A stretch of DNA of 64,000 bases from the NCBI GenBank assembly GCA_017848965.1, contig JAFIHA010000052.1:83470-147469 (forward strand), read 5' to 3'. The DNA is from Dechloromonas aromatica (nom. nud.). GTDB taxonomy: Bacteria > Pseudomonadota > Gammaproteobacteria > Burkholderiales > Rhodocyclaceae. The notes under the pieces are model-generated. The model did no database searches. It had not been told where the DNA came from and worked only from the letters and a program-made list of their open reading frames with translations. Numbering within the stretch: position 1 is the stretch's first letter; every line of letters starts with the position of its first letter. This document shows, in pieces, positions 1 through 64,000 of this stretch. The position numbers and the translations under genes are program-made.

Positions 1-2
1 TC

Positions 3-911
3 AACGCCTACGCCGGCTTCAGCCAGGGCAGCCGGGTGCCGACGCCGATCGAGCTGGGCTGCGCCGACCCGGCCAATCCCTGCACGCTGCCCAACGCGAT
101 GGCCGCCGACCCCTACCTCAAGCAGGTCGTCGCCCGCACCCTGGAAGCCGGGCTGCGCGGCAAGCTGGCCGGCGGCATCGGCTGGAATGCCGGCGTCTTC
201 CGCACCGTCGCCGACGACGACATCCTGTTCGTCGGCACCTCGACCAGCGCCGGTTATTTCACCAATTTCGGCCGCACCCGGCGCCAGGGCGTCGAGCTTG
301 GCATCGACGGCCGGCACGGCAAGTTCGACTGGTTCGCCAGCTACAGCTGGCTGCACGCCACCTTCGGCTCGGCAGCCTGCCTGCTCGCCGAGAACAACAG
401 CTCGCGCGGCACCTCGGCAGCATGCACGGCGAACGGCCAGGACGACGAGATCGAAGTGCGCAAGGGCGACCGCCTGCCCGGCCTGCCGGCGCACAGCCTC
501 AAGCTCGGCCTGAGCTGGCAGGCCGCCGACTGGCTGCGCCTGGGCGGCGACCTGCAGGCCTTCTCCGGGCAGTACGCGCGCGGCAACGAGAACAACGCGC
601 ACCGCGCCGGCAGCGCTACCGACGCCTTCGGCAACACCCGCGTCTTCAGCGGCAGCGGCCGCCTGCCCGGCTACGCCATCCTCAACCTCAACGCCGAGGC
701 CCGCCTGGGCGGTGGCTGGGAAGTCTTCGCGCGGGTCGACAACGTCTTCGACAAACGCTATGCGACGGCCGCCGCGCTGGCCGAAAACCCGTTTTCCGCC
801 AACGGCGCCTTCCAGGTTGATAGCGCCGACTGGCGGCGCGAAACCTTCGTCGCGCCGGGGGCGCCACGCGCCGGCTGGCTCGGCGTGCGCTACCGCTTCG
901 CCGGACTGTGA
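3..911 (+). CDS. TonB-dependent receptor, C-terminal part (5' end outside window)
   Basis: The reading frame is open from the left edge, so only the last 302 residues of an outer-membrane beta-barrel receptor are visible. The visible part opens with a typical barrel stretch (AYAGFSQGSRVPTPIELGC) and shows alternating aromatic and polar strands. It ends with a D-N-V-F-D-K-R-Y loop and a last strand Y-R-F-A-G-L, as in family C-termini. There are two Cys pairs in extracellular-loop-like stretches. The stop overlaps the GTG of the downstream histidine kinase (GTGA), so receptor, kinase and regulator probably share a transcript. The ligand cannot be told from this fragment. Confidence 0.85.
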   Translation, partial: NAYAGFSQGSRVPTPIELGCADPANPCTLPNAMAADPYLKQVVARTLEAGLRGKLAGGIGWNAGVFRTVADDDILFVGTSTSAGYFTNFGRTRRQGVELGIDGRHGKFDWFASYSWLHATFGSAACLLAENNSSRGTSAACTANGQDDEIEVRKGDRLPGLPAHSLKLGLSWQAADWLRLGGDLQAFSGQYARGNENNAHRAGSATDAFGNTRVFSGSGRLPGYAILNLNAEARLGGGWEVFARVDNVFDKRYATAAALAENPFSANGAFQVDSADWRRETFVAPGAPRAGWLGVRYRFAGL

Positions 912-2251
912 GCGCGATGCGTCCGCTACGCCTGCACACCCGCATCAGCCTGGTCCTCACCGGCTTGGCCGGCAGCCTTTGCGCGGTCCTCGTCGGCCTC
1001 TGGCTGCACGGCGCGCGGCAGGGCATCCACGAGGAAATCGAGGCCGCCAACCGGGTTTCCGGGCAGTGGCTGGCGGCCCTCGTCGAGCACCTGCCGGCGA
1101 ACGCCGTCGAGCTGCAGGCGGCGCTCGCGCCGCTCGGCCGCATCCGCGCCAACGAACTGCAGCTGCTCGATGCCGGCGGCCGCCTGCATTACCGCTCGCC
1201 GCCGCCGACCTACAAGGCTGGGCGGCAGGCGCCGGACTGGTTCGCCGAACTGTTGCGGCCGCGGATCGCGCCGCGTCTGCTGGCGGTCGGCGAGTTGCGC
1301 CTGGTCCTGGTGCCCGACGCGTCGCGCGCGGTGATCGACGCCTGGGACGAGCTTTGCGCCGTCGCCGGCTGGGCGCTCGGCCTGCTCGGCTTGCTCTTCG
1401 TCGTCGTCCGCCGCGCGCTGGACCGCGCCTTGCAGCCGCTGGACGAAGTGATGCGGGCGCTGCAGCGGATCGGTTACGGGCGCTTCGACCTGCGTCTGCC
1501 AGTCTTCCCGGTGCCCGAACTGGCCAGCCTGTCGAATGCCTTCAACGGCATGGCCGACCGCTTGCGGGCGGCGGTCGACGACAACGTCCGCCTGGAAACC
1601 GAGCGCGAACTGGCGCAACGCCTGCAGGCCCGGCTGGAGGAGGAGCGGCGGCAGATCGCCCGCGAACTGCACGACGAGATGGCGCAGGGCATCACCGCCG
1701 TGCGCGCGCTGGCCGGCGCCGTTGTTCAGCGCACGGCGGAACAGCCGGCGCTGCAGGCACCGGCGCAGCACATCCTGGCGGTGACCGGCGAACTGCAGGA
1801 CGGCGTCCGCCGCATCCTGCACCGTCTGCGGCCGCTGCCCGGCGGCGAGCTGGCTGCGCGGCTGAACGACTATTGCGCCAGTTGGCGGCGCCAGCACGAG
1901 ACGGTGGCGCTGCAACTGCGCGTCGCGCTCGCCGGCCACGAGCCGGACGATGCGCTGGCCGCGGCTGCGCTGCGCATCGTCCAGGAAGGGCTGACCAATG
2001 TCGCCCGGCACGCCGCCGCCAGCGAGGTCGAGCTGAGCGTCAGCGGCGGCGACGGCGTCCTGCGTATCGCGCTGCTCGACAACGGGCGCGGCGCCGGCGG
2101 GCGCTCCGCCGCCGCCGGCTGCGGCCTCGGCCTGACCGGCATGGGCGAGCGGGTGGCCGGCCTCGGCGGCAGCCTGCATTTCTTCACCCCGGCCGGCGGC
2201 GGCTTCGGCCTGGTCGCGACGCTGCCGCTTTTTTCCCTGGAGGTAGCATGA
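908..2251 (+). CDS. NarX/DesK-type sensor histidine kinase
   Basis: This 447-residue inner-membrane sensor kinase has a hydrophobic segment at about residues 10-30, a periplasmic loop and a second segment at about 145-165. A HAMP-like linker precedes a HisKA_3 helix carrying R-Q-I-A-R-E-L-H-D-E, whose His is the phosphoacceptor. The HATPase region has an N-box (E-G-L-T-N-V-A-R-H) and a G-box (D-N-G-R-G-A-G). It starts with GTG overlapping the receptor stop, with an alternative ATG at 917. Its stop overlaps the next gene by ATGA, so the pair is translationally coupled to the response regulator. The signal is unknown; the receptors on both sides suggest control of substrate uptake (inference). 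Confidence 0.9.
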   Translation: MSAMRPLRLHTRISLVLTGLAGSLCAVLVGLWLHGARQGIHEEIEAANRVSGQWLAALVEHLPANAVELQAALAPLGRIRANELQLLDAGGRLHYRSPPPTYKAGRQAPDWFAELLRPRIAPRLLAVGELRLVLVPDASRAVIDAWDELCAVAGWALGLLGLLFVVVRRALDRALQPLDEVMRALQRIGYGRFDLRLPVFPVPELASLSNAFNGMADRLRAAVDDNVRLETERELAQRLQARLEEERRQIARELHDEMAQGITAVRALAGAVVQRTAEQPALQAPAQHILAVTGELQDGVRRILHRLRPLPGGELAARLNDYCASWRRQHETVALQLRVALAGHEPDDALAAAALRIVQEGLTNVARHAAASEVELSVSGGDGVLRIALLDNGRGAGGRSAAAGCGLGLTGMGERVAGLGGSLHFFTPAGGGFGLVATLPLFSLEVA

Positions 2252-2895
2252 ACCCATCCTTGAAAAACGTCCGCGTCGTGCTCGCCGACGATCACGCGGT
2301 GGTCCGCCTCGGTTTCCGGCTCTTGCTCGAAGGGGCCGGAGCGCTAGTGGTCGGCGAGGCGGCAGACGGCGAAGGCGCGCTGCGCCTGCACGCCGAAATG
2401 GCCCCCGACCTGCTGGTGATGGATGTGTCGATGCCGGGCGGCGGCGGCCTGTTGGCGCTCGAACGCCTGCGCGCCCGCGACCCGGTGGCGCGCATCCTGA
2501 TGCTCTCGGCACATCACGACGAGATCGTGCCGGTGCGTGCGCTGCGCCTGGGCGCCAACGGCTACCTGTGCAAGCGGGCGGCGCCGGCCGAGTTCCTGCG
2601 CGCCGTCGCCCAGGTGGCGGCCGGGCGCCGCTACCTCGATCCGGAGCTGGCGCAGCAGGTGGCGCTGGCCCAGCTCTCCGGCGCTGCGCAGCCGCTGGAG
2701 ACGCTGACCGAGAAGGAACTGGCGGTCTTCCTCAAACTCGCCGCCGGGCAGACGGTCAACGACGTGGCCGGCGACTTCCACGTCAGCCCGAGCACGGTCG
2801 GCACTCACCTCTACCACATCAAGCAGAAGCTGAACCTGCGCAATCCGGCCGAGATCACGCTGCTGGCGGTGCGCAACGGGCTGATCGAAGCCTGA
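2248..2895 (+). CDS. NarL/FixJ-family response regulator
   Basis: This 215-residue protein has an N-terminal receiver domain (residues about 8-125) with the acidic pair D-D-H and the phosphoacceptor Asp in L-L-V-M-D-V-S-M-P. A LuxR-type helix-turn-helix follows at about 150-210 (L-T-E-K-E-L-A-V-F, then V-S-P-S-T-V-G-T-H). The ATG at 2248 was chosen because it sits behind GGAGG and forms an ATGA overlap with the kinase stop. It is the cognate partner of the kinase. The receptor that follows 130 bp downstream is a plausible target, and a repeated TCATGA motif lies in that gap. Confidence 0.92.
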   Translation: MNPSLKNVRVVLADDHAVVRLGFRLLLEGAGALVVGEAADGEGALRLHAEMAPDLLVMDVSMPGGGGLLALERLRARDPVARILMLSAHHDEIVPVRALRLGANGYLCKRAAPAEFLRAVAQVAAGRRYLDPELAQQVALAQLSGAAQPLETLTEKELAVFLKLAAGQTVNDVAGDFHVSPSTVGTHLYHIKQKLNLRNPAEITLLAVRNGLIEA

Positions 2896-2907
2896 GACGG
2901 GGGCGAA

Positions 2908-2922
2908 TCATGATTTTCATGA
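2908..2922. promoter_or_regulatory. Double TCATGA motif, candidate operator
   Basis: Two copies of the palindrome TCATGA are separated by TTT in the 132-bp gap between the response regulator and the PqqU-like receptor. The position fits an operator for the receptor gene. No match to a known consensus is claimed. Confidence 0.25.
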
Positions 2923-3027
2923 GGTCGCGCTGGCGAACTCCGGGACGGCAGGCCGGTGGCGGCTGGGAATAATGAACCGGAGACGGGCCGCCACGGTCCG
3001 CCCAACCATAAACCAGGAGAGAGACTG

Positions 3028-5118
3028 ATGAACTGCCGCCCGACCCCCATCGCCGCCTGTCTGGCGCTTGCTTTCGCCGTGCCGGCCGCGGCTGCCGAAG
3101 ACGCCGTGCGGCTCGATCCGCTGGTCATCACCGGCAGCCGCGTCGAACAGAATACTTTCGATCTGCCGGCGGCGATCGACGTCGTCGATGTGGCGAGCGT
3201 CGGGGCGACGCAAGCCCGGGTCAATGCCTCGGAAGCGCTGGCCGGGGTACCGGGGATCGTCGTCCAGAACCGCCAGAACTACGCCCAGGACCTGCAGATT
3301 TCGTCGCGCGGCTTCGGCGCCCGTACCGCCTTCGGGGTGCGCGGCATCCGTCTGGTCGCCGACGGCATCCCGGCGTCGATGCCGGACGGACAGGGGCAGG
3401 CGGCGACCTTCAACCTCGACCGCGCCGAGCGCATCGAGGTCATGCGCGGCCCCTTGTCGGCGATCTACGGCAACGCGGCGGGCGGCGTCATCCAGTTGTT
3501 CACGCCGGACGGCAAGGGCAGGCCGAGCGTCGAAGGGCGCTTCAGCGCCGGCAGCGACAGCAGCTGGAAAACCGACCTGGCGAGCCAGGGCGAGGTCGGC
3601 GGCGTCTCCTACGTAGTCGATACCTCGCGCTTCGTTTCCGACGGCTACCGCGATCACAGCGAAGTCCGGCGCGATCAGTCGCTGGTCAAGCTGGGCGTCT
3701 CGCCGAGCCCGGACGGCCGGCTGACTTTCGTCGCCAGCAGCTTCCGCCAGGTGGCCGACGATCCGCTCGGCCTCGACTGGGCGAGCGCCCGCAGCAAGCC
3801 GACCAGCGTCGTGCCGGCGGCGCTCGCCTACGACACGCGTAAGCGGATCAGCCAGCAGCAGGGCGGCCTCAACTACGAGCACCGCTTCGGCGACGACAGC
3901 CTGCAGTTGGCGGCCTACGCCGGGCAGCGTTCGGTGATCCAGTACCAGTCGATTCCTACCTTTGTTCAGGCCAACCCGCGCCATTCCGGCGGCGTCATCG
4001 ATTTCGAGCGTAGCTATGCCGGCGCCTCGGCGCGCTGGATCGCCCGCCGCCAGGTCGCTGGCGGCGGCCTGACGACGACGTTCGGCGCCGACTACGAGCG
4101 CTCGGTGGACGACCGCCAGGGCTTCGAGAATTTCGTCGGCGCGACGCTTGGCGTCAAGGGCGCCTTGCGCCGTGACGAAACCGACCGCGTCGCGGCGAGC
4201 GGCGTCTACGTGCAGAGCCAGTGGCAGGGCGAGCGCTGGAACTTCAGCGGCGGCCTGCGCCACAGCCGCGTCGCCTTCAAGGTCAGCGACCACTACATCG
4301 TCGGCGTCAACGGCGACGACAGCGGTTCGGTCGATTACCGGAAGACGACGCCGACGCTGGCTGCGATGTACGCGCTGACCCCGGCGGTCAATCTCTACGC
4401 CAGCGTCGCCCGCGGCTTCGAGACGCCGTCACTGAACGAGCTGTTCTATTCCGGTCCCGGCGCGACCTTCAGCTTCGACCTCAAGCCGGCCACCAGCACC
4501 CACCTCGAAGCCGGCATCAAGGCCATGCTCGGCGACAACGCGCGGCTCGACGTCGCACTGTTCGAAGTGCGGACCAAGGACGAACTGGTCGTTGCCGCTT
4601 CCTCTGGCGGCCGTACCAGCTACATCAACGCCAGTCGGACGCTGCGCCGCGGTGTCGAGGCTTCGCTTGACGCCCACTGGGCCGGCGGTTTCTCCGGCCG
4701 GCTCGCCTATACCGGCCTGCGCGCCGAGTTCGACAAGGCCTATACCGGTAGCAGCGGCGTCGTCGCTGCCGGCAACCGGCTGCCCGGCGTGCCGTCCTCG
4801 CAACTGTTCGGCGAACTGGCCTGGAAACACGCGGCGAGCGGTTTCCAGGCGGCGATCGAAGGCGTGGCGCGCAGCCGGGTCTATGTCGACGACCGGAACG
4901 CGGCGCGCTCGGCGCCCGGCTACGCGATCGCCAACCTGCGCTTCGCCGTCGAGCGCAACTACGGCGCCTTCTCGGTCGGCAGCTTCCTGCGCATCGACAA
5001 CCTGTTCGACCGCGAGTACATCGGTTCGGTGGTGGTCGGCGACGGCAACGGTCGCTACTACGAACCGGCGCCCGGCCGCGCCTGGCTGGCCGGGGTGAGC
5101 CTGAAGCACCAGTTCTGA
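3028..5118 (+). CDS. TonB-dependent receptor, PqqU (YncD)-like
   Basis: This 696-residue outer-membrane receptor starts at the ATG behind AGGAGAGAG, which gives a clean signal peptide ending A-A-A-A. A TonB-box-like stretch (L-D-P-L-V-I-T-G) follows. The plug contains V-V-Q-N-R-Q-N-Y-A-Q-D-L-Q, then R-G-F-G-A-R-T-A-F-G and D-G-I-P-A-S-M-P-D-G-Q-G-Q. From memory these match E. coli YncD, renamed PqqU and reported to import pyrroloquinoline quinone. The last residue is Phe (K-H-Q-F), as expected for barrel assembly. An in-frame start 24 codons earlier lacks a signal-like N-terminus. The PQQ assignment is by motif similarity only. The gene follows a two-component pair that may control it. Confidence 0.85.
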   Translation: MNCRPTPIAACLALAFAVPAAAAEDAVRLDPLVITGSRVEQNTFDLPAAIDVVDVASVGATQARVNASEALAGVPGIVVQNRQNYAQDLQISSRGFGARTAFGVRGIRLVADGIPASMPDGQGQAATFNLDRAERIEVMRGPLSAIYGNAAGGVIQLFTPDGKGRPSVEGRFSAGSDSSWKTDLASQGEVGGVSYVVDTSRFVSDGYRDHSEVRRDQSLVKLGVSPSPDGRLTFVASSFRQVADDPLGLDWASARSKPTSVVPAALAYDTRKRISQQQGGLNYEHRFGDDSLQLAAYAGQRSVIQYQSIPTFVQANPRHSGGVIDFERSYAGASARWIARRQVAGGGLTTTFGADYERSVDDRQGFENFVGATLGVKGALRRDETDRVAASGVYVQSQWQGERWNFSGGLRHSRVAFKVSDHYIVGVNGDDSGSVDYRKTTPTLAAMYALTPAVNLYASVARGFETPSLNELFYSGPGATFSFDLKPATSTHLEAGIKAMLGDNARLDVALFEVRTKDELVVAASSGGRTSYINASRTLRRGVEASLDAHWAGGFSGRLAYTGLRAEFDKAYTGSSGVVAAGNRLPGVPSSQLFGELAWKHAASGFQAAIEGVARSRVYVDDRNAARSAPGYAIANLRFAVERNYGAFSVGSFLRIDNLFDREYIGSVVVGDGNGRYYEPAPGRAWLAGVSLKHQF

Positions 5119-5129
5119 GCGCGGCTCAG
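5115..5129. terminator. Hairpin spanning both convergent stop codons
   Basis: CTGAGC and GCTCAG form a six-base-pair stem around GCG. The TGA of the receptor lies in the left arm and the reverse-strand stop of gdhA in the right arm. There is no T tract, so termination is a guess. Similar hairpins occur at two other convergent junctions in the window. Confidence 0.4.
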
Positions 5130-6469
5130 ACGACGCCCTGGGCGAGCATCGCGTCGGCGACCTTGACGAAGCCGGCGACGTTGGCGCCATCGACGTAGCT
5201 GACCTTGCCTTCGGCGTTGCGGCCGTAGCGCAGGCAGGTTTCGTGGATGTCGACCATGATCCGGTGCAGCCGGGCGTCGACTTCCTCGCGCGGCCAGGAG
5301 AGGCGCATTGCGTTCTGGCTCATTTCCAGACCGGAAGTGGCGACGCCGCCGGCGTTGCTCGCCTTGCCCGGGGCGTAGAGCACGTCGCTGTGCTCGAACA
5401 GCTTCACCGCCTCGGCGGTCGACGGCATGTTGGCGCCTTCGGCGACGCAGATCGCGCCGTTGGCGAGCAGGCTGCGGGCGTCGTCGGCGTCGAGTTCGTT
5501 CTGCGTCGCGCAGGGCAGGGCGACGTCGACCGGCACCCGCCACGGCTTCTCGCCAGGCAGGAAACTGGCGCCGACGCGCGCCGCGTAGTCGCTGACGCGG
5601 CCGTACAGATGGTTCTTCACCTCCATCAGTTCGGCGAGTTTTTCGGCGCTGAAGCCGTCCTCGTCGACCACCGTGCCGCTCGAATCGGAGACGGTGACGA
5701 CGCGGGCGCCGAGCGCCATCGCCTTCTCGACCGCGTATTGGGCGACGTTGCCGGCGCCGGAGACGCTGACGCGCAGGCCGTCGAAGCTGCGGCCGCGCTG
5801 CTTGAGCATTTCCTCGGCGAAATAGACGGTGCCGTAACCGGTCGCTTCCGGGCGGATCAGCGAACCGCCGAAGCTCAGGCCCTTGCCGGTGAACACGCAG
5901 TCGGCACGGTTGGAGAGCTTCTTCATCATGCCGGCCATGAAGCCGACCTCGCGGCCGCCGACGCCGATGTCGCCGGCCGGCACGTCGGTGTCGCTGCCGA
6001 TGTGGCGGAACAGCTCGCTGACGAAGGCCTGGCAGAAGCGCATCACCTCACCCGGGCTGCGGCCTTTCGGGTCGAAATCGGAGCCGCCCTTGCCGCCGCC
6101 CATCGGCAACGTGGTCAGGGCGTTCTTGAAAGTCTGCTCGAAGGCGAGGAACTTGAGGATCGACAGGTTGACCGAGGGGTGGAAGCGGATGCCGCCCTTG
6201 TAGGGACCGATCGCCGACGAATGCTGGATACGGTAGCCGCGATTGACGCGTACCTCGCCGTGATCGTCCACCCAGGAGACGCGGAAGGTGAGTACCCGCT
6301 CCGGCTCGACCAGGCGGTCGAGCAGGCCGTGTTCGGCATAGCGGGGGTGGTCCTGGATGAACGGCCAGAGGCTCTCGATGACCTCGGCGACGGCCTGGTG
6401 AAACTCGGCTTGGCCGGGGTTTCGTGCGGCAACATCCTGGTTGAATTCTGCGAATGACTTGTAGCGCAC
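5126..6469 (-). CDS. gdhA: NADP-type glutamate dehydrogenase
   Basis: This 447-residue cytosolic enzyme has the length and motifs of hexameric NADP-dependent glutamate dehydrogenase, which aminates 2-oxoglutarate to glutamate. The substrate site is visible as G-P-Y-K-G-G-I-R-F-H and the catalytic lysine region as P-M-G-G-G-K-G-G. A Rossmann motif (V-S-G-A-G-N-V-A) lies at about residue 235. P-A-G-D-I-G-V-G-G-R-E and the C-terminal G-G-V-A-T-S-G-L-E-M-S-Q-N are also family signatures. It lies 28 bp downstream of rnk on the same strand, so the two may be co-transcribed. Confidence 0.97.
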   Translation of the reverse strand: MRYKSFAEFNQDVAARNPGQAEFHQAVAEVIESLWPFIQDHPRYAEHGLLDRLVEPERVLTFRVSWVDDHGEVRVNRGYRIQHSSAIGPYKGGIRFHPSVNLSILKFLAFEQTFKNALTTLPMGGGKGGSDFDPKGRSPGEVMRFCQAFVSELFRHIGSDTDVPAGDIGVGGREVGFMAGMMKKLSNRADCVFTGKGLSFGGSLIRPEATGYGTVYFAEEMLKQRGRSFDGLRVSVSGAGNVAQYAVEKAMALGARVVTVSDSSGTVVDEDGFSAEKLAELMEVKNHLYGRVSDYAARVGASFLPGEKPWRVPVDVALPCATQNELDADDARSLLANGAICVAEGANMPSTAEAVKLFEHSDVLYAPGKASNAGGVATSGLEMSQNAMRLSWPREEVDARLHRIMVDIHETCLRYGRNAEGKVSYVDGANVAGFVKVADAMLAQGVV

Positions 6470-6497
6470 GCTGCGGGCTCCCTGGTTTTTGTCTGGA

Positions 6498-6872
6498 TCA
6501 GTGCGGTGTGGCGGCGGCCGGCTGGATGACTTCGACCACGGTCAGCCGGCGGCTGTTGCCGCCGGGAAAGTCCCAGTCGATTTCATGGCCGACGCCGAGG
6601 CCGATCAGCGCGGCGCCGACCGGGGCGAAAACGGAGACCTTGCTGGCCGCCGGGTCGGCCTGGTCGGGATAGACGATCTCGACCTGGCGGCTGTTGCCGG
6701 TCTCCTGTTCGGTATAGCGGACGCGCGACCCCATCGTGACGATGTTGCTCGGAATTGAATCGTCCGGGATAACAATGGCGCGCTCAAGCTCGTCGCGTAG
6801 ATCGTCGGGCGGCTGGATTGCCATCAGGCGAACGAAATCGCTCTCCCTGATGATCAGGTTGTTCTGCTGCAT
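6498..6872 (-). CDS. rnk: Rnk-like GreA/GreB-domain regulator
   Basis: This 124-residue cytosolic protein resembles Rnk, the regulator of nucleoside diphosphate kinase that binds RNA polymerase. The N-terminal half is helical. The C-terminal half (about residues 50-118) is the GreA/B C-terminal fold, with M-G-S-R-V-R-Y, then V-Y-P-D-Q-A-D and the signature A-P-V-G-A-A-L-I-G-L. Rnk lacks the N-terminal coiled coil of GreA, which fits the short length. It is upstream of gdhA. The pairing with gdhA has no obvious functional explanation. Confidence 0.88.
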   Translation of the reverse strand: MQQNNLIIRESDFVRLMAIQPPDDLRDELERAIVIPDDSIPSNIVTMGSRVRYTEQETGNSRQVEIVYPDQADPAASKVSVFAPVGAALIGLGVGHEIDWDFPGGNSRRLTVVEVIQPAAATPH

Positions 6873-7010
6873 TTATCTGAATTTTCTGGTGATTTTTGTT
6901 GATCGGTTTTTTGTGTCATGGGATTGCGGATGGTAGAAGGAAGTCCAAGGCTTGATAAGCCGGCGACTTTGCACAAGACTGTTTCCTTTTGAATAACAAT
7001 TGGAGTGCGT

Positions 7011-7958
7011 GTGCACGACATCAACGACATGCTGCTGTTCGCCCAGGTGGTCAAGGCGCGCAGTTTTTCCGGGGCGGCGTCGCGCCTGGGGATTTCCAAG
7101 TCGCGCGTCAGCAAGTCGGTGGCGCGGCTCGAGGCGGCGCTCGGCGTCCGGCTGCTGCAGCGGAGTACGCGCCGGCTCAGCCTGACCGAGGTCGGCGAGG
7201 CCTACTTCGAGCATTGCGACCGCATCGTCGATGAAATGGCGCAGGCCGAGAACACGATCGGCAGCCTGCACCGCGAGCCGCGCGGCAAGCTGCGCTTCAG
7301 CGCGCCGGTCGCTTTCAGCACGCTGCACGTGGCGCCGGCGCTGGCCGATTTCATGCTGCAGTACCCTGAACTGTCGGTGGACATGACGATCAGCGACCGC
7401 CTGGTCAATCTGGTGGACGAGGGCTACGACCTGGCGCTGCGCATCGCCCCGGTGCCCGGCGACAATCTGGTCGCCCGGCGGCTGGCGCCGATCCGTCGCA
7501 AGATCTGCGGCAGCCCGGCCTACCTGGCGCGCTGGGGTGTACCGGAAAAGCCGGAGGACCTGGCCGGGCACAACTGTCTCGACTACACCTACCTGACGAC
7601 GCAGGGCTTCTGGCATCTGCGCGGTCCGGCCGGCGACATCTCGGTGCCGGTGGCGGGCAAGCTGCGCATCAACGACGACGAGGCGCTATCGCAGGCGGTG
7701 CTGGGCGGGCTGGGGTTGGCCTTGCTGCCGACCTTCATCGTCGGCAGCGAGCTGCAGGCCGGGCGTCTGGTCGAGGTGCTACCCGGCTACGTGCCGGTCG
7801 AGCGCTTCATTTACGCGGTGCATCTGCCGAACCGGCACCTGCCGCTGAAGGTGCGCGCCTTCATCGATTTCCTGCAGCAGCGTTTCGGCGACGAGCCGGA
7901 ATGGGATCGCCCGGCATCGCCGGGCAGTGCGCGCCGCTGGCTGGGGCTGAGCCGTTAG
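7011..7958 (+). CDS. LysR-family transcriptional regulator
   Basis: This 315-residue regulator has an N-terminal winged helix-turn-helix (F-A-Q-V-V-K-A-R-S-F-S-G-A-A, then R-L-G-I-S-K-S-R-V-S-K-S-V) and a LysR effector domain to the C-terminus. The GTG at 7011 was chosen because TTGGAG at 7000-7005 is properly spaced for it and overlaps the alternative GTG at 7005. The effector half resembles the CrgA/DmlR-like group, with R-I-A-P-V-P-G-D-N-L-V-A-R-R-L. The divergent neighbour is rnk-gdhA and the convergent one is fnr. No target can be named. Confidence 0.9.
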   Translation: MHDINDMLLFAQVVKARSFSGAASRLGISKSRVSKSVARLEAALGVRLLQRSTRRLSLTEVGEAYFEHCDRIVDEMAQAENTIGSLHREPRGKLRFSAPVAFSTLHVAPALADFMLQYPELSVDMTISDRLVNLVDEGYDLALRIAPVPGDNLVARRLAPIRRKICGSPAYLARWGVPEKPEDLAGHNCLDYTYLTTQGFWHLRGPAGDISVPVAGKLRINDDEALSQAVLGGLGLALLPTFIVGSELQAGRLVEVLPGYVPVERFIYAVHLPNRHLPLKVRAFIDFLQQRFGDEPEWDRPASPGSARRWLGLSR

Positions 7959-7964
7959 GCTCAG
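7947..7964. terminator. Hairpin spanning LysR and fnr stop codons
   Basis: CTGAGCC, loop GTTA and GGCTCAG form a seven-base-pair stem. It contains the TAG of the LysR gene and the reverse-strand TGA of fnr. It is the same kind of structure as at 5115, at another convergent junction. Confidence 0.45.
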
Positions 7965-8704
7965 CAGCGGTGGTTCATCAGCGCCTTCAGGCCGCTGACG
8001 TTGAGGATGCGAATGTGCTTCTGCTGGACCGCGATGTAGCCTTCTTCCTGAAATTTGGAGAAGGCGCGCGACACGGTTTCCAGCTTGAGGCCGAGGTAGC
8101 TGCCGATTTCCTCGCGCGTCATGCGCAGGTAGAACTCGGCGTGCGAGAAGCCGCGCGCCGTGAAGCGCTGCGACAGGTTGAGCAGGAAGGCGGCCAGCCG
8201 CTCTTCGGCGCGCATCGTGCCGAGCAGCATCATGACGCCGTGGTCGCGGACGATTTCGCGGCTCATCACCTTGTGGAAGTGATGCTGCAGGTTGTGGATC
8301 TCGCGCGACAGGCTTTCCAGGCGGTTGAACGGGATCGCGCAGATCTCGCTGTCTTCCAGCGCGATGGCGTTGCAGGTGTGGTGTTCGGTGCTGATGCCGT
8401 CGAGGCCGAGCAGTTCGCCGGCCATCTGGAAGCCGGTGACCTGGTCGCGGCCGTCCTCGAGCAGGACGTCGGTCTTGAAGAAGCCGCTGCGGATCGCGTA
8501 GATCGAGTCGAAGGACTCGCCGGCGCGGTACAGGTGATCGCCGCGCTTGATCCGGCGGCGGGTCGAAATCAGGTCGTCGAGACGCTCCAGTTCATCGAGA
8601 CTGAGACCGAAGGGAAGGCAGAGTTCCCGCAGGTTGCAGTTGGAACAAGCCGTCTTGATGACGGTCAGCGAAATCTCCTGATTCAGCGGGATTGGGCTGG
8701 GCAT
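7961..8704 (-). CDS. fnr: FNR-type oxygen-sensing transcriptional regulator
   Basis: This 247-residue Crp/Fnr-family activator senses oxygen through a [4Fe-4S] cluster. The N-terminal ligands are C20, C23 and C29 (A-C-S-N-C-N-L-R-E-L-C) and the fourth is C111 (H-H-T-C-N-A). A cyclic-nucleotide-like beta-roll is followed by the helix-turn-helix R-E-E-I-G-S-Y-L-G-L-K-L-E-T-V-S-R-A, whose E, S and R read TTGAT half-sites. The ATG at 8704 is preferred to an in-frame TTG two codons earlier. hemN diverges from it across a near-perfect FNR site, so it probably controls itself and hemN, and likely the ferrosome-like operon at 47.9 kb. Confidence 0.96.
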   Translation of the reverse strand: MPSPIPLNQEISLTVIKTACSNCNLRELCLPFGLSLDELERLDDLISTRRRIKRGDHLYRAGESFDSIYAIRSGFFKTDVLLEDGRDQVTGFQMAGELLGLDGISTEHHTCNAIALEDSEICAIPFNRLESLSREIHNLQHHFHKVMSREIVRDHGVMMLLGTMRAEERLAAFLLNLSQRFTARGFSHAEFYLRMTREEIGSYLGLKLETVSRAFSKFQEEGYIAVQQKHIRILNVSGLKALMNHRC

Positions 8705-8721
8705 TGGCAACCTGCGTTGGC

Positions 8722-8735
8722 TTGATCCATGTCAA
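8722..8735. promoter_or_regulatory. FNR box between fnr and hemN
   Basis: TTGAT-CCAT-GTCAA differs from the FNR consensus TTGAT-N4-ATCAA at one position. It lies 55 bp before the hemN ATG and 18 bp before the fnr ATG. The short distance to fnr suggests autorepression, while the distance to hemN suits activation (inference). Confidence 0.8.
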
Positions 8736-8789
8736 CCGGAAATGCGATCCATCCCCACATAATCGGGCCAAAACTTGGCGCCATGTTCA

Positions 8790-10193
8790 ATGAATTTCGC
8801 AACTGAAAACCTCGTCTTCGACCCACAGATCATTCGCCGTTTCGACGTAAACGGCCCCCGCTACACCTCGTATCCCACTGCCGACCGCTTCGTCGAGGCT
8901 TTCGACGCCGAGGCTGCCGCTCTCTGGCTCAGCAAGCGCAACATCGGCGGGATCAGCCGACCGCTCTCATTATACTTCCACATCCCTTTCTGCAACACCA
9001 TCTGTTATTACTGCGCCTGCAACAAGATCATCACCAAGGATCACGGGCGCAGCGCCAAGTACCTGAAGTACCTGGGCAAGGAACTGGCGCTGCAGAGCGC
9101 CGCGCTGGAAGGCAGCGAAGGCGAGCATGAGGTGATCCAGCTGCACTGGGGCGGCGGCACGCCGACTTTCCTGTCGCACGACGAAATGCGCCAGTTGATG
9201 GCGGAAACCCGACGGCACTTCAAGCTGCTCGACGGCGGCGAGTATTCGATCGAAGTCGACCCGCGCAAGGTCGATACGGCCACCGTGGCGCTGCTCGGCG
9301 AACTGGGTTTCAACCGGATGAGCGTCGGCGTCCAGGATTTCGACGAGCGCGTGCAGGTCGCGGTCAACCGCGTGCAGACCGAGGAGGAAACGGCGAACGT
9401 GATCAGCGCGGCACGTGCCAACGGTTTCAAGTCGGTGTCGATCGACCTCATCTACGGTCTGCCCTTCCAGAGCGTGATGGGTTTCAACCGGACGCTGGAA
9501 CGCGTCCTGGCGATGGACCCGGACCGCCTGTCGATCTACAACTACGCGCACCTGCCGGGGCTGTTCAAGCCGCAGCGGCGGATTGCCGACGCCGACCTGC
9601 CGAATGCCGACACCAAGCTGCAGATCCTGGCGCTGGCGATCAAGAAGCTGACCGATGCCGGTTACGTCTTCATCGGCATGGACCATTTCGCCAAGCCCGA
9701 CGACGAGCTGGCGGTGGCGCAGCGCCAGGGGCGGCTGCACCGCAACTTCCAGGGCTATTCGACCTACGCCGACTGCGACATGCTGTCCTTCGGCATCTCG
9801 TCGATCAGCAAGGTCGGTCCGACCTACTACCAGAACGTCAAGACGCTCGACGAGTACTACGACCGGCTCGACGCGCCGATGCTGCCGGTGGTGCGCGGCA
9901 TCGAGCTGACCGCCGACGACATCCTGCGGCGTTCGATCATCCAGGCGCTGATGTGCCATTTCGAGCTGTCGATCGAAAGCATCGAGAGTTCGCACCTGAT
10001 CGACTTCCACAAGTATTTCGCGGCCGAGATCGAGGATCTGCGCGAGATGGAACGCGGCGGTCTGCTCAAGATCGAACGCGACTGGATCACCGTGCTGCCG
10101 CCGGGGCGCATGCTGGTCCGTGTCATCGCCATGGCCTTCGACCGCTACCTGCGCGCCGACCGGCAGCGGACGCGTTACTCCAAGGTGATCTGA
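8790..10193 (+). CDS. hemN: Oxygen-independent coproporphyrinogen III oxidase
   Basis: This 467-residue radical-SAM enzyme decarboxylates coproporphyrinogen III to protoporphyrinogen IX without oxygen. The cluster motif is F-C-N-T-I-C-Y-Y-C-A-C (C68, C72, C75, with C77), followed by the SAM-binding W-G-G-G-T-P-T. The N-terminal Y-T-S-Y-P-T-A-D-R-F is diagnostic for true HemN rather than HemW. The ATG at 8790 is preferred to an upstream TTG because it gives the normal HemN N-terminus. Its divergent position from fnr across an FNR box matches anaerobic induction of haem synthesis. Confidence 0.97.
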   Translation: MNFATENLVFDPQIIRRFDVNGPRYTSYPTADRFVEAFDAEAAALWLSKRNIGGISRPLSLYFHIPFCNTICYYCACNKIITKDHGRSAKYLKYLGKELALQSAALEGSEGEHEVIQLHWGGGTPTFLSHDEMRQLMAETRRHFKLLDGGEYSIEVDPRKVDTATVALLGELGFNRMSVGVQDFDERVQVAVNRVQTEEETANVISAARANGFKSVSIDLIYGLPFQSVMGFNRTLERVLAMDPDRLSIYNYAHLPGLFKPQRRIADADLPNADTKLQILALAIKKLTDAGYVFIGMDHFAKPDDELAVAQRQGRLHRNFQGYSTYADCDMLSFGISSISKVGPTYYQNVKTLDEYYDRLDAPMLPVVRGIELTADDILRRSIIQALMCHFELSIESIESSHLIDFHKYFAAEIEDLREMERGGLLKIERDWITVLPPGRMLVRVIAMAFDRYLRADRQRTRYSKVI

Positions 10194-10257
10194 GCGGCGT
10201 GTCAGGAAGGCCCGGGGCGGGTTACACTGCGGGCTTTCCTGTCGCAAGCCTTGCCCC

Positions 10258-10929
10258 ATGCCTGATTCCGGCTTCCTGGCGCTGTTTCTCGTTGGTCTGC
10301 TCGGTGGTGCGCACTGCGTCGGCATGTGCGGCGGCATCGTCGGCGCACTGGCGATGGGTAGTCCGGCCCGCTGGTCGATGCATCTTGCCTACAACGGCGG
10401 TCGCATCCTCTCCTATGCCATTGCCGGGGCAATTGCCGGGGCGCTCGGTGCCGCCGGACTGGGACTCGAAGGACAGGTGCCGGCGCGGCTGATCCTCTTC
10501 CTCTTCGCCAACCTGATGCTGGTCGCGCTCGGCCTCTACCTGATCGGCGTCACCCGGGCGCTGGCCTTCACCGAACGGCTCGGCCAGGCGCTGTGGCGGC
10601 GGTTGCAGCCGCTGACCCGGCGTTTCCTGCCGGCGACGCGGGTTGGCCAGGCGTTTCCGCTCGGTATGCTGTGGGGTTGGTTGCCCTGCGGCCTGGTCTA
10701 TAGCGCGTTGGCCAGTGCCTTGGCGGCCGGTTCGGCGCAGCGCGGCGCGCTACTGATGCTGGCCTTCGGTGCCGGCACCCTGCCCAATCTGCTGCTCGCC
10801 GGCATCTTGCTGGCGCGGCTCAATGAATTCGTGCGGCGGCCGGTGGTGCGCTGGACTTCCGGGCTGCTGGTGCTCGGTTTCGGCGTTTATGGCCTGCTGA
10901 GTTTGCCCTATCTGCTGGAAGCGAGCTGA
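10258..10929 (+). CDS. SafE/TauE-like (COG2836) membrane protein
   Basis: This 223-residue inner-membrane protein has about six hydrophobic helices. The N-terminal [11 protein letters not shown] motif, with two Cys, is typical of COG2836 proteins found beside cbb3 oxidase assembly and copper genes. A second motif, [11 protein letters not shown], resembles DsbD-like transmembrane proteins. The stop is 1 bp before the copA ATG, so the two are in one operon. A role in copper handling or cytochrome oxidase maturation is inferred from context. Confidence 0.85.
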
Positions 10930-10930
10930 G

Positions 10931-13123
10931 ATGGAAAAGCAATCCGCCGAGCAGGTCGTCGAGTTCGCGATTGGTGGCATGACCTGCGCCGCCTGTTCGA
11001 CGCGCCTGGAAAAGGTGCTCAACCGGCAACCCGGGATGCAGGCCAACGTCAATCTCGCCGCCGAGCGTGCGCGCGTGCGCCTGAGCGGGGTCGGCGCCGA
11101 GGCGGTGATCGCCGTGGTGGCCAAGGCCGGCTTCAGTGCTGCCGTGGTCGATGCCGGGACGCGCGAGCGGGAAAAGGCCGAGAAACTGCGCACTTACCAG
11201 CGTGAGAGTCGGCGCTTCTGGATCGCTGTCGCGCTCAGTCTGCCGCTGGTCGGCCAGATGCTGTTCATGTTCGGCGAGCACGGCATGCACAACGAACTGC
11301 CGCGCTGGCTGCAGTTCGCGCTGGCGACGCCGGTGCAGTTCTGGATCGGCTGGCGTTTCTACGATGGCGCCTGGAAGGCGCTGCGCGGTGGCGGCGCCAA
11401 CATGGACGTGCTGGTCGCGCTCGGCACCAGCATGGCCTGGGGTTTCTCGACCGTCGTGACTTTCCTCGGCCTGAGCGAGCAGCACGTCTATTTCGAGGGC
11501 GGGGCGGCGGTGATCACCCTGGTCCTGCTCGGCAAGCTGCTCGAGGCGCGGGCCAAGGCAAGGACTTCGGAGGCGATCGAATCGCTGATCCGCCTGCGCC
11601 CGAAGACGGCGCGTGTCGAACGCGACGGCCAGTGGATCGAATTGCCGGTTGACGCGCTGATGCCGGGCGACGTCTTCCTGGTCCGTCCGGGCGAGAGCGT
11701 GCCGGTCGATGGCGAGGTGATCGACGGTGAGTCGAGCGTCGACGAGGCGATGCTCACCGGCGAGAGCATGCCGGTCGGCAAGCGCGCCGGCGACAAGGTT
11801 TTCGCGGCCACTGCCAACGCCAGCGGCAGTCTGCGTTGCCGCGCCACCGGCGTCGGCGAGCAGACGCTGCTCGCCGGCATCATCCGCCTGGTCGGCGAGG
11901 CGCAGGGCTCGAAGGCGCCGGTACAGCGCCTGGCCGACCGGATTTCCGGGATCTTCGTGCCGGTGGTGTGCAGCATCGCGCTGGTCACTTTTATCGGCTG
12001 GTGGTGGCAGGGGGGCGATTTCGCGACGGCGCTGGTCAATGCCGTCGCCGTCCTGGTCATCGCCTGTCCGTGCGCGCTCGGCCTGGCGACGCCGACGGCG
12101 ATCATGGTCGGCACCGGGCAAGGGGCGCGGGCCGGCATTCTGGTGCGCAATGCCGAGGCGCTCGAACGGGCCGAGAAGATCGCCGTGCTGGCGCTCGACA
12201 AGACCGGCACGCTGACCGCCGGCCAGCCGCAGGTGACCGATCTGCTGCCCTTCTGCATCGGCCGCGAGGCAGCGCTGCAACTGGCGGCGGCGCTCGAGCA
12301 CCATTCCGAACACCCGTTGGCGCGGGCGGTGATCGCCGCCGCCGACGGTCTCGAACTGCCGACGGTGAGCGGTTTTGCCGCGACGGCGGGACACGGCGTC
12401 GGCGGCGAGATCGGCGGCCGCCGTCTGCGTCTCGGGGCGCCCGGCTGGCTCGGACTGGCCGCCGACGGCGCGGTCGCGGCGCTGCAGGGCGCCGGCAAGA
12501 CGGTGATCGCGCTGGCCGAGATCGACGCCGACGAAAAAGTCGGACCTGTCCTGGCGCTGATCGCCATCGCCGATGCGCTGCGCCCGACCTCGCGCGAGGC
12601 GGTGGCCCGCCTGCGCCAGCGCGGCATCCGGGTGGTCATGCTGACCGGCGACAATCCGGCGACGGCGGCGGCGATCGCCGTCCAGGCCGGGATCGACGAA
12701 TTTCGCGCCGGCATCCTGCCGGGCGACAAGGCGGCCGCGGTCAACGCGCTGAAGGCGGACGGCGGGCTGGTGGCGATGGTCGGCGACGGCATCAACGACG
12801 CCCCGGCGCTGGCCGCCGCCGACGTCAGTTTCGCGATCGGCGCCGGGTCCGACGCGGCGATCGAGGCGGCCGACCTGACGCTGATCCGCAACGACCTGCT
12901 TGGCGTCGCCGACGCCATCGCGCTGTCGGCGGCGACCTAGGGCAAGATCCGGCAGAACCTGTTCTTTGCCTTCATCTACAACGTTCTCGGCATCCCGCTG
13001 GCGGCTTTCGGCTTCCTCAGCCCGGTGGTGGCGGGGGCGGCGATGGCGATGAGTTCGGTGTCGGTGGTTTCCAATTCGCTGCTGCTGCGGCGCTGGCGAC
13101 CGGAAGCCGGTCGGCGGCGTTGA
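10931..13123 (+). pseudogene. copA: Copper-exporting P1B-type ATPase interrupted by an in-frame TAG
   Basis: Residues 1-669 are an intact Cu(+)-ATPase up to the last helices. They include an N-terminal HMA domain with G-M-T-C-A-A-C (C19, C22), the actuator T-G-E-S, the transmembrane C-P-C (C379, C381), the phosphorylation site D423 in D-K-T-G-T, S-E-H-P-L-A and G-D-G-I-N-D. An amber codon at 12938-12940 then stops the frame. The same frame continues for 60 residues with perfect family sequence ([14 protein letters not shown], then [11 protein letters not shown]) to a natural TGA at 13121. The lost part carries transmembrane helices 7-8 with the Y-N and M-SS copper ligands, so the 669-residue product should not transport. 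The expected residue at the stop is probably Leu or Met. Confidence 0.85.
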
Positions 13124-13128
13124 CGGTG

Positions 13129-14811
13129 ATGGTCAAGCGGGAAACCGACCTCTTTCGCGCGACGATGGATGCGGCGCAGGTCGGCATCTTCGTCATGGCG
13201 CGGGGGCGCTTCCTCTACGTCAATCCTTACATGCGCAGCTTGTTCGGCTACGCCGAGGCGGATTTCATCGAGCGCCTCGGGCCCTATGATCTGGTCGTTG
13301 CCGAGCAGCACGAAAGGATCGCCGAACAACTGGCCAGGCGACCGGGCGGCGGCGCTGTCGAGACCACCGAGTTCACCGGCCGGCGCCAGGATGGTTCGCA
13401 GTTCACCATGTCGGTGCTCGGCATGCCTTCGCGCTTCAATGGCAGGGTGGTCGCCGTCGGCACCGTCATCGACATCAGCGACCGCAAGCAGGCCGAACAG
13501 CGCATCCGCGAGCTGGCCGATTTCGACGCCCTGACCGGCCTGCCCAACCGCCGCCTGCTGCACGACCGGATCGAGCAGATGCTTGCCGCCGCCGAGCGCG
13601 ACAAGCACGGCGCGGCGCTGCTCTTTCTCGACATCGACCATTTCAAGCGGGTCAACGACTCGCTCGGCCACAGCGTCGGTGACGACCTGCTGTGTGCGCT
13701 GGCGCAGCGCTACGTCAAGGTGGTGCGGCGGATCGACACACTGGCCCGCCTCGGCGGTGACGAGTTCATCATCCTGCTGCCCGAGGTGAATGCAGCGGCG
13801 GCGGCCGACGTCGCCCGTCGGCTGCTGGAGATCGCCGCCTCGCCGTTTTCGGTCGGCGGCCACGCGCTGACCGTCACCTCGTCGATCGGCATCGCCCTCT
13901 ATCCGCAGGACGGCAAGGACATCGACACCCTGCTCAAGAATGCAGACACGGCGATGTACAAGGCCAAGGAACTGGGACGCAACACCTTCCAGTTCTATTC
14001 CTCGGAAATGAACATGGCGACGCTCGAGCGCCTGATGATGGAAAGCAACCTGCGCCAGGCCTTGACCGAGGAGCAGTTCGTTCTTCACTACCAGCCGCTG
14101 GTCAGTCTGCAGAACGGAGAGATCGTCGGCGTCGAGGCGCTGATCCGCTGGTTGCATCCGACCCTGGGCACGATCATGCCCGACCGCTTCATCGCTGTTG
14201 CCGAGGATAGCGGGATGATCAACCCGATCGGCGACTGGGTCCTGTTCGAAGCCTGTCGTCAGGCCCAGGCCTGGATAGACGAAGGTCTGCAACTGCGGAC
14301 GATGGCGGTCAATGTGGCGCCGGTGCAGTTCCGCCAGGCTGGTTTCGTCGAGATGGTCGCCGGTGCGCTGAGCGCCACCGGGTTGGTCGCCGATTGTCTG
14401 GAACTCGAACTGACCGAGCGCACCGTGATGCACGATGCCGAATTCACCCTTGGCACCCTGTCGGCGTTGAAGCGCATGGGCGTCAGTCTGTCGCTCGACG
14501 ATTTCGGTACCGGCTATTCCTCGCTTGCCTACCTGAAGCGTTTCCCGGTCGGCAAGCTGAAGATCGACCGTTCCTTCGTCATGGACCTGGAAAGCGACGC
14601 CGACGACCAGGCGATCGCTTCGACCATCGTCAGCATGGGACGCAGCCTGCGCTTGACGGTACTGGCCGAAGGCGTGGAAACTGCCGAGCAACTGGCCTTG
14701 CTGCGCAAGATGGGTTGCGGCATGGTGCAGGGCTTTCACTACAGCCGACCGCTGGCCGCCGCCGAGATGACCGAATTGCTGCGCCGCCAGCCTTTTCTCC
14801 ACAGGGACTGA
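13129..14811 (+). CDS. PAS-GGDEF-EAL cyclic-di-GMP signalling protein
   Basis: This 560-residue protein starts at the ATG 5 bp after the natural copA terminus. A PAS domain (about residues 5-125) is followed by a GGDEF domain, with the intact active site L-G-G-D-E-F at about 208. The EAL domain follows, with V-E-A-L-I-R-W at about 335, D-D-F-G-T-G-Y-S-S-L at about 457 and E-G-V-E-T near the end. Both catalytic signatures look intact, so it may make and/or degrade cyclic di-GMP. No transmembrane segment is seen. Lying between copA and copZ in the same direction, it may respond to redox or metal signals (inference). Confidence 0.93.
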   Translation: MVKRETDLFRATMDAAQVGIFVMARGRFLYVNPYMRSLFGYAEADFIERLGPYDLVVAEQHERIAEQLARRPGGGAVETTEFTGRRQDGSQFTMSVLGMPSRFNGRVVAVGTVIDISDRKQAEQRIRELADFDALTGLPNRRLLHDRIEQMLAAAERDKHGAALLFLDIDHFKRVNDSLGHSVGDDLLCALAQRYVKVVRRIDTLARLGGDEFIILLPEVNAAAAADVARRLLEIAASPFSVGGHALTVTSSIGIALYPQDGKDIDTLLKNADTAMYKAKELGRNTFQFYSSEMNMATLERLMMESNLRQALTEEQFVLHYQPLVSLQNGEIVGVEALIRWLHPTLGTIMPDRFIAVAEDSGMINPIGDWVLFEACRQAQAWIDEGLQLRTMAVNVAPVQFRQAGFVEMVAGALSATGLVADCLELELTERTVMHDAEFTLGTLSALKRMGVSLSLDDFGTGYSSLAYLKRFPVGKLKIDRSFVMDLESDADDQAIASTIVSMGRSLRLTVLAEGVETAEQLALLRKMGCGMVQGFHYSRPLAAAEMTELLRRQPFLHRD

Positions 14812-14814
14812 AAC

Positions 14815-15021
14815 ATGGAAAACACCGAAATCCGGATCGGCGGCATGAGCTGCCAGGGCTGCGTCAAGAACATCACCGGCGTCCTCGGCGGCCTGCCCGG
14901 CGTCGCCTCGGCCGAGGTCTCGCTGGAAGCGGCGCAGGCGCGCGTCGTCTACGATCCGCAGCAAATCAGCCGGGCCGAACTGCTTGGCGCGATCGAAGAC
15001 GCTGGTTTCGACGCCGAATAA
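14815..15021 (+). CDS. copZ: CopZ-like copper chaperone (HMA domain)
   Basis: This 68-residue single heavy-metal-associated domain has the copper-binding loop G-M-S-C-Q-G-C near residue 10 and a full beta-alpha-beta-beta-alpha-beta length, ending G-F-D-A-E. It delivers Cu(I) to CopA-type ATPases. It begins 3 bp after the GGDEF-EAL stop. With the adjacent copA truncated, its partner may be elsewhere in the genome. Confidence 0.92.
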   Translation: MENTEIRIGGMSCQGCVKNITGVLGGLPGVASAEVSLEAAQARVVYDPQQISRAELLGAIEDAGFDAE

Positions 15022-15029
15022 TTCCGCCG

Positions 15030-15368
15030 ATGACGGCGCCATCGGAGACCGACTGTCTGTTGCTTGCCCGGGCCTTGCCCGTGGCCGACCTGCCGGTGAT
15101 TGACGGCCTTGTCGAGCCGGCACGGCTGCCGGCGCTGTTGCGCTGTTTCACCGGGGTCTATGAGGCCGAGTACGCCCCGCCGTCCGAACTGCTGGCGCGC
15201 CATGGCGAGCCCCCCGCGATCAGGGCGGCGATCATGGCGCACGCTGCCGGCACCGGCAGCGAGCCGTTGCTCCTCGTGCGCTTCTCGCACGCCCGCCTTG
15301 CCGATCTGCTGGCCATCCTCCTGCAGCAGGGGTTTGCCGGGTTTTCCCCGGTTTGTCGCCTGTCCTGA
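15030..15368 (+). CDS. Hypothetical protein, 112 aa
   Basis: The frame opens 8 bp after copZ and encodes a 112-residue Ala/Leu-rich, mostly helical protein (MTAPSETDCLLLARALPVAD). There is no signal peptide, membrane helix or motif I recognise, and a single Cys near the N-terminus and another near the C-terminus. The close spacing and matching codon use support a real last gene of the copper operon. The function is unknown. Confidence 0.6.
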   Translation: MTAPSETDCLLLARALPVADLPVIDGLVEPARLPALLRCFTGVYEAEYAPPSELLARHGEPPAIRAAIMAHAAGTGSEPLLLVRFSHARLADLLAILLQQGFAGFSPVCRLS

Positions 15369-15428
15369 TTCCTGGAATTCCTGTGCATGCTGTTTTACGA
15401 CTCTGTTACCACTTGTAACTGAACTGCA

Positions 15429-15447
15429 AATGCGATAGATTTGCATC
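15429..15447 (+). promoter_or_regulatory. Fur-box-like palindrome upstream of the Fiu-like receptor
   Basis: AATGCGATAGATTTGCATC resembles the AATGCGAATGATTCGCATT-type Fur site and lies inside the inverted repeat TGCAAAT-N7-ATTTGCA (15425-15445). It is about 135 bp upstream of the receptor GTG. Confidence 0.55.
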
Positions 15448-15454
15448 CGCGATT

Positions 15455-15485
15455 AAGCAAGCCAGCCTGAAGCCAGCCAGCTTTT
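15455..15485 (+). other. CCAGCC element 1 (5' leader of Fiu-like receptor)
   Basis: AAGCCAGCC at 15459 and AGCCAGCCAGC at 15471, in the sense strand, lie just downstream of the Fur-like box. This is the plus-strand member of the recurrent leader element described in the findings. Confidence 0.5.
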
Positions 15486-15580
15486 CCCCAACCTTTTGCC
15501 GTTGGGACGTCCTGGCCGCTTCCTCCTGCAGGCAGCTCTCGTCCGGACTTCCCGCTGCGGCATCGATCCAGGATACGAGA

Positions 15581-17914
15581 GTGAAAAGAAAAGCTCAGAA
15601 AATCAAGCTGCCGGCCAGTTTCCGGACCTTGCCCCAGACCCGTTCGGTGAAGAAGACCAGCATTGCGCTGGGAATTTCGACGACGATGCTGGCGCCGGTC
15701 GTGGCGTTTGCCGCCGAACCGGCGAGCGAAGCCGAAATGGCGCCGGTGACCGTCGTCGAACGCGTCATCGACCACAACCCCTATGCCGAACCGGATGCTC
15801 CGTACAAGGCACGCGTCTCCGGCGATGAGCGGCGCAAGCGGCCGTTGGCCGAGACACCGGCCAACATCAGCGTGCTGACCAAGACGCAGATCGAGGATTC
15901 GGGCTACACCGACCTGCGCGAAATCCTCGACGCGCAACCTGGCATCACGCTCGGTACCGGCGAGAACGGCAACGCCTTCGGCGACCGCTACATCATCCGC
16001 GGCCAGGAAGCGCGCAGCGATGTCTTCGTCGATGGTCTGCGCGACCCTGGCATGACCATCCGCGAGAGCTTCGCCGTCGAACAGGTGGAAATCTCCAAGG
16101 GGCCGAGTTCCAGCTTCGCCGGTCGCGGCACCGCTGGCGGCGCGATCAACTCGATCACCAAGCAGGCGACTACCGACTACGACTTCACCAAGCTGTCGGT
16201 CGGCCTGGGCACCGACGACCATCGTCGCGTCACCGTCGATACCAACTACGCGCTGACCGACAACGTCGCCGTCCGCGCCAACCTGCTTTACGGTTACGAG
16301 GAAGTTCCCGACCGCAGTCCGGCCGATCGTGAGCGCAAGGGCGTCGCGCTGTCCACGCTGATCAAGCCGAACGAGCGTTTCGACATCCTGCTCGACTACT
16401 ACGGCTTCCGCGGCGAGGACCGCCCCGACCTCGGCGCCTACCTCTACGGCGCCTTGCCCAACCGCAAGCCGTTCAAGGACGCGCCGGTCTATGCGCAGGA
16501 CGAGGACTTCCTGAAATCCGAGGTCGACACCTTCACTGCCCGGCTGAAGTACCGCTTCAACGACAATGTCCGCCTGACCAACGCGACGCGCTGGGGCAAG
16601 TCGGAAAACGGCTATGTCGCCACCGGCGCCAGCTATGCCAGCGACAGCAGCCTCAACCTGTCCACCCATCAGGGCTGGCAGGAAGTCGATTACTTCGCCA
16701 ACCAGACCAACCTCTTCGTCGATACCGTGATCGGTGGCATGAAGCACGAGTGGAACCTCGGCCTCGAATATACCGACCATTCGGTGCTCAACGGCGTCTA
16801 TCTGATGGATGGGGCGACCCGGGTCAACAACGTTCCGTTCAGCGCCGTCGACGGCGGCGTGTCCCGTGCCAACATCCGCAAGGGCGACTGGGACATCGAC
16901 TGGAACGTCAAGACGGTTTCCGCGTCGCTGATGGATACGGTCGATCTGACCGAGAAATGGACGGCCTTCGCCGGCGTCCGTTACGACCATTTCAAGTACG
17001 ACATGAAGGCGTTCTGGAACCACGACAGCAGCAATGCGACGCCCAACGTGCTGGGTCACTTCAAGTATTCCGATTCGCTGTGGAATGGCCATCTCGGGCT
17101 GACCTACAAGTTCCGTCCTGACGCCAACGTCTACCTGACCTATTCGACGGCCAGCGACGTCAACGGCGGCGAGTCCGATGTCGGTACCGGCAGCGGCTAC
17201 GGTGGCGTCGTCGTTCTACCCAACGGGACGAGCAACGGTTATATCGGCGCCTCGCCGGAAAAGACCGAGAACATCGAACTGGGCACCAAGTGGAACCTGC
17301 TCGGTGGCAAACTGCTGGCCACCGCCTCGCTGTTCCAGATCAGCAAGTCCGACGTCATGGAGGGCGCCGACTACGCGACGGTCGGCACCTTCAACACCGG
17401 CGAGAACCGCGTGCGTGGCATCGAGTTCGGTCTGGCCGGCAACCTGACCGACAAGCTGAGCGCCTTTGCCGGCGTCACCTTCATGGACTCGGAAGTGACC
17501 AAGTCGGCAAATCCGGAGAACAAGGGCAAGACCTTGAGCAACTTCGCCGACAAGACGGCGTCGGCGCAGTTGCGTTACCAGGCGACGCCGAAATTCGCCT
17601 TCGGGACGGCGGTCAAGTACGAGAGCAAGAAGTACGCGGGGCAGCCCGACACCGCGGCCGGCTACGTCACGGCGGCGCAGGTCGCCGCCGGCAGCCAGCC
17701 GGCGTCGAACCTCGGCGCCTACACCCAGCCGATCCCGGCCTACACGGTGTGGGACCTGTTCGCAGAATACCGGGTAACCAAGGCGGCCAAGTTGCGCCTG
17801 AACGTCGGCAACGTCTTCGACAAGGATTACTACCTTGCCGGCTACCGTTCGGGCTCCTTCCTCTACAAGGGCGATGCCCGCAACGCCAGGCTGACGCTCA
17901 ATTACGAGTTCTAA
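15581..17914 (+). CDS. TonB-dependent siderophore receptor, Fiu-like
   Basis: This 777-residue outer-membrane receptor starts with GTG behind AGGATACGAGAG and has an unusually long basic leader before the hydrophobic signal core (T-T-M-L-A-P-V-V-A-F-A-A). A TonB box (A-P-V-T-V-V-E) is followed by the catecholate-siderophore plug signature Y-I-I-R-G-Q-E-A-R-S-D-V-F-V-D-G and V-E-I-S-K-G-P-S-S. The C-terminus is L-N-Y-E-F. The downstream piuC homologue supports a Fiu/PiuA-type catecholate or simple-iron role. Regulation by Fur is suggested by the upstream palindrome. Confidence 0.9.
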   Translation: MKRKAQKIKLPASFRTLPQTRSVKKTSIALGISTTMLAPVVAFAAEPASEAEMAPVTVVERVIDHNPYAEPDAPYKARVSGDERRKRPLAETPANISVLTKTQIEDSGYTDLREILDAQPGITLGTGENGNAFGDRYIIRGQEARSDVFVDGLRDPGMTIRESFAVEQVEISKGPSSSFAGRGTAGGAINSITKQATTDYDFTKLSVGLGTDDHRRVTVDTNYALTDNVAVRANLLYGYEEVPDRSPADRERKGVALSTLIKPNERFDILLDYYGFRGEDRPDLGAYLYGALPNRKPFKDAPVYAQDEDFLKSEVDTFTARLKYRFNDNVRLTNATRWGKSENGYVATGASYASDSSLNLSTHQGWQEVDYFANQTNLFVDTVIGGMKHEWNLGLEYTDHSVLNGVYLMDGATRVNNVPFSAVDGGVSRANIRKGDWDIDWNVKTVSASLMDTVDLTEKWTAFAGVRYDHFKYDMKAFWNHDSSNATPNVLGHFKYSDSLWNGHLGLTYKFRPDANVYLTYSTASDVNGGESDVGTGSGYGGVVVLPNGTSNGYIGASPEKTENIELGTKWNLLGGKLLATASLFQISKSDVMEGADYATVGTFNTGENRVRGIEFGLAGNLTDKLSAFAGVTFMDSEVTKSANPENKGKTLSNFADKTASAQLRYQATPKFAFGTAVKYESKKYAGQPDTAAGYVTAAQVAAGSQPASNLGAYTQPIPAYTVWDLFAEYRVTKAAKLRLNVGNVFDKDYYLAGYRSGSFLYKGDARNARLTLNYEF

Positions 17915-17929
17915 ACCTGGGCAAAAGGA

Positions 17930-17958
17930 AACGGGCGAATCCTCCGGGTTCGCCCGTT
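17930..17958 (+). terminator. Intra-operon hairpin after the receptor
   Basis: A perfect ten-base-pair stem (AACGGGCGAA / TTCGCCCGTT) with a nine-base loop lies 16 bp after the receptor stop and 8 bp before the next ATG. There is no T tract. It may be a partial terminator or a 3'-end stabiliser that lowers downstream expression. Confidence 0.5.
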
Positions 17959-17966
17959 GGCATGCA

Positions 17967-19091
17967 ATGCAAGAAAACCGACCGCCACTGACCGCCATTC
18001 CCGCCGAGATTCGTTGCGCGCAGGATTACGAAGCGATCGCCGCCGGGCATTTCCTGGCCGCCGACCGCCTCGCCTACATCGCCGGCGGCTGCGGGCAGGA
18101 GACGACGCTGGCGGCGAATCGCGCCGCCTTCGACGGCACCCGGATCTGGCCGCGCCTGCTGCGCGATGTCGGCCAGGGGCATACGGCGCTGGAGCTGTTC
18201 GGCCGCCGCCTGGCGCATCCGATCCTGCTGGCACCGCTCGCCTACCAGACGCTGGCTCATCCGCGGGGTGAGATCGACGTCGCGCGTGGCGCCGCGGCGA
18301 CCGACAGCGGCTTCGTGCTGAGCACGCTGGCCGGGCGGACGCTCGAGGAGGTGGCGGCACAGGCCGGCGCGGAACGTTGGTTCCAGTTGTATTTCCAGGC
18401 CGAGCGTAGGCATACGCTCGACCTCGTCCGGCGCGCCGAGGCCGCCGCCTACCGGGTGCTGGTGGTGACGCTGGACACGGCGATCAAGCTGCCCAGCCTG
18501 CGCGCCCAGCGCGCCGGTTTTGTGCTGCCGGCGGCGGTGGTCGCCGCCAATCTGACGAATTATCCGGAGGTGGCGCCGCCCGTCATCGAGCGCGGACAGA
18601 GCCGTGTCTTCCAGGGCGTGATGGCGCAGGCGCCGACGCTCGCCGACCTCGACTGGCTGCTCGGTGAGACGCGCCTGCCGGTGCTGGTCAAGGGCGTCCT
18701 CCATCCGCAGGATGCGGCGCTGCTCAAGGAACGCGGCGTTGCCGGCGTGATCGTCTCCAACCATGGCGGTCGCTCGCTCGACGGTGCGCCGGCCAGCCTC
18801 GCCGCGCTGCCGGCAATCCGCGCCGCCGTCGGCGACGCTTATCCGCTGCTGCTCGACAGCGGCATCCGCAGCGGCGGCGACGTCTTCAAGGCGCTGGCGT
18901 CGGGCGCCGACGCGGTGCTGGTCGGCCGCTTGCAGACCTACGCGCTGGCGGTCGCCGGGGCGCTCGGGGTGGCTCACATGCTGCGGCTGCTGCGCGAGGA
19001 ACTCGAAGTTTGCATGGCGCAGGTGGGCTGCGCGACGCTGGCCGAGATCAGTCCGGCGATGATTTTCAAGGAAAAGGAAACGAGATGTTGA
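17967..19091 (+). CDS. FMN-dependent alpha-hydroxy-acid dehydrogenase/oxidase
   Basis: This 374-residue TIM-barrel flavoenzyme belongs to the lactate dehydrogenase/glycolate oxidase family, which oxidises L-2-hydroxy acids to 2-keto acids. Visible signatures are the FMN-binding L-L-A-P-L-A, W-F-Q-L-Y-F-Q, the lysine in L-V-K-G-V and the catalytic His-Arg segment [22 protein letters not shown] follows for FMN phosphate binding. Its stop overlaps the next ATG by 7 bp. Its presence in an iron operon is unusual; it might act on a hydroxy-carboxylate iron ligand, but this is speculation. Confidence 0.9.
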
Positions 19092-19768
19092 TTCCGATCG
19101 AGGGCGTCCTGAGCCAGGACGAAGTCAGGCAATTCCGCGAGTCGCTCGCTGCCGCGCCGTGGGAAGACGGCCTGAAGACGGCCGGCACCCTGGCCCGCGC
19201 CGTCAAGCGCAACCAGCAACTGGCGGATGGCTCGCCGCTGGCGGTCGAGCTGGGCAACCGCATCCTCAGGCGACTCGGCAACAATCCGCTGTTCATCTCG
19301 GCGGCCTTGCCGGCGCGCATCTACCCGCCCAAGTTCAACCGCTACGCCGACGGCGGCACCTATGGCGCGCATGTCGATAGCGCGGTGATGCAGGTGCCGG
19401 GCACGTCGATTTCGGTGCGCAGCGACCTCTCGGCCACCCTGTTCCTCGCCGAGCCCGACGAGTACGACGGCGGCGAACTGGAAATCGAGGGGCCGTTCGG
19501 CATCCAGGCGGCGAAGATGGCGGCCGGCGACCTCGTCCTCTATCCGTCGAGCAGCCTGCACCGCGTGACGCCGGTGACGCGCGGCGCCCGCATCGCCTCC
19601 TTCATGTGGATCCAGAGCATGGTGCAGAACGACGGTTCGCGCACGCTGCTCTTCGATCTCGACCAGGCGATCCAGGGCATGACTGGCGTCGTCGCGCCCG
19701 ATGACGATCGCCTGCTCAAGCTGACCGCCGTCTATCACAACCTGCTGCGGCAGTGGGCCAAGCCCTGA
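19085..19768 (+). CDS. piuC: PiuC/YbiX-type PKHD Fe(II)/2-oxoglutarate hydroxylase
   Basis: This 227-residue cytosolic dioxygenase has the length of PiuC/YbiX. The iron ligands are visible as H-V-D (G-A-H-V-D-S-A-V-M) and the distal His in S-S-S-L-H-R-V. R-G-A-R-I-A supplies the 2-oxoglutarate arginine. The N-terminal [10 protein letters not shown] is characteristic. These genes commonly follow Fiu/PiuA receptors and are Fur-regulated, as here. The start at 19085 overlaps the previous gene and has GGAAACGAG before it. Confidence 0.93.
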
Positions 19769-19784
19769 CGCCACGGAGAATCCC

Positions 19785-20798
19785 ATGCTCAAACGACTGC
19801 TGCCCATCCTCGCCGTCCTGCTCAGCACCGGCCTCGCCCAGGCCGAGGAGAAAGTCCTCAACCTCTATTCGGCGCGCCATTACCAGGCCGACGAAGCGCT
19901 CTACGACAACTTCACCAAACAGACCGGCATCCGCATCAACCGCATCGAAGGCAAGGCGCACGAGTTGATCGAGCGTATCCGCAACGAGGGCGCCAACAGC
20001 CCGGCCGACGTCTTCATCACCGTCGATGCAGCCAGTCTGGCGGTAGCCGACGCCTGGGGCATCTTTGCGCCGGTCAAGTCGGCCGTGCTGGAAAGCCGGA
20101 TTCCCGCCCACCTGCGCTCGGAAACCTGGTTTTCCTTCTCGACGCGGGCGCGCTTGATCATCTACAACAAGCGCAAGTTCAAGGCGGAAGACGTGCCGAG
20201 CTACGAAGCGCTGGCCGATCCCAAGCTGCAGGGGCAGTATTGCAGTACGCCGGGCGGCCACGTCTACAACCTGACCCTGGTCGCTTCGCAGATCGCCCAT
20301 CGCGGCGAAGCGGCGACTGAAGCCTGGGCGCGCGGCCTGGTCGCCAACCTGGCGCGCAACCCGCGCGGCGGCGATACCGACCAGATCAAGTCGGTGGCCA
20401 GCGGCGAGTGCGGCGTTGCCGTCTCCAACAGCTATTATTTGGTGCGGATGATGGCCTCCGACCGGGTCGAGGAGCGCAACCTGATGAAACGCGTCGGCAT
20501 CGTCTGGCCGAACCAGGAAAGCTACGGCACCCACATCAACGTTTCCGGCGGCGGCATGGTGAAGACCACGAAACACCGCGAGGCGGCGCTGCGTTTCCTC
20601 GAATACCTGGCGAGCGACGAGGCACAGCGCTATTTCGCCAACGGCAACAACGAATGGCCGGCGGTGCCGACGGTCAAGGTGGCCAACGAGGAACTCGCCG
20701 AGCTGGGCAGCTTCAAGGTGGACACGACGCCGCTGCAGAACATCGCCAGGCAACTGCCGGCCGCCCAGAAACTGCTCGACCGCGTTGGCTACCGCTGA
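19785..20798 (+). CDS. Ferric-ion ABC transporter substrate-binding protein (FutA/FbpA type)
   Basis: This 337-residue periplasmic protein has a signal peptide ending G-L-A-Q-A-E and the family opening V-L-N-L-Y-S-A-R-H-Y. The tandem tyrosines in S-N-S-Y-Y-L-V-R match the Fe(III)-binding pair of FutA/FbpA. It lies 16 bp after piuC. No permease or ATPase follows in the window, because the operon ends at a strong terminator, so it must use a transporter encoded elsewhere or act as a periplasmic iron shuttle. Confidence 0.93.
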   Translation: MLKRLLPILAVLLSTGLAQAEEKVLNLYSARHYQADEALYDNFTKQTGIRINRIEGKAHELIERIRNEGANSPADVFITVDAASLAVADAWGIFAPVKSAVLESRIPAHLRSETWFSFSTRARLIIYNKRKFKAEDVPSYEALADPKLQGQYCSTPGGHVYNLTLVASQIAHRGEAATEAWARGLVANLARNPRGGDTDQIKSVASGECGVAVSNSYYLVRMMASDRVEERNLMKRVGIVWPNQESYGTHINVSGGGMVKTTKHREAALRFLEYLASDEAQRYFANGNNEWPAVPTVKVANEELAELGSFKVDTTPLQNIARQLPAAQKLLDRVGYR

Positions 20799-20820
20799 GC
20801 AAGGGCACTTCGGGCAACAA

Positions 20821-20851
20821 AAACGGGAACCCGCGGGTTCCCGTTTTTTTT
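20821..20851 (+). terminator. Rho-independent terminator of the Fiu-piuC operon
   Basis: A near-perfect stem formed by AACGGGAACCC and its complement is followed by eight T residues. It lies 23 bp after the substrate-binding protein gene and faces the convergent bfd. Confidence 0.9.
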
Positions 20852-20866
20852 GGGCCGGTGTCCGTT

Positions 20867-21070
20867 TCAGGCGGCCATCAGGGCCACCTTACCCGGCTTG
20901 CCGCCCTTGTCCTGGGCTTCCTTCAGGCATTCGTGGGCGCAGGAGGCGCAGCGACCGCAGTCGCGGGTGACGCCCAGCTCACGGCGCAGGTCTTTCAGGG
21001 TGCGCGCGCCGTCGGCGGCAGCCTGGCGAATCTGGCGATCGGTGACGGCATGGCAGACACAGATGTACAT
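20867..21070 (-). CDS. bfd: Bacterioferritin-associated ferredoxin
   Basis: This 67-residue [2Fe-2S] protein starts M-Y-I-C-V-C-H-A-V-T and has C-x-C at residues 4 and 6, with the second pair in C-G-R-C. That is the Bfd arrangement that donates electrons to bacterioferritin haem to release stored iron. The inner ATG at 21070 was chosen because the ten upstream codons are not family-like. Tandem Fur-like boxes precede it, as expected for a gene induced in iron starvation. A mildly Lys/Gly-rich tail extends the usual C-terminus. Confidence 0.95.
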   Translation of the reverse strand: MYICVCHAVTDRQIRQAAADGARTLKDLRRELGVTRDCGRCASCAHECLKEAQDKGGKPGKVALMAA

Positions 21071-21089
21071 CGAAGGCACCTTGAAAGGT

Positions 21090-21135
21090 AATGCGAACAA
21101 TTCCTATTGTATGCAGTTGAGAACGAATGTCAATA
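21090..21135 (-). promoter_or_regulatory. Tandem Fur-like boxes upstream of bfd
   Basis: AATGCGAACAATTCCTATTG (21090-21109) and TTGAGAACGAATGTCAATA (21117-21135) both resemble Fur sites. They lie 20-65 bp upstream of the bfd ATG. The first contains the inverted repeat ACAAT-N4-ATTGT. Confidence 0.7.
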
Positions 21136-21217
21136 CTCGTTTTTGCCTTGTGGCAAGCGCGACAAACTTCTCCTTGCGGGAAGGTCATATGCAAATACGG
21201 TGCCAGTGGCGGTCAAC

Positions 21218-21245
21218 AAAAAAAGCCGCGGACCGGCCGCGGCTT
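21218..21245 (-). terminator. Terminator of the bacterioferritin operon
   Basis: Reading leftward, AAGCCGCGG, a five-base loop and CCGCGGCTT are followed by a run of T residues (an A run at 21218-21224 on the plus strand). It lies just after the bfr stop at 21266. Confidence 0.85.
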
Positions 21246-21265
21246 GCTGACGAGTGGGGCGTGAA

Positions 21266-21748
21266 TCAGCCTTCGCCCGGTTCCATGTGCGCCTGCAGGT
21301 AGTTCGGCAGGGTCACGTCAGTGATCAGCGATTGCTGGGTTTCCAGCCAGTCGATCGCCTTTTCGCAGTGTTCGAGCAGGTCTTCGAGCAATTCGCGGCT
21401 GACGTAGTCCTGGGCTTCCTCGCACAGGGTGATCGCCTCGATCAGCAGCGGGCGCTGGATGGTTTGCTCGTACTTGAGGTCGCCGGCCAGGCACTCGACG
21501 ACATTCTCGCCGATCAGCAGCTTGCCGAGGTTCTGCAGGTTGGGCAGGCCTTCGAGGAAGAGGATGCGCTCGATCAGCTCGTCGGCTTCCTTCATGACGC
21601 GGATCGACTGCTTGTACTGGTAGTCGTTGAGCTTTTCCAGACCCCAGTTGCGGAACATCCGGGCGTGCAGGAAATACTGGTTGATCGAGGTCAGCTCGTT
21701 CTTGAGGACCTTGTTGAGGATTTCGATGACCTTCTTGTCGCCTTTCAT
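21266..21748 (-). CDS. bfr: Bacterioferritin, haem-ligand-type subunit lacking a ferroxidase centre
   Basis: This 160-residue ferritin-fold protein keeps the axial haem ligand Met52 (R-V-M-K-E) and Glu18. In E. coli Bfr numbering, however, it has Val at 51, Glu at 54, His at 127 and Lys at 130, where ferroxidase Glu, His, Glu and His are expected. The ferroxidase site is therefore probably inactive. The adjacent gene shows the reverse pattern. This is the division of labour known for two-subunit bacterioferritins such as those of Neisseria and Pseudomonas putida. The gene lies 10 bp downstream of its partner. Confidence 0.94.
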
Positions 21749-21758
21749 GTCGCGCTCC

Positions 21759-22244
21759 TCAGGCCGGGCTGCCCGAGCCCATCTGGCTCTGCAGGTAGTT
21801 GGGCAGGCCGACCAGGTCGATCAGGCGCAACTGCTTTTCGAGGAAGTAGGCGTGGTCGACTTCGGTGTCTTCCAGCTGCGCCGCCAGCATGTCGCGGGAA
21901 ACGTAGTCCTGGGCCTTCTCGCAGGCGGCGATCGCCTTCTTGAGGTCGCCATCGACCTTGTACTCGACGTCAAGGTCGGCCTTCAGCATGTCGGGAACGT
22001 TTTTGCCGATTTTCAGTGCGTCGCGCTTCGACAGGTCCGGCTTGCCTTCGAGGAAGAGGATACGCTGGATCAGCGCGCGGGCGTGCTGGCGTTCGTGGTC
22101 GGATTCGTGGATCGACTTCTCGGCCAGTTCGTTGAGACCCATGTCGGCGTACATCTCGCCGTGGATCAGGTACTGGTCGACGGCAGTCAGTTCGCCGGCC
22201 AGCAGGTCGTTCAGGATGTCGATGATTTTCTTGTCGCCCTTCAT
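21759..22244 (-). CDS. bfr: Bacterioferritin, ferroxidase-type subunit lacking the haem Met
   Basis: This 161-residue subunit keeps the di-iron residues Glu18, Glu51, His54 (H-E-R-Q-H-A-R) and Glu94, with E-V-D-H near 128-131 (one-residue offset). Residue 52 is Arg instead of the haem-binding Met. It would supply iron oxidation while its neighbour supplies haem. The ATG at 22244 gives the canonical M-K-G-D-K-K start; a TTG five codons earlier is less likely. A Fur-like box lies about 126 bp upstream and a CCAGCC element at 22270-22300 lies in its leader. Confidence 0.95.
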
Positions 22245-22269
22245 GGCATTTCTCCGCAAGTTATGAAAT

Positions 22270-22300
22270 GGCTGGCTGGCATGGCGCGGCTGGCTTGCCG
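22270..22300 (-). other. CCAGCC element 2 (bfr leader)
   Basis: On the sense (minus) strand the order is GCAAGCCAGCC, seven bases, GCCAGCCAGCC. It ends 26 bp upstream of the bfr ATG. Confidence 0.5.
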
Positions 22301-22369
22301 TGTGCCGGATTGTAAAGCTGCGACCGCGGAAGAGTTGCTTTGTTCAAAAAAAATGCTGCGTTTTCAACG

Positions 22370-22389
22370 AATTACGAACAATTCGCATT
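22370..22389 (-). promoter_or_regulatory. Fur-like box upstream of bfr
   Basis: AATTACGAACAATTCGCATT is the reverse complement of an AATGCGAATTGTTCGTAATT-type Fur site. It lies 126 bp upstream of the bfr start. Confidence 0.65.
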
Positions 22390-22518
22390 TGTTTTATTGG
22401 TGTGGCGCTTGGCGCACCGATCTTCAATCCCGGGCAGGTTTGATTTTGCGGAGCAGGCGCCGTCGACGAATGGCGGTGATTTCGCAGGAGAAGTCATCCG
22501 TGACGGGGTTGATTTGCG

Positions 22519-22537
22519 GATGGGAATTGTTATCATT
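22519..22537 (+). promoter_or_regulatory. Fur-like box in the flavodoxin promoter
   Basis: GATGGGAATTGTTATCATT is a good Fur-box match about 52 bp upstream of the flavodoxin ATG. TTGCGG (22513) and TTAATA (22536) flank it at 17-bp spacing as possible -35 and -10 elements. Confidence 0.7.
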
Positions 22538-22558
22538 AATAAACCTTGCGCTTGGTAA

Positions 22559-23382
<824 letters not shown>

Positions 23383-23385
<3 letters not shown>

Positions 23386-23404
23386 GCCGGCATCGCCTGG
23401 CTTA
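23383..23404. terminator. Stop-codon hairpin between orf85 and feoA
   Basis: TGAGCC and GGCTTA (one G-U pair) flank a ten-base loop. The stem includes the TGA of the small gene and the reverse-strand TAA of feoA. It is the weakest of three similar junction hairpins. Confidence 0.3.
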
Positions 23405-23644
23405 TCTGATGACCCAGATGTGGCGGGCGATGCCGTGTTCGAGCGCGAGTTCGATCTCGTCGGCGAGGATGACGGTCATCGGCTTCTGCTGCAGCACGCG
23501 CAACGGCCGCGATTCGGCAAGGCCGTAGGCGGTCAGCTGCTCGCGCAACTGCGGGTCGATTTCGTCGCCCAGCGCAGCCAGGCGGACTTCGCTGCCGGGC
23601 GGGATGAAGGCGAGCGGGAGGCGGGCGTCGTGGGGAGGGCTCAT
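23402..23644 (-). CDS. feoA: FeoA domain protein
   Basis: This 80-residue SH3-like FeoA protein contains the family features I-P-P-G-S-E-V-R-L, G-L-A-E-S-R-P-L-R-V and V-I-L-A-D-E-I-E-L-A-L. FeoA assists the FeoB ferrous-iron channel at the membrane. The inner ATG at 23644 is preferred because the upstream ten codons are not family-like. It follows feoB by 7 bp, the reverse of the usual feoA-feoB order. Confidence 0.85.
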   Translation of the reverse strand: MSPPHDARLPLAFIPPGSEVRLAALGDEIDPQLREQLTAYGLAESRPLRVLQQKPMTVILADEIELALEHGIARHIWVIR

Positions 23645-23651
23645 GATCGGG

Positions 23652-25592
23652 TCACCAGAGGGCGCGCAGCGCAAAATTGCACAGGCCGCCGACGAAGAAG
23701 GCGAAGGGGACGATGATGGCGACCATCGCTGCCGCGACGCGGATGCCCTGTTCCTTGACCATCATCAGCAGGCTGGCGAAGCAGGGAATGAACAGGGTGA
23801 TGGTGATCATGCCGACGATGGCCTGGATCGGCGATAGCTGGTCGGCCATCGCGAACAGGCCGGTGGCGCCGAAGTCGCGGCGCAGGAAGCCCATCACGAA
23901 GGCGGCCGAGGCTTCCTTGGGCAGGCCCAGCCAGCCGGTGACCAGCGGTTCGCCGGCTTCGACGATGGCGGGCAGGATGCCGAAGCGGTCGAGCGTGAAC
24001 ATCAGGAAAGTGCCGATCAGGAAGAGCGGGATGACCTCGATCAGGTACCACTTGAGGCGGCCGCCGGTCTTCTTGAGGACGTTGCCGGCGATCGGCAGGC
24101 GCATCGGCGGCAGTTCGGTGACCAGCGGAATGCGCCGGCCGGGAATCAGGCGGGCGGCGAGGAAGCCGGAGAGCAGCAGGACGCCGACCAGGGCGAGCGC
24201 CCAGATCAGTACGGCAACGAAGGAGAATCCGCCGAGCATGCCGAGGACGACACCGAGTTGTGCCGAACAGGGAATCGCCAGCGCGAGCAGGAAGATGGTG
24301 ATCATCCGCTCGCGCGGCGAATGCAGGATGCGCGTGGTCAGCGTTGCCATCGTCACGCAGCCGAGGCCGAGGACCATCGGCAGCACCGCACGGCCGTTGA
24401 GGCCGATGGTGGTGAACAGGCGGTTGGCGATCACCGTCAGGCGCGGCAGGTAGCCGGAATCTTCGAGCACGCCGAAGGCGATGAAGAAGGTGGTGACGAT
24501 GGGCAGGATCAGGGCCAGGGCGTAGGTCATGCCCATCGTCCACAGGCCGTACTGGCCGACCAGCAGGTCGCTGACCCAGGTGCCGCCGAAGGCCTGTTCG
24601 ACCAGCCGGGTGAAGGCCGGGTTGAGGATGCCCTCGAACAGCGTTTCCTCGAACAGGCCGACCAGCGTGGTCGCGCCGAAGACGCCGACGAACTGATAGA
24701 CCGCGAAGAGCACGCCGAGCAGGATGGGAATGCCCCACAGCGGATGGACGACGGCCTGGCCGACGCGTTGCGAGAGGAGCGGCGAACTTTTCACCGCCCG
24801 TCGGGTGACCATTTCCGCCAGCGCGTCGGCCGCCACCGTGCGTTCGCGGCCGAGCAGCGTGGGCAGATCGCCGTCGGCGCTGGCGTGCGCCGCCTGGCGC
24901 AGCCCTTCGAGGCGAACGTACTCGGCGCCTGCGTTTTCACGCAGCCAGCGGTCGACCTCGTCATCGTCGCCGAGAAAGAGGATCGCCAGCCCGCGCGCGG
25001 CGATGCGTGGATGCGGCGCGCATTCGGCGATCGCGGCGGCAACTGCGGCGATTTCCGCTTCCAGGGCCGGGTCGTAATGGAGCAGCGGGTCGGCCGGTGC
25101 GGCGCGGGCGATGTTGCCGGTCAGTTCGCCGATGCCTTCGCCGCCGGTGGCGACGGTGGCCAGCACCGGGATCGCCAGTTCCTCGGCGAGCGCTTCGACA
25201 TCGACGGTGACGCCGCGTGCGGTGGCCTCGTCGTGCATGTTGAGCGCCAGCACCATCGGCAGGCCGAGTTCGGCGAGCAGTGCGGTCAACGTCAAGGTGC
25301 GGCGCAAATTCTTGGCGTCGCCGACCTGGACCAGACAACGGCAGGGTTCTTCGAGCAGCGCGCGCACCGTTGCCCGTTCATCGTCGCTGCGCGACGGCAG
25401 CGCCAGCACGCCCGGGGTGTCGAGCAACTGCGCCTGACTGTCGAAGCGGGCGGCGGCACGGGTGACTTCGACGGTCGTGCCGGGGTAGTTCGAAACGTTG
25501 ACGTAGGCGCCGGTCAGGCGGTGGAAAAGGACGGATTTGCCGACGTTGGGGTGGCCGACCAGGAGGACGGCGTGGGCGCTGGATGAATTCAT
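23652..25592 (-). CDS. feoB: Ferrous iron transporter FeoB, short type
   Basis: This 646-residue inner-membrane Fe(II) transporter has an N-terminal G domain (G-H-P-N-V-G-K-S, then D-T-P-G and L-N-M-H-D) in residues 1-170, a helical GDI region and two Gate repeats with about ten helices. S-P-R-E-R-M-I-T-I-F and E-D-S-G-Y-L-P-R are Gate signatures. At 646 residues it is shorter than the 778-residue FeoB at 34.2 kb and clearly divergent from it. A Fur site is not obvious in its 70-bp upstream gap, so it may be controlled differently. Confidence 0.95.
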   Translation of the reverse strand: MNSSSAHAVLLVGHPNVGKSVLFHRLTGAYVNVSNYPGTTVEVTRAAARFDSQAQLLDTPGVLALPSRSDDERATVRALLEEPCRCLVQVGDAKNLRRTLTLTALLAELGLPMVLALNMHDEATARGVTVDVEALAEELAIPVLATVATGGEGIGELTGNIARAAPADPLLHYDPALEAEIAAVAAAIAECAPHPRIAARGLAILFLGDDDEVDRWLRENAGAEYVRLEGLRQAAHASADGDLPTLLGRERTVAADALAEMVTRRAVKSSPLLSQRVGQAVVHPLWGIPILLGVLFAVYQFVGVFGATTLVGLFEETLFEGILNPAFTRLVEQAFGGTWVSDLLVGQYGLWTMGMTYALALILPIVTTFFIAFGVLEDSGYLPRLTVIANRLFTTIGLNGRAVLPMVLGLGCVTMATLTTRILHSPRERMITIFLLALAIPCSAQLGVVLGMLGGFSFVAVLIWALALVGVLLLSGFLAARLIPGRRIPLVTELPPMRLPIAGNVLKKTGGRLKWYLIEVIPLFLIGTFLMFTLDRFGILPAIVEAGEPLVTGWLGLPKEASAAFVMGFLRRDFGATGLFAMADQLSPIQAIVGMITITLFIPCFASLLMMVKEQGIRVAAAMVAIIVPFAFFVGGLCNFALRALW

Positions 25593-25661
25593 GCGCGCGA
25601 TTTTACGCTGTCACCGCTTTTTACGCGCGTCCTGGGGCGGCCGGAGTCGGGCGCTCCCGGT

Positions 25662-28352
25662 CTATTCTCCCTTGCCGATCGCCCAGACCAGTTCCGCCTG
25701 ACCCAGGTGGCGGCGCAGCGCGGCATTGACCCGTTCCCGGGTGAGCGCGGCAATGCCCGCGTCGCGCGCGGCTTCCCAGGCGCCGTCGCGGCCGGTCAGT
25801 TGCGCGTGGAGCAGGCGCAGGCTGTAGCTGCCTTCGGACTGGAGCGATTGGCGTCTTTGCTCCTGCCAGTTGCGGATGCCCGCGTCGACTTCGGCGGTGG
25901 AGAAGCCTTCCGCCAGCGCTCGGGCCAGTTCCTCGCGGAGAATGTCGCGGGCTTTTTCGGCCTGCTCGCTGGCGACGCTGGCCTCGATCGTCAGGCCGGC
26001 GCGGGCGTCGAAAGCGCTGGCGGAGAGCGAGGCGCTGACACTGTAGGCGAGTCCTTCCTGTTCGCGCAGGCGAACGCGCAAGCGGCTGGCCGCGTCGCCG
26101 CCGAGCAGACGCACGGCCAGTGCCAGGGGGAGGTAGTCGTCGGCGTCGTCGCGCAGCGGCAGCATGGCCCGGCCGGTAATGTCGGCATTGGGAAAGCGGG
26201 GCAAGGCGACGACGATGTCGCGGGTGTCGATCCGCTCCGGGGCGGTCGGGCTGGCGATCCTCTCGTAGGGGACTGTGGCTTTCGGCAAGGACTGCAGGGC
26301 TTGCCAGAAACCGCGTACCTCGTCTTCGCCGAGGTCGCCGACCACGCCGATGCGCAGGTTCGAGCGACCGCCGAAATCGCTGCTGCAGCGGCGCACGTCG
26401 TCGAGGGTCACGGCCTGCAATTCACGCTTTTGCTCGTCCAGCGGGCGGGGGCGGGCGGGGTGTCGGGCGGGGTAGTTGTCGAAGCGCAGGGCAAGCTGCT
26501 TGGCCGCCAGCGCGGCGGGCTGCCGCGCGGCCGTTTCGAGCCTGGCGATCGCCGCCGCCTTGTCGCGTTCGAAGGCAGCTGCCGGCAGGTTGGGCGCGCG
26601 GCGCACGGTCAGCAGCAGTTCGAGCGCCGGAGCGAGGTTTTCCGGCGGCGCCTGCAGGCTGATCCAGCCCAGGCTATGGCTGACCCGGGCCTGCAGGATT
26701 TCGAGCCGGCGACGCAGTTCGGCGCGGTCGATGCCGCCGCCCCCCTCGGCCAATAGACTGCTGGCGAACTGGCAGGCGGTCAGGCGGTCGCGCAAGGCGT
26801 CGATATTGCCGAAATCGTTGGCAATGGTCAGCCAGGCCATGCCGTCCTGGGTCCGCCGGGAAATCAGCGATGCCGTCGCCGACGGATCGTCGAGCGGGAT
26901 TTTCTGGATGGCGGCGGCGAGTGCTGCGGTCGACTGCGGCAAGGGGTCGATTTTCAGCGTCGGTGCCGGCCAGTCGCGCTCGCCGATCAGTCGTTGTGGG
27001 TCTTCCGGCGCCGGCGGCGCCGGCATGCGCGCCGGCTGACCATGGTGGAGCAGGACTTCGGCCGGGGCGACGCCGGCGATCCAGTGGCGCAGCGCGGCGT
27101 TGATTTCGTCCTGGGTCAGCTCACTGATGATGTCTTGCTCGACGAAGGACAGGCGCCAGTCGCCGGCGACCTCGGCGGCCGAGAGCCGGTTGGCGGTGGC
27201 TTCCGGCGCCAGGCGGGCACGCGCCAGACGGCGCAGGTGCGCGCTCCGCACGCGTTGCAGTTGGGCGGCGTCGATCCCGTCGCGGGCGAATTTCCCGACG
27301 GCTTCGCGCAGCGCGGCGGCCAGGCTGGCCGCGTCGGCATCCTTGCCATGCGCCGCGTTGGCGACCAGCAGGGCGTACTCGGGGCGCGCCTGCACGGCGC
27401 AGGCGACACCGAGCGCCAGCTTCTGCTCATCGACCAGGCTGCGCCGCAGGCTGCCCCAGCTATCGGCGCACAGGGCCGGCAGGGCCAGCCCGACGGCGAG
27501 CGTCTGGCGGTCGCTGCTGCCGGGCAGCAACCAGGCCGCAGCAGCCACGGTGCTGCCGCTTTCCCGGTAGATTTCGGCGCGCTGCTGCAGACGGTCGGGG
27601 TCTTCGCGCGTCCAGGTGGTCGGCGGCGGAGCGGCCGGGTTTTTTGCCTCGGCGAACAGTTGACCGCTGAGTTCGAGAACGCGGGCGGCGTCGAACTTTC
27701 CGGTCACGATCAGGGCGGCGTTGTCGGGCCGGTAGTGGCGGCGGTGGAAGGCCTGCAATGCGCTGAAGGGGGCGTTTTCGATGTCGCTGCGGGCGCCGAT
27801 CGTCGGCCGTCCATAGCCGTGCCAGAAGAAGCTCTGGCGCTGCAGGGCGCGGGAAATCAGGCTGGCGGGATCGTTGTCGTGGCGTTCGAGTTCGTTGCGG
27901 ACGACGGTCATTTCGCTGGCCAGGTCGGCGGCGCTGAAGGTCGGGCGCAGGAAGCGGTCGGCTTCGATGCGGATCGCCTCGTCGATCTTGTCGGGGTCGG
28001 CGCGCACGGTCGCGAAGAAATTGGTGCGATCGGTATTGGTCGTGCCGTTCCAGGTCGCGCCAAGTGCCGTCAGTTCGCGCTTGAGGTCGGGGCGCCGGCC
28101 GGCGCCCTTGAACAGCATGTGTTCGAGCAGATGCGCCATGCCGGTCTCGCCGTAGCCCTCGTGCTTGCTGCCGGTCTTGACCAGCAGTTCGATGCGTGTC
28201 GTCGCGGCGTCGGGAAAGGGCGCCAGGATCAGGCGGAAACCGTTGGCGAGCCGGTACGAGGAAAAGCCGCCGGCACTGGCTTCGGGCTGCCAGGGCGTGG
28301 CGGCGGCGAGCGCCGGCAACAGGGCGAGGGTGAGGAAAACAAGGCGGCGCAT
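25662..28352 (-). CDS. Periplasmic M16 zinc peptidase (PqqL/FusC-like architecture)
   Basis: This 896-residue protein with a signal peptide (M-R-R-L-V-F-L-T-L-A-L-L-P) contains two M16 halves. The catalytic inverted zinc motif is H-L-L-E-H-M-L-F-K-G near residue 75, with a downstream Glu (E-M-T-V-V-R-N-E-L). The second half lacks the zinc motif, as is normal. The length and periplasmic location match PqqL and FusC, M16 proteases that degrade imported iron-containing proteins. It is the last gene of a receptor-peroxidase-protease operon and overlaps the peroxidase stop by one base (TGATG). Fus-like function is inferred from architecture and neighbours. Confidence 0.9.
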   Translation of the reverse strand: MRRLVFLTLALLPALAAATPWQPEASAGGFSSYRLANGFRLILAPFPDAATTRIELLVKTGSKHEGYGETGMAHLLEHMLFKGAGRRPDLKRELTALGATWNGTTNTDRTNFFATVRADPDKIDEAIRIEADRFLRPTFSAADLASEMTVVRNELERHDNDPASLISRALQRQSFFWHGYGRPTIGARSDIENAPFSALQAFHRRHYRPDNAALIVTGKFDAARVLELSGQLFAEAKNPAAPPPTTWTREDPDRLQQRAEIYRESGSTVAAAAWLLPGSSDRQTLAVGLALPALCADSWGSLRRSLVDEQKLALGVACAVQARPEYALLVANAAHGKDADAASLAAALREAVGKFARDGIDAAQLQRVRSAHLRRLARARLAPEATANRLSAAEVAGDWRLSFVEQDIISELTQDEINAALRHWIAGVAPAEVLLHHGQPARMPAPPAPEDPQRLIGERDWPAPTLKIDPLPQSTAALAAAIQKIPLDDPSATASLISRRTQDGMAWLTIANDFGNIDALRDRLTACQFASSLLAEGGGGIDRAELRRRLEILQARVSHSLGWISLQAPPENLAPALELLLTVRRAPNLPAAAFERDKAAAIARLETAARQPAALAAKQLALRFDNYPARHPARPRPLDEQKRELQAVTLDDVRRCSSDFGGRSNLRIGVVGDLGEDEVRGFWQALQSLPKATVPYERIASPTAPERIDTRDIVVALPRFPNADITGRAMLPLRDDADDYLPLALAVRLLGGDAASRLRVRLREQEGLAYSVSASLSASAFDARAGLTIEASVASEQAEKARDILREELARALAEGFSTAEVDAGIRNWQEQRRQSLQSEGSYSLRLLHAQLTGRDGAWEAARDAGIAALTRERVNAALRRHLGQAELVWAIGKGE

Positions 28353-29440
28353 CACAGGGTCTTCAGGAAAGCCTCGAGCGCCTGCAATTCGCGTTCGTCG
28401 AGATTCAGGGTTTTGATCAGTGTCGAGGTGACCGGGAAACGCGGGTCGCTGGCTTGAGCCGCATTGGCCGGCTTGGGGTGGAACATGCCGTTGTTGTACA
28501 TGTTGATGATGCCGCGCAGCGAACGGAACAGGCCGTTGTGCATCCACGGGCCGCTGCGCGAGATGTTGCGCAGTGTCGGCGTGCGGAACTTGCCGACATC
28601 CTCGTTGCGGCCGGTCACGTTGTAGCGGCCGAGATCCTCGTACTTGCGGCCGAAATAGCTCAGGCCGAGGTTGTGGAACTCGTTGTCGTTCAGCGCCGGG
28701 CCGTTGTGGCAGGTCATGCAGCGAGCCTTGGTACGGAACAGGTGAAGGCCGAGCAGTTGCTGGTCGTCGAAGGCTGTGCTGTCGCCTGCGAGGAAGGCAT
28801 CGAAGGCGGTGCGCGCCGGAACGAGCGTCCGTTGATAGGCGGCGAGGGCGGTCTGGATGCGTGCCAGCGTCACCTCGCGGTCGCCCCAGGCGGCCGTGAA
28901 TTCCTCCGCGTAGCCGGGAATCGCCGCCAGTCTGGCCGGCAGTTCCTTGAGGTCCATCGCCATCTCGGCCGGGTCGGCGATCGGACCGAGCGCCTGGTCT
29001 TCCAGCGTCGGCGCACGGCCGTCCCAGAACAGGCGGTTTGCGCTGGCGACCCCGACCAGTGCCGGTGCGTTGCGCCGTCCTTTACGCCCTGCGTGGCCCG
29101 GCGTCACCGCCAGGGTGTCGGCGTAGGCATGTTCCGGGCGATGGCAGGAGGCGCAGGCGATCTTGCCGGAAGCGGACAGCGCCGGGTCGAAGAACAGCCG
29201 GATGCCCAGCTTGAGCAGCGGGTAGGGGACGGTGGATGGCAGGTCCGGGGTTGTCGCCGGCGCCATTTCGCGCCAGCGCACCTGGCCTTCGACGGTCGGC
29301 GCCGGCCACTGGGCGAGCGGTCTGGCGTAGGCCTGGCGCAGGCAGGCCGGAGTGCTGTCGTCCGAAATCTGCGAGCAGTCATCGGCGGCCTGCAGCAGAA
29401 GGGGAAATACGGCGAAGAGGAGGGGAAGCAGAGGTTTCAT
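28352..29440 (-). CDS. Di-haem cytochrome c peroxidase/MauG family protein
   Basis: This 362-residue periplasmic protein has a signal peptide and two haem-binding motifs, C-A-S-C-H near residue 99 and C-M-T-C-H near residue 245. The segment P-A-L-x-x-V-A-S-A-N-R-L-F-W-D-G-R is a family signature. R-T-P-T-L-R-N-I-S and M-H-N-G-L-F-R-S-L complete the fold. It either reduces peroxide or carries out MauG/MbnH-like oxidation of a partner. Being between an STN receptor and an M16 protease, it could modify or release a haem- or iron-bearing substrate (inference). Confidence 0.92.
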   Translation of the reverse strand: MKPLLPLLFAVFPLLLQAADDCSQISDDSTPACLRQAYARPLAQWPAPTVEGQVRWREMAPATTPDLPSTVPYPLLKLGIRLFFDPALSASGKIACASCHRPEHAYADTLAVTPGHAGRKGRRNAPALVGVASANRLFWDGRAPTLEDQALGPIADPAEMAMDLKELPARLAAIPGYAEEFTAAWGDREVTLARIQTALAAYQRTLVPARTAFDAFLAGDSTAFDDQQLLGLHLFRTKARCMTCHNGPALNDNEFHNLGLSYFGRKYEDLGRYNVTGRNEDVGKFRTPTLRNISRSGPWMHNGLFRSLRGIINMYNNGMFHPKPANAAQASDPRFPVTSTLIKTLNLDERELQALEAFLKTL

Positions 29441-29501
29441 GGCATCTCTTGGCAAAGGACGCCGGAGACAGGCTCCGGCGTCGGCGGTATGGCCTCAGGC
29501 G

Positions 29502-32336
29502 TCAGAAGCGGTAACCGACTTCGAGCCAGAACTGGCGGCCGACTTCGTACGTCTTGAAGCCGCTGGCGGAAACATTGCTGATTTCGGCGACCGACGCCTT
29601 GTCGAGGACATTGAACACGTCGAGGTTGACGAAGAAGGCCTGCTGGCGGGTGGTCGGGAATTCCCAGCCGAGGCGGATATCCCAGGTCAGGGCGTGGTTG
29701 AACTTGCGTTTCTCCCAGACGGCGATCTGTTCGCCCTGGTGATAGACCCCGGAGCTGCTGGCCGAAGCCGTCTGCGCCACCCGGCTGTAGGCCGCCCGGT
29801 AGCGCAGGAAGTTGGTCCACGTCAGCTGCCATTGGGGGATGCGGGTGACGCTGGAGAGGCGCAGGCTCCACGGACGATTGTAGTTGTCGGCCGGTCGCGA
29901 GGCGTAGCGGATGACCTTGCCGTCATACTGGATGTAGGGGTTGGTGATGTAGAAGTCGGTTTCCGAACTGATGTAATCCGGTGCGTTGCGTTTGCTGTCG
30001 CGCCAGTCGAGAACCAGCTGGCCGGTAGTCTGGGTGCCGAACCAGTTCAGGGTGTCGAGCGGGGAAACCGTCAGCGTGACGATGTCGGTATCGCTCTTGC
30101 CACCGTTGGTGTAGGTGGTATAGCTGTCCGACAGCGTCGGGTCGGTCGAGGGCTGGTCGAGGGTCGTGCCGCTGACTTCGAGCACCTGGTCGCGTCCCTT
30201 GCGGTTGACATATTTCAGGTCAAACGTGAAGCGCTGCCAGCGCTGCTCGATGCCGAGCATCAGTTCGTCGTCGTAGGGGATGTCCAGCTCGCTGAACTTG
30301 ACCAGGTTGGTGGCCTGGGTGCCGACCGTCCAGTCACTGTTTACCGTGTTCCGGACTTCGCCGTTGTAGCGCAACTGGTTACGCCCCTCGCGCAGGCGCC
30401 AGCTGGTGATGTTGCGGCCGTAGTAACGGTTGGCGCCGGCATGCAGTACCGTGTTGCGGTTGCCGAAGAGATCGTACTGGGCGGCCAGGCGGGGCGACCA
30501 GGTGGTCTTGTTCATGTAGTTGTCGCTATCGACGCGCAAGCCGGGGCGCAAGGTGAATCTACCGGCTTCGATCTCGTCCTGTATCCAGGCGCCCCACTGC
30601 GTGGTCGTGAAGTCGAAATCGCCGGTCGTGAAGCGGGTGCGCCGGCTGAGCAACTGCCCCGGCCAGTTGCCGTTTTCGGTCGTGCCCATGGCGCAGGCGT
30701 CGACCGTGACGCCGCTGCTGTTGGTGCAGGTCGTTGTCGAGACCGGCGTGGTGTAGGTGCTGTTTTCGGTCAGCCGCTCGTAACGGACATACTGCTGCAT
30801 GAGCTCCATCCCGGTCTGCAGCCGGTGGCTGGCACCCAGTAGCGAGAACGCGTTCCAGTCTGCATTGACGCGGTATTGCCAGGTTTCCTGCTGCTGTTCG
30901 ACGTCACCGTAGCCTCCTTCCAGACTGCTGGCGGCAGAGGTTCCCCAGTCCTTGCTGGTCGACCGTCGCCAGGCGTAGTAGTCGTCGAAATCGGAATCGC
31001 GCGACTGGTCGAGCCGGCTCCAGGCCAGGTTGTGCTCGACCCGGGCGAGATCGCCGTCCCAGCGCCCCTTGAGGTTGAACTGCAAGCCGCCGGTCTGGGT
31101 CTCGAAGGCCGAGTTGGCGATGTTGCCGCGCCAGTAGGTGTTGTTTTCCGGCGCATAGGTCAGGCCGGATTCGATTTGCAGCCGGCTGACCGGTTTCCAG
31201 AAAGCCTTGACGAAATAGTTGTCGATAGAGCGTTCCTGGTCGCGCTTCTGCAGTCCCATCGCCGCGACATTGTTCGACGAGTAGAAGCTGGTCGGGATGG
31301 TCGAGCGTTTCTGGCTGAAGTTGGCGAGCAGCCCGAAGTTGTCCGTCAAATGCCCTTCCAGGGTGCCGCGCAGGATCGTCTTGTCGAATTCCGGCTGGTC
31401 GAAGTGGGACGAGGAGTTCTCGAAGTTTTCCGCCTGTTGTGGGTCGATGTGGTACTTGGTCCACGCGGAACGGGTGGTCTGGTAGGAAATCTTGCCGTGT
31501 ACTTCCTTGCTCGGCTTGCGCGTGCTGGCCTCGATCACACCGCCGTTGAAACGGCCGTAGGCGGCGGGAACGTTACTGTCGTAGACGACGATGCTGTCGA
31601 GCAGGTCGGTGTCCAGGGCCAGCCCCTGGCTTTGTCCGGGAACGTCGGAGAGCGAGTTGATGCGGCTCTCGGTGCGCTCGCCCGGGTCGATGTCGTTGTT
31701 GATGTTGGCGCCATCGACGATGAAGGCGTTCTGGTAGTACTTGGCACCGTTGATGCTGATGTCGGCCGGCGAGATTTCGCCCGGCGTCTTGCTGCTCATT
31801 TGCGTGTTGCTGAACTGGACGTTGGGGTGGAGCTTGAGCAGGCTGGTGATGTCGCCGTTGCCGGCCGGCATGGCCTCGATCGTCCGGCGCTTGATGGCGG
31901 TCGTGCCCATGGGGTCGCGTTGATCCACGACGATCACGGGCGAGAGCCGGGTTTCGCTGCGATTGCCGCCGCCGGACTCCTTGGGCAGTTCGACCAGGAG
32001 GTAGCCCGACGCGGTGCGGGCAATGCCGTAGCCGGTGTCGTGCAGCAGGATGGCGAAGCCGGCGTCGATCGCGTAGCTGCCGTGCAGACCCTGGCTGCGC
32101 AGTCCCTTCAGCTTGTCGGCATCGATCACCAGGGCAACCCCGGCCTGCAGGGCAAAGCGGTTGAGCGCGGTGTCGAGCGGTCCGGCCGGGATGTCGTAAT
32201 GACGCGTGGCCTGTGCGTGCGCCAGCGATGGCATGACCGCAGTCAGGCTGCCGGCAAGGGCCAGGTGGGTGATGAAGATCAGCGGCTTGAGGTGGGTGCG
32301 CAGGCGGCCGGGCGGGGCGGTACGGGGCAGGTCCAT
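29502..32336 (-). CDS. TonB-dependent transducer with N-terminal STN signalling domain
   Basis: This 944-residue outer-membrane receptor has a signal peptide and then a secretin/TonB N-terminal domain at about residues 43-120 (Y-D-I-P-A-G-P-L-D-T-A-L-N-R-F-A, ending Y-L-L-V-E-L). Such domains contact FecR-type anti-sigma factors. The plug is atypical (I-S-I-N-G-A-K-Y-Y-Q-N-A-F-I-V-D-G-A-N) and the barrel is large, suggesting a bulky ligand. The C-terminus is V-G-Y-R-F. fecI and fecR lie directly upstream and a peroxidase and protease downstream. The ligand is unknown. Confidence 0.9.
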   Translation of the reverse strand: MDLPRTAPPGRLRTHLKPLIFITHLALAGSLTAVMPSLAHAQATRHYDIPAGPLDTALNRFALQAGVALVIDADKLKGLRSQGLHGSYAIDAGFAILLHDTGYGIARTASGYLLVELPKESGGGNRSETRLSPVIVVDQRDPMGTTAIKRRTIEAMPAGNGDITSLLKLHPNVQFSNTQMSSKTPGEISPADISINGAKYYQNAFIVDGANINNDIDPGERTESRINSLSDVPGQSQGLALDTDLLDSIVVYDSNVPAAYGRFNGGVIEASTRKPSKEVHGKISYQTTRSAWTKYHIDPQQAENFENSSSHFDQPEFDKTILRGTLEGHLTDNFGLLANFSQKRSTIPTSFYSSNNVAAMGLQKRDQERSIDNYFVKAFWKPVSRLQIESGLTYAPENNTYWRGNIANSAFETQTGGLQFNLKGRWDGDLARVEHNLAWSRLDQSRDSDFDDYYAWRRSTSKDWGTSAASSLEGGYGDVEQQQETWQYRVNADWNAFSLLGASHRLQTGMELMQQYVRYERLTENSTYTTPVSTTTCTNSSGVTVDACAMGTTENGNWPGQLLSRRTRFTTGDFDFTTTQWGAWIQDEIEAGRFTLRPGLRVDSDNYMNKTTWSPRLAAQYDLFGNRNTVLHAGANRYYGRNITSWRLREGRNQLRYNGEVRNTVNSDWTVGTQATNLVKFSELDIPYDDELMLGIEQRWQRFTFDLKYVNRKGRDQVLEVSGTTLDQPSTDPTLSDSYTTYTNGGKSDTDIVTLTVSPLDTLNWFGTQTTGQLVLDWRDSKRNAPDYISSETDFYITNPYIQYDGKVIRYASRPADNYNRPWSLRLSSVTRIPQWQLTWTNFLRYRAAYSRVAQTASASSSGVYHQGEQIAVWEKRKFNHALTWDIRLGWEFPTTRQQAFFVNLDVFNVLDKASVAEISNVSASGFKTYEVGRQFWLEVGYRF

Positions 32337-32393
32337 GGTTGGCGAGTTCCTTTCAGATTGGCGAGCCCTGACGGGCAGGGACGAGCACCGGAA

Positions 32394-32430
32394 CTGGCTG
32401 GAGCATGTATTGCGAAAACTGCCTGGCTAC
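32394..32430 (-). other. CCAGCC element 3 (leader of the STN receptor)
   Basis: On the sense strand GTAGCCAGGC is followed after about 20 bases by CCAGCCAG, 58-94 bp upstream of the receptor ATG. The spacing is wider than in the other copies, so this is a weak member. Confidence 0.3.
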
Positions 32431-32495
32431 CCAATCTCGTCTTTCATGAGCATTGACGGGCGAAAACGGAAAAGCGGAACCGCCGCAGCGGAAAA

Positions 32496-33485
32496 TCAGT
32501 GTGCTTCGGCGCGGTCGATCGTGACGAAGTAGGGAGAAAAGCGCCGGATGCGCAGGGCGGGGAAGTTGTTGGCCAGCAATTGCAGCGCCCGGTCGGTGTC
32601 GTTCAGCGGCAGGACGGCGGAGACGTGCAGGCTGGCGACGGCCTCCCGGTCGTAGCGGATCAGGCCGGAGCGGTTGCGGGCGAGTTGCTCGAGGACTTCG
32701 TCCAGCGGGCGGTCGCGGACCACCAGCTGCCGCTGGCGCCAGGCATCTTCCAGCAGCGGGCCATCGATGCTGGCCAGCCTTGCCCCGCCATCTGCCGCAA
32801 AGCGCAGGCTTTGCCCGGCTTCGACGACGATGGGCCGGTCGCTGCCGACGACGCTGACCGCGACGCGTGATTCGAGCATTTCGAGCACGGTTTCGTCGGC
32901 GTAGCGGTTGACCAGGAAACGCGTGCCGAGGGCACGGATGCTGCCGTGGGGCGTGGCAACGATGAAGGGGCGGCCGTCGTGGGCCACGTCGACCAGAATC
33001 TGGCCACGCAGGAGGGTGACGGTGCGGGTTTTTGCATCGAATTGCAGGTCGACCGCAGCGCTGCCGCCCAGGGCCAGGCGGCTGCCATCGGCGAGCGTCG
33101 TGCTCTGCCATTCGCCGCTGCCGGTGTGCAGGTCAGCCAGCAGGCTGCTTGCCGGTGTCGTCTGCAATGCCAGCCAGCCGGGCAGCAGCAGGGCGGCGAG
33201 CAAGGCAAGGCGGGCGGCAAGGCGGCGAGCGGGGCGGGGCGTACTTTGGCGGGCGGCAAGAATGGCCTGGCGGGCGGGCGAGCGGCTTCCATCCTGGCGG
33301 AAAGCGGCGAGTTGGCCGACCAGCTTTTCGAGCCGGGCAGCGGCTTCCGCGTGGCGGGGATCGGCTGCCTTCCAGGCGAGGAAGCTTTGCTCGGCCTGCC
33401 GTCTTTCTTCGGCATCGTCGCTGCTCAGCCGGACGATCCACGCGGCCGCCTGTTCGCTTGCCGTCGTGCAGGGTGAGGGTTTCAT
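32496..33485 (-). CDS. fecR: FecR-type anti-sigma factor / regulator
   Basis: This 329-residue protein has a cytosolic N-terminal domain (A-A-A-W-I-V-R-L-S-S, then F-L-A-W-K-A-A-D-P-R-H), one transmembrane helix at about residues 90-110 and a periplasmic FecR domain. The latter shows L-A-D-G-S-R-L-A-L-G, R-G-Q-I-L-V-D-V-A-H and T-P-H-G-S-I-R-A-L-G-T-R-F. It relays occupancy of the STN receptor to FecI. The ATG at 33485 overlaps the sigma-factor stop (ATGA). Confidence 0.94.
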   Translation of the reverse strand: MKPSPCTTASEQAAAWIVRLSSDDAEERRQAEQSFLAWKAADPRHAEAAARLEKLVGQLAAFRQDGSRSPARQAILAARQSTPRPARRLAARLALLAALLLPGWLALQTTPASSLLADLHTGSGEWQSTTLADGSRLALGGSAAVDLQFDAKTRTVTLLRGQILVDVAHDGRPFIVATPHGSIRALGTRFLVNRYADETVLEMLESRVAVSVVGSDRPIVVEAGQSLRFAADGGARLASIDGPLLEDAWRQRQLVVRDRPLDEVLEQLARNRSGLIRYDREAVASLHVSAVLPLNDTDRALQLLANNFPALRIRRFSPYFVTIDRAEAH

Positions 33486-34009
33486 GCGGCGGACTGAAGG
33501 TCGCAGGCGAGCAGGCACTGGACCAGATACTTGCGGACCATGCGTGGGCTGACGTCGAGCCGGCAGGCCACCTCGGCATGCGTCATGCCGTCGAGGTAGT
33601 GCAGCAGGAAAGCCTCGCCAGCCCGCACCGGCACACGGTCGAGGGCGTTGGCAATCTGCATCAGGGCCTGAACCGCGATCAGGGTTTCCTCGGGCGAGGG
33701 AAAGCTGTGCCGGGTGTCGGCCACCGCCGAAAGCTCGGCCAGGTAGGCCTGCTCAAGCGCTTTTCTCCGCGCCCGGTCGATGATCAGCCGGTTGGCGGTT
33801 GTGGTCAGGTAGGCGCGCGGCTCGCAGATCGCCGGCAAGGCGTCGCGGGCGCCGAGAATGCGCAGGAAGGTGTCCTGCGCGAGATCGGCAGCCTGCTCCG
33901 GACAGCCCAGTTTGCGTCGCAGCCAGCCGGACAGCCAGCCATGATGGCTGGCGTACAGGTCGTGCAACGGGTCGGGGCTGGCGGTGCAGCTCACTGCGGG
34001 GCGATCCAT
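33482..34009 (-). CDS. fecI: FecI-like ECF sigma factor
   Basis: This 175-residue ECF sigma factor has region 2 (L-A-Q-D-T-F-L-R-I-L, then P-R-A-Y-L-T-T-T-A-N-R-L) and region 4 (F-L-L-H-Y-L-D-G-M-T-H-A-E-V-A, then S-P-R-M-V-R-K-Y). These are typical of iron-starvation FecI proteins. The ATG at 34009 lies inside the 3' end of feoC (19-bp overlap), tying the signalling genes to the Feo operon. Its expected target is the promoter of the STN receptor. Confidence 0.94.
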   Translation of the reverse strand: MDRPAVSCTASPDPLHDLYASHHGWLSGWLRRKLGCPEQAADLAQDTFLRILGARDALPAICEPRAYLTTTANRLIIDRARRKALEQAYLAELSAVADTRHSFPSPEETLIAVQALMQIANALDRVPVRAGEAFLLHYLDGMTHAEVACRLDVSPRMVRKYLVQCLLACDLQSAA

Positions 34010-34224
34010 TCGAAGATTTCGATCGTGTCCGGCGGGCATTTGCTGCATCCGCCGCCACAGGCGGTGCCGCCCGGCAACTGACGGACGCGGCCCTTGCGGC
34101 GCAGCAGTTCGAGCATGCCGCGCAACGCTTCCGGTGCGGTGTCGAGCGATTCGGCCAGGTCGCGCAGGCTGGCGCGGTGTTGCTCGCGCAACACCTGTTC
34201 GACCCGGGACAGAATCGTCGCCAT
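33991..34224 (-). CDS. feoC: FeoC-like winged-helix protein
   Basis: This 77-residue protein has a small winged helix (L-R-D-L-A-E-S-L-D-T-A-P-E-A-L-R) followed by a cysteine cluster C-G-G-G-C-S-K-C that can hold an iron-sulfur cluster. It sits 1 bp after feoB, as feoC does in enterobacteria. FeoC is proposed to control FeoB stability or feo transcription. Its 3' end overlaps the fecI start. Confidence 0.9.
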   Translation of the reverse strand: MATILSRVEQVLREQHRASLRDLAESLDTAPEALRGMLELLRRKGRVRQLPGGTACGGGCSKCPPDTIEIFEWIAPQ

Positions 34225-34225
34225 C

Positions 34226-36562
34226 TCAGGCCTCCTGCGGCTGGGCGGCGGCCAGGCGGTCCGCCTTGTGGCCCTGCTGGCGCAGGAACCAGATGAAAGC
34301 GGCGGCCATGGCCAGGACGGCGGCGATCCAGCCTGCCGAGACGGCCGGAGCGCGGCTGAAGATGCTCAACTGGTAGGCGATGGTCGCCATGCCGTAGGCG
34401 AGGCCGGTGGTCCAGGCGCCGACGAAGAGGGTCCAGCGCGTGCCGCTTTCGTGGTGGACCGCGGCAATGGCGGCGGTGCAGGGGAAGTAGAGCAGGATGA
34501 AGAGCAGGTAGGCGAAGGCGCCGCCGGCGCCGTCGAAGCGGCTGGCCATGGCGCCGAAGGTGCCGGTGTGAACTTCGTTTTCCTCGGCGAAGGCGGTCGT
34601 GTCGCTGAGGTCGCCGACCGCGATGCCGAGCGGATCGGCCCAGGTGCCGAGGGCGTCGGCGAGATTGACGGGGATGGTGGCGAAGGCAGCAGCGATGGCC
34701 TCGCCAAGCGCGAACGGCGCTTCCTCTGCGGGGGCATCGCCGGTTGCCGCTGCATCGCTTGCGGCGAGTGCGGTGTAGGCGGCGTCGAGGGTGCCGACGA
34801 CCGCTTCCTTGGCCAGCACGCCGGTGAAGATGCCGACGGCGGCCGGCCAGTTGTCGGCGTTCAGGCCGATGGGCGAGAAGGCCGGCGAGATCGTGCGGCC
34901 GATTTCGGCGAGCACCGACTTGTCGCTGTCCTCGTTGCCGTAGCTGCCGTCGGTGCCCAGCGCGTTGAGGAAGTTGAGCACCAGCACCATCGGCACGATG
35001 ATGCGGCCGGCGCGGACGATGAAGCCCTGAAGGCGGTCCCAGGTGTGCAGCAGGATGCCCTTGACGGTCGGCAGGTGATAGGGCGGCAGTTCCATGATGA
35101 AAGGCGTCGCTTCGCCCTTGAGCAGGGTCTTCTTGAGCATCAGTCCGGTCAGCACGGCGACCGCGATGCCGGTCAGATAGAGGGCGAAAACGACGTTCTG
35201 CGCGTTGCTCGGGAAGAAGGCGGCGGCGAACAGGACATAGACCGGCAGGCGGGCGCCGCAGGACATGAAGGGGGCCATGGCGATGGTCATCAGGCGGTCG
35301 CGGCGGTTTTCCAGGGTGCGGGTGGCCATGATCGCCGGCACGTTGCAGCCGAAACCGACGATCAGCGGCACGAAGGACTTGCCGGGCAGACCGACCCAGC
35401 GCATGAAGCGGTCCATGACGAAAGCCGCGCGCGCCATGTAGCCGGAGCCTTCGAGCAGCGACAGGAAGAGGTAGAGGAAGCCGATCACCGGGATGAAGGT
35501 GGCGACCGTCTGGATGCCGCCGCCGATGCCCTTGGCGAGCAGCACGGTGAGCCAGGCCGGGGTGCCGACGGCGCTGAGCCATGCGCCAAAACCGTCGACC
35601 AGCAGCGCGCCGGTGAATTGATCGAAGAAATCGATGAAGGCGCCGCCGATGTTGATGGTGAACATGAACATCAGGTACATCATCAGCAGGAAGATCGGGA
35701 TGCCGAGCACGCGGTTGAGGACGACGCGGTCGATGCGGTCGGTGAGGTCGCGGCTGACCTTGCCGGTGACGCGCACGCAGCCGTTGGCAATGCGATTGGC
35801 GCTGCCGTAGCGGGCATCGGCGAGCAGGATGTCGAGGTCGTCGCCAAACGCGGTGGCGGCCTCGCGCGCCGTCGCGGCGAGCGCCGGGCCGGCTTGTTGG
35901 CGGGCGAGATCGTCGCCTTCGAGCAGGCGGGCGGCGAGCCAGCGCGGCGTCACGCGGGAATCGGCCATTTCGGTGGCGATGCGTTGCGCCAGGCGCTCGA
36001 TCGCCGTTTCCAGCGCGCTGTCGTAGGTGACCAGCCCGTGGCTGAAGGACGGCGCATCGGCAGCCTTGACGATCGCCGTCTTCAGCGCGTCGATCCCGGT
36101 GCCGGCCGAGGCGACCACCGGCACCACCGGGAAGCCGAGCTGGCGGGCGAGGGCGTCGGCATCGACCTGCATGCCCTTGGCGGCGGCAACGTCGGTCATG
36201 TTGAGGACGAGCAGCAACGGCAGGCCCATTTCGGCCAGTTGCGTGGTCAGGTAGAGGTTGCGTTCGAGGTTCGAGGCATCGACGATGTTGATCACCAGAT
36301 CGGCCTCGCCGGTATGGACGAAATCGCGCGCAACGCGCTCGTCGAGCGAAACTTCACGGTCGACGACGTCCAGCGAGTAAGTTCCGGGCAGGTCGATGAC
36401 TTCGACCTGACGACCGGCGTGACGGTATTCGCCGCTCTTCTTCTCGACGGTGACCCCCGGCCAGTTGCCGACCCGTTGCTTGGCACCGGTCAGGGCGTTG
36501 AACAGCGTCGTCTTGCCGCAGTTCGGATTGCCGACCAGGGCGATGGTGATTTCCGGTTTCAT
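34226..36562 (-). CDS. feoB: Ferrous iron transporter FeoB, long type
   Basis: This 778-residue inner-membrane Fe(II) transporter has a G domain (G-N-P-N-C-G-K-T-T, D-L-P-G-T-Y-S-L and L-N-M-T-D) in the first 170 residues. A GDI domain and two Gate repeats follow (E-G-S-G-Y-M-A-R and G-C-N-V-P-A-I-M-A-T-R). The length matches E. coli FeoB. Its ATG overlaps the feoA stop (ATGA). It belongs to the leftward feoA-feoA-feoB-feoC run that continues from tonB-exbBD. Confidence 0.97.
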   Translation of the reverse strand: MKPEITIALVGNPNCGKTTLFNALTGAKQRVGNWPGVTVEKKSGEYRHAGRQVEVIDLPGTYSLDVVDREVSLDERVARDFVHTGEADLVINIVDASNLERNLYLTTQLAEMGLPLLLVLNMTDVAAAKGMQVDADALARQLGFPVVPVVASAGTGIDALKTAIVKAADAPSFSHGLVTYDSALETAIERLAQRIATEMADSRVTPRWLAARLLEGDDLARQQAGPALAATAREAATAFGDDLDILLADARYGSANRIANGCVRVTGKVSRDLTDRIDRVVLNRVLGIPIFLLMMYLMFMFTINIGGAFIDFFDQFTGALLVDGFGAWLSAVGTPAWLTVLLAKGIGGGIQTVATFIPVIGFLYLFLSLLEGSGYMARAAFVMDRFMRWVGLPGKSFVPLIVGFGCNVPAIMATRTLENRRDRLMTIAMAPFMSCGARLPVYVLFAAAFFPSNAQNVVFALYLTGIAVAVLTGLMLKKTLLKGEATPFIMELPPYHLPTVKGILLHTWDRLQGFIVRAGRIIVPMVLVLNFLNALGTDGSYGNEDSDKSVLAEIGRTISPAFSPIGLNADNWPAAVGIFTGVLAKEAVVGTLDAAYTALAASDAAATGDAPAEEAPFALGEAIAAAFATIPVNLADALGTWADPLGIAVGDLSDTTAFAEENEVHTGTFGAMASRFDGAGGAFAYLLFILLYFPCTAAIAAVHHESGTRWTLFVGAWTTGLAYGMATIAYQLSIFSRAPAVSAGWIAAVLAMAAAFIWFLRQQGHKADRLAAAQPQEA

Positions 36563-36792
36563 CCCAGTTTCTCCACGTTCAGTCCGGCCGCTTCTTCCTT
36601 GCGCAGCGAAAGCTGGCAGCCACGCACCTTGAGTTCGACCGGGTCGCCCATCGGCGCCACCCGCGTGATGCTGATCTCGACGCCGGGCGTCAGCCCCATG
36701 CTGAGCAGCTTGCGGCGGTAGGCACCGCCGGCTTCGCCGTAACCGATCACCCTGGCGTGATCGCCGATCTGGAGTTCGCCCAGTGTTGTCAT
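36559..36792 (-). CDS. feoA: FeoA protein (second copy in operon)
   Basis: This 77-residue cytosolic SH3-like protein has G-E-L-Q-I-G-D-H-A-R-V, R-K-L-L-S-M-G-L-T-P-G and the C-terminal L-S-L-R-K-E-E-A. It is directly coupled to feoB. This copy looks the most canonical of the three FeoA proteins in the window. Confidence 0.95.
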   Translation of the reverse strand: MTTLGELQIGDHARVIGYGEAGGAYRRKLLSMGLTPGVEISITRVAPMGDPVELKVRGCQLSLRKEEAAGLNVEKLG

Positions 36793-36814
36793 TTTCCTGC
36801 TCCCTGTTTGTCTG

Positions 36815-37057
36815 TCAGGCCCCGGCCAGCGGGGCGACCATGATCTTGTGCGCCATGCCGCAGCCCAGCGCGAAACGCGTTTCGCCGCGCGTCACCACGA
36901 CGCCGCCGCCTTCGTGTTGGCGGACCAGCAGTTCGGCGCCGATGTTGAGCCCCATCTCGGTCAGGCGGCGGTCCAGTCCCGCGCCGCCTTTCAGGGAAAC
37001 CACCTGGACCCGCAGGCCGGGGTTGGCCATGCTGAGCGGAAAGGACTTGGCATGCAT
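36815..37057 (-). CDS. feoA: FeoA protein (first copy in operon)
   Basis: This 80-residue FeoA-fold protein has V-V-S-L-K-G-G-A-G-L-D-R-R-L-T-E-M-G-L and L-V-R-Q-H-E-G-G-G-V-V-V. The ATG at 37057 follows GAGGAG and gives the expected N-terminus; the upstream open frame is not FeoA-like. It precedes the canonical feoA by 22 bp. Tandem FeoA genes are common in betaproteobacteria. Confidence 0.93.
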   Translation of the reverse strand: MHAKSFPLSMANPGLRVQVVSLKGGAGLDRRLTEMGLNIGAELLVRQHEGGGVVVTRGETRFALGCGMAHKIMVAPLAGA

Positions 37058-37085
37058 GCGTTTCTCCTCGAATTGAATGGTGGTG

Positions 37086-37808
37086 TCAGAATTCCCAGGC
37101 CACGCCGACCTGGCCGAAGTTGCGTTCGCTGCCCCGGCCGACGGCGCCGGAGACCTTGAGCCCGTCAACGATCTCGTAGCGCAGGCCGATCGCCTTGTCC
37201 GGGCGGGCGTGTTCCTCGCCGAAGATTTCCATCGTCAGCTGCAGTCGGTCGAGCAGCGGATATTCGTAGCCGATCCCCCAGGTGCCGAGGGTTTCCGATT
37301 CGCCCTGGGCGCGGGTGCGGGCGCTGCCCAGATTGAGGTGCAGGACCCGGCCACCTTCCCAACGGTAGGAAGCGAGGCCGCTGACCGACCAGCTACGCTC
37401 GGTGAATTTCTCCGGCGTCTCGCGGTCGTGGATGCGGGTACGGCCGACATCGACGCGCGCACCGAGCGACCAGCCGGTGTCGTTCTGGTAGGGCACCCAC
37501 TTGGCGCCGAAGCCGACGCCGCGCGCCCGGCTGTCCGGGTCGGTGGCATGATCGGTGGCACGGGCGAGGCCGATTTCCATTTCCAGATGCTCGATGAAAC
37601 TGAAGCCGAACAGCGCTTCGGCGCTGCGTTCGCGGTCGTCCTTGCCGAGCACGCCTTCGATCTTCATGTCGCCCTTGGCGAGGGTGCCGGCGTCATCGAC
37701 GTTCATCGGTCCTTCGGCATGCGCCGGGGCAGTGATCAGGAATGCGGAGGCAGCTAGGAGAGTGAACCTGGCTGGGCTTTTTAGTAAAGCTTGGCTGGGG
37801 GTCTTCAT
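37086..37808 (-). CDS. Outer-membrane beta-barrel-like protein in the tonB-feo operon
   Basis: This 240-residue protein has a signal peptide ending P-A-H-A-E. Alternating amphipathic strands follow (I-E-G-V-L-G-K-D-D-R-E-R-S-A-E-A-L-F), and the protein ends with an aromatic residue (V-A-W-E-F), all suggesting a small barrel of about ten strands. It is located between exbD and feoA with 41-bp and 28-bp gaps, so it is part of the same operon. A role as a ferrous-iron or small-ligand porin is a guess from context. The first codons contain a CCAGCC-type double motif. Confidence 0.7.
   Translation of the reverse strand: MKTPSQALLKSPARFTLLAASAFLITAPAHAEGPMNVDDAGTLAKGDMKIEGVLGKDDRERSAEALFGFSFIEHLEMEIGLARATDHATDPDSRARGVGFGAKWVPYQNDTGWSLGARVDVGRTRIHDRETPEKFTERSWSVSGLASYRWEGGRVLHLNLGSARTRAQGESETLGTWGIGYEYPLLDRLQLTMEIFGEEHARPDKAIGLRYEIVDGLKVSGAVGRGSERNFGQVGVAWEF
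37767..37798 (-). other. CCAGCC element 4 (inside the omp start region)
   Basis: On the sense strand CCAGCCAAGC is followed after 11 bases by GCCCAGCCAGG, within codons 4-14 of the outer-membrane protein gene. No other start codon is available, so this copy overlaps coding sequence. Confidence 0.35.
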
Positions 37809-37849
37809 GGTGGATTTCCGATGTTTTCGGCTAAGTGGGGAAGCGAGGG

Positions 37850-38275
37850 TTAGGGGTTGGATATTCCGGGTTGGGTGACGAAGCCGATCTTGCCGAGGCC
37901 GGCGCGGCGCGCTGCGCTCATGGTTTCGGCAACGCTTTCGTAGCGGCTGTCGCGGTCGGCCTTGAGGTGCAGTTCGACGTTCGCGTCCTGGGCGACGGCC
38001 TCGCGGAAGCGGCTTTCCAGCGCCGTTGGTTCAATCGCCTCGCTGCCGATGAAGATGCGGTTGTCGGCGGTGATCGAGACCTGCAGGGTCATCGGTTTTT
38101 CCGGCGTCGGTGTGCTTGAGGCACGCGGCAGATCGACCTTGACCGAATGGGTCATCAGCGGCGCGGTGATCATGAAGATGATCAGCAGCACCAGCATCAC
38201 GTCGACCAGCGGCGTCATGTTGATCTCGGCGGTCGGCATCTGGCTGCCGGTACCGTTGAAGCTGCCCATTGCCAT
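37850..38275 (-). CDS. exbD: Biopolymer transport protein ExbD
   Basis: This 141-residue inner-membrane protein has one N-terminal helix containing the energy-coupling Asp (M-T-P-L-V-D-V-M-L-V-L-L) and a periplasmic domain. With ExbB it forms the proton-driven motor for TonB. The ATG at 38275 was chosen because the upstream 54 codons are an antisense-like extension. It follows exbB by 1 bp. Confidence 0.96.
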   Translation of the reverse strand: MAMGSFNGTGSQMPTAEINMTPLVDVMLVLLIIFMITAPLMTHSVKVDLPRASSTPTPEKPMTLQVSITADNRIFIGSEAIEPTALESRFREAVAQDANVELHLKADRDSRYESVAETMSAARRAGLGKIGFVTQPGISNP

Positions 38276-38276
38276 G

Positions 38277-39023
38277 TCATGCCCCTTCCGTTGCGGCGCG
38301 GGCGCGCATCGGGTGGATCTGGGCGCTGTTGGCGACCAGCGGCTTGCCGACCGTGAAGAAGGCATGCAGATCATGGGCGAAGGCGTCGAGGTCGGCAAGG
38401 ATGACGCGATTGACACGGGTGAAGGTGTTGTAGGCAAAAACGGCCGGCAGCGCGACGGCGAGGCCGGCGGCGGTCATGATCAGCGCCTCGCCGACCGGGC
38501 CGGCGATCTTTTCCAGCGCCGCCTGGCCGCTCATGCCGATCGCCACCAGCGCATGGTAGATGCCCCAGACGGTGCCGAAGAGGCCGACGAAAGGCGCGGT
38601 GGCACCGGTCGTGGCGAGGAAGGTGAGGCCGTTCTCCATGCTCGCCTGGGTGGTCGACAACTGCTGGCGCAGCGCGCGTTCCATCTGCTCGGCGGGGTCG
38701 AAGCGGGACGACAGGCGGCCGCTCATGCCTTCGCAATCCCGGTTGCAGCAATTGGCCTGGGTGGCGAGTTGGGCGTAGGGACTGTCTGCGCCCGCCTCGC
38801 GCAGCTTGTCAATGCCGTCGCTGACGGTCGGCGCGGCCCAGAAGGCGCTGACGGCGCGGGCCGCCTTGCGCATGCGCCACCAGTCCCAGGCCTTGGCCAG
38901 GATCAGGTACCAGCTGGCCACCGACATGACGACGATCAGTACCGCGACCGAATGCGATACGACGTCGCCCTGGGACCACAGATGGGCGAGGCCAAAGGCG
39001 TTTTCCTGAACGGTTTCCTGCAT
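38277..39023 (-). CDS. exbB: Biopolymer transport protein ExbB
   Basis: This 248-residue MotA/TolQ/ExbB protein has helices at about residues 25-45, 140-160 and 180-205, with the signature G-L-F-G-T-V-W-G-I-Y and P-V-G-E-A-L-I-M-T-A-A-G-L. It is the stator subunit powering TonB. An unusual cysteine cluster N-C-C-N-R-D-C lies in the cytosolic loop (C92, C93, C97) and has no equivalent in E. coli ExbB as far as I recall. It is 2 bp from tonB. Confidence 0.96.
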   Translation of the reverse strand: MQETVQENAFGLAHLWSQGDVVSHSVAVLIVVMSVASWYLILAKAWDWWRMRKAARAVSAFWAAPTVSDGIDKLREAGADSPYAQLATQANCCNRDCEGMSGRLSSRFDPAEQMERALRQQLSTTQASMENGLTFLATTGATAPFVGLFGTVWGIYHALVAIGMSGQAALEKIAGPVGEALIMTAAGLAVALPAVFAYNTFTRVNRVILADLDAFAHDLHAFFTVGKPLVANSAQIHPMRARAATEGA

Positions 39024-39025
39024 GC

Positions 39026-39667
39026 TTATTGCTCCAGTTTGAAGATGATGGGGACCAGGACCCAGCTCTGAACGGCGACATCGCCGCGTTTGGCCGGTAT
39101 GAATTTCCAGTTGCGCACGGTTTTCAGCGCCGATTCGTCGAGGCGGTTGCTGCCCGATGAGGTGCGGACCTCGACCGAATCGGCAGTGCCTTGCGGATTG
39201 ACGGAGACGCGCAGGATTACCTTGCCTTCCTCGCCCATGCGCCGGGCCAACGGCGGATAGGGGGGCGGTGGGTTGCGCAGGTAATCGGCATCAAAGCGGG
39301 CCTGGCTGACCGCCGGCGCGGCGGGGGCGGGAGGCGTCGGTTCGACGGGCAGCGGCGGGGCGACTGGTGCCTGCTCGGCCGGAGCCTGGCTGCTTGTGGT
39401 TTCGAGGACGGGAGCCGGTGTTTTTGGCGTTGGTAACGGTTTTTGCCGGACCGGCTCGGGTTTGGCCACCGGCAGCGGTTTGGCTTGTGGTTCGGCTTCG
39501 ATCTGCGGCGCCGGCAGCAAATCGACGACCAAGGGCATTTCCATGATCTGCGGGGCGATGGTTTTTGCTGCCAGGACTGCTAGCAGGATGCCGGCATGCA
39601 GACCAATGACGACAGTCAGTAAACCGCTGCGCCGGGCCGTCGAGGGATGATGAAGTGTGTAGCTCAT
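39026..39667 (-). CDS. tonB: TonB energy transducer
   Basis: This 213-residue protein has an N-terminal transmembrane anchor (residues about 15-36), a Pro/Lys/Glu-rich periplasmic spacer and a C-terminal TonB domain. The latter has P-P-Y-P-P-L-A-R-R-M-G-E-E-G-K-V and L-D-E-S-A-L-K-T-V-R-N-W-K-F-I-P. It links the ExbBD motor to outer-membrane receptors. The ATG at 39667 leaves a 100-bp leader after hemP that contains a variant CCAGCC element. Confidence 0.97.
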   Translation of the reverse strand: MSYTLHHPSTARRSGLLTVVIGLHAGILLAVLAAKTIAPQIMEMPLVVDLLPAPQIEAEPQAKPLPVAKPEPVRQKPLPTPKTPAPVLETTSSQAPAEQAPVAPPLPVEPTPPAPAAPAVSQARFDADYLRNPPPPYPPLARRMGEEGKVILRVSVNPQGTADSVEVRTSSGSNRLDESALKTVRNWKFIPAKRGDVAVQSWVLVPIIFKLEQ

Positions 39668-39710
39668 GGCGATGTTCAGGAAGGTCCCGCGCTCGCCCAA
39701 AAAACCCCTT

Positions 39711-39738
39711 GGCTTGCTGGCATCTGGCGCGCTGGCTG
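39711..39738 (-). other. CCAGCC element 5 (tonB leader)
   Basis: On the sense strand CAGCCAGC, then GCCAG, then GCCAGCAAGCC lie 44-71 bp upstream of the tonB ATG. The AAGCC half is at the 3' side here, opposite to the other copies. Confidence 0.35.
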
Positions 39739-39767
39739 TGGGAACGGTTTTTACAACGGAGAGAAAC

Positions 39768-39944
39768 TTATTTGGTCAGGATCAGCTTGTTTTCACGGGT
39801 GACGCGCAGCAGGTAGCGCTGGCCCGCGTGTTCGATTTCGACGGTGTTCGCCCCGCGCAGGATTTCCCCGCTTTCGAGCCGGAGAATGTTGCTGTTGTTC
39901 GGCACGGGGTTCGCTGGCGGTGTGGTCTTGGGTGGGCTGTTCAT
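39768..39944 (-). CDS. hemP: HemP/HmuP-family small protein (58 aa)
   Basis: This 58-residue protein begins M-N-S-P-P-K and ends with the HemP signature R-Y-L-L-R-V-T-R-E-N-K-L-I-L-T-K. In rhizobia and Burkholderia, HemP/HmuP is an iron-responsive regulator of haem uptake genes. It is the first gene of the tonB-exbB-exbD run and has a strong Fur-like box 44 bp upstream. It is short enough to be missed by automated calling. Confidence 0.88.
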   Translation of the reverse strand: MNSPPKTTPPANPVPNNSNILRLESGEILRGANTVEIEHAGQRYLLRVTRENKLILTK

Positions 39945-39987
39945 TTTGGTGTTGCGCGTTCCGAAGGCGATGAGCGAATTCTATCGA

Positions 39988-40012
39988 AATGGGAACGATT
40001 GTCAATAACATT
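39988..40012 (-). promoter_or_regulatory. Fur-like box(es) upstream of hemP-tonB
   Basis: AATGGGAACGATTGTCAAT is followed by an overlapping AACATT half-site, giving two overlapping Fur-like matches 44-68 bp upstream of the hemP ATG. Confidence 0.75.
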
Positions 40013-40027
40013 CGTTTCTGCGTCTTC

Positions 40028-41281
40028 TCAGTTTTCCATCGCCTCGTCGAGTCCCCGGCCGAAACTGCTGACGCCGGTGTTGCGCACGAACACGCAGCGT
40101 TTGCCGGTGCGCTTGCATTGTTCCTTGACCCGCCAGTAAGCGTTGTGACTGATGCAGCCAGCCTGGCAGATGACGAGGTCGGCGGCGGTCAGGGCGCCAT
40201 CGATGCGGTGCAGGCTTTCTTCCAGCCCGCCGTCGTGGTGGATGAAGCGGCCGCCGGACTGTTCGACCAGATGACGGTAGGCCTCCACCATGCCGGCGCG
40301 GCCGCCGACGCAGAGCACGCATTTGCCGGACAGGCGTTCGCCGGTCTGCTCGGGACGCATTCCTCCTTCTTCGGGTGCTTCGTCGTGTGGGCTCAACTGG
40401 GCAATCATTTCTTCCGCGGTCTGCAGTTGTTCCCGCAGGCGGCGAAGTTCGGTCTTTTGGCTTGCGGCTTCTGCCGCCAGCGCCTGGTTGCGCGCTTCGG
40501 CATCGGCGGCGCGCCGCAGCAGGGATTGCCTTTCCCGAAGTTCCGGCAGGCTGTTGCGTAATTCCTCGTACTGGCCGGTCAATTGGGCGAAACGGGCGGC
40601 GCTGCCGGCCAGTTCGGCGCGCAGCTCGACGATGCGCTGGGCGAGCGATTGCGTTTCGGCCGACCGCTCGGCGCGCAATGCTTCGTTCTCTTGGCGGGCT
40701 TTTTCCAGTTGGCGGCGCAATTCGCTGATTTCGTCACGCTGCTGTTTCAGCGTTCTCAGGTCGGCCCGGTTACCGCTGCCGATCTGGTGCTGGATCATGT
40801 GGATGTCGGCGTAGACCTCATGTTCCAGCGTCGCATCGCAGGCCGGATGGCTCAGTGTTGCCCACAGGGCGGCCGGGATGCCGTTGCCGGCGGCGACTTC
40901 GGCACGCCACAGCGCGCCCAGCGCGGCGTTGTCGCGGGCTGCCGAGAATTTCCGGACGGTCAGCGGATAGCGTTTTTCCAGCTGTTTGTGCAGCAGTTCG
41001 GCAACCGTCGAGCGTGATTCGCAGGCGCCGACCGCGGTCGTGTGCAGCACGAAATCGCTGGTGTCGCGGGGAAAGTCCAGGACCTTCTTCAACAGGCCGC
41101 GCAATTCGGCGACTTCGAAACAGGTGCCGATTACCGGACAGTGGCATTTGTGCGACAGCTCCCACAGTTTCCGGCGGCGAGTCGATGCCGGTGCGGAAAT
41201 ATCCTTTGCCGGCACCGGTTTGATGGCCATAGGGCTGGCGCTGAAACTGCCGCCGACGACGTGATACGGGAAGGTGCTCAT
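40028..41281 (-). CDS. DUF2325 protein with long coiled coil
   Basis: This 417-residue cytosolic protein has an N-terminal domain with H-K-C-H-C-P-V-I-G-T-C, a helical region, a coiled coil at about residues 185-310 rich in E-L-R-R-Q-L heptads, and a C-terminal DUF2325 domain at about 325-415. That domain has C-V-L-C-V-G-G-R and L-I-C-Q-A-G-C-I-S-H-N-A-Y-W. The domain is cysteine-rich and may bind metal or a cluster. The function is unknown. It lies in the leftward run after fumC and the 123-residue coiled-coil gene, and upstream of the hemP Fur box. The N-terminal ATG at 41281 gives the plausible start. Confidence 0.85.
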   Translation of the reverse strand: MSTFPYHVVGGSFSASPMAIKPVPAKDISAPASTRRRKLWELSHKCHCPVIGTCFEVAELRGLLKKVLDFPRDTSDFVLHTTAVGACESRSTVAELLHKQLEKRYPLTVRKFSAARDNAALGALWRAEVAAGNGIPAALWATLSHPACDATLEHEVYADIHMIQHQIGSGNRADLRTLKQQRDEISELRRQLEKARQENEALRAERSAETQSLAQRIVELRAELAGSAARFAQLTGQYEELRNSLPELRERQSLLRRAADAEARNQALAAEAASQKTELRRLREQLQTAEEMIAQLSPHDEAPEEGGMRPEQTGERLSGKCVLCVGGRAGMVEAYRHLVEQSGGRFIHHDGGLEESLHRIDGALTAADLVICQAGCISHNAYWRVKEQCKRTGKRCVFVRNTGVSSFGRGLDEAMEN

Positions 41282-41430
41282 GTTCTGCCTCCGGGGTATC
41301 CGCAATGCTTCGAGACTTGCGGGGTTTCTGGATCGATGAAGGGAAACCCTGTGCTGTTGCGTAGCGCGGCCTCCGGATCAGCGGGCTGACGCTACTGCGC
41401 AGGTGATGTTGGCCAGAATGGCGAGCGACG

Positions 41431-41802
41431 TTATGAGGTGCTGACTTCATCTTTGGCGTGCGGGCAGGGCCGGCCGTCGAGACGGCACTGATCGCGCTCG
41501 TCGCGCCACTGCTGATCGAGGCTCAGGCAGCCGGTGCGGCAAAGCAGTTCGCTGGCTTCATGGTGGCCGAACTGCTGGCGCAGGCCGGCGTTTTCTTCCT
41601 CGCAGCGGCGCAGTTCGGCGTGCAGTCGCCGGTTGCCGGCTTCGAGGTCGGCGATGCGTTGCTGTAGTTCCGTGATCAGCCGCGTGCAGCGTTGCTGGAC
41701 CCGGCCGAGGTGGCGCAGCAGTGTGACATTTTCGCCAGCGGCCGCGGTGCAGGCCGGTGGCGGGCCAGGCTGACCGATGACGAAGAGTTCGCGCAGTTGC
41801 AT
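41431..41802 (-). CDS. Coiled-coil protein with a DUF2325-like cysteine tail (123 aa)
   Basis: This 123-residue protein starts 1 bp after fumC. A coiled coil (L-Q-Q-R-I-A-D-L-E-A-G-N-R) is followed by L-L-C-R-T-G-C-L-S-L-D-Q-Q-W and C-R-L-D-G-R-P-C. This parallels L-I-C-Q-A-G-C-I-S-H-N-A-Y-W and C-K-R-T-G-K-R-C of the neighbouring DUF2325 protein. It looks like a shortened relative lacking the Rossmann-like core. The function is unknown. The position matches the small unknown genes that accompany iron-regulated fumC in pseudomonads. Confidence 0.75.
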   Translation of the reverse strand: MQLRELFVIGQPGPPPACTAAAGENVTLLRHLGRVQQRCTRLITELQQRIADLEAGNRRLHAELRRCEEENAGLRQQFGHHEASELLCRTGCLSLDQQWRDERDQCRLDGRPCPHAKDEVSTS

Positions 41803-41803
41803 G

Positions 41804-43189
41804 TCAGCGGCCGGTCATGTTGCCGGGAACAACCCAGCGGTGGAAATCTTCGCCGCTCACGTAGCCGAGGGCGAGCGCTGCGGCGCGCAGGGTGCTGCCT
41901 TCGCGATGCGCCTTCTTGGCGATTTCCGTCGCCTTGTCATAACCGATGTGCGGGTTGAGCGCGGTGACCAGCATCAGCGAGCGTTCGAGGTGTTCGCCGA
42001 TGCGTTGCCGGTCGGGGACGATGCCGGCGGCGCAATGGCGGTCGAAACTGTCCATGCCGTCGGCGAGCAGGCGGATGCTCTGCAGCAGGTTGTGGATGAT
42101 CAGTGGCCGGAAGACGTTGAGCTGGAAGTTGCCGGAGGCGCCGCCGAAGTTGATGGCGACGTCGTTGCCGAAAACCTGGGCGGCGAGCATGGTCAGCGCC
42201 TCGCTCTGGGTCGGATTCACCTTGCCGGGCATGATCGATGAGCCGGGTTCGTTTTCCGGGATGCGCAGTTCGCCGATGCCGCAGCGCGGGCCGCTGGCCA
42301 GCCAGCGCACGTCGTTGGCGATCTTCATCAGGCTGGCGGCCAGCCCCTTGAGGCTGCCGTGGGCGTGGACAATGGCGTCGACGCTGGCCAGCGCCTCGAA
42401 CTTGCTCGGCGCACTGACGAAGGGGTGGCCGGTATGGCGAGCCAGTTCGGCGGCGACCCGCTGGGCGTAGCCGGGCGGCGCGTTGAGGCCGGTGCCGACG
42501 GCGGTGCCGCCGATCGCCAGTTCGTGCAGGTGCGGAAGGTTGGCGCGGATGTGCCGCTCGGCGTGTTCGAGTTGGGCGACCCAGCCGGAAATTTCCTGGC
42601 CCAGCGTCAGCGGCGTCGCATCCTGCAGGTGGGTGCGGCCGATCTTGACGAGGTCGGCGAAGTCGCGCGCCTTGCCGGCCAGGGTTTCGCGCAGGCGGGA
42701 AAGGGTGGGCAGCAGTTGGCGGACGATGCCGTCGACGGCGGCGACGTGCATCGCGGGCGGGTAGACGTCGTTGCTCGACTGGCTGAGATTGACGTCGTCG
42801 TTGGGGTGGATCAGGCGCTTCTCGCCGCGCGGGCCGCCGAGCAGTTCGCTGGCGCGGTTGGCGATGACCTCGTTGAGGTTCATGTTGGTCTGCGTGCCGG
42901 AGCCGGTCTGCCAGACGACCAGTGGGAATTCCTCGTCGTGGCGGCCGGCGATGATTTCGTCGGCGGCGGCGACGATGGCGCCGGTCTTGTCGGCAGCGAG
43001 CCGGCCGAGGGCTTGGTTGCTCAGGGCGCAGGCGCGCTTGACCTGGGCCAGGGCGCGGATCAGCTCCACTGGCTGACGCTCGCCGGAAATGGCGAAGTTT
43101 TGCAGCGAACGCTGGGTCTGGGCGCCCCACAGGCGTTCGGCGGGGACCGCGATGGGGCCGAAGCTGTCATGTTCGATGCGTGTTGTCAT
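41804..43189 (-). CDS. fumC: Class II (iron-independent) fumarate hydratase
   Basis: This 461-residue TCA-cycle enzyme converts fumarate to malate without an iron-sulfur cluster. Signatures are [27 protein letters not shown] and the signature loop [13 protein letters not shown]. Replacing iron-dependent fumarases with FumC is a known iron-sparing response, and here the promoter carries a Fur-like palindrome over the -35 element. A CCAGCC element occupies the leader. Confidence 0.97.
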
Positions 43190-43222
43190 GGGAGTCTCGA
43201 GGCGGGGCGGCGGGAAAAAAAG

Positions 43223-43248
43223 CCTGGCTGGCAGCGAGCTGGCTTGGC
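43223..43248 (-). other. CCAGCC element 6 (fumC leader)
   Basis: On the sense strand CCAAGCCAGC, five bases, GCCAGCCAGG, 34-59 bp upstream of the fumC ATG. Confidence 0.5.
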
Positions 43249-43277
43249 CTAAGTAAGCGAGAGATGATCAACCGGGG

Positions 43278-43302
43278 CATGCCTGCTGAGGAGTCAGGCA
43301 TG
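43278..43302 (-). other. Leader stem-loop of fumC
   Basis: CATGCCTG and CAGGCATG form an eight-base-pair stem with a nine-base loop. ACCGG and CCGGT outside it could extend the structure. It lies between the predicted -10 and the CCAGCC element. Confidence 0.45.
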
Positions 43303-43321
43303 GGACATTCCGGTTGCGCTC

Positions 43322-43368
43322 AATATACCCGGCTGGTCTTTCCATGTAAATAGGAATTGTTACTATTT
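43322..43368 (-). promoter_or_regulatory. fumC promoter with Fur-like box
   Basis: On the minus strand TTTACA (43345-43350) and TATATT (43322-43327) are separated by exactly 17 bp. The palindrome AAATAGGAATTGTTACTATT (from 43348) overlaps the -35 side. The same AAATA-N-GAATTGTT core recurs at 62199. Confidence 0.75.
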
Positions 43369-43405
43369 GACGACCGGCGGTATGGCAAGGGCGGGCGGGC
43401 TGCCG

Positions 43406-43627
43406 TCAGCGGGTTTCTTCGGCGTTTCTGTTGGCCAGACCGGCGTCCGTGGTCGACGACGCCGGCCGGGTCAGTACCACGCCCAGCACGGTGCCGAGGG
43501 CAGCGCCGATGCCGATACTGATCGCCGGGTTGCCGATCGCGTCACCGAAGCTGACGCCGGCTGCGATGCCGGCGCAAACGCCAAGTGCCAAGCGGGTGTT
43601 GCGGCGGTAGTCGGGACCTGGCTGCAT
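43406..43627 (-). CDS. Small glycine-zipper membrane protein (73 aa)
   Basis: This 73-residue protein has two adjacent hydrophobic segments rich in small residues (L-G-V-C-A-G-I-A-A-G-V-S-F-G and I-S-I-G-I-G-A-A-L-G-T-V-L-G), like glycine-zipper proteins. It has its own Fur-like box about 60 bp upstream and lies just beyond the fezB-like gene on the same strand. It could be an accessory of the ferrosome-like operon or an independent iron-responsive membrane peptide. No family is recognised. Confidence 0.65.
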   Translation of the reverse strand: MQPGPDYRRNTRLALGVCAGIAAGVSFGDAIGNPAISIGIGAALGTVLGVVLTRPASSTTDAGLANRNAEETR

Positions 43628-43686
43628 GCTTCGTATCCGGGATGGTGAATGGGCCGGCGCGAGGCCGGTCGGTGTTTTGGCATGGT

Positions 43687-43705
43687 AATGAGAATGGTTC
43701 GCTAA
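43687..43705 (-). promoter_or_regulatory. Fur-like box upstream of the 73-aa membrane protein
   Basis: AATGAGAATGGTTCGCTAA lies between the fezB-like stop and the small gene, 60 bp upstream of its ATG. Confidence 0.65.
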
Positions 43706-43729
43706 ATCAAGCGCAGGCGCAACGCCTGT

Positions 43730-45796
43730 TCAGGTGCTGCGCAGGGCGTTGAGCAGAATGGCGATGGTGCTGCCGTTGTGGGCGATGCTGGCGGCAACCG
43801 GGGGCAGCTGGCCGAGGGCGGCTGCGGCCAGGATCGCGCTGTTGGTGCCGACGGTGAGCCGGAAATTGGCGTCGATGCGGCGCATCGTCGCCTGGGCGAT
43901 GGCGCGGGCGTCGGCGACGCGACAGATGCCGTCCTCGAGCAGGACGATGTCCGAGGTCAGGCGGGCGAGATCGGCGCCGCGTTGCATGGCGATGCCGACT
44001 TCGGCGCCAGCCAGCGCCGGGGCGTCGTTGATGCCGTCGCCGACGAAGGCGATGCGTCGACCGTCGGCCTTCATGCCGGCGACGATGGCGGCTTTCTGTT
44101 GCGGCAGCAGTTCGGCGTGGCATTCGTCGATGCCGAGCCGGCGGGCGATTTCTTCGGCACGCCGGCGGTGGTCGCCGGTCAGCATGACCAGATGGCGGAC
44201 GCCCATGTCGCGCAGGCGCTGCAAGGTTGCCCGGCTTTCCGGACGCAGTTCGTCCTTGAGCGCGATGACGCCGAGCAGGCGGCCGCCATAGCCGATGTAG
44301 AGCAGCGTCTTGCCCTGCCGGTAGAGCTTGTCGAGTACCGTCTGGTGGTCGCTGACCGGGATGCCCTCGTCCTCGACGACGAAGTGGCGTGAGCCGACGA
44401 CGATACGTTTGCCGTCGACGACGCTGGCGACACCGTGGGCGGCGATGAACTCGACTTCCTTGTGGTCGAAATGCTGGCCGTGATGACGGCGGGCGGCCTC
44501 GACGACGGCCAGTGCCAGCGGGTGGAAGTAATGTTCCTCGACCGAGGCGGCGAGGTCGATCAGGTCTTCCGGGCTGTATTGCGGATCGAAGGCGATCGAA
44601 TCGGTGACCGCCAGCTTGCCGGTGGGCAGCGTGCCGGTCTTGTCGAAGACGAAGGTGTCGACCGCGAGCAGTCTTTCGAGCACGTCGCCACCCTTGAACA
44701 GGATGCCTTGTTTCCCCGAGCGGTACATCGCCGATTTGAAGGCGACCGGCGTCGCCAGCTTGAGGGCGCAGGAATAGTCGGCCTGCAGGACGGCGGCGGC
44801 GCGTTGCCAGTCGCCGCTGACCAGCCAGGCGCTACCGGCCAGGCCAAGCACGGCGGGAACCAGGCGATCGGCGAGGCGCGCGGCCTTGAGCTGCGAGTCG
44901 CTCTTGGCGGCGAGCGATTGCTCGACGTAGTCGGCGATGCGCGCCGAGGCGGTGTTGCGGCCGACGTGTTCGGCGTAGACGCGCAGCCGCCCTTCCTCGA
45001 CGACGGTGCCGGAGAGCACGCTATCGCCGCGACGGCGCAGCACGGGTTCGCTTTCGCCGGTCATCGCTGCTTCGTTGAGCAGCGCCTCGCCGCCAAGAAC
45101 GGTGCCATCGACGGGAACGGTGGCGCCGGCGGCGACGATGATGGTCATGCCGACCGCGACCTCACCCGCCGCGAGCTGTCTTTCCTGACCGTCGATTTCG
45201 ACCCAGACCTGAGCGGTGTCCGGATGCAGAAGTTTCTTCAGCAGGTCGTCCGAGCGGCGGGCGATCGACTGCTCGAGGTAGTCGCCGAGCGCCAGCATGA
45301 AGATCGTCGCGTTGGCCGCCGTGTAATCGCGGCGGGCGGCCGAAATGGCGACTGCCAGTGCCTCCAGGACGTGCGAATTGATGCCTTCCCGGCGCAGGTC
45401 GGCGACGGCGCCGGCAAACAACGGCAGCGCTGCAACCAAGGTGGTGGGCATCTGCAGGCCGGCCGGCAGCAGTGGGTGGGCAGCGAGCAGGGCGCCGCCG
45501 CCCAAGACTTCACCCAGCCCTTCGCCCTTGCCGGGAACGGCTGCCAGACGCGGCGCGTTGCCGGCGATGTCCAGCCCGCGTAGCCCCCGGCTCAGGGCGG
45601 TTTCATCGGTGGCCGCCGGGTCGTAATCGATGACCAGCGAGCGGGCCGCCCGATTGACCCGCGCCTGCTGTACGCCGGACAGGTTCAGCGCCGCGCGGGC
45701 CAGTCCGCGGGCGTCGAAGCTCGTGTCGGCGCGATAGACGAAGCGGATTCTGCCGGGCAGGCGATGCGCCACCCGGAAGTCGATGGCCGGGGTCAT
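43730..45796 (-). CDS. P1B-type ATPase with SCALK motif, FezB-like
   Basis: This 688-residue membrane ATPase has T-G-E-S, the phosphorylated D385 in D-K-T-G-T, the H-P in E-H-Y-F-H-P-L-A and G-D-G-I-N-D. The intramembrane motif is S-C-A-L-K (C343) instead of C-P-C. The N-terminus is not an HMA fold with C-x-x-C but carries R-V-A-H-R-L-P-G-R-I-R-F. This combination resembles the P1B-6 group that includes FezB, the iron-pumping ATPase of ferrosomes. It is the last gene of a six-gene operon and overlaps the previous stop by ATGA. Iron as substrate is inferred. Confidence 0.88.
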   Translation of the reverse strand: MTPAIDFRVAHRLPGRIRFVYRADTSFDARGLARAALNLSGVQQARVNRAARSLVIDYDPAATDETALSRGLRGLDIAGNAPRLAAVPGKGEGLGEVLGGGALLAAHPLLPAGLQMPTTLVAALPLFAGAVADLRREGINSHVLEALAVAISAARRDYTAANATIFMLALGDYLEQSIARRSDDLLKKLLHPDTAQVWVEIDGQERQLAAGEVAVGMTIIVAAGATVPVDGTVLGGEALLNEAAMTGESEPVLRRRGDSVLSGTVVEEGRLRVYAEHVGRNTASARIADYVEQSLAAKSDSQLKAARLADRLVPAVLGLAGSAWLVSGDWQRAAAVLQADYSCALKLATPVAFKSAMYRSGKQGILFKGGDVLERLLAVDTFVFDKTGTLPTGKLAVTDSIAFDPQYSPEDLIDLAASVEEHYFHPLALAVVEAARRHHGQHFDHKEVEFIAAHGVASVVDGKRIVVGSRHFVVEDEGIPVSDHQTVLDKLYRQGKTLLYIGYGGRLLGVIALKDELRPESRATLQRLRDMGVRHLVMLTGDHRRRAEEIARRLGIDECHAELLPQQKAAIVAGMKADGRRIAFVGDGINDAPALAGAEVGIAMQRGADLARLTSDIVLLEDGICRVADARAIAQATMRRIDANFRLTVGTNSAILAAAALGQLPPVAASIAHNGSTIAILLNALRST

Positions 45797-46227
45797 GCGC
45801 TCTTGCGGGCCTCGGCTTCGACTTCGGCCCGGATGTCGGCCATCTGTTCCTTGATTTCCTCGACGCCGCCAGCGACACCGGCATAGAGCTTCATCGCCGT
45901 CCTGGCCAGTTTGCCGCGCATCTTCTCGTCGCCCAGGACATATACCGCGGCCGCGCCGATCAGTGCGCCGAGGATGAACTGTTCGCTCTGGCGTGAACCG
46001 AGCATGCCCTGCAGGCCGTGCAGCAGTCCGGGTTGCGCGCCGGGCTGGGCGCCGAACAGGCCGTTCAACGCATTCGGATCAAATGCCGGTGGCGGGCCGG
46101 CGTCCATGCCGCCGTACATGCCCTGGCCGATACCGCCACCCATGCCCGGGTTCATCCCAGCCATGCCGGGCTGGCCCCAGTTGGCGTATTGCGCGGCCTG
46201 ACGCCGTTTATCCTTCTTCTTGCCCAT
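45793..46227 (-). CDS. Gly/Met-rich membrane protein of the fez-like operon (144 aa)
   Basis: This 144-residue protein begins M-G-K-K-K-D-K-R-R-Q-A and continues with a Gly/Met/Pro-rich, low-complexity half (residues 18-65). One hydrophobic helix (F-I-L-G-A-L-I-G-A-A-A-V-Y-V-L) lies at about 95-110, followed by a charged helical tail (E-E-I-K-E-Q-M-A-D-I-R-A-E). The ATG at 46227 has GGAGATCGG before it. The extensive upstream open frame is an artefact. It may coat or anchor an organelle membrane, by analogy with other Fez accessory proteins. Confidence 0.8.
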   Translation of the reverse strand: MGKKKDKRRQAAQYANWGQPGMAGMNPGMGGGIGQGMYGGMDAGPPPAFDPNALNGLFGAQPGAQPGLLHGLQGMLGSRQSEQFILGALIGAAAVYVLGDEKMRGKLARTAMKLYAGVAGGVEEIKEQMADIRAEVEAEARKSA

Positions 46228-46519
46228 TTCCGATCTCCTTGGATGGCTGATCCTGTAATAAATTTTCGATGGCGACGACAGCGGCGGTGGCGAGGGCGAT
46301 GCGCCCCAGGCCAAGGGCGGTCTGTCCGTTCCGCAAGTCGCGGGCGGCGGCTGCGCCGCCGGCAAGCGCGCAGCCGCCCTGAAGGGCGAGACGCAGGGTG
46401 CGCCGGTCAAGGTTCAGGCCGCCGCCGCGCTGCTGCACCGCGCCGAGCATGCCGCCGGTGACGAAGCCGCGGACGAACTCGTTGCCGCCGCCGGGCACGA
46501 GCGCATTGCGTTGGCTCAT
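46208..46519 (-). CDS. Small hydrophobic protein of the fez-like operon (103 aa)
   Basis: This 103-residue Gly/Ala-rich protein has two weak hydrophobic segments (F-V-R-G-F-V-T-G-G-M-L-G and I-A-L-A-T-A-A-V-V-A-I). It overlaps the preceding gene by ATGA and the following one by 20 bp. No family is recognised. Its conservation within other six-gene fez operons would be the key test. Confidence 0.75.
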   Translation of the reverse strand: MSQRNALVPGGGNEFVRGFVTGGMLGAVQQRGGGLNLDRRTLRLALQGGCALAGGAAAARDLRNGQTALGLGRIALATAAVVAIENLLQDQPSKEIGNGQEEG

Positions 46520-46842
46520 GCCGTTTCGTCCCCAGTGGTCGTTTTCCGGCGCGGCGCGGCTTTTGTCGCCGTTTTGCGGCGGCGCGGCGGCTTCGCCTCG
46601 GGGGGCGCGGCCACTTCCACCGGAGTGGCGGCGGTTTCCGGCGGGAGCGGGGCATCCGTTGCGCTCAGACGTTCGCGCATCGCGGCGGTGGAGCTTTCGA
46701 GCCGCGCGAGTCCGCTGACGCTCGCCTTGCGCAAGCTGTCCCTGGCGTTGTCGAGGGCGGCGCGGGTTTTCTGGTTGCGCATCATCTTGATCGCGACGGC
46801 GCCGGTGACGAGTCCGGCGGCAAAAGGCAACAGCGGCAGCAT
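46516..46842 (-). CDS. Membrane-anchored basic-tail protein of the fez-like operon (108 aa)
   Basis: This 108-residue protein has an N-terminal hydrophobic helix (L-P-L-L-P-F-A-A-G-L-V-T-G-A-V-A-I), a helical middle and a Pro/Ala/Lys/Arg tail resembling histone H1 (P-P-R-R-R-K-T-A-T-K-A-A-P). The tail may contact polyphosphate, phosphate-rich granules or nucleic acid. It starts 2 bp after the ferritin-like gene. The function is unknown. Confidence 0.78.
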   Translation of the reverse strand: MLPLLPFAAGLVTGAVAIKMMRNQKTRAALDNARDSLRKASVSGLARLESSTAAMRERLSATDAPLPPETAATPVEVAAPPEAKPPRRRKTATKAAPRRKTTTGDETA

Positions 46843-46844
46843 GG

Positions 46845-47543
46845 TCAGTCCTCCTGGGGGGAAATGCGGGGAGTCTGCTTGCGCAGATAGTGAACGGCGG
46901 CGCCGCCAGCGACGATTCCCGCCAGCAGTGCCGGGTGGGCGTTGCGCACCAGCGGGCCGACGATGCCGAAGGCACCGTGCTGGCGGGTGAGCAGGGAGAG
47001 ACCGCTTTCGACGATGCCGGTCAACGGGCCGTGGCGGACATAGGCCTGGCTGGCCGGGACGCCTTGCGCGGCGTGGTAGCTCTCGCGCGCGATGGCGCTC
47101 TGCAGGGCGCGCTGGAAAGCCGGTAGATGGTTTTCCAGCGAGGCCGACTGCAGGTTGAGGAAGACCCGCTGGACATCGGCCGGCGGCTGGATCGACAGGA
47201 GGTGCTGGTAGAGCTGCACATTGGCGATCTCGGCCGCGATCCCTTGCTGGAGATTGGCGCGCCAGGTGGGGGCGACGACGGTTTCGAGCGGAAAGGGATC
47301 CTGCGGGCGGGGGATGCCGTAATGTTCGCAGAGTCGGCCGAGTGCGGCGACATGCTGTTCCTCGGCGGCGACGATGTTCGAGAAAGGCGGCAGATTGCCG
47401 TAGGCCTCGATGACATGCCGATAGTAGGCGCGGGCCGCGTATTCGTCGTACATGGCGATGCGGATCGCCTGGTGCAGCAGCGGGAAGGGCGCCGCCGGCT
47501 GCAGGGTGCGGCTGCGCAGGATCGCCTCGTCATAGTTGGCCAT
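46845..47543 (-). CDS. Ferritin-like (DUF2202-type) protein with C-terminal membrane segment
   Basis: This 232-residue protein has a four-helix ferritin-like domain with carboxylate/histidine positions E34, E61-x-x-H64, E105 and E137-N-H139. P-P-F-S-N-I-V-A-A-E-E-Q-H is the signature of DUF2202-type proteins. The C-terminal 70 residues are hydrophobic (G-I-V-G-P-L-V-R, then A-L-L-A-G-I-V-A-G-G-A-A), suggesting membrane anchoring. It could oxidise or buffer iron at an organelle membrane. The start overlaps the stop of the first gene by 14 bp. Confidence 0.82.
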   Translation of the reverse strand: MANYDEAILRSRTLQPAAPFPLLHQAIRIAMYDEYAARAYYRHVIEAYGNLPPFSNIVAAEEQHVAALGRLCEHYGIPRPQDPFPLETVVAPTWRANLQQGIAAEIANVQLYQHLLSIQPPADVQRVFLNLQSASLENHLPAFQRALQSAIARESYHAAQGVPASQAYVRHGPLTGIVESGLSLLTRQHGAFGIVGPLVRNAHPALLAGIVAGGAAVHYLRKQTPRISPQED

Positions 47544-47913
47544 GACAGACCTCCTCGTACTTGTCTTCGATGATGCCGAGCAGCGCCTGCGCGGCCGGGG
47601 TGTTGGCGCCGGCCAGCAGGTCGTGCCAGGCGCGGTCGGGAATCACCGCGTTGTCGTATGCGATGGTGCAGGAGCGCGCCAGCTTGTTCAGACGGATCTC
47701 GCGCACGCCGCGAATCGCTCCCAGCGCGTCGCCCAGTCCTTCCTCGCCGAAGGCGCGGACGGCAGGCTCGTCGAGGATCGCCGCGTCGATCTTGAAGCGG
47801 ATGCGACCGGGAATCTGATGGGCGATACGCAGGTAAGGCGCAGCGATCCGCACGGCCTCGACGGGCGGCAGGGACGATGATGGAATGGGGGTGCCAGCAA
47901 AATTTCCAGCCAT
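47530..47913 (-). CDS. First gene of the fez-like operon, PGRIRF-motif protein (127 aa)
   Basis: This 127-residue protein contains R-I-A-H-Q-I-P-G-R-I-R-F near residue 30. This is the same motif as at the N-terminus of the P-type ATPase five genes downstream, and it is followed by a ferredoxin-like or HMA-like fold (V-R-E-I-R-L-N-K-L-A-R-S-C-T-I-A-Y-D). The sharing suggests a common ligand or interaction. The ATG at 47913 was chosen over an upstream GC-rich extension that would run into the FNR site. Confidence 0.8.
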   Translation of the reverse strand: MAGNFAGTPIPSSSLPPVEAVRIAAPYLRIAHQIPGRIRFKIDAAILDEPAVRAFGEEGLGDALGAIRGVREIRLNKLARSCTIAYDNAVIPDRAWHDLLAGANTPAAQALLGIIEDKYEEVCHGQL

Positions 47914-47934
47914 GGATTTCTCTTGTGGAAACGA

Positions 47935-47968
47935 TTGGCTGGCTACCGCGGGGCGGCTGGCTGGCTGG
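47935..47968 (-). other. CCAGCC element 7 (fez-like operon leader)
   Basis: On the sense strand CCAGCCAGCCAGCC, seven bases, GGTAGCCAGCCAA, ending 22 bp before the ATG of the first gene. Confidence 0.5.
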
Positions 47969-47989
47969 TGGGAGGGATGCCTCGGTTGC

Positions 47990-48030
47990 ACCTTAGCAGG
48001 TCTGCGCTCCAGCAGCTTGACATAAATCAA
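47990..48030 (-). promoter_or_regulatory. FNR-dependent promoter of the fez-like operon
   Basis: TTGAC-ATAA-ATCAA at 48017-48030 matches the FNR consensus except one base. On the minus strand a candidate -10 (TAAGGT, 47990-47995) puts the start near 47982, with the FNR centre at -41.5, the classical class II position. The -10 itself matches TATAAT at only three positions. Confidence 0.7.
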
Positions 48031-48066
48031 GGGCTGCAGTGCTGGATCCGGGCGCCGGTGCGGGTG

Positions 48067-49032
48067 TCAGCAGCGGTTGCGGAAATGTCTGGGCGATTCG
48101 CCGAAATGGCGCCGAAAGGCGGTCGAGAAGTTGGCCTGGCTCGCGTAGCCAGCGATTTCGGCGGCCAGCGCGACGCTGACACCATCGCGCCGCAGGGCGC
48201 TCGCTGCCCGCTCCAGGCGGCGCTGACGTAGATAGTCGAAGATGGTGCTGGCGAAGGCCTGGCGGAAATGCTGTTGCAAGGTGGTGGCGTTGCAGCCCAT
48301 CTGCTGGGCTATTCCGTTCATGTCGAGGTGGTCGGCGGCGCCGCTGTCGAGCAGACGACGCAGACGGCAAATGCGCCGGTAGTGCGTCGGTGCGAGTCCG
48401 TGATCGCTGGTGTGGTCGCGCGCCAGGAGTTGCGTAAACGCATCGCCGACGATGTCCAGGCAGCGGCTTTCCATGGCCAGGCGCTCGAGTGGATCTTCGG
48501 CGTCGCCGGGGCGCAGCAGTTGCTCGACGGCGCCGAGCGTGCGTTGCGACGGTTGCCAGGCGAGCTGATTCAGGTGGCGGGCCGGCAATCGCCCGTTCAG
48601 GCCGGCTTCGTCGATCCAGGCAGGCGACAAGGTGATCACCACCATGCGCTCCCGGGTTCCGGCGGTGCTGCTGCGCGTGAACCGGACCGGTCGTGTCAGC
48701 GTCAGCACGGTGGCCACGGGGCGGGCCGACTCACCGTCGCCGGCGTCGAGATCGAGGAGCTGGCCGTCCAGCTTGACCCTGGCATTGCCTTCCAGCTTGA
48801 CGATGATTTTCGTGCCGGCGGGCATCAGAGCAAAGGCCGTGTTCAGGTTGCAGAGATGGAGGATGTCGGTGCATTGCAGGCCTAGTCCGCCGCGCAGCCC
48901 GGCCTGGAAAAAGACGCCAGCGAGCAGTTCGGCGCGCGCTGGCTTGTGGGGAATGTCGAAGCCTTCGCCGATGCGTCGGAAGAGGTAGTCGGCGTCGATC
49001 ACCGGGGATGGGGTTTTCTTTACAGCAAACAT
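48067..49032 (-). CDS. AraC-family regulator (PchR-like)
   Basis: This 321-residue protein has an N-terminal sensing region and a C-terminal double helix-turn-helix (M-N-G-I-A-Q-Q-M-G-C-N-A-T-T-L-Q-Q-H-F, then Y-A-S-Q-A-N-F-S-T-A-F-R-R-H-F). The C-terminal S-P-R-H-F-R signature resembles siderophore-responsive PchR/AlcR regulators. It diverges from a siderophore receptor gene, its likely target. Two TTGCAAwA-type repeats lie in the 112-bp gap. It separates the fez-like promoter from the siderophore operon. Confidence 0.9.
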   Translation of the reverse strand: MFAVKKTPSPVIDADYLFRRIGEGFDIPHKPARAELLAGVFFQAGLRGGLGLQCTDILHLCNLNTAFALMPAGTKIIVKLEGNARVKLDGQLLDLDAGDGESARPVATVLTLTRPVRFTRSSTAGTRERMVVITLSPAWIDEAGLNGRLPARHLNQLAWQPSQRTLGAVEQLLRPGDAEDPLERLAMESRCLDIVGDAFTQLLARDHTSDHGLAPTHYRRICRLRRLLDSGAADHLDMNGIAQQMGCNATTLQQHFRQAFASTIFDYLRQRRLERAASALRRDGVSVALAAEIAGYASQANFSTAFRRHFGESPRHFRNRC

Positions 49033-49067
49033 TTTTCTTGCTCAGGCAAAAGTTCGGGTGACGATCA

Positions 49068-49112
49068 TTTGCAATACTACGGCCATTTGTTGCAAATAGT
49101 AATAAGTCGCAA
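49068..49112. promoter_or_regulatory. Direct repeats and Fur-like palindrome in the AraC/receptor gap
   Basis: TTGCAATACTA (49069) and TTGCAAATAGTA (49090) form a direct repeat at about two helical turns, as AraC proteins prefer. The second copy is part of TTGC-N15-GCAA, whose reverse complement also resembles a Fur box (TTGCGACTTATTACTATTT). Confidence 0.45.
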
Positions 49113-49144
49113 CAGCAATATCAATGAACGTATCGAGGAATCCC

Positions 49145-51340
49145 ATGAAAGCCCGCATTGACCGCATGCATCGCAACTCCTTGTTCCTGGCCGTCCTGGC
49201 GGCCTTCCCCCCGCTTGCCGTGGCCCAGGCGGCAAGCGACGGCGATGCCAAAATGCTCGGCTCGGTGACGGTCAATGCCTACCAGGCCACCAAGCAGACT
49301 TCCGGTGCGACCAAGACCGAAACTCCGCTAGCCGAGACTGCCCAGTCGGTGTCGGTGATCGCCAGGGAGGAAATGGATGCGCGCGGCGTCCGCAATCTCA
49401 ATGACGCGATGCGCTACGTTGCCGGCGTGGCGCTGGAAAGCACCGGCATCGACAACCGCGTCGATGATTTCAGTATCCGTGGTTTCGATGCCGGCAGCTG
49501 GGGCAACAACGTCACCATCGACGGCATGCGGGCGCCGCAGGGCAGCCAGTGGAACCGGACCATGATCGACAGCTGGAATCTCGAGCGGATCGAGGTGCTC
49601 AAAGGGCCGGCGGCGGTGATGTACGGCCAGGTCGCGCCAGGCGGCATGGTCAACCAGGTCAGCAAGACGCCGAATCGGGAGCGCGAGCGTGTTCTGCGCC
49701 TGGGCGTCGATGGGCACGGCCAGTACAACGCCGCCTTCGATCTCGGCGGCGGTTCCGACGATGATCGGCATCTTTTCCGCCTGGTCGGCCTGGTCCGCCA
49801 GGGCGACACCCAGATCGAGCATACCGAGGAAGACCATTCCTTCATCGCGCCCAGTTATACCTTTCAGGTTTCCGATGCGACGCGGCTGACCCTGCTCGGC
49901 CTTTACCAGCGCGATCATGGCGGATCGACCTACCAGTTCCTGCCGATGGCCGGCACGCTGGTGCCGACCCAGTACGGGCGGATCAAGAACAGCACCTTCA
50001 TCGGTGAACCGGACTGGAATACCTACAACCGGACGATCTGGACCGCCGGCTACCAGTTCGAGCACGCCTTCAACGAGCGCTGGAAATTCAGCCAGAGCGC
50101 ACGTCTGACCGACGTCCAGTCGCTGTTCCGCAGCGTCGTCACCAACGGCGCCCTGAATGCCGACGGACGTACGCAGAACCGCCGCGCGGTCTGGGGTGAC
50201 GGCGATTCGCGCGGTTATACCGTCGATACCCGGCTGACCGGCAAGTTCGCGACCGGTCCGCTCGAGCACACCCTGCTGACCGGCATCGACTGGCAGAAGG
50301 CAGACTGGACTGGCGCCCGCGCCGCGATGAACAACCCGGGAGCGATCGACATCTTCAATCCGGTGTACAGTCACTTCACGCCGGTGACCACCAGCATTAC
50401 CTACCTCGGTGGTGTTAACCGGCAGACCGGTGTCTACCTGCAGGATCAGATCGCCGTCGACAAGTGGCGCTTGACGCTGGGCGGACGCTACGACTGGGCC
50501 AAGGATGACACCTGGACGCAGGCGTACACGGTGGCGACCGACACCTGGGGGAGCCGCTCGCCGACCCAGGTCGACAGCGAGGCCTTCACCCGCAACGCCG
50601 GCCTGCTCTATGTCGCCGACAACGGCTTGGCGCCCTACGTCAGCTTTGCCGAATCCTTCCAGCCGTCGGGCAACAATGCCGATCTGAATGCCGCCAGAAA
50701 GGCCTTCGACCCGGTCACCGGCGAACAGTGGGAAATCGGCGTGAAGTACCAGCCGAAGGGTATCGACGGACTGGTTACGCTATCCGTCTACGACCTGCGC
50801 CAGCAGAACATCCTGCTCGACGATACCGGCAACGCGACCTGTGGCCCGGCCGGTACCAGCCAGTGCAAGATTCAGGGGGGAGAAAGCCAGGTTCGCGGCG
50901 TCGAACTCGAAGGTCGCGTCACGCTGACCCGGGGCTTCAGCGTCATCGGCGCGCTGTCCTGGATGGACTCCGAAGTCATCCGCGGCACGGCGGCCCTGCG
51001 CGGCAAGGAACTGGCCCGGGTGCCGGACAAGACCGCTTCGCTGTGGGCCGACTATACCTTCCACAACGCCGCGCTGGCCGGCCTCAGCCTGGCCGCCGGG
51101 GTGCGCTACAACGGCAGGAGCTACGGCGACAGCGCCAATGCCTACCGGATTCCCTCGTTCACCTTGTGGGACGCGGCGATCCGCTACGTCATCGGCCGCG
51201 ACAGCAAGCTGCCGGTACAACTCGCGCTCAACGTCAGCAACCTGACCGACAAGCAGTACATCTCGACCTGCGGTACCGTCGCTTCCTGCTACTACGGCAC
51301 CGGCCGCACCGTGAACGCGACGGCGACCTTCAGTTGGTGA
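49145..51340 (+). CDS. TonB-dependent siderophore receptor, FhuA/FoxA-like
   Basis: This 731-residue outer-membrane receptor starts at the ATG behind GAGGAATCCC and has a signal peptide ending A-V-A-Q-A. A TonB box (L-G-S-V-T-V-N-A-Y), T-P-L-A-E-T-A-Q-S-V-S-V-I and the plug signature F-S-I-R-G-F-D-A-G follow. L-E-R-I-E-V-L-K-G-P-A-A-V-M-Y-G is the FhuA/FoxA-type plug end. The C-terminus is T-A-T-F-S-W. The downstream esterase and PepSY genes point to a siderophore that is hydrolysed or reduced after uptake. Its stop overlaps the esterase GTG. Confidence 0.93.
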   Translation: MKARIDRMHRNSLFLAVLAAFPPLAVAQAASDGDAKMLGSVTVNAYQATKQTSGATKTETPLAETAQSVSVIAREEMDARGVRNLNDAMRYVAGVALESTGIDNRVDDFSIRGFDAGSWGNNVTIDGMRAPQGSQWNRTMIDSWNLERIEVLKGPAAVMYGQVAPGGMVNQVSKTPNRERERVLRLGVDGHGQYNAAFDLGGGSDDDRHLFRLVGLVRQGDTQIEHTEEDHSFIAPSYTFQVSDATRLTLLGLYQRDHGGSTYQFLPMAGTLVPTQYGRIKNSTFIGEPDWNTYNRTIWTAGYQFEHAFNERWKFSQSARLTDVQSLFRSVVTNGALNADGRTQNRRAVWGDGDSRGYTVDTRLTGKFATGPLEHTLLTGIDWQKADWTGARAAMNNPGAIDIFNPVYSHFTPVTTSITYLGGVNRQTGVYLQDQIAVDKWRLTLGGRYDWAKDDTWTQAYTVATDTWGSRSPTQVDSEAFTRNAGLLYVADNGLAPYVSFAESFQPSGNNADLNAARKAFDPVTGEQWEIGVKYQPKGIDGLVTLSVYDLRQQNILLDDTGNATCGPAGTSQCKIQGGESQVRGVELEGRVTLTRGFSVIGALSWMDSEVIRGTAALRGKELARVPDKTASLWADYTFHNAALAGLSLAAGVRYNGRSYGDSANAYRIPSFTLWDAAIRYVIGRDSKLPVQLALNVSNLTDKQYISTCGTVASCYYGTGRTVNATATFSW

Positions 51341-52272
51341 CCTACCGTTTCCTGCTCGCTCTGCTGGGTGGCCTGCTGCTGATGCAGCAGCCCGTCGTCG
51401 CCCAGCCGAACCTGGCGCAGCGTACCGGCACCACCCTGGCCGAGACCGGCGTTGCCGGCTATCGTTTTGCCACGCTGCGCCTGTCGTCGGCCGATGGTGA
51501 GCGGCATTACCGCCTGCGGGTCGCGCTGCCGACCGGGGCGGCACCGGCCAGCGGTCATCCGGTGGCCTGGCTGCTCGACGGCAACGCCGCCCTGATGGAT
51601 GTCGGCGCAGCCACGCTGGTCGAACTGGCCCGCCGGCCCGCCGCGCCGGTTATCGTCTTCGTCGCCCACGACAACGATCTGCGCATCGACGGCGCTGCCC
51701 GCGCCTTCGACTACACGCCGCGCCGGCCGGGCGGAGACGAGGCCCAGCGCGATCCGCTGGGCAGCCGCCGCAACGGCGGCGCCGACGCCTTCCTCGAGCT
51801 GATCACGAGGCAGGCGATGCCGCGGGTCGCCGCGCTGGCGCCGGTCGATCCGGCGCGCCAGGCCTTGTGGGGGCATTCCTACGGTGGCGTCTTCGTCCTC
51901 CATGTCCTGTTTACCCGGCCGCAAGCTTTTGCCGAATACGGGGCCGCCGATCCTTCGCTATGGTGGGGCGATGGCCAGTTGTCGCGCGAGGAAGCCGCGG
52001 CTGCTCGCTGGTCCGCCAAGACCCGGTTGCGGCTGTGGCTGGGCGCCGGGGCGGGGGAGCGGAAGCTGGCGGCCGGTCGCGATGCCGGTAGCGTCGAAAT
52101 CATGCAACGGGCGCGCCACAGCGTGCCGCCGGACGCGGCTCCGGCGCTGGCCGCAAGGCTGCGTCAACGCGGGCTGGCCGTCGAGCTTCTGGATTTGCCG
52201 GGGTTGTCGCACGGGCAGACCCTGGGCGCCTCGCTGCCGCCTTTCCTGTTCGGGCTGTCGGAAGGCGAATGA
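51337..52272 (+). CDS. Alpha/beta-hydrolase, IroE/Fes-like siderophore esterase
   Basis: This 311-residue protein has a signal peptide (L-L-L-M-Q-Q-P-V-V-A-Q) and the nucleophile elbow W-G-H-S-Y-G-G, with later W-W-G-D and the catalytic His in L-S-H-G-Q-T. This is the esterase-D/IroE pattern, suggesting periplasmic cleavage of an ester siderophore. The GTG start overlaps the receptor stop (GTGA). The siderophore itself is not identified. Confidence 0.88.
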   Translation: MTYRFLLALLGGLLLMQQPVVAQPNLAQRTGTTLAETGVAGYRFATLRLSSADGERHYRLRVALPTGAAPASGHPVAWLLDGNAALMDVGAATLVELARRPAAPVIVFVAHDNDLRIDGAARAFDYTPRRPGGDEAQRDPLGSRRNGGADAFLELITRQAMPRVAALAPVDPARQALWGHSYGGVFVLHVLFTRPQAFAEYGAADPSLWWGDGQLSREEAAAARWSAKTRLRLWLGAGAGERKLAAGRDAGSVEIMQRARHSVPPDAAPALAARLRQRGLAVELLDLPGLSHGQTLGASLPPFLFGLSEGE

Positions 52273-52303
52273 TGATCTCTTGCCGTTTCAAGGATGACAA
52301 TCG

Positions 52304-52588
52304 ATGAATCCCTGGTTGTACACGCTCGCAGCGCTGGCCGGCATCGTCGGCGCTTGGCTGCTCTACCTCGCCGTGCCGCAGCAGCAATGGCTGGCCGCCC
52401 CGCGCCGGCCGGCGCGGGGCCTGGCCTGGTCCGGGGCGGCGCTGGCGCTCCTCGCGCTGCTCCTGTTGCTGACGATGATGGGCGCGATGGCGGCGGTCGC
52501 CACCTGGCTCAGCCTGTTGATGCTGGTCGGCACGCTGGCGCCTTTTCTCGGGGCGTGGCGGGCGCATCGGCGGCGGAGGCCGGCATGA
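52304..52588 (+). CDS. DUF3325 small membrane protein
   Basis: This 94-residue protein has three hydrophobic helices and a DUF3325-like sequence (M-N-P-W-L-Y-T-L-A-A-L-A-G). Such genes accompany PepSY reductases in siderophore clusters. The function is unknown. It overlaps the next gene by ATGA. Confidence 0.8.
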   Translation: MNPWLYTLAALAGIVGAWLLYLAVPQQQWLAAPRRPARGLAWSGAALALLALLLLLTMMGAMAAVATWLSLLMLVGTLAPFLGAWRAHRRRRPA

Positions 52589-52890
52589 CGACGCAGCGTA
52601 GCCATCGACTCGACAGCGCCGACTGGTTCGGCAAGACCTGTGCCGGCCTGGTGCTGGGGTTTTCGCTGGCGGTCGCCGTCAGCGGACTGTGCGCCTGGCT
52701 GACGCCCGGCGGCATTGCCGGCGGCAATGGCAAGATCCAGTTCGTCATGTGGCTGATTGCGCCGCTATGGGCCGGCGTCCTGTGCTTTGTCTTCCTTTTT
52801 CGCGACAGCCGGCGCGCCTGGCTCTGGCTGGGTGGAGCAAACCTGGTCGCCTGCGGTCTGCTGGCCGGTGTTCGCGGACTGCTGGGGTGA
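52585..52890 (+). CDS. DUF3649 small membrane protein
   Basis: This 101-residue protein has three hydrophobic helices and a DUF3649-like opening (W-F-G-K-T-C-A-G-L-V-L-G-F-S-L-A). It belongs to the same siderophore-reduction cassette. The ATG at 52585 follows GGAGGCC. The function is unknown. Confidence 0.8.
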   Translation: MTTQRSHRLDSADWFGKTCAGLVLGFSLAVAVSGLCAWLTPGGIAGGNGKIQFVMWLIAPLWAGVLCFVFLFRDSRRAWLWLGGANLVACGLLAGVRGLLG

Positions 52891-52894
52891 GCCG

Positions 52895-54520
52895 ATGAAA
52901 ATTCGCAACGACGTCATCAAGGTGTACAAGGATGTGCACATCTGGGTCGGCATCCTCAGCGGGCTGATGCTGTTCATCGCCTTCTACGCCGGTGCCATCA
53001 CGATGTTCGAGAAACCGCTCGAACGCTGGGCAACGCCGCCTTCGTCGCTGGCCGCGCCGCCGCCGCTGGCACGTGCCGAGGTCTTGCTGCAGGCGGTGCT
53101 CGCCGAGCATCCGCAGGCGGCGAAGAACTACCTGATCGTCGTCGAGCCGACGGTCGATGCGCCGGCCCGGGTGATCTGGCGCGAGCCGGGCAAGAGCCGC
53201 CGGCAGTTCACCGAATTCGGCGCCAGCTTCGCCGACGACGGCAGCCTGCAGGTCGAGAAACTGCGCAAGGCGCCGGTTGCCCAACTGGTCGACACGCTGC
53301 ACCAGCTGGTCGGCCTGCCTTTTCCCGATGCGCTGGCCCGTCCGATCATGGGCGCGGTGGCGCTGCTCTACGCGGTGGCGCTGGTCTCCGGGCTGATCAT
53401 CTTCCTACCGACGCTGGCCAAGGACCTCCTGGCCATGCGCATCGGCCATAACATCAAGCGCTTGTGGATGGACGTGCATAACGCGCTGGGCGTTGTCAGC
53501 CTGCCTTTCCATGTCGTCATGGCGCTGACCTGCGTGGTCTTCGCTTTCCACGACGAGTTCTACGACGTGCAGGGGGCTGTGGTCTATGAGCAGGGCGTTC
53601 CCTGGCAGCGCGAGACCCCGCCGGGGCCGCCGACGCCGGACGCCAGGCCGCTGCCGGCAGTCGAACTGCTGCGTCTGGCGCATGCCCAGCAGCCCGGTTT
53701 CGACGTCTTCAATTTCAGCTTCAAGCAGGCCGGCGGCCAGCTCGAAGCCAGCATCACCGGCCTCGACACGCGCTACGGCACGCGCGCCCGCACCTATGCC
53801 AGCACGCACCTGAATCCGTATACCGGTGAAATCGATCCGCACGACCTGCCGGGTCAGATGGACCCCTGGGATACTGCAGTCAACACCTTCTTCATGCTGC
53901 ATTTCGGCAGCTTCGGCGGCAATCCGGTGCGTTGGCTCTACCTGCTGCTCGGTCTGGCCGGCGCCTTGCTGTTCTATACCGGCAACCTGCTCTGGATCGA
54001 ATCGCGGCGACGCAAGCAACGTGCCGACGGCGTGCCCGAGCAGACGCGCTCGGCGCGGGTGCTCGGCAGCCTGACCGTTGGCGTTTCGCTCGGCTGTGTC
54101 GTCGGCATTTCGGCGACCCTGGCGGCGACCAAGTGGCTGCCGCAGCGGGTCGATAACCTGGCGGCGTGGCACGAAGGCATCTATTACGCGCTTTTCGTCG
54201 CCGCCGTCGCCTGGGCCTTCGTGCGCGGCGCGCCGCGCGCCGCCGTCGAACTGCTCCGCCTGGCGGCCCTGCTCACCTTGCTGATTCCGCTGAGCAGTCT
54301 GGCCGGCGTCTGGGGCATCGGCGGCGCCTGGCATCATCCGGGCATCGGCTGCGTCATCGACCTGACGGCGCTCGCCGCGGTCCCGGTCTTCCTGGTGATC
54401 GCCGGCTACACCGCACGGCGCATGCGGGTCGGCCATGCCGACAGCGTCTGGGCTCAGCCGGCCTCGTCGCAGCCTTTGCCGCCGTCCGGCCGCGGGCCGG
54501 CGAGTGCGCTCCAGGAGTAG
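52895..54520 (+). CDS. PepSY-domain transmembrane protein (PiuB-like)
   Basis: This 541-residue protein has a first helix after Y-K-D-V-H-I-W-V-G, PepSY regions in the periplasm and further helices with M-D-V-H-N-A-L-G and F-F-M-L-H-F-G, plus three C-terminal helices. Paired histidines in the helices could bind haem. Such proteins are thought to reduce ferric siderophores. Its 3' end overlaps the convergent NnrS gene by 67 bp, so no terminator lies between them. Confidence 0.9.
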   Translation: MKIRNDVIKVYKDVHIWVGILSGLMLFIAFYAGAITMFEKPLERWATPPSSLAAPPPLARAEVLLQAVLAEHPQAAKNYLIVVEPTVDAPARVIWREPGKSRRQFTEFGASFADDGSLQVEKLRKAPVAQLVDTLHQLVGLPFPDALARPIMGAVALLYAVALVSGLIIFLPTLAKDLLAMRIGHNIKRLWMDVHNALGVVSLPFHVVMALTCVVFAFHDEFYDVQGAVVYEQGVPWQRETPPGPPTPDARPLPAVELLRLAHAQQPGFDVFNFSFKQAGGQLEASITGLDTRYGTRARTYASTHLNPYTGEIDPHDLPGQMDPWDTAVNTFFMLHFGSFGGNPVRWLYLLLGLAGALLFYTGNLLWIESRRRKQRADGVPEQTRSARVLGSLTVGVSLGCVVGISATLAATKWLPQRVDNLAAWHEGIYYALFVAAVAWAFVRGAPRAAVELLRLAALLTLLIPLSSLAGVWGIGGAWHHPGIGCVIDLTALAAVPVFLVIAGYTARRMRVGHADSVWAQPASSQPLPPSGRGPASALQE

Positions 54521-55668
54521 ACAAGGTAGATGCCCCAGGCGAGCAGCCAGAGGAGACCGGCCAGATTCAGTAGCGCCAGGTAAGCGGCGGCGAAGGCCGC
54601 CAGGCCGGCGGCGGCGCGCAGCAGGCCGAGGGCGATCAGCAGCGCGGCGGCGCCGGGCAGCCAGCGGCGGTGATCGAGGCCGTGACCGCTGTGCATGCGG
54701 CCGGCGACGGCCATGACGAACAGGATGGCGAGCCCCATGGCGCCGGCCAGCAGCAGGTGGTGGCCGGCACTCTGCCAGTTTTCGCCGGCCAGCCGGCCGC
54801 TGCCGATGAGGCCGTAGCCGAGCGCGATCAGCCAATAGACCAGGTAGGGAACGAGCACCCAGCGTTGGCCCAGCGCCCGCCCGACATGCCAGTCGTTGAG
54901 CAGGTTGAGCATGGCGGCGGCAGCGGCCAGGGCCAGCCAGCCGCCGGCGGCGTTGCCGGGGAGCAGGAATTCGCCGAGGCTGTAGAGGGCGATGGTGAAG
55001 GTCGCCAGGTTGCGGCGGGGCGGTCGCGCCAGGTAGGGGGCGGTGATGCCGCCTTGGCCTTCGAGCACGTCGTTGACCAGGCGCATCGAGATGCGCGACA
55101 TGGCGACGACGATCAGCATCATCAGCAGGCCGATGGCCAGGCGCAGCCAGGCCATGGCGTCGCCGTCGCGCGCCAGCGCCAGGTAGAAGCCGGCGTGGCT
55201 CGCGGTCAACGCGGCGAGTGCGTGAAAAAACGCCAGGTGGCGGCGTTGCGGGTCGCGCCACAGGGGGGCGCCGGTTTTTACCAGCAGCAGTCCGAGGAAA
55301 GCGAGGTCGCACAGGGCGGCTGGCCAGACGCCGAGCCAGCCGGCCAGCAGGTAGGCGAGGCGACCGCCGGCCCAGAGGAGGAGCAGAATCTGCACGGTTT
55401 GCCGGGGGGCCGGCGGGGTGCCGGTGAATTCGACCACGGCGGTGAGCAGGAAGCCAGCCAGCGCCGCGGTGGCGAAGCCGAACAGCATCTCGTGGATGTG
55501 CCAGACGACGCTGCCGCCCGGCAACTCGGGCAGCGCCAGCAGACCGGCCAGGTTGCCCAGCCACCAGGCCATGGCGATGCAGGCATGGGCGGCGGTGAGC
55601 AGGAAGAAGGGGCGGCAGGGGCAGAGCCAGAGGGCTGCGCTTAGTCCGGGAAAAGTACGGTTTTTCAT
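54454..55668 (-). CDS. nnrS: NnrS family haem-copper membrane protein
   Basis: This 404-residue polytopic protein with about twelve helices has the NnrS signatures P-F-F-L-L-T-A-A-H-A, W-H-I-H-E-M-L-F-G-F and H-A-x-T-x-x-x-x-G-like histidine positions (M-H-S-G-H-G). NnrS proteins bind haem and protect against nitrosative stress. It is the last gene of a receptor-ABC transporter operon, an unusual setting. The ATG overlaps the ATPase stop (ATGA). Confidence 0.9.
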   Translation of the reverse strand: MKNRTFPGLSAALWLCPCRPFFLLTAAHACIAMAWWLGNLAGLLALPELPGGSVVWHIHEMLFGFATAALAGFLLTAVVEFTGTPPAPRQTVQILLLLWAGGRLAYLLAGWLGVWPAALCDLAFLGLLLVKTGAPLWRDPQRRHLAFFHALAALTASHAGFYLALARDGDAMAWLRLAIGLLMMLIVVAMSRISMRLVNDVLEGQGGITAPYLARPPRRNLATFTIALYSLGEFLLPGNAAGGWLALAAAAAMLNLLNDWHVGRALGQRWVLVPYLVYWLIALGYGLIGSGRLAGENWQSAGHHLLLAGAMGLAILFVMAVAGRMHSGHGLDHRRWLPGAAALLIALGLLRAAAGLAAFAAAYLALLNLAGLLWLLAWGIYLVYSWSALAGPRPDGGKGCDEAG

Positions 55669-56402
55669 GTGGCGGCCAGCGGCGGCAGGGCAAAGGCGGC
55701 GCGGATGTCCGGCCAGCGGATGAATTCGGCGGTACGGGCGAAAACCCAGGCGTCGTCGCGTTCGCCGACCGGCGTGGCGACCCGGTGTTCGGCGACGATG
55801 CGGCCGGGGCTGCCGCTCATCACCAGGATGCGGTCGGCCAGGCGGAGGGCTTCCATCAGGTCGTGGGTGATCATCAGCACGGCGCTGCCGGCCGCTGCGC
55901 GCTCGCGCGCGAGCAATCCGTAGAGTTCGCTTTTCAAGCCGATGTCGAGGGCGGCGAAGGCCTCGTCGAGGAGCAGCAGGTCGGGCGAGACGGCAAAGGC
56001 GCGGGCCAGCGCGGCGCGGCTCTGCATGCCGCCGGAAAGGGCGGCGGGAAACTTGTCGAGAGCGTCGTCGTCGAGACCCATCCGGTGAGCCAGCTGGCGG
56101 GCGCGGGTTTGCCGTTCGGCAATCTGTGTCCGGCGCGCCTTGAGACCGAGGGCGATGTTGTCGAGCGTGCGTTTCCAGGGCAGCAGGCGTGGTTGCTGGA
56201 ACATCATCGCGGCTTGCCCGAAGCTGCTGTCGATGCGTCCTTCCCAGGGGCTGAGCAGGCCGGCGGCGAGGTTGAGCAGGGTGCTCTTGCCGCAGCCGGA
56301 AGGGCCGACCAGGGCGACGGCCTGACCGGCTTGCACGCAGAGGTCGATGTCTTCGAGCACGCGCTGGTAGCCGAAGCGGTGGTACACCGCCGAAATCTTC
56401 AG
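55665..56402 (-). CDS. NitT/TauT-type ABC transporter ATP-binding protein
   Basis: This ATPase of about 245 residues has Walker A G-P-S-G-C-G-K-S-T, the signature L-S-G-G-M-Q-S-R-A and Walker B L-L-L-L-D-E-A-F-A-A-L-D. No ATG, GTG or TTG fits the first beta-strand L-K-I-S-A-V-Y-H-R-F. The likely start is a CTG at 56402 overlapping the permease stop as CTGA, analogous to the ATGA joints around it. A GTG at 56387 would remove the strand. The substrate is unknown. Confidence 0.85.
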   Translation of the reverse strand: MKISAVYHRFGYQRVLEDIDLCVQAGQAVALVGPSGCGKSTLLNLAAGLLSPWEGRIDSSFGQAAMMFQQPRLLPWKRTLDNIALGLKARRTQIAERQTRARQLAHRMGLDDDALDKFPAALSGGMQSRAALARAFAVSPDLLLLDEAFAALDIGLKSELYGLLARERAAAGSAVLMITHDLMEALRLADRILVMSGSPGRIVAEHRVATPVGERDDAWVFARTAEFIRWPDIRAAFALPPLAAT

Positions 56403-57220
56403 TTGCTTGATGATGCGAACTCCCGCCAGGACTCGACGCGGCGCTTGAGCGGTTCGAGCAGAAGGTATTCGATGGCCAGCAGGGTGCCGACCAGGGCGAC
56501 GATCCAGGCCATCGAGGCGGCGGTGTCGAGATGGCTGCGCGAGACGGCCAGCGCGGCGCCGATGCCGTCCTCGGTGGACAGCAGTTCGGCCATGACGACG
56601 ATCTTCCACGACATGCCGAGCGCCGCGATCCACGCCGGGAAGAGATAGGAAACGACGTGCGGCAGGTAGACGTCGGTCAGCTTCAGCCAGGGCGAGAGAC
56701 CGAACATCTGCGCCACTTCCCGCAACTGGCCGTCGAGGGTGCGCGTGCCCTGCATGGCGCCGACGAAGACGATCGGGAAGCAGGCGATGAAGACGGTGAA
56801 TACCGGCGTTCCGTCACCGGCGCCGAACCAGAGCAGGGCGAGGATCAGCCAGGCGATCGGCGGCATGCCGGCGAGCACGGTGATGATCGGCCGGGCCATC
56901 ATCGAGGCTGTCATCGAAACGCCGGCGGCCAGGCCGAGCAGGCTGCCGACGCCGACCGAAAGCGCGAAGCCGGCGAGCGCCCGGCGCGCCGTGACGGCGA
57001 TTTCCGGCCAGGCGCCGCCGTCGTCGAGGAGGCCGCCGAGGGTGGCGAAGGCGGCCATCGGCGTCGGCAGGATCAACGGCCCGAAGCTCTGTGCGGTCAG
57101 TTCCCAGGCGGCGAGGAAGAGGCAGAGACTGGCCAGCGAACCCCAGCCGTGCCACAGGTAATGGCCGCTGGCGGCGAGCGCCTCGAGCACTTGCTGCGCC
57201 CGTCCAGCCTGGCGGCTCAT
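56399..57220 (-). CDS. NitT/TauT-type ABC transporter permease
   Basis: This 273-residue permease has six helices and the EAA-like loop (F-G-L-S-P-W-L-K-L-T-D-V-Y-L-P-H), with A-G-M-P-P-I-A-W-L-I-L-A-L-L-W-F-G typical of SsuC/TauC. It overlaps the binding-protein stop by ATGA. It forms a transporter with the flanking genes. Confidence 0.92.
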   Translation of the reverse strand: MSRQAGRAQQVLEALAASGHYLWHGWGSLASLCLFLAAWELTAQSFGPLILPTPMAAFATLGGLLDDGGAWPEIAVTARRALAGFALSVGVGSLLGLAAGVSMTASMMARPIITVLAGMPPIAWLILALLWFGAGDGTPVFTVFIACFPIVFVGAMQGTRTLDGQLREVAQMFGLSPWLKLTDVYLPHVVSYLFPAWIAALGMSWKIVVMAELLSTEDGIGAALAVSRSHLDTAASMAWIVALVGTLLAIEYLLLEPLKRRVESWREFASSSN

Positions 57221-58203
57221 CGGGCGTAGAAGGCGGGGCCGGGCAGCTTGCCGCCGATCAGCGCCGGGTTGGCGGCGTGCAACTGGCCGAGGAAGAATTC
57301 GAGTTCGGCGCGGGCTTCCGCCGTCGGCAGCGAACGCATCTGGCTGACTGCCAGCGAGTCGGCGACGGCTTCCGGGCTCAGCAGGTCGATGCGTTTGGCA
57401 ACCATCGCGCCGCATTGCAGCGCGTTCTGCTGGCACCAGGCCAGCGACCGGGCGTAGGCGGCGAGCACTGCCGCCTGCAGCGCGGGGTCGGCTGCCGCCG
57501 CGCCGAGGGCGACGATGCCGGCCTGCGGAATGCGCGTCTCGCGTTTGAACAGGCGTCCCCACTCCTGCTGCAGGTCGACGCTGCGGTGGAGGTCGGGGGC
57601 GATCAGGCTGAGCGGGAAGGATTGCGTCTTGCGCAGCGCCATCGACACCGCCGGCTCGGCGAGCAGGGCGTGGTCGACGCGCCGCGTCACCAGCAACTGC
57701 ATGGCGTCGAGCGGCGAGGCGACGTAACGCAGCTTGAAATCCTTTTTCGCATCCAGGCCCTGCCGGCGCGCCAGCAGTTCGAAGACGATGTCCGGCATGT
57801 CGGCGCGGAAGGGCATGGCGATTTCCTTGCCGCGGAAATCGGCCAGCGTCTTCGCCCCGGCGTCGCGCGAGACCATCCACAGCACGCCCCAGGTCGACAC
57901 GTTGATCAGGCGCAGCGGGACGCCCCGGTTGTGGAGGTTGGCGGCGACATTGGTCGGCATCGCCACGAAATCCGCCTGTTTGCCGAGGGCCATGACGCGC
58001 AACTGGTCCGGGTCTTTCCAGGGGCGGAATTCGACCTTGTCGGCGACCGCCTGCAGGGCGCCGGTCTCGACCATATGGATGAGCGGTGTCGAGACCGAGG
58101 CCGGTGGGCCGGACAGCACCAGCAGCGGCAGCTTGCCGGCGGCGGCGGCCGGTCCGGCCAGCCAGCCGGCGAGCGCCAGGGCGGCGACGAGCAGGCGCCG
58201 CAT
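57217..58203 (-). CDS. NitT/TauT-type ABC transporter substrate-binding protein
   Basis: This 328-residue periplasmic protein has a signal peptide (L-L-V-A-A-L-A-L-A-G-W-L) and an NMT1-like fold, with D-F-V-A-M-P-T-N-V-A-A-N-L and L-L-A-E-P-A-V-S-M-A-L-R. Its relatives bind small organic molecules. It overlaps the receptor stop by one base (TGATG), so receptor, binding protein, permease and ATPase form one uptake route for a TonB-imported compound. Confidence 0.9.
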   Translation of the reverse strand: MRRLLVAALALAGWLAGPAAAAGKLPLLVLSGPPASVSTPLIHMVETGALQAVADKVEFRPWKDPDQLRVMALGKQADFVAMPTNVAANLHNRGVPLRLINVSTWGVLWMVSRDAGAKTLADFRGKEIAMPFRADMPDIVFELLARRQGLDAKKDFKLRYVASPLDAMQLLVTRRVDHALLAEPAVSMALRKTQSFPLSLIAPDLHRSVDLQQEWGRLFKRETRIPQAGIVALGAAAADPALQAAVLAAYARSLAWCQQNALQCGAMVAKRIDLLSPEAVADSLAVSQMRSLPTAEARAELEFFLGQLHAANPALIGGKLPGPAFYAR

Positions 58204-60260
58204 CAGAAACTCCCGCGCCAGGCGAGCTGGACGCTGCGGCCCGGCGCCTGGATTTCCTGGTTGGAGAGGCCTTCGGTCAGGTGTTCGTGGTAGGCCTTGT
58301 CGGCGAGGTTCTTGACGGCCAGGCGCAGGCTCTGGTTTTTCGCGTACTGCCAGGTGGCGCCGAGGTCGGCGGTGACGAAGCCGGCCGTCCGGTTTTCCGC
58401 ACCGTTGGTGAAGCGGGTGGCCACCCGCTTCTGTTCGTCGACCAGGCGCAGCGTGAAGTCGGCCTTGACGCCGGGTAGCACGGCGCCTTGCCAGCCGAGC
58501 GAGATTTCGTCGGCGGGCATCTGGAACAGCGCTTCGTCGAGATCGTCGTTCTCGCCACGGATGCGCGAGTAGCCGGCGTTCAGCCAGTGGCCGGCGGCGA
58601 CCTGCCAGCGGACGCTGGCTTCGAGGCCCTTGATCGTCGCGCTGCCCAGGTTCACCGTTTTCTTGCAATTCGCCGCGTTGGCCGCGCCGCAGGCGGCGCT
58701 GGCGGCGGCACCGCTGAGGATCTGGCCGGTGATGTAGTTGTCGATCCGGTTGTAGAAGGCGGCGACGCGATAGTCGACGCCACGGCTGGCGCCTTTGAGG
58801 CCGATTTCGAATTGGTCGGCTTTCTCGGCTTCGACTTCCGGGCTGCCCGCATAGTAATAACCATCGCCGCGCAGGCCGGATTCATAACGCTCGCGCATGC
58901 CCGGTGCCCGGAAGGCGCGGGCGTAACTGGCGTAGGGGCGCAGCAGCGGGGCGATTTCGTAGATGGCGCCGAGACTGCCGGAAAGCGCGCTGTCCTTGCC
59001 GTCAAGATCGCTCGTGCGGGCGCCGTTGTTCATGCTGGCGGCGTCGGCCTTGACCGTGTCGTAGCGCAGGCCGGCAAGGAGGTTCAGCTTGCCGAAACGC
59101 ATGTCGTCTTGCAGGTAGGCGCCAAAGGCGCGGATTTCCGCGTCCTGAAAAGGATTGTTGGCGCTCAAGGTGGTGAACGGCGCAGCGCTGGCCATGCTGC
59201 GATCCGGGTTGCCGCTCATTTCCCAGGCGTTGATGCCGAACGAGAGCAGGTGTTGCGGATGCACCAGCCAGTCGGCCTTGGCGTCGAGCCCGTCGGTGCG
59301 GAAGGTGACGCTGTTGACGACGATGTCCCGTTGCAGATTGTTGGAATAGGAGCGGATTTGGCGTTCCATGTCCTGGCGGTAGACGCGCAGGTCGAGGTTG
59401 AGCGGTCGTTCGCCGTCGCCCTTGCGCTGGTAACCGAGTTCATAGAGACGGCGTTCCTGTTCCGGCGAGTGCACCGTCGTTGTGCCAACCAGCGGACTTT
59501 TGTGCGGGCGCGTCGAACCCGGATACCAGACATCCTCGTCCCGGTGCACTTGCGCCGAGACGCGCAACTGCTGCCGGCTGTCGATGCGGAAACGGTACTG
59601 GCCGATGAAGGCGTTCGAATCGTAGCCGCTGCGCTCGACCTTGCCGTGGGGCGTGTCGTAATCGTCGATGCGGGCCAGCGAGGCGCCCAGCATCAAGGCA
59701 TGGTCGCCCTGGCTGGCGTTGAGCACGGCGCTGCCGCGCCAGCCCTGGCTGGCGCTGTCGTAGCTCGTTGCGGCTTCGACGCCGACGCCGGGGGTGAATT
59801 TCGCCTGCGGCAGCAACACGTTGATCGCGCCGCCCAGGGCGCCGGTGCCGTAAAGCGTCGATGCCGCGCCGCGCACGACTTCGACCCGCTCGGCCAGGCC
59901 CAGTGTCATGAAGGAGGCGATGGCGCCGGCCGGTTGCGCCGAATTGAGGCGCATGCCATCGACCAGCAGAACGATGCTTTCCTTGCCCAGGCCGCGGATG
60001 ATCGGGTTCTGTCCTTGCCCGCTATCGTTGGCGACGGCGATGCCGGGCTCGCCGCGCAGGGCGTCGCCGACATTGGCGGCGCCCCGGCGGGCGATTTCGT
60101 CGCGCTCGAGCGAGCTGGTGGCGACTGGCGTCTCCAGGTCGGCAGCGGCATAGCCCTTGGCGCTGACATTGACCGTGGACAGTGTGGTTTCTTCGGCATG
60201 GACCGAGGAAAAGGCGAGGGCAAGGGATGCGGCAAGCAGGGTGAGGCGCGGCAGGTTCAT
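58203..60260 (-). CDS. TonB-dependent receptor (haem/BtuB-like family)
   Basis: This 685-residue receptor has a signal peptide ending V-H-A-E, a TonB box (L-S-T-V-N-V-S-A) and a plug with P-I-I-R-G-L-G-K-E-S-I-V-L-L-V-D-G and V-E-V-V-R-G-A-A-S-T-L-Y-G. The barrel contains Y-A-R-A-F-R-A-P, similar to the FRAP box of haem receptors, but no clear NPNL box. The C-terminus is A-W-R-G-S-F. A Fur-like box lies about 75 bp upstream. The ABC genes downstream argue for a small-molecule ligand rather than haem alone. Confidence 0.9.
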   Translation of the reverse strand: MNLPRLTLLAASLALAFSSVHAEETTLSTVNVSAKGYAAADLETPVATSSLERDEIARRGAANVGDALRGEPGIAVANDSGQGQNPIIRGLGKESIVLLVDGMRLNSAQPAGAIASFMTLGLAERVEVVRGAASTLYGTGALGGAINVLLPQAKFTPGVGVEAATSYDSASQGWRGSAVLNASQGDHALMLGASLARIDDYDTPHGKVERSGYDSNAFIGQYRFRIDSRQQLRVSAQVHRDEDVWYPGSTRPHKSPLVGTTTVHSPEQERRLYELGYQRKGDGERPLNLDLRVYRQDMERQIRSYSNNLQRDIVVNSVTFRTDGLDAKADWLVHPQHLLSFGINAWEMSGNPDRSMASAAPFTTLSANNPFQDAEIRAFGAYLQDDMRFGKLNLLAGLRYDTVKADAASMNNGARTSDLDGKDSALSGSLGAIYEIAPLLRPYASYARAFRAPGMRERYESGLRGDGYYYAGSPEVEAEKADQFEIGLKGASRGVDYRVAAFYNRIDNYITGQILSGAAASAACGAANAANCKKTVNLGSATIKGLEASVRWQVAAGHWLNAGYSRIRGENDDLDEALFQMPADEISLGWQGAVLPGVKADFTLRLVDEQKRVATRFTNGAENRTAGFVTADLGATWQYAKNQSLRLAVKNLADKAYHEHLTEGLSNQEIQAPGRSVQLAWRGSF

Positions 60261-60279
60261 GACTGACTCCAGTGGAAGG

Positions 60280-60305
60280 GCTGGCTGGCGTCGAGCTGGC
60301 TTGCC
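60280..60305 (-). other. CCAGCC element 8 (receptor leader)
   Basis: On the sense strand GGCAAGCCAGC, five bases, GCCAGCCAGC, 20-45 bp upstream of the receptor ATG. It is almost identical to the fumC copy. Confidence 0.5.
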
Positions 60306-60333
60306 GGAACGAAAACTGCCTGTATTTTATCAG

Positions 60334-60352
60334 TTGAGAATCGTTCGCAATT
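60334..60352 (-). promoter_or_regulatory. Fur-like box between the receptor and the DsrE-like gene
   Basis: TTGAGAATCGTTCGCAATT is a good Fur-box match in the 192-bp divergent gap. It lies 74 bp before the receptor ATG and about 100 bp before the DsrE-like gene, so it could act on both. Confidence 0.7.
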
Positions 60353-60452
60353 TAATTCAAATCAAAAAATCATTTTATTAGTATGTTCTAATATACCGCC
60401 GGTGTGCCGCTCGCAGCGGTCCCGCTTTTTAACCCCTGACAGGAGTCCTTCC

Positions 60453-60869
60453 ATGAATAAATCCCACATTGCTGCCGCTTTCGCTCTCGCCGCCGGTGTC
60501 GCCCAGGCCGAAGGGCAGGCAGTCACCGTGATCGTCAATTCCGCCAGTACGATGAGCCAGGGCGTCGCTCTGGTACTGGCGACCCAGATGCAGGCCCAGG
60601 GTGGCCAGGTGCATATCCTGCTGTGCGACAAGGCCGGTGATCTGGCGCTCAAGGGTGCTGGCGGCGAAACCCTCAAGCCGCAGAACGTGACGCCGGCGCA
60701 GATGCTCGACGGCGCGATGAAGAAGGGGGCGACCGCTTCGGTTTGCGCGCTCTACCTGCCGAACAGCGGCCATACGCCGGACCAGCTGAAGGATGGCGTC
60801 ACCGCCGCCAAGCCGGACGCGATGGGCAAGGCGCTGCTCGAACCGCAACGCAAGGTCGTTGTTTTCTAA
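60453..60869 (+). CDS. Periplasmic DsrE-like protein (138 aa)
   Basis: This 138-residue protein has a signal peptide (H-I-A-A-A-F-A-L-A-A-G-V-A-Q-A) and a DsrE/DsrF-like core (V-T-V-I-V-N-S-A-S, then I-L-L-C-D-K-A-G-D-L-A-L and C-A-L-Y-L-P-N). Two cysteines could be redox-active. CAGGAG precedes the ATG. The function is unknown; the divergent Fur box and a dedicated terminator suggest a single-gene unit. Confidence 0.78.
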   Translation: MNKSHIAAAFALAAGVAQAEGQAVTVIVNSASTMSQGVALVLATQMQAQGGQVHILLCDKAGDLALKGAGGETLKPQNVTPAQMLDGAMKKGATASVCALYLPNSGHTPDQLKDGVTAAKPDAMGKALLEPQRKVVVF

Positions 60870-60885
60870 GCGGCCTCGCTGCATG

Positions 60886-60921
60886 AAAAATGGCGCTGGC
60901 TTCGGTCAGCGCCATTTTTTT
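60886..60921 (+). terminator. Rho-independent terminator after the DsrE-like gene
   Basis: TGGCGCTG and CAGCGCCA form an eight-base-pair stem with an eight-base loop, an A run before it and seven T residues after it. It can act in both directions. Confidence 0.88.
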
Positions 60922-60983
60922 CAGAAGCGCCAGTCGTCGTCCGGCTTGAGCTTGCGTGCGCATGCCGGATGGCGGCGAAGCGT

Positions 60984-61403
60984 TCAGCGCCGATGTGCCA
61001 GATCGGCCTGCAATGTCTGCCAGCTCGGGGCGTCCAGGATCACTTTGAGACGGTTGTAGGCGCCAGCCATGATCTCGCTCATCCGGATGCGGATCCTGGC
61101 GAGGCGTTCGAGGTCGGCGGCTGACGGCGGATTGCGGTTGTCGTAATCGCTGGCTGCCGCTTGCAGCCTTTCCTGGATCGGTAGCGCTTCGCCCATCAGG
61201 GCCAGGAACTGTGGCTGAATCTCGCTGCGTAGTGTCTGGACCTGGGCTTTCTGGTCGTCATTGAGCGTTTGCGCCAGTTCTCCCTGAACCAGGGAGCGTA
61301 GCGGGTGGGGAAGTTCCAGCAGGTCCTCGACCGGGTGGTCATGCGCGAAGGCGCTGTGGTTCAGGCTGGCGACGAGGATCAGGGTCAGTAGATGGGTTTT
61401 CAA
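60984..61403 (-). CDS. Spy/CpxP-like periplasmic helical protein
   Basis: This 139-residue protein begins at a TTG that overlaps the previous stop (TTGA) and has GGAG upstream. The signal peptide is L-L-T-L-I-L-V-A-S-L-N-H-S-A-F-A. The mature part is helical, with L-N-D-D-Q-K-A-Q-V-Q-T-L-R and I-R-M-S-E-I-M-A-G-A-Y-N-R, reminiscent of Spy/CpxP LTxxQ proteins, although the motif is not exact. It is the last of a four-gene Fur-associated operon. Confidence 0.65.
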   Translation of the reverse strand: MKTHLLTLILVASLNHSAFAHDHPVEDLLELPHPLRSLVQGELAQTLNDDQKAQVQTLRSEIQPQFLALMGEALPIQERLQAAASDYDNRNPPSAADLERLARIRIRMSEIMAGAYNRLKVILDAPSWQTLQADLAHRR

Positions 61404-61867
61404 TCGCGGGGCTCCGCTTGCTTGACGGTGGGGTATCCGGCGTCCGCCGGCCGATGGCACAGGCAGCGGGCGAGCCGGTCGCGTTCGCCGGCCAGTCGCT
61501 CGCATTCGCGATGCGCGGCGCACAGGGTTTTGTCGAGTTGCCAGACGCGCTGTATGGCGGCCATCAGTTGTTGCTCGGCCTCGCGCGCCGCCATCAACTG
61601 TTGCCCGAGTTCGATGATGGCCTGACCCGATTCGAGCTGTTCGAGGCGCAGGCGCAGGGCGTCGCGCTCGCTCAGCAGCGCGTTCAGGCGCTCGTCCAGT
61701 GCGGCCAGACGGGCGGCGTGCAGGGTCAGCAGACGCTTGCGGCTGCTGCGTGCCTGGCGCAGCGCATGGCGCAGGGCCAGGTTCTCGGCGAGCAGAGGAT
61801 TGCTCGGTGTGTTGTCCGGCGCCGCCTCGCGTTCGAGGATGGCACGGTTCTTAAGCGGCGCAAGCAT
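61400..61867 (-). CDS. Coiled-coil protein of a Fur-associated operon (155 aa)
   Basis: This 155-residue soluble protein is almost entirely coiled coil (L-L-A-E-N-L-A-L-R-H-A-L, L-L-S-E-R-D-A-L-R-L-R-L-E-Q-L). A C-terminal cysteine group (L-C-A-A-H-R-E-C and R-C-L-C-H) follows. It resembles in layout, not clearly in sequence, the cysteine-tailed coiled-coil proteins near fumC. The function is unknown. Confidence 0.72.
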   Translation of the reverse strand: MLAPLKNRAILEREAAPDNTPSNPLLAENLALRHALRQARSSRKRLLTLHAARLAALDERLNALLSERDALRLRLEQLESGQAIIELGQQLMAAREAEQQLMAAIQRVWQLDKTLCAAHRECERLAGERDRLARCLCHRPADAGYPTVKQAEPRD

Positions 61868-62054
61868 GCACTTTCTCCGGATCGCCGAGGCGCAGGCTGG
61901 CGCGCTCGCACAGTTGGCGTGTCTCGTCGTCGATCTCCAGATCGCAGAGATGGTCGAGCAGACGGGCGGCATGCAGGGCCGACTGCCGGCAACCGGTTTC
62001 TTCATGAATCAGGACCAGACTCAGGGTGGCGGCCCACAGATTGCTGTTCGGCAT
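61851..62054 (-). CDS. Small helical protein of a Fur-associated operon (67 aa)
   Basis: This 67-residue protein (MPNSNLWAATLSLVLIHEET) has AGGAGG close to its ATG, and part of that site is the stop codon of the upstream 24-codon gene. It is helical with three Cys and overlaps the next gene by 17 bp. No family is recognised. Confidence 0.7.
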   Translation of the reverse strand: MPNSNLWAATLSLVLIHEETGCRQSALHAARLLDHLCDLEIDDETRQLCERASLRLGDPEKVHACAA

Positions 62055-62065
62055 GGTATTCCTCC

Positions 62066-62140
62066 TCAGGCTGCGGCGCTGGCGATCATCAGCCAGAGCA
62101 GGAGCGCGGCGATGGCGGTATTGATCAACAGACTGTTCAT
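62066..62140 (-). CDS. Single-helix membrane micropeptide (24 aa)
   Basis: The sequence M-N-S-L-L-I-N-T-A-I-A-A-L-L-L-W-L-M-I-A-S-A-A-A is one hydrophobic helix. A very strong ribosome binding site (GGAGGTGA) lies 7 bp before the ATG. Its TGA merges with the ribosome binding site of the next gene (TGAGGAGG), a clear coupling arrangement. It is directly behind a Fur-like promoter. It may be a membrane effector or a leader peptide. Confidence 0.65.
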   Translation of the reverse strand: MNSLLINTAIAALLLWLMIASAAA

Positions 62141-62155
62141 GATGTCACCTCCATA

Positions 62156-62219
62156 ATTGAGAACTGATCTCAATATACCGATTGCGGAAAATTCAGTCAA
62201 ATAAGAATTGTTTCTATTT
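62156..62219 (-). promoter_or_regulatory. Fur-like double box and promoter of the micropeptide operon
   Basis: TTGACT (62195-62200) and TATATT (62172-62177) on the minus strand are 17 bp apart. AAATAAGAATTGTTTCTATT (from 62199) overlaps the -35, and ATTGAGA-N5-TCTCAAT (62156-62174), a perfect inverted repeat, overlaps the -10 and start. Both resemble Fur sites. Confidence 0.75.
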
Positions 62220-62237
62220 GTGCCTACGGAATCGGGT

Positions 62238-62268
62238 GGAGGGCGCCGGCGTGTGATCGGCGCCCTCC
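62238..62268 (-). terminator. Strong hairpin after the HemP-like gene
   Basis: An eleven-base-pair stem (GGAGGGCGCCG / CGGCGCCCTCC) with a nine-base loop lies downstream of the HemP-like stop at 62317. A second stem (GGAGCAGG / CCTGCTCC, 62272-62299) is next to it. Neither has a T tract. Confidence 0.55.
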
Positions 62269-62316
62269 GGTGGAGCAGGCGGGGTCAGCGACCTGCTCCG
62301 GCTTGCTCGGGCTTGC

Positions 62317-62559
62317 TTACTTGGTCAGGATCAGTTTGTCCTGGCGAGTGATGCGCAGGCGGTAATCGGCGCCGCAGTGACGGATGCAGATTTCGTTGCA
62401 GTTGCCGAACAGGCTATCGCTGGAAATGCAGCGGGCGCCGCAGACGTCGGTGGCTTCGCGGCTTGAGACGGGCGTCTTGTCGCGATTCAGGTGCAGCGTG
62501 CCACGCGGACCAGTGGCCTGAAGGAAGGGAATCCGCAGGGTCTGCTTGTTCTGTTCCAT
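62317..62559 (-). CDS. HemP-like protein with cysteine-rich N-terminal part (80 aa)
   Basis: This 80-residue protein ends I-R-H-C-G-A-D-Y-R-L-R-I-T-R-Q-D-K-L-I-L-T-K, matching the C-terminus of the HemP protein at 39768. It has an extended N-terminus with five Cys (V-C-G-A-R-C, N-C-N-E-I-C, H-C). The cysteines could bind metal. It is the third gene of the operon that starts with the 88-residue protein and rpsD2. Confidence 0.8.
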   Translation of the reverse strand: MEQNKQTLRIPFLQATGPRGTLHLNRDKTPVSSREATDVCGARCISSDSLFGNCNEICIRHCGADYRLRITRQDKLILTK

Positions 62560-62579
62560 GGGGAGTTCCTTTCAGAGTC

Positions 62580-63197
62580 TTACATCCGGGTGGCGTAATA
62601 CTCGACGACGCGCTGCAGGTCGAGCGGGAAGGGGGCGGCGTCGCCGCCGGGCAGATGGCTCAGGCGTGCGGTAGCGGTGGCGCTGTCGAGGGCGATCCAT
62701 TCCGGGCGTTCCAGCGCCGGGTCTTCCAGCGTGGCGCGGACGAGGTCGATCTTGCTGCCGGCTGCGCTCGGCCCGAAGGCATCGCCGACGCGCAGGCGGA
62801 TCGAGGGAATGGTGACGCGTTTGCCGTTCAACTGGAAATGGCCGTGGCTGACCAACTGCCGGGCGGCCGGGATGGTCGGCGCGAAGCCGGCGCGGAAGAC
62901 CAGGTTGTCGAGACGGCGTTCGAGCAGTTCGACCAGCTTGTCGCCGGTGGCGCCGCGGTGCTTCTTGGCATCGGCGACGGTACGGCGCAACTGGCGTTCG
63001 GTCAGCCCGTAGTTGTAGCGCAGTTTCTGCTTTTCCATCAGTTGCAGGCCGAATTCCGATTTGCGCGCGGTGACCTTGCGCGCACCGTGCTGTCCGGGTG
63101 GCTGGGCTCTTTCCTGCATCGATTTGCGCGACAGGCCGGGCAGGTCGACGCCGAGGGCACGCAGGACTTTGAGGCGGGGGCCGGTATAACGGGACAT
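62580..63197 (-). CDS. rpsD: Ribosomal protein S4 paralogue (cysteine-free)
   Basis: This 205-residue S4 protein opens M-S-R-Y-T-G-P-R-L-K-V-L-R, has the RNA-binding S4 domain (R-L-D-N-L-V-F-R-A-G-F-A, then A-R-Q-L-V-S-H-G-H-F) and lacks every cysteine. The primary rpsD of proteobacteria is in the alpha operon with rpsK and rpoA, none of which is here. This copy is behind a Fur-like box, so it is probably an alternative S4 made under iron limitation. The ATG at 63197 was chosen over a long upstream extension. Confidence 0.92.
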   Translation of the reverse strand: MSRYTGPRLKVLRALGVDLPGLSRKSMQERAQPPGQHGARKVTARKSEFGLQLMEKQKLRYNYGLTERQLRRTVADAKKHRGATGDKLVELLERRLDNLVFRAGFAPTIPAARQLVSHGHFQLNGKRVTIPSIRLRVGDAFGPSAAGSKIDLVRATLEDPALERPEWIALDSATATARLSHLPGGDAAPFPLDLQRVVEYYATRM

Positions 63198-63217
63198 GAA
63201 GCTCTCTCTGGAAATTG

Positions 63218-63484
63218 TCAGTGGGTTTGGTAGCCGGGTTCGGCCAGGGAATGGAAATCGACGGGAATCGATGCTGGGTGGCAGGAAACCGCTTCCCAAC
63301 CGCCGAGGACTTCCTGCAGCGTGCTTTTCAGGTAGGGGTTGAGGCCGTCGCTGTCGGCCACGCTGCGCAGATGGGCGCGCAGGGCTTCCGTCTTGTGCAA
63401 GGTGGCGCCGCGCAGCGCGGACGAGGACAGCAGATGGATGACGGCAGCCAGCCGGAGTTCGAGGGACATGTCGGCGTTTTCCAT
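63218..63484 (-). CDS. Small helical protein, paralogue of the flavodoxin-linked protein (88 aa)
   Basis: This 88-residue protein resembles the one at 23128-23385 (shared L-L-S, H-L-R-S-V-A-D-S, L-N-P-Y-L-K-S-T and a conserved Trp). It precedes rpsD2 by 20 bp and follows a perfect Fur-like palindrome. The extra C-terminal tail (F-H-S-L-A-E-P-G-Y-Q-T-H) is unique. The function is unknown. Confidence 0.75.
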   Translation of the reverse strand: MENADMSLELRLAAVIHLLSSSALRGATLHKTEALRAHLRSVADSDGLNPYLKSTLQEVLGGWEAVSCHPASIPVDFHSLAEPGYQTH

Positions 63485-63510
63485 GGGGCACTCCAGACGT
63501 TTCGGGGAAA

Positions 63511-63544
63511 CTGGCTGGCTTGCGGAAAAGACGCTAGCTGGCTA
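63511..63544 (-). other. CCAGCC element 9 (leader of the 88-aa/rpsD2 operon)
   Basis: On the sense strand TAGCCAGCTA, about 11 bases, GCAAGCCAGCCAG, 27-60 bp upstream of the ATG and right next to the Fur-like box. Confidence 0.45.
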
Positions 63545-63548
63545 ACAG

Positions 63549-63567
63549 AATGCGAATTATTCGCAGT
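63549..63567 (-). promoter_or_regulatory. Fur-like box of the 88-aa/rpsD2 operon
   Basis: AATGCGAATTATTCGCAGT contains the perfect palindrome TGCGAATTATTCGCA, the cleanest Fur-type site in the window. Confidence 0.75.
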
Positions 63568-63779
63568 TGTCGTTCGTTTGTCAAGCGTTTTATGCCGATC
63601 GGCTTCGTCTCGTGTTGGCGGTCGGTCGGCAGCAAGGCGGGGAGTCCGAGCGTGCTCCAGGCGGCGCCGGTCGTCCGTCGCGGCCTTGCCTGGTTCCGGA
63701 CGCTACACCAGCGAGCCGTCGTTCATTTCGTGAGTGGCGCCGGTTTGATTGCTTTGTTCAGATGCAGTTTGTCATCGTC

Positions 63780-63809
63780 AAAAAACGACGGGGGCGTCAA
63801 TGCCCCCGT
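63780..63809 (-). terminator. Leftward rho-independent terminator of an unseen gene
   Basis: ACGGGGGC, a six-base loop and GCCCCCGT are followed, on the minus strand, by TCGTTTTTT. A terminator in this direction needs a leftward gene to its right, where the transposase end now lies. Confidence 0.55.
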
Positions 63810-63880
63810 ATCGTCAAAGCCCTGCCAAAACGCTACACCGTTCGTTACCAGAAAAAGACCCTAGCCTACCAAGGGAGGCC

Positions 63881-63945
63881 CCCCGGCTCTGCCGGGGAGG
63901 CAGTAGACGTTTGACGTATTCGGGAGTCCATCGGAGGAAACTCCC
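63881..63945 (+). mobile_element. Hairpin-rich left end of a probable IS200/IS605-type element
   Basis: CCCCGGC-TCT-GCCGGGG (63881-63897) and GGGAGT-N12-ACTCCC (63922-63945) are two compact hairpins upstream of the transposase-like start. Subterminal hairpins are the recognition sites of Y1 transposases. The exact boundary is not visible. Confidence 0.4.
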
Positions 63946-63983
63946 CTTCGTGAGCCGCCAAGCACATGAAAGGGAGAATCACG

Positions 63984-64000
63984 ATGGACGAATTCGAGAG
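63984..64000 (+). CDS. Start of a probable IS200/IS605 transposase (cut by window edge)
   Basis: Only M-D-E-F-E and part of a codon are visible, behind AAAGGGAGAATCACG. From memory this opening matches Y1 transposases that begin M-D-E-x-x-S-L-S-H. With five residues the call rests mostly on the hairpins upstream. Confidence 0.4.

Follow-up and report, generated by a model that had tools for sequence, protein, structure and literature searches.

A probable variant ferrosome (fez) operon with a ferritin-like gene and without a FezC-like gene in Dechloromonas aromatica

Gene organization and genomic surroundings

The window, a stretch of 64,000 nucleotides of Dechloromonas aromatica DNA, carries six consecutive open reading frames (p1–p6) on the minus strand, from 47913 to 43730, whose junctions comprise 14-, 4-, 20- and 4-base overlaps and a single 2-base gap. 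The order of all six is kept in 12 of 199 family genomes, and as the same genes stand in the same order in the 11 genomes other than that of the window, the arrangement is not a product of chance. The first gene (47530..47913, minus strand) encodes a soluble HMA_2-like domain protein of 127 residues, as judged from the HMA_2 score (27 bits, below the cut-off of 30), the family alignment, and a match to Rhodopseudomonas palustris strain PS3. The 12-row family alignment of p1 shows H-x-x-x-G-R-x-R and lacks C-x-x-C. The second gene encodes the ferritin-like protein p2 and the last the ATPase p6, both described below.

The three genes between them encode small proteins with hydrophobic stretches, identified for p3 and p4 by hydrophobicity and by matches to strain PS3. 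The 108-residue p3 (46516..46842, minus strand) has an N-terminal hydrophobic stretch and a basic tail, and the 103-residue p4 (46208..46519, minus strand) is rich in Gly and Ala. The 144-residue p5 (45793..46227, minus strand), the relatives of which are annotated as YtxH-domain proteins, consists of a Lys-rich start, a Gly/Met-rich stretch, one hydrophobic stretch, and an amphipathic end. Against a threshold mean of 1.3, the hydrophobic stretches of p3, p4, and p5 reach 1.65, 1.55, and 1.50, clearer than that of p2 (1.32).

An earlier note on this DNA had described six genes that overlap or lie within 2 bp of each other and end in an ATPase, a first gene that repeats the N-terminal motif of the ATPase (R-I-A-H-Q-I-P-G-R-I-R-F in p1), and a basic-tailed membrane protein with two small membrane or low-complexity proteins, all of which is borne out here. 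For its ferritin-like protein with a membrane segment, the first part agrees with a DUF2202 match barely above the cut-off (22.8 against 22 bits), and the membrane stretch is marginal. Likewise, the iron island that it placed around the operon is evident from two FeoB, two FeoA-like proteins, two bacterioferritins, a BFD-like protein, FecR, and TonB receptors, but the bacterioferritin genes (21266-21748 and 21759-22244) are some 21 kb distant and do not adjoin the operon. Rfam and PHROGs searches returned nothing informative.

The P1B-type ATPase p6

The last gene (43730..45796, minus strand) encodes a 688-residue P1B ATPase that is assigned to the FezB type from profile matches, motifs, tree position, and comparison with strain PS3. 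R-V-A-H-R-L-P-G-R-I-R-F lies close to the N-terminus and D-Y-S-C-A-L-K-L-A-T-P ahead of the D-K-T-G-T site; D-Y-S-C-A-L-K takes the place of C-P-C. The earlier note had pointed out the first motif and, of the second, S-C-A-L-K. The C-P-C, S-P-C, and T-P-C-P motifs of P1B-1, -2, -4, and -5 are absent. In the tree, p6 falls into a 100/99 clade with PS3-type and other cysteine-motif ATPases, while CopA, ZntA, PbrA, CzcP, FixI, and the TPCP type all lie outside it, the names of the plasmid reference ATPases being in part presumed. Grouping with another P1B class, which the earlier note held would speak against a fez operon, is thus not seen, as the P1B-1, -2, -4, and -5 references are outside the clade. 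The protein also passes the broad NCBIfam ‘cadmium family’ cut-off (TIGR01512, 372 vs 313.5 bits). Its identity with the PS3 ATPase is 62% over 682 residues, the comparison with published FezB proteins running through this strain. FezB is presumably the P1B-6 type. A table in PMC7558416 lists Fe(II) as a P1B-6 substrate.

The ferritin-like protein p2

The 232-residue p2 (46845..47543, minus strand) appears to be a ferritin-like protein of the DUF2202 type and has a weak C-terminal hydrophobic stretch. Its match to DUF2202 (E 8.5e-5, 22.8 bits, cut-off 22) covers residues 33–81, and the best hit of a p2 profile in a PDB sequence search had an E-value of only 0.071. Read against what we take to be the two-iron ligand pattern, the candidate metal ligands are Glu34, Glu61, His64, Glu105, and His139, all present in the window protein, and the fourth helix is without the usual Glu.

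In an alignment of 13 rows (11 family and two outgroup), all five candidate ligands are kept in the window row and six others, including both outgroup rows, and one to four of them are missing in the remaining six. Glu154, His157, and His171 show no variation among the 11 family rows, and neither outgroup row retains them. The state of the ligands varies with the position of the FezC-like gene, which encodes an HMA domain and a membrane domain with a histidine pair: the five ligands are intact in five of the six family operons in which this gene is absent or non-adjacent, and damaged in five of the five in which it is the next gene upstream (Fisher p 0.015 with rows treated as unrelated; one relative with a split gene, L038, was excluded). 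Nothing on a ferritin-like fez component was found in the open-access texts searched.

Upstream FNR-type box

An FNR-type box, TTGATTTATGTCAA (48017..48030, minus strand), starts 117 bases ahead of the start codon of p1, and this is taken to suggest that low oxygen would be a simple inducing condition for the operon. The only other such box in the window (8722..8735, plus strand) lies between hemN and fnr, the latter a gene for a possible regulator (7961..8710, minus strand; NF008365, 256.4 bits, cut-off 228). The two boxes compare with 0.03 expected in 64 kb. The upstream kilobases of 29 operons hold nine FNR-type boxes in 29 kb, against three in the remaining 494 kb; only six of the 29 loci have a box, and within the family two of 23 scanned loci do. 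No sequence upstream of the operon could be recognised as a Fur box, the best site agreeing at 9 of 19 positions with the consensus used. Searched as DNA against its own genome, the upstream stretch gave itself and two short matches only.

Distribution and history of the ferritin-like gene

The ferritin-like gene is present in 12 of 25 sampled family genomes that carry the ATPase; its absence from the other 13 (for one, L215, on a contig too short to show the site, judged by whole-genome search) rules out that it is general in the fez operons of the family. Beyond the family, it occurs in fez-like operons on a plasmid of Arcobacter and in a MAG from the Gammaproteobacteria. Since its tree broadly follows that of the ATPase, the gene appears to be ancestral, with repeated losses, one of them on the lineage of R. 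palustris; a p2 search of four R. palustris-like genomes, run without a positive control, gave no match. Several independent gains would accommodate the at least six changes of presence and absence on the ATPase tree, four of which are forced by well-supported branches, but they are the less likely history given the broad agreement of the two gene trees.

Interpretation

The operon is best read as a variant ferrosome operon that would be induced under anaerobic conditions, and we put the probability of this fez reading at roughly 0.7. Membership has sequence support: with profiles made only from members of the window's family, five of the six PS3 proteins are matched in order, and the ATPase groups with the PS3 type. 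Anaerobic induction is proposed because of the FNR-type box. The same six genes in the family, the PS3 matches, the ATPase clade, the iron neighbours, and the FNR-type box count for the fez reading; the missing FezC-like gene, the TIGR01512 pass, the sparse FNR-type boxes, the lack of a recognised Fur box, and the use of one R. palustris strain count against it.

A fall in oxygen would allow FNR to switch the operon on, and the membrane proteins p3, p4, and p5 would shape or coat vesicles derived from the inner membrane, into which FezB would pump Fe(II) at the expense of ATP, the iron being stored as mineral. The HMA-like domains of p1 and FezB, both rich in arginine, may keep the assembly in one piece, or they may bind phosphate or lipid. 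At the vesicle membrane, p2 would bind iron or oxidise it, which in other fez systems may be the task of the FezC cytochrome.

Most P1B ATPases are exporters, and p6 could belong to an efflux operon for Fe(II) or another metal, exporting from the cytoplasmic membrane, with a ferritin-like protein to buffer the excess and without an organelle. The ‘cadmium family’ score and a ferritin-like partner suited to detoxification agree with this, but it is unlikely, as p6 is co-inherited with p1, p3, p4, and p5, which match an operon from a species with reported ferrosomes, and is set apart by the tree from ZntA, PbrA, CzcP, and the TPCP type. That the operon was acquired and is now decaying or non-functional is more improbable still: all six frames are open, the catalytic motifs and p2 ligands are intact, and the FNR-type box is present, although the distribution is patchy (neither the ATPase nor p2 was found in four listed genomes of the same genus), the FezC-like gene is missing, and the operon of the relative L038 looks damaged.

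The role of p2 is a separate matter. It is quite conceivable, if short of an even chance, that ferrosomes are built and p2 serves as a membrane or scaffold component with no iron chemistry; the ligand losses in six of 13 rows and the three residues invariant across the family fit such a role, while the retention of all five ligands in seven rows, both outgroups among them, and the failure of the outgroups to keep the three residues do not. More tentatively, p2 may itself be part of the ferrosome, oxidising iron or nucleating its deposition at the organelle membrane, and may be able to replace the FezC cytochrome. In that case the ferrosomes of this branch would have originated as hybrid ferritin–membrane organelles, with the R. 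palustris type reduced. The higher retention of the five ligands in family operons with an absent or non-adjacent FezC-like gene speaks in favour of this reading.

Ferritins and ferrosomes are usually seen as separate ways of iron storage, and the window operon would join both. A joined operon that is apparently old and has been lost several times would give a handle on iron oxidation and deposition inside ferrosomes, and hints that the R. palustris type, one well-studied fez version, is a trimmed-down form. The fez variant with a ferritin-like gene and without a FezC-like gene offers a natural test of the role of each part.

Comparison with known ferrosome systems

R. palustris CGA009 is reported to form ferrosomes with a set of six fez genes (PMC12016538); PMC10979944, PMC4932525, PMC6879726, PMC13289028, and PMC6109142 also served as background. 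The R. palustris operon compared (L170; a single strain, taken as PS3) was matched in the same order by p6 (E 0), p1 (7.4e-34), p3 (1.1e-25), p4 (3.4e-27), and p5 (9.2e-31), so that the comparison with characterised Fez proteins proposed in the earlier note came out positive for these five. The PS3 operon, corresponding to RPA2333-2338 in CGA009, thus shares p1, p3, p4, p5, and the ATPase with the window, as well as upstream FNR/FixK-type boxes. In contrast, it begins with a FezC-like gene and has no ferritin-like gene, the reverse of the window; in the window genome (assembly 99.22% complete), a six-row FezC-like profile matched only HMA domains of other proteins. The earlier claim of a six-gene fez operon therefore stands as to kind, through the five matches and the ATPase tree, and fails as to six-gene agreement: with the FezC-like gene missing, the window departs from strict R. 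palustris-type content, and equating the two operons on gene number was rejected. The shared number is partly a coincidence, because the sixth gene is FezC-like in PS3 and ferritin-like in the window. As a review names FezA and FezB as required for Clostridioides difficile ferrosomes (PMC12574912), a FezC-like gene is not counted here among the defining features of fez systems at large.

Among the 80 loci listed by a scan of named genomes with general P-type patterns, neither Rhodopseudomonas nor Shewanella was represented. The Arcobacter plasmid (L063, CP129951), from another phylum, and the gammaproteobacterial MAG (L067) have p1, the ferritin-like gene, the p3 region, p4, p5, and the ATPase in the window's order despite distant sequences, although the p3 profile gave no match in the MAG at the limit used. 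In both, the ATPase gene is followed by one for an 83-residue membrane protein that resembles the C-terminal half of the FezC-like protein. A three-gene Mailhella locus (L070) has, like the window, an ATPase with D-Y-S-C-A-L and a co-directional gene for a small membrane protein; p1, p3, p4, and the ferritin-like gene were not recognised there, and the p5 profile did not match the small protein. Unlike the window, it has a FezC-like gene after the ATPase gene (E 3e-24), an arrangement that we take to be related to the fezABC type of Desulfovibrio magneticus.

Organization of the operon and class of its ATPase

The six genes p1–p6, described as adjacent in the earlier note, are consecutive open reading frames on the minus strand, running from 47913 down to 43730 with junctions of 14-, 4-, 20-, and 4-base overlaps and one 2-base gap, and all of the sequence motifs quoted for them occur in the window. 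p1 encodes an HMA_2-like protein of 127 residues (27 bits, below the cut-off of 30), p2 a ferritin-like protein of 232 residues (DUF2202, 22.8 bits against a cut-off of 22), p3, p4, and p5 small proteins with a single hydrophobic stretch in each, and p6 a heavy-metal P-type ATPase of 688 residues. The motif H-x-x-x-G-R-x-R is common to p1 and p6, and is invariant in both 12-row alignments, one for each protein.

In a 40-row ATPase tree, p6 lies within a 23-row clade (support 100/99): E. coli CopA and ZntA, PbrA, CzcP, a copper-type ATPase of pMOL30, and the FixI and TPCP-type ATPases of S. meliloti pSymA all fall outside, as do four of the five other P-type ATPase matches in the window genome. 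The plasmid reference ATPases were named from position and motif. Long branches (KdpB, TPCP type, and FixI) and rows of odd composition are flagged by the tree programme, so that the deep order of the tree is unsure. The cysteine is retained in all 23 clade rows, where the surrounding motif varies on the pattern D-[YF]-[SA]-C. Against assignment to the FezB class, which we take to be P1B-6, p6 also exceeds the cut-off of the broad NCBIfam "cadmium family". A published class table lists Fe(II) for P1B-6.

Just outside the FezB-like rows branch two P1B-like ATPases from Bradyrhizobium-family genomes (L178, 7774–9915; L179, 7937–10075), in which D-Y-G-T-G-I-R replaces D-Y-S-C-A-L-K, and which hence have no cysteine at this position. 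Locus L219 (7243–12077), from the window's family, encodes a P1B ATPase and a small p5-like protein after apparent feoA and feoB genes (judged by eye), and this ATPase is perhaps a further iron ATPase type.

Distribution and history of the ferritin-like gene

The sample of 199 genomes from the window's family contains 25 with an ATPase match at E 1e-150 or better and 13 with a p2 match, the window genome counted. In 12 of these 13 genomes, all included among the 25, p2 sits within a set of the other five genes arranged as in the window; in the thirteenth (L039), none of the other five genes was matched. p2 is present in 12 of the 25 family genomes with the ATPase and absent from 13. Of 398 genomes from the whole phylum, such an ATPase is present in 8, one of them the window genome. 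Neither the ATPase nor p2 was matched in the window's own genus, for which four genomes were listed; the distribution is therefore patchy, and acquisition of the operon is probable.

The ferritin-like gene is also found in the operons of a gammaproteobacterial MAG and a plasmid of Arcobacter, and is missing from those of Azospirillum and the R. palustris-like genomes. In a 36-row ATPase tree, from which L219 was omitted and other near or distant rows were thinned, the Arcobacter–MAG pair is the sister group of the remaining 27 clade rows, and the presence and absence of p2 require at least six changes, four of them forced by well-supported branches. Distances for p2 and the ATPase are correlated, with r 0.91 for all 78 pairs and r 0.75 for the 55 pairs from the family alone, a value reached in 0 of 2000 permutations. 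The p2 tree groups the window with L028 and L031 (85/88) and L033, L034, L036, and L037 together (100/100), leaving the family loci L029, L030, L032, and L035 without resolution, with 2 of 10 inner branches well supported; the fine order differs between the trees, the window pairing with L028 for p2 and with L031 for the ATPase. The simplest reading of these trees has p2 present in the ancestor and lost repeatedly, including one loss on the lineage that leads to Azospirillum and R. palustris. Since the ATPase rows of these two are nested in those of the family, whole operons have probably moved between the groups, and the location of a ferritin-bearing operon on the Arcobacter plasmid (L063; CP129951, 125245–133549), in another phylum, suggests spread by plasmids. 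At L038, the ferritin-like gene is split over two frames (8350–9051) and the ATPase (10110–12158) is short of about 14 residues near its end, reflecting either a decaying operon or sequence errors.

The FezC-like gene and the candidate iron site of p2

The FezC-like protein consists of an HMA domain and a C-terminal membrane part in which two histidines are invariant over six rows; in Mailhella a similar protein is encoded after the ATPase (E 3e-24). DUF4405 matches five of the seven scanned FezC-like proteins weakly, below the cut-off (E 0.007–0.21), in accord with the description of FezC in one report as DUF4405-like and a cytochrome (PMC10979944). No FezC-like gene was found in the window genome, where only HMA domains of other proteins were matched, or in G495, the genome of L030; within the stretch analysed around each locus, 10 of the 12 loci with p2 (all but these two) carry the gene, as do 11 of the 13 that lack p2. 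L063 (7893–8144) and the MAG locus L067 (downstream of the ATPase) encode an 83-residue protein that resembles only the membrane half, the HMA domain being absent.

The candidate ligands of p2 (E34, E61, H64, E105, and H139) were compared in 13 rows, omitting L038 because its gene is split between frames. All five are kept in seven rows, including the window and both outgroup rows, and one to four are missing in the other six. Ligands are damaged in 5/5 family rows with a FezC-like gene directly upstream and in 1/6 other family rows (L035); this association (Fisher p 0.015) involves related rows and few independent changes, and is a lead only.

Regulation and proposed mechanism

The 64 kb contain the FNR-type box TTGATNNNNRTCAA twice, against 0.03 expected; one copy lies in the fnr–hemN gap and the other 117 bases upstream of p1. 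Over 29 operon loci (of the 13 family loci that lack p2, 11 were included), the kilobase ahead of p1 contains nine Y/R-form boxes in 29 kb versus three in 494 kb elsewhere. These boxes are confined to six loci, the window, L030, and the four R. palustris-like loci, with none upstream in the remaining 23; of these six, the window and L030 also stand out as the sole p2-bearing family loci lacking a FezC-like gene. The upstream stretch shows no recognizable Fur box. At 48067–51340, a gene for an AraC-type regulator closely precedes the operon in the same orientation and is divergent to a gene for a TonB-dependent receptor. The iron-gene region of the window (2956–36792 and 49124–60260) encodes five TonB-type receptors, one of them (29505–32336) recognized through a weak Plug match, two FeoB and two FeoA-like proteins, a FecI-type sigma factor, FecR, two bacterioferritins, a BFD-like protein, and a flavodoxin.

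We infer a mechanism in which FNR would induce the operon, the small membrane proteins would form vesicles, and FezB would load these with Fe(II), while p2 may handle iron at the membrane, replacing FezC or acting alongside it.

Comparison with the R. palustris fez operon

A FezB-like ATPase is present at E 1e-150 in 15 of 248 genomes of the Bradyrhizobium family, four of which score near 980 bits and carry photosynthetic reaction-centre genes. Strain CGA009 of R. palustris reportedly produces ferrosomes by means of six fez genes (RPA2333–RPA2338). One of the four genomes, G769, was taken as R. palustris PS3; its pufM-to-ATPase distance of about 908 kb fits the 805 gene numbers from RPA1528 (pufM) to RPA2333, at an assumed mean of ~1.13 kb per gene. 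The PS3 operon has the order FezC-like gene, p1, p3, p4, p5, and ATPase, and its p1, p3, p4, p5, and p6 are matched one to one by profiles built from the window's family alone; as earlier p3 and p4 profiles had included R. palustris-like rows, the family-only match is an independent test. No relative of p2 was found in the four R. palustris-like genomes, in a search run without a positive control. With five of the six window proteins matched in PS3 and the ATPase in its 100/99 clade, the proposal of a fez-type operon is supported at the level of sequence. PS3 has a FezC-like gene first in its operon, whereas none was found in the window genome, and the surprise is an apparently old, repeatedly lost ferritin-like gene rather than the presence of a fez operon.
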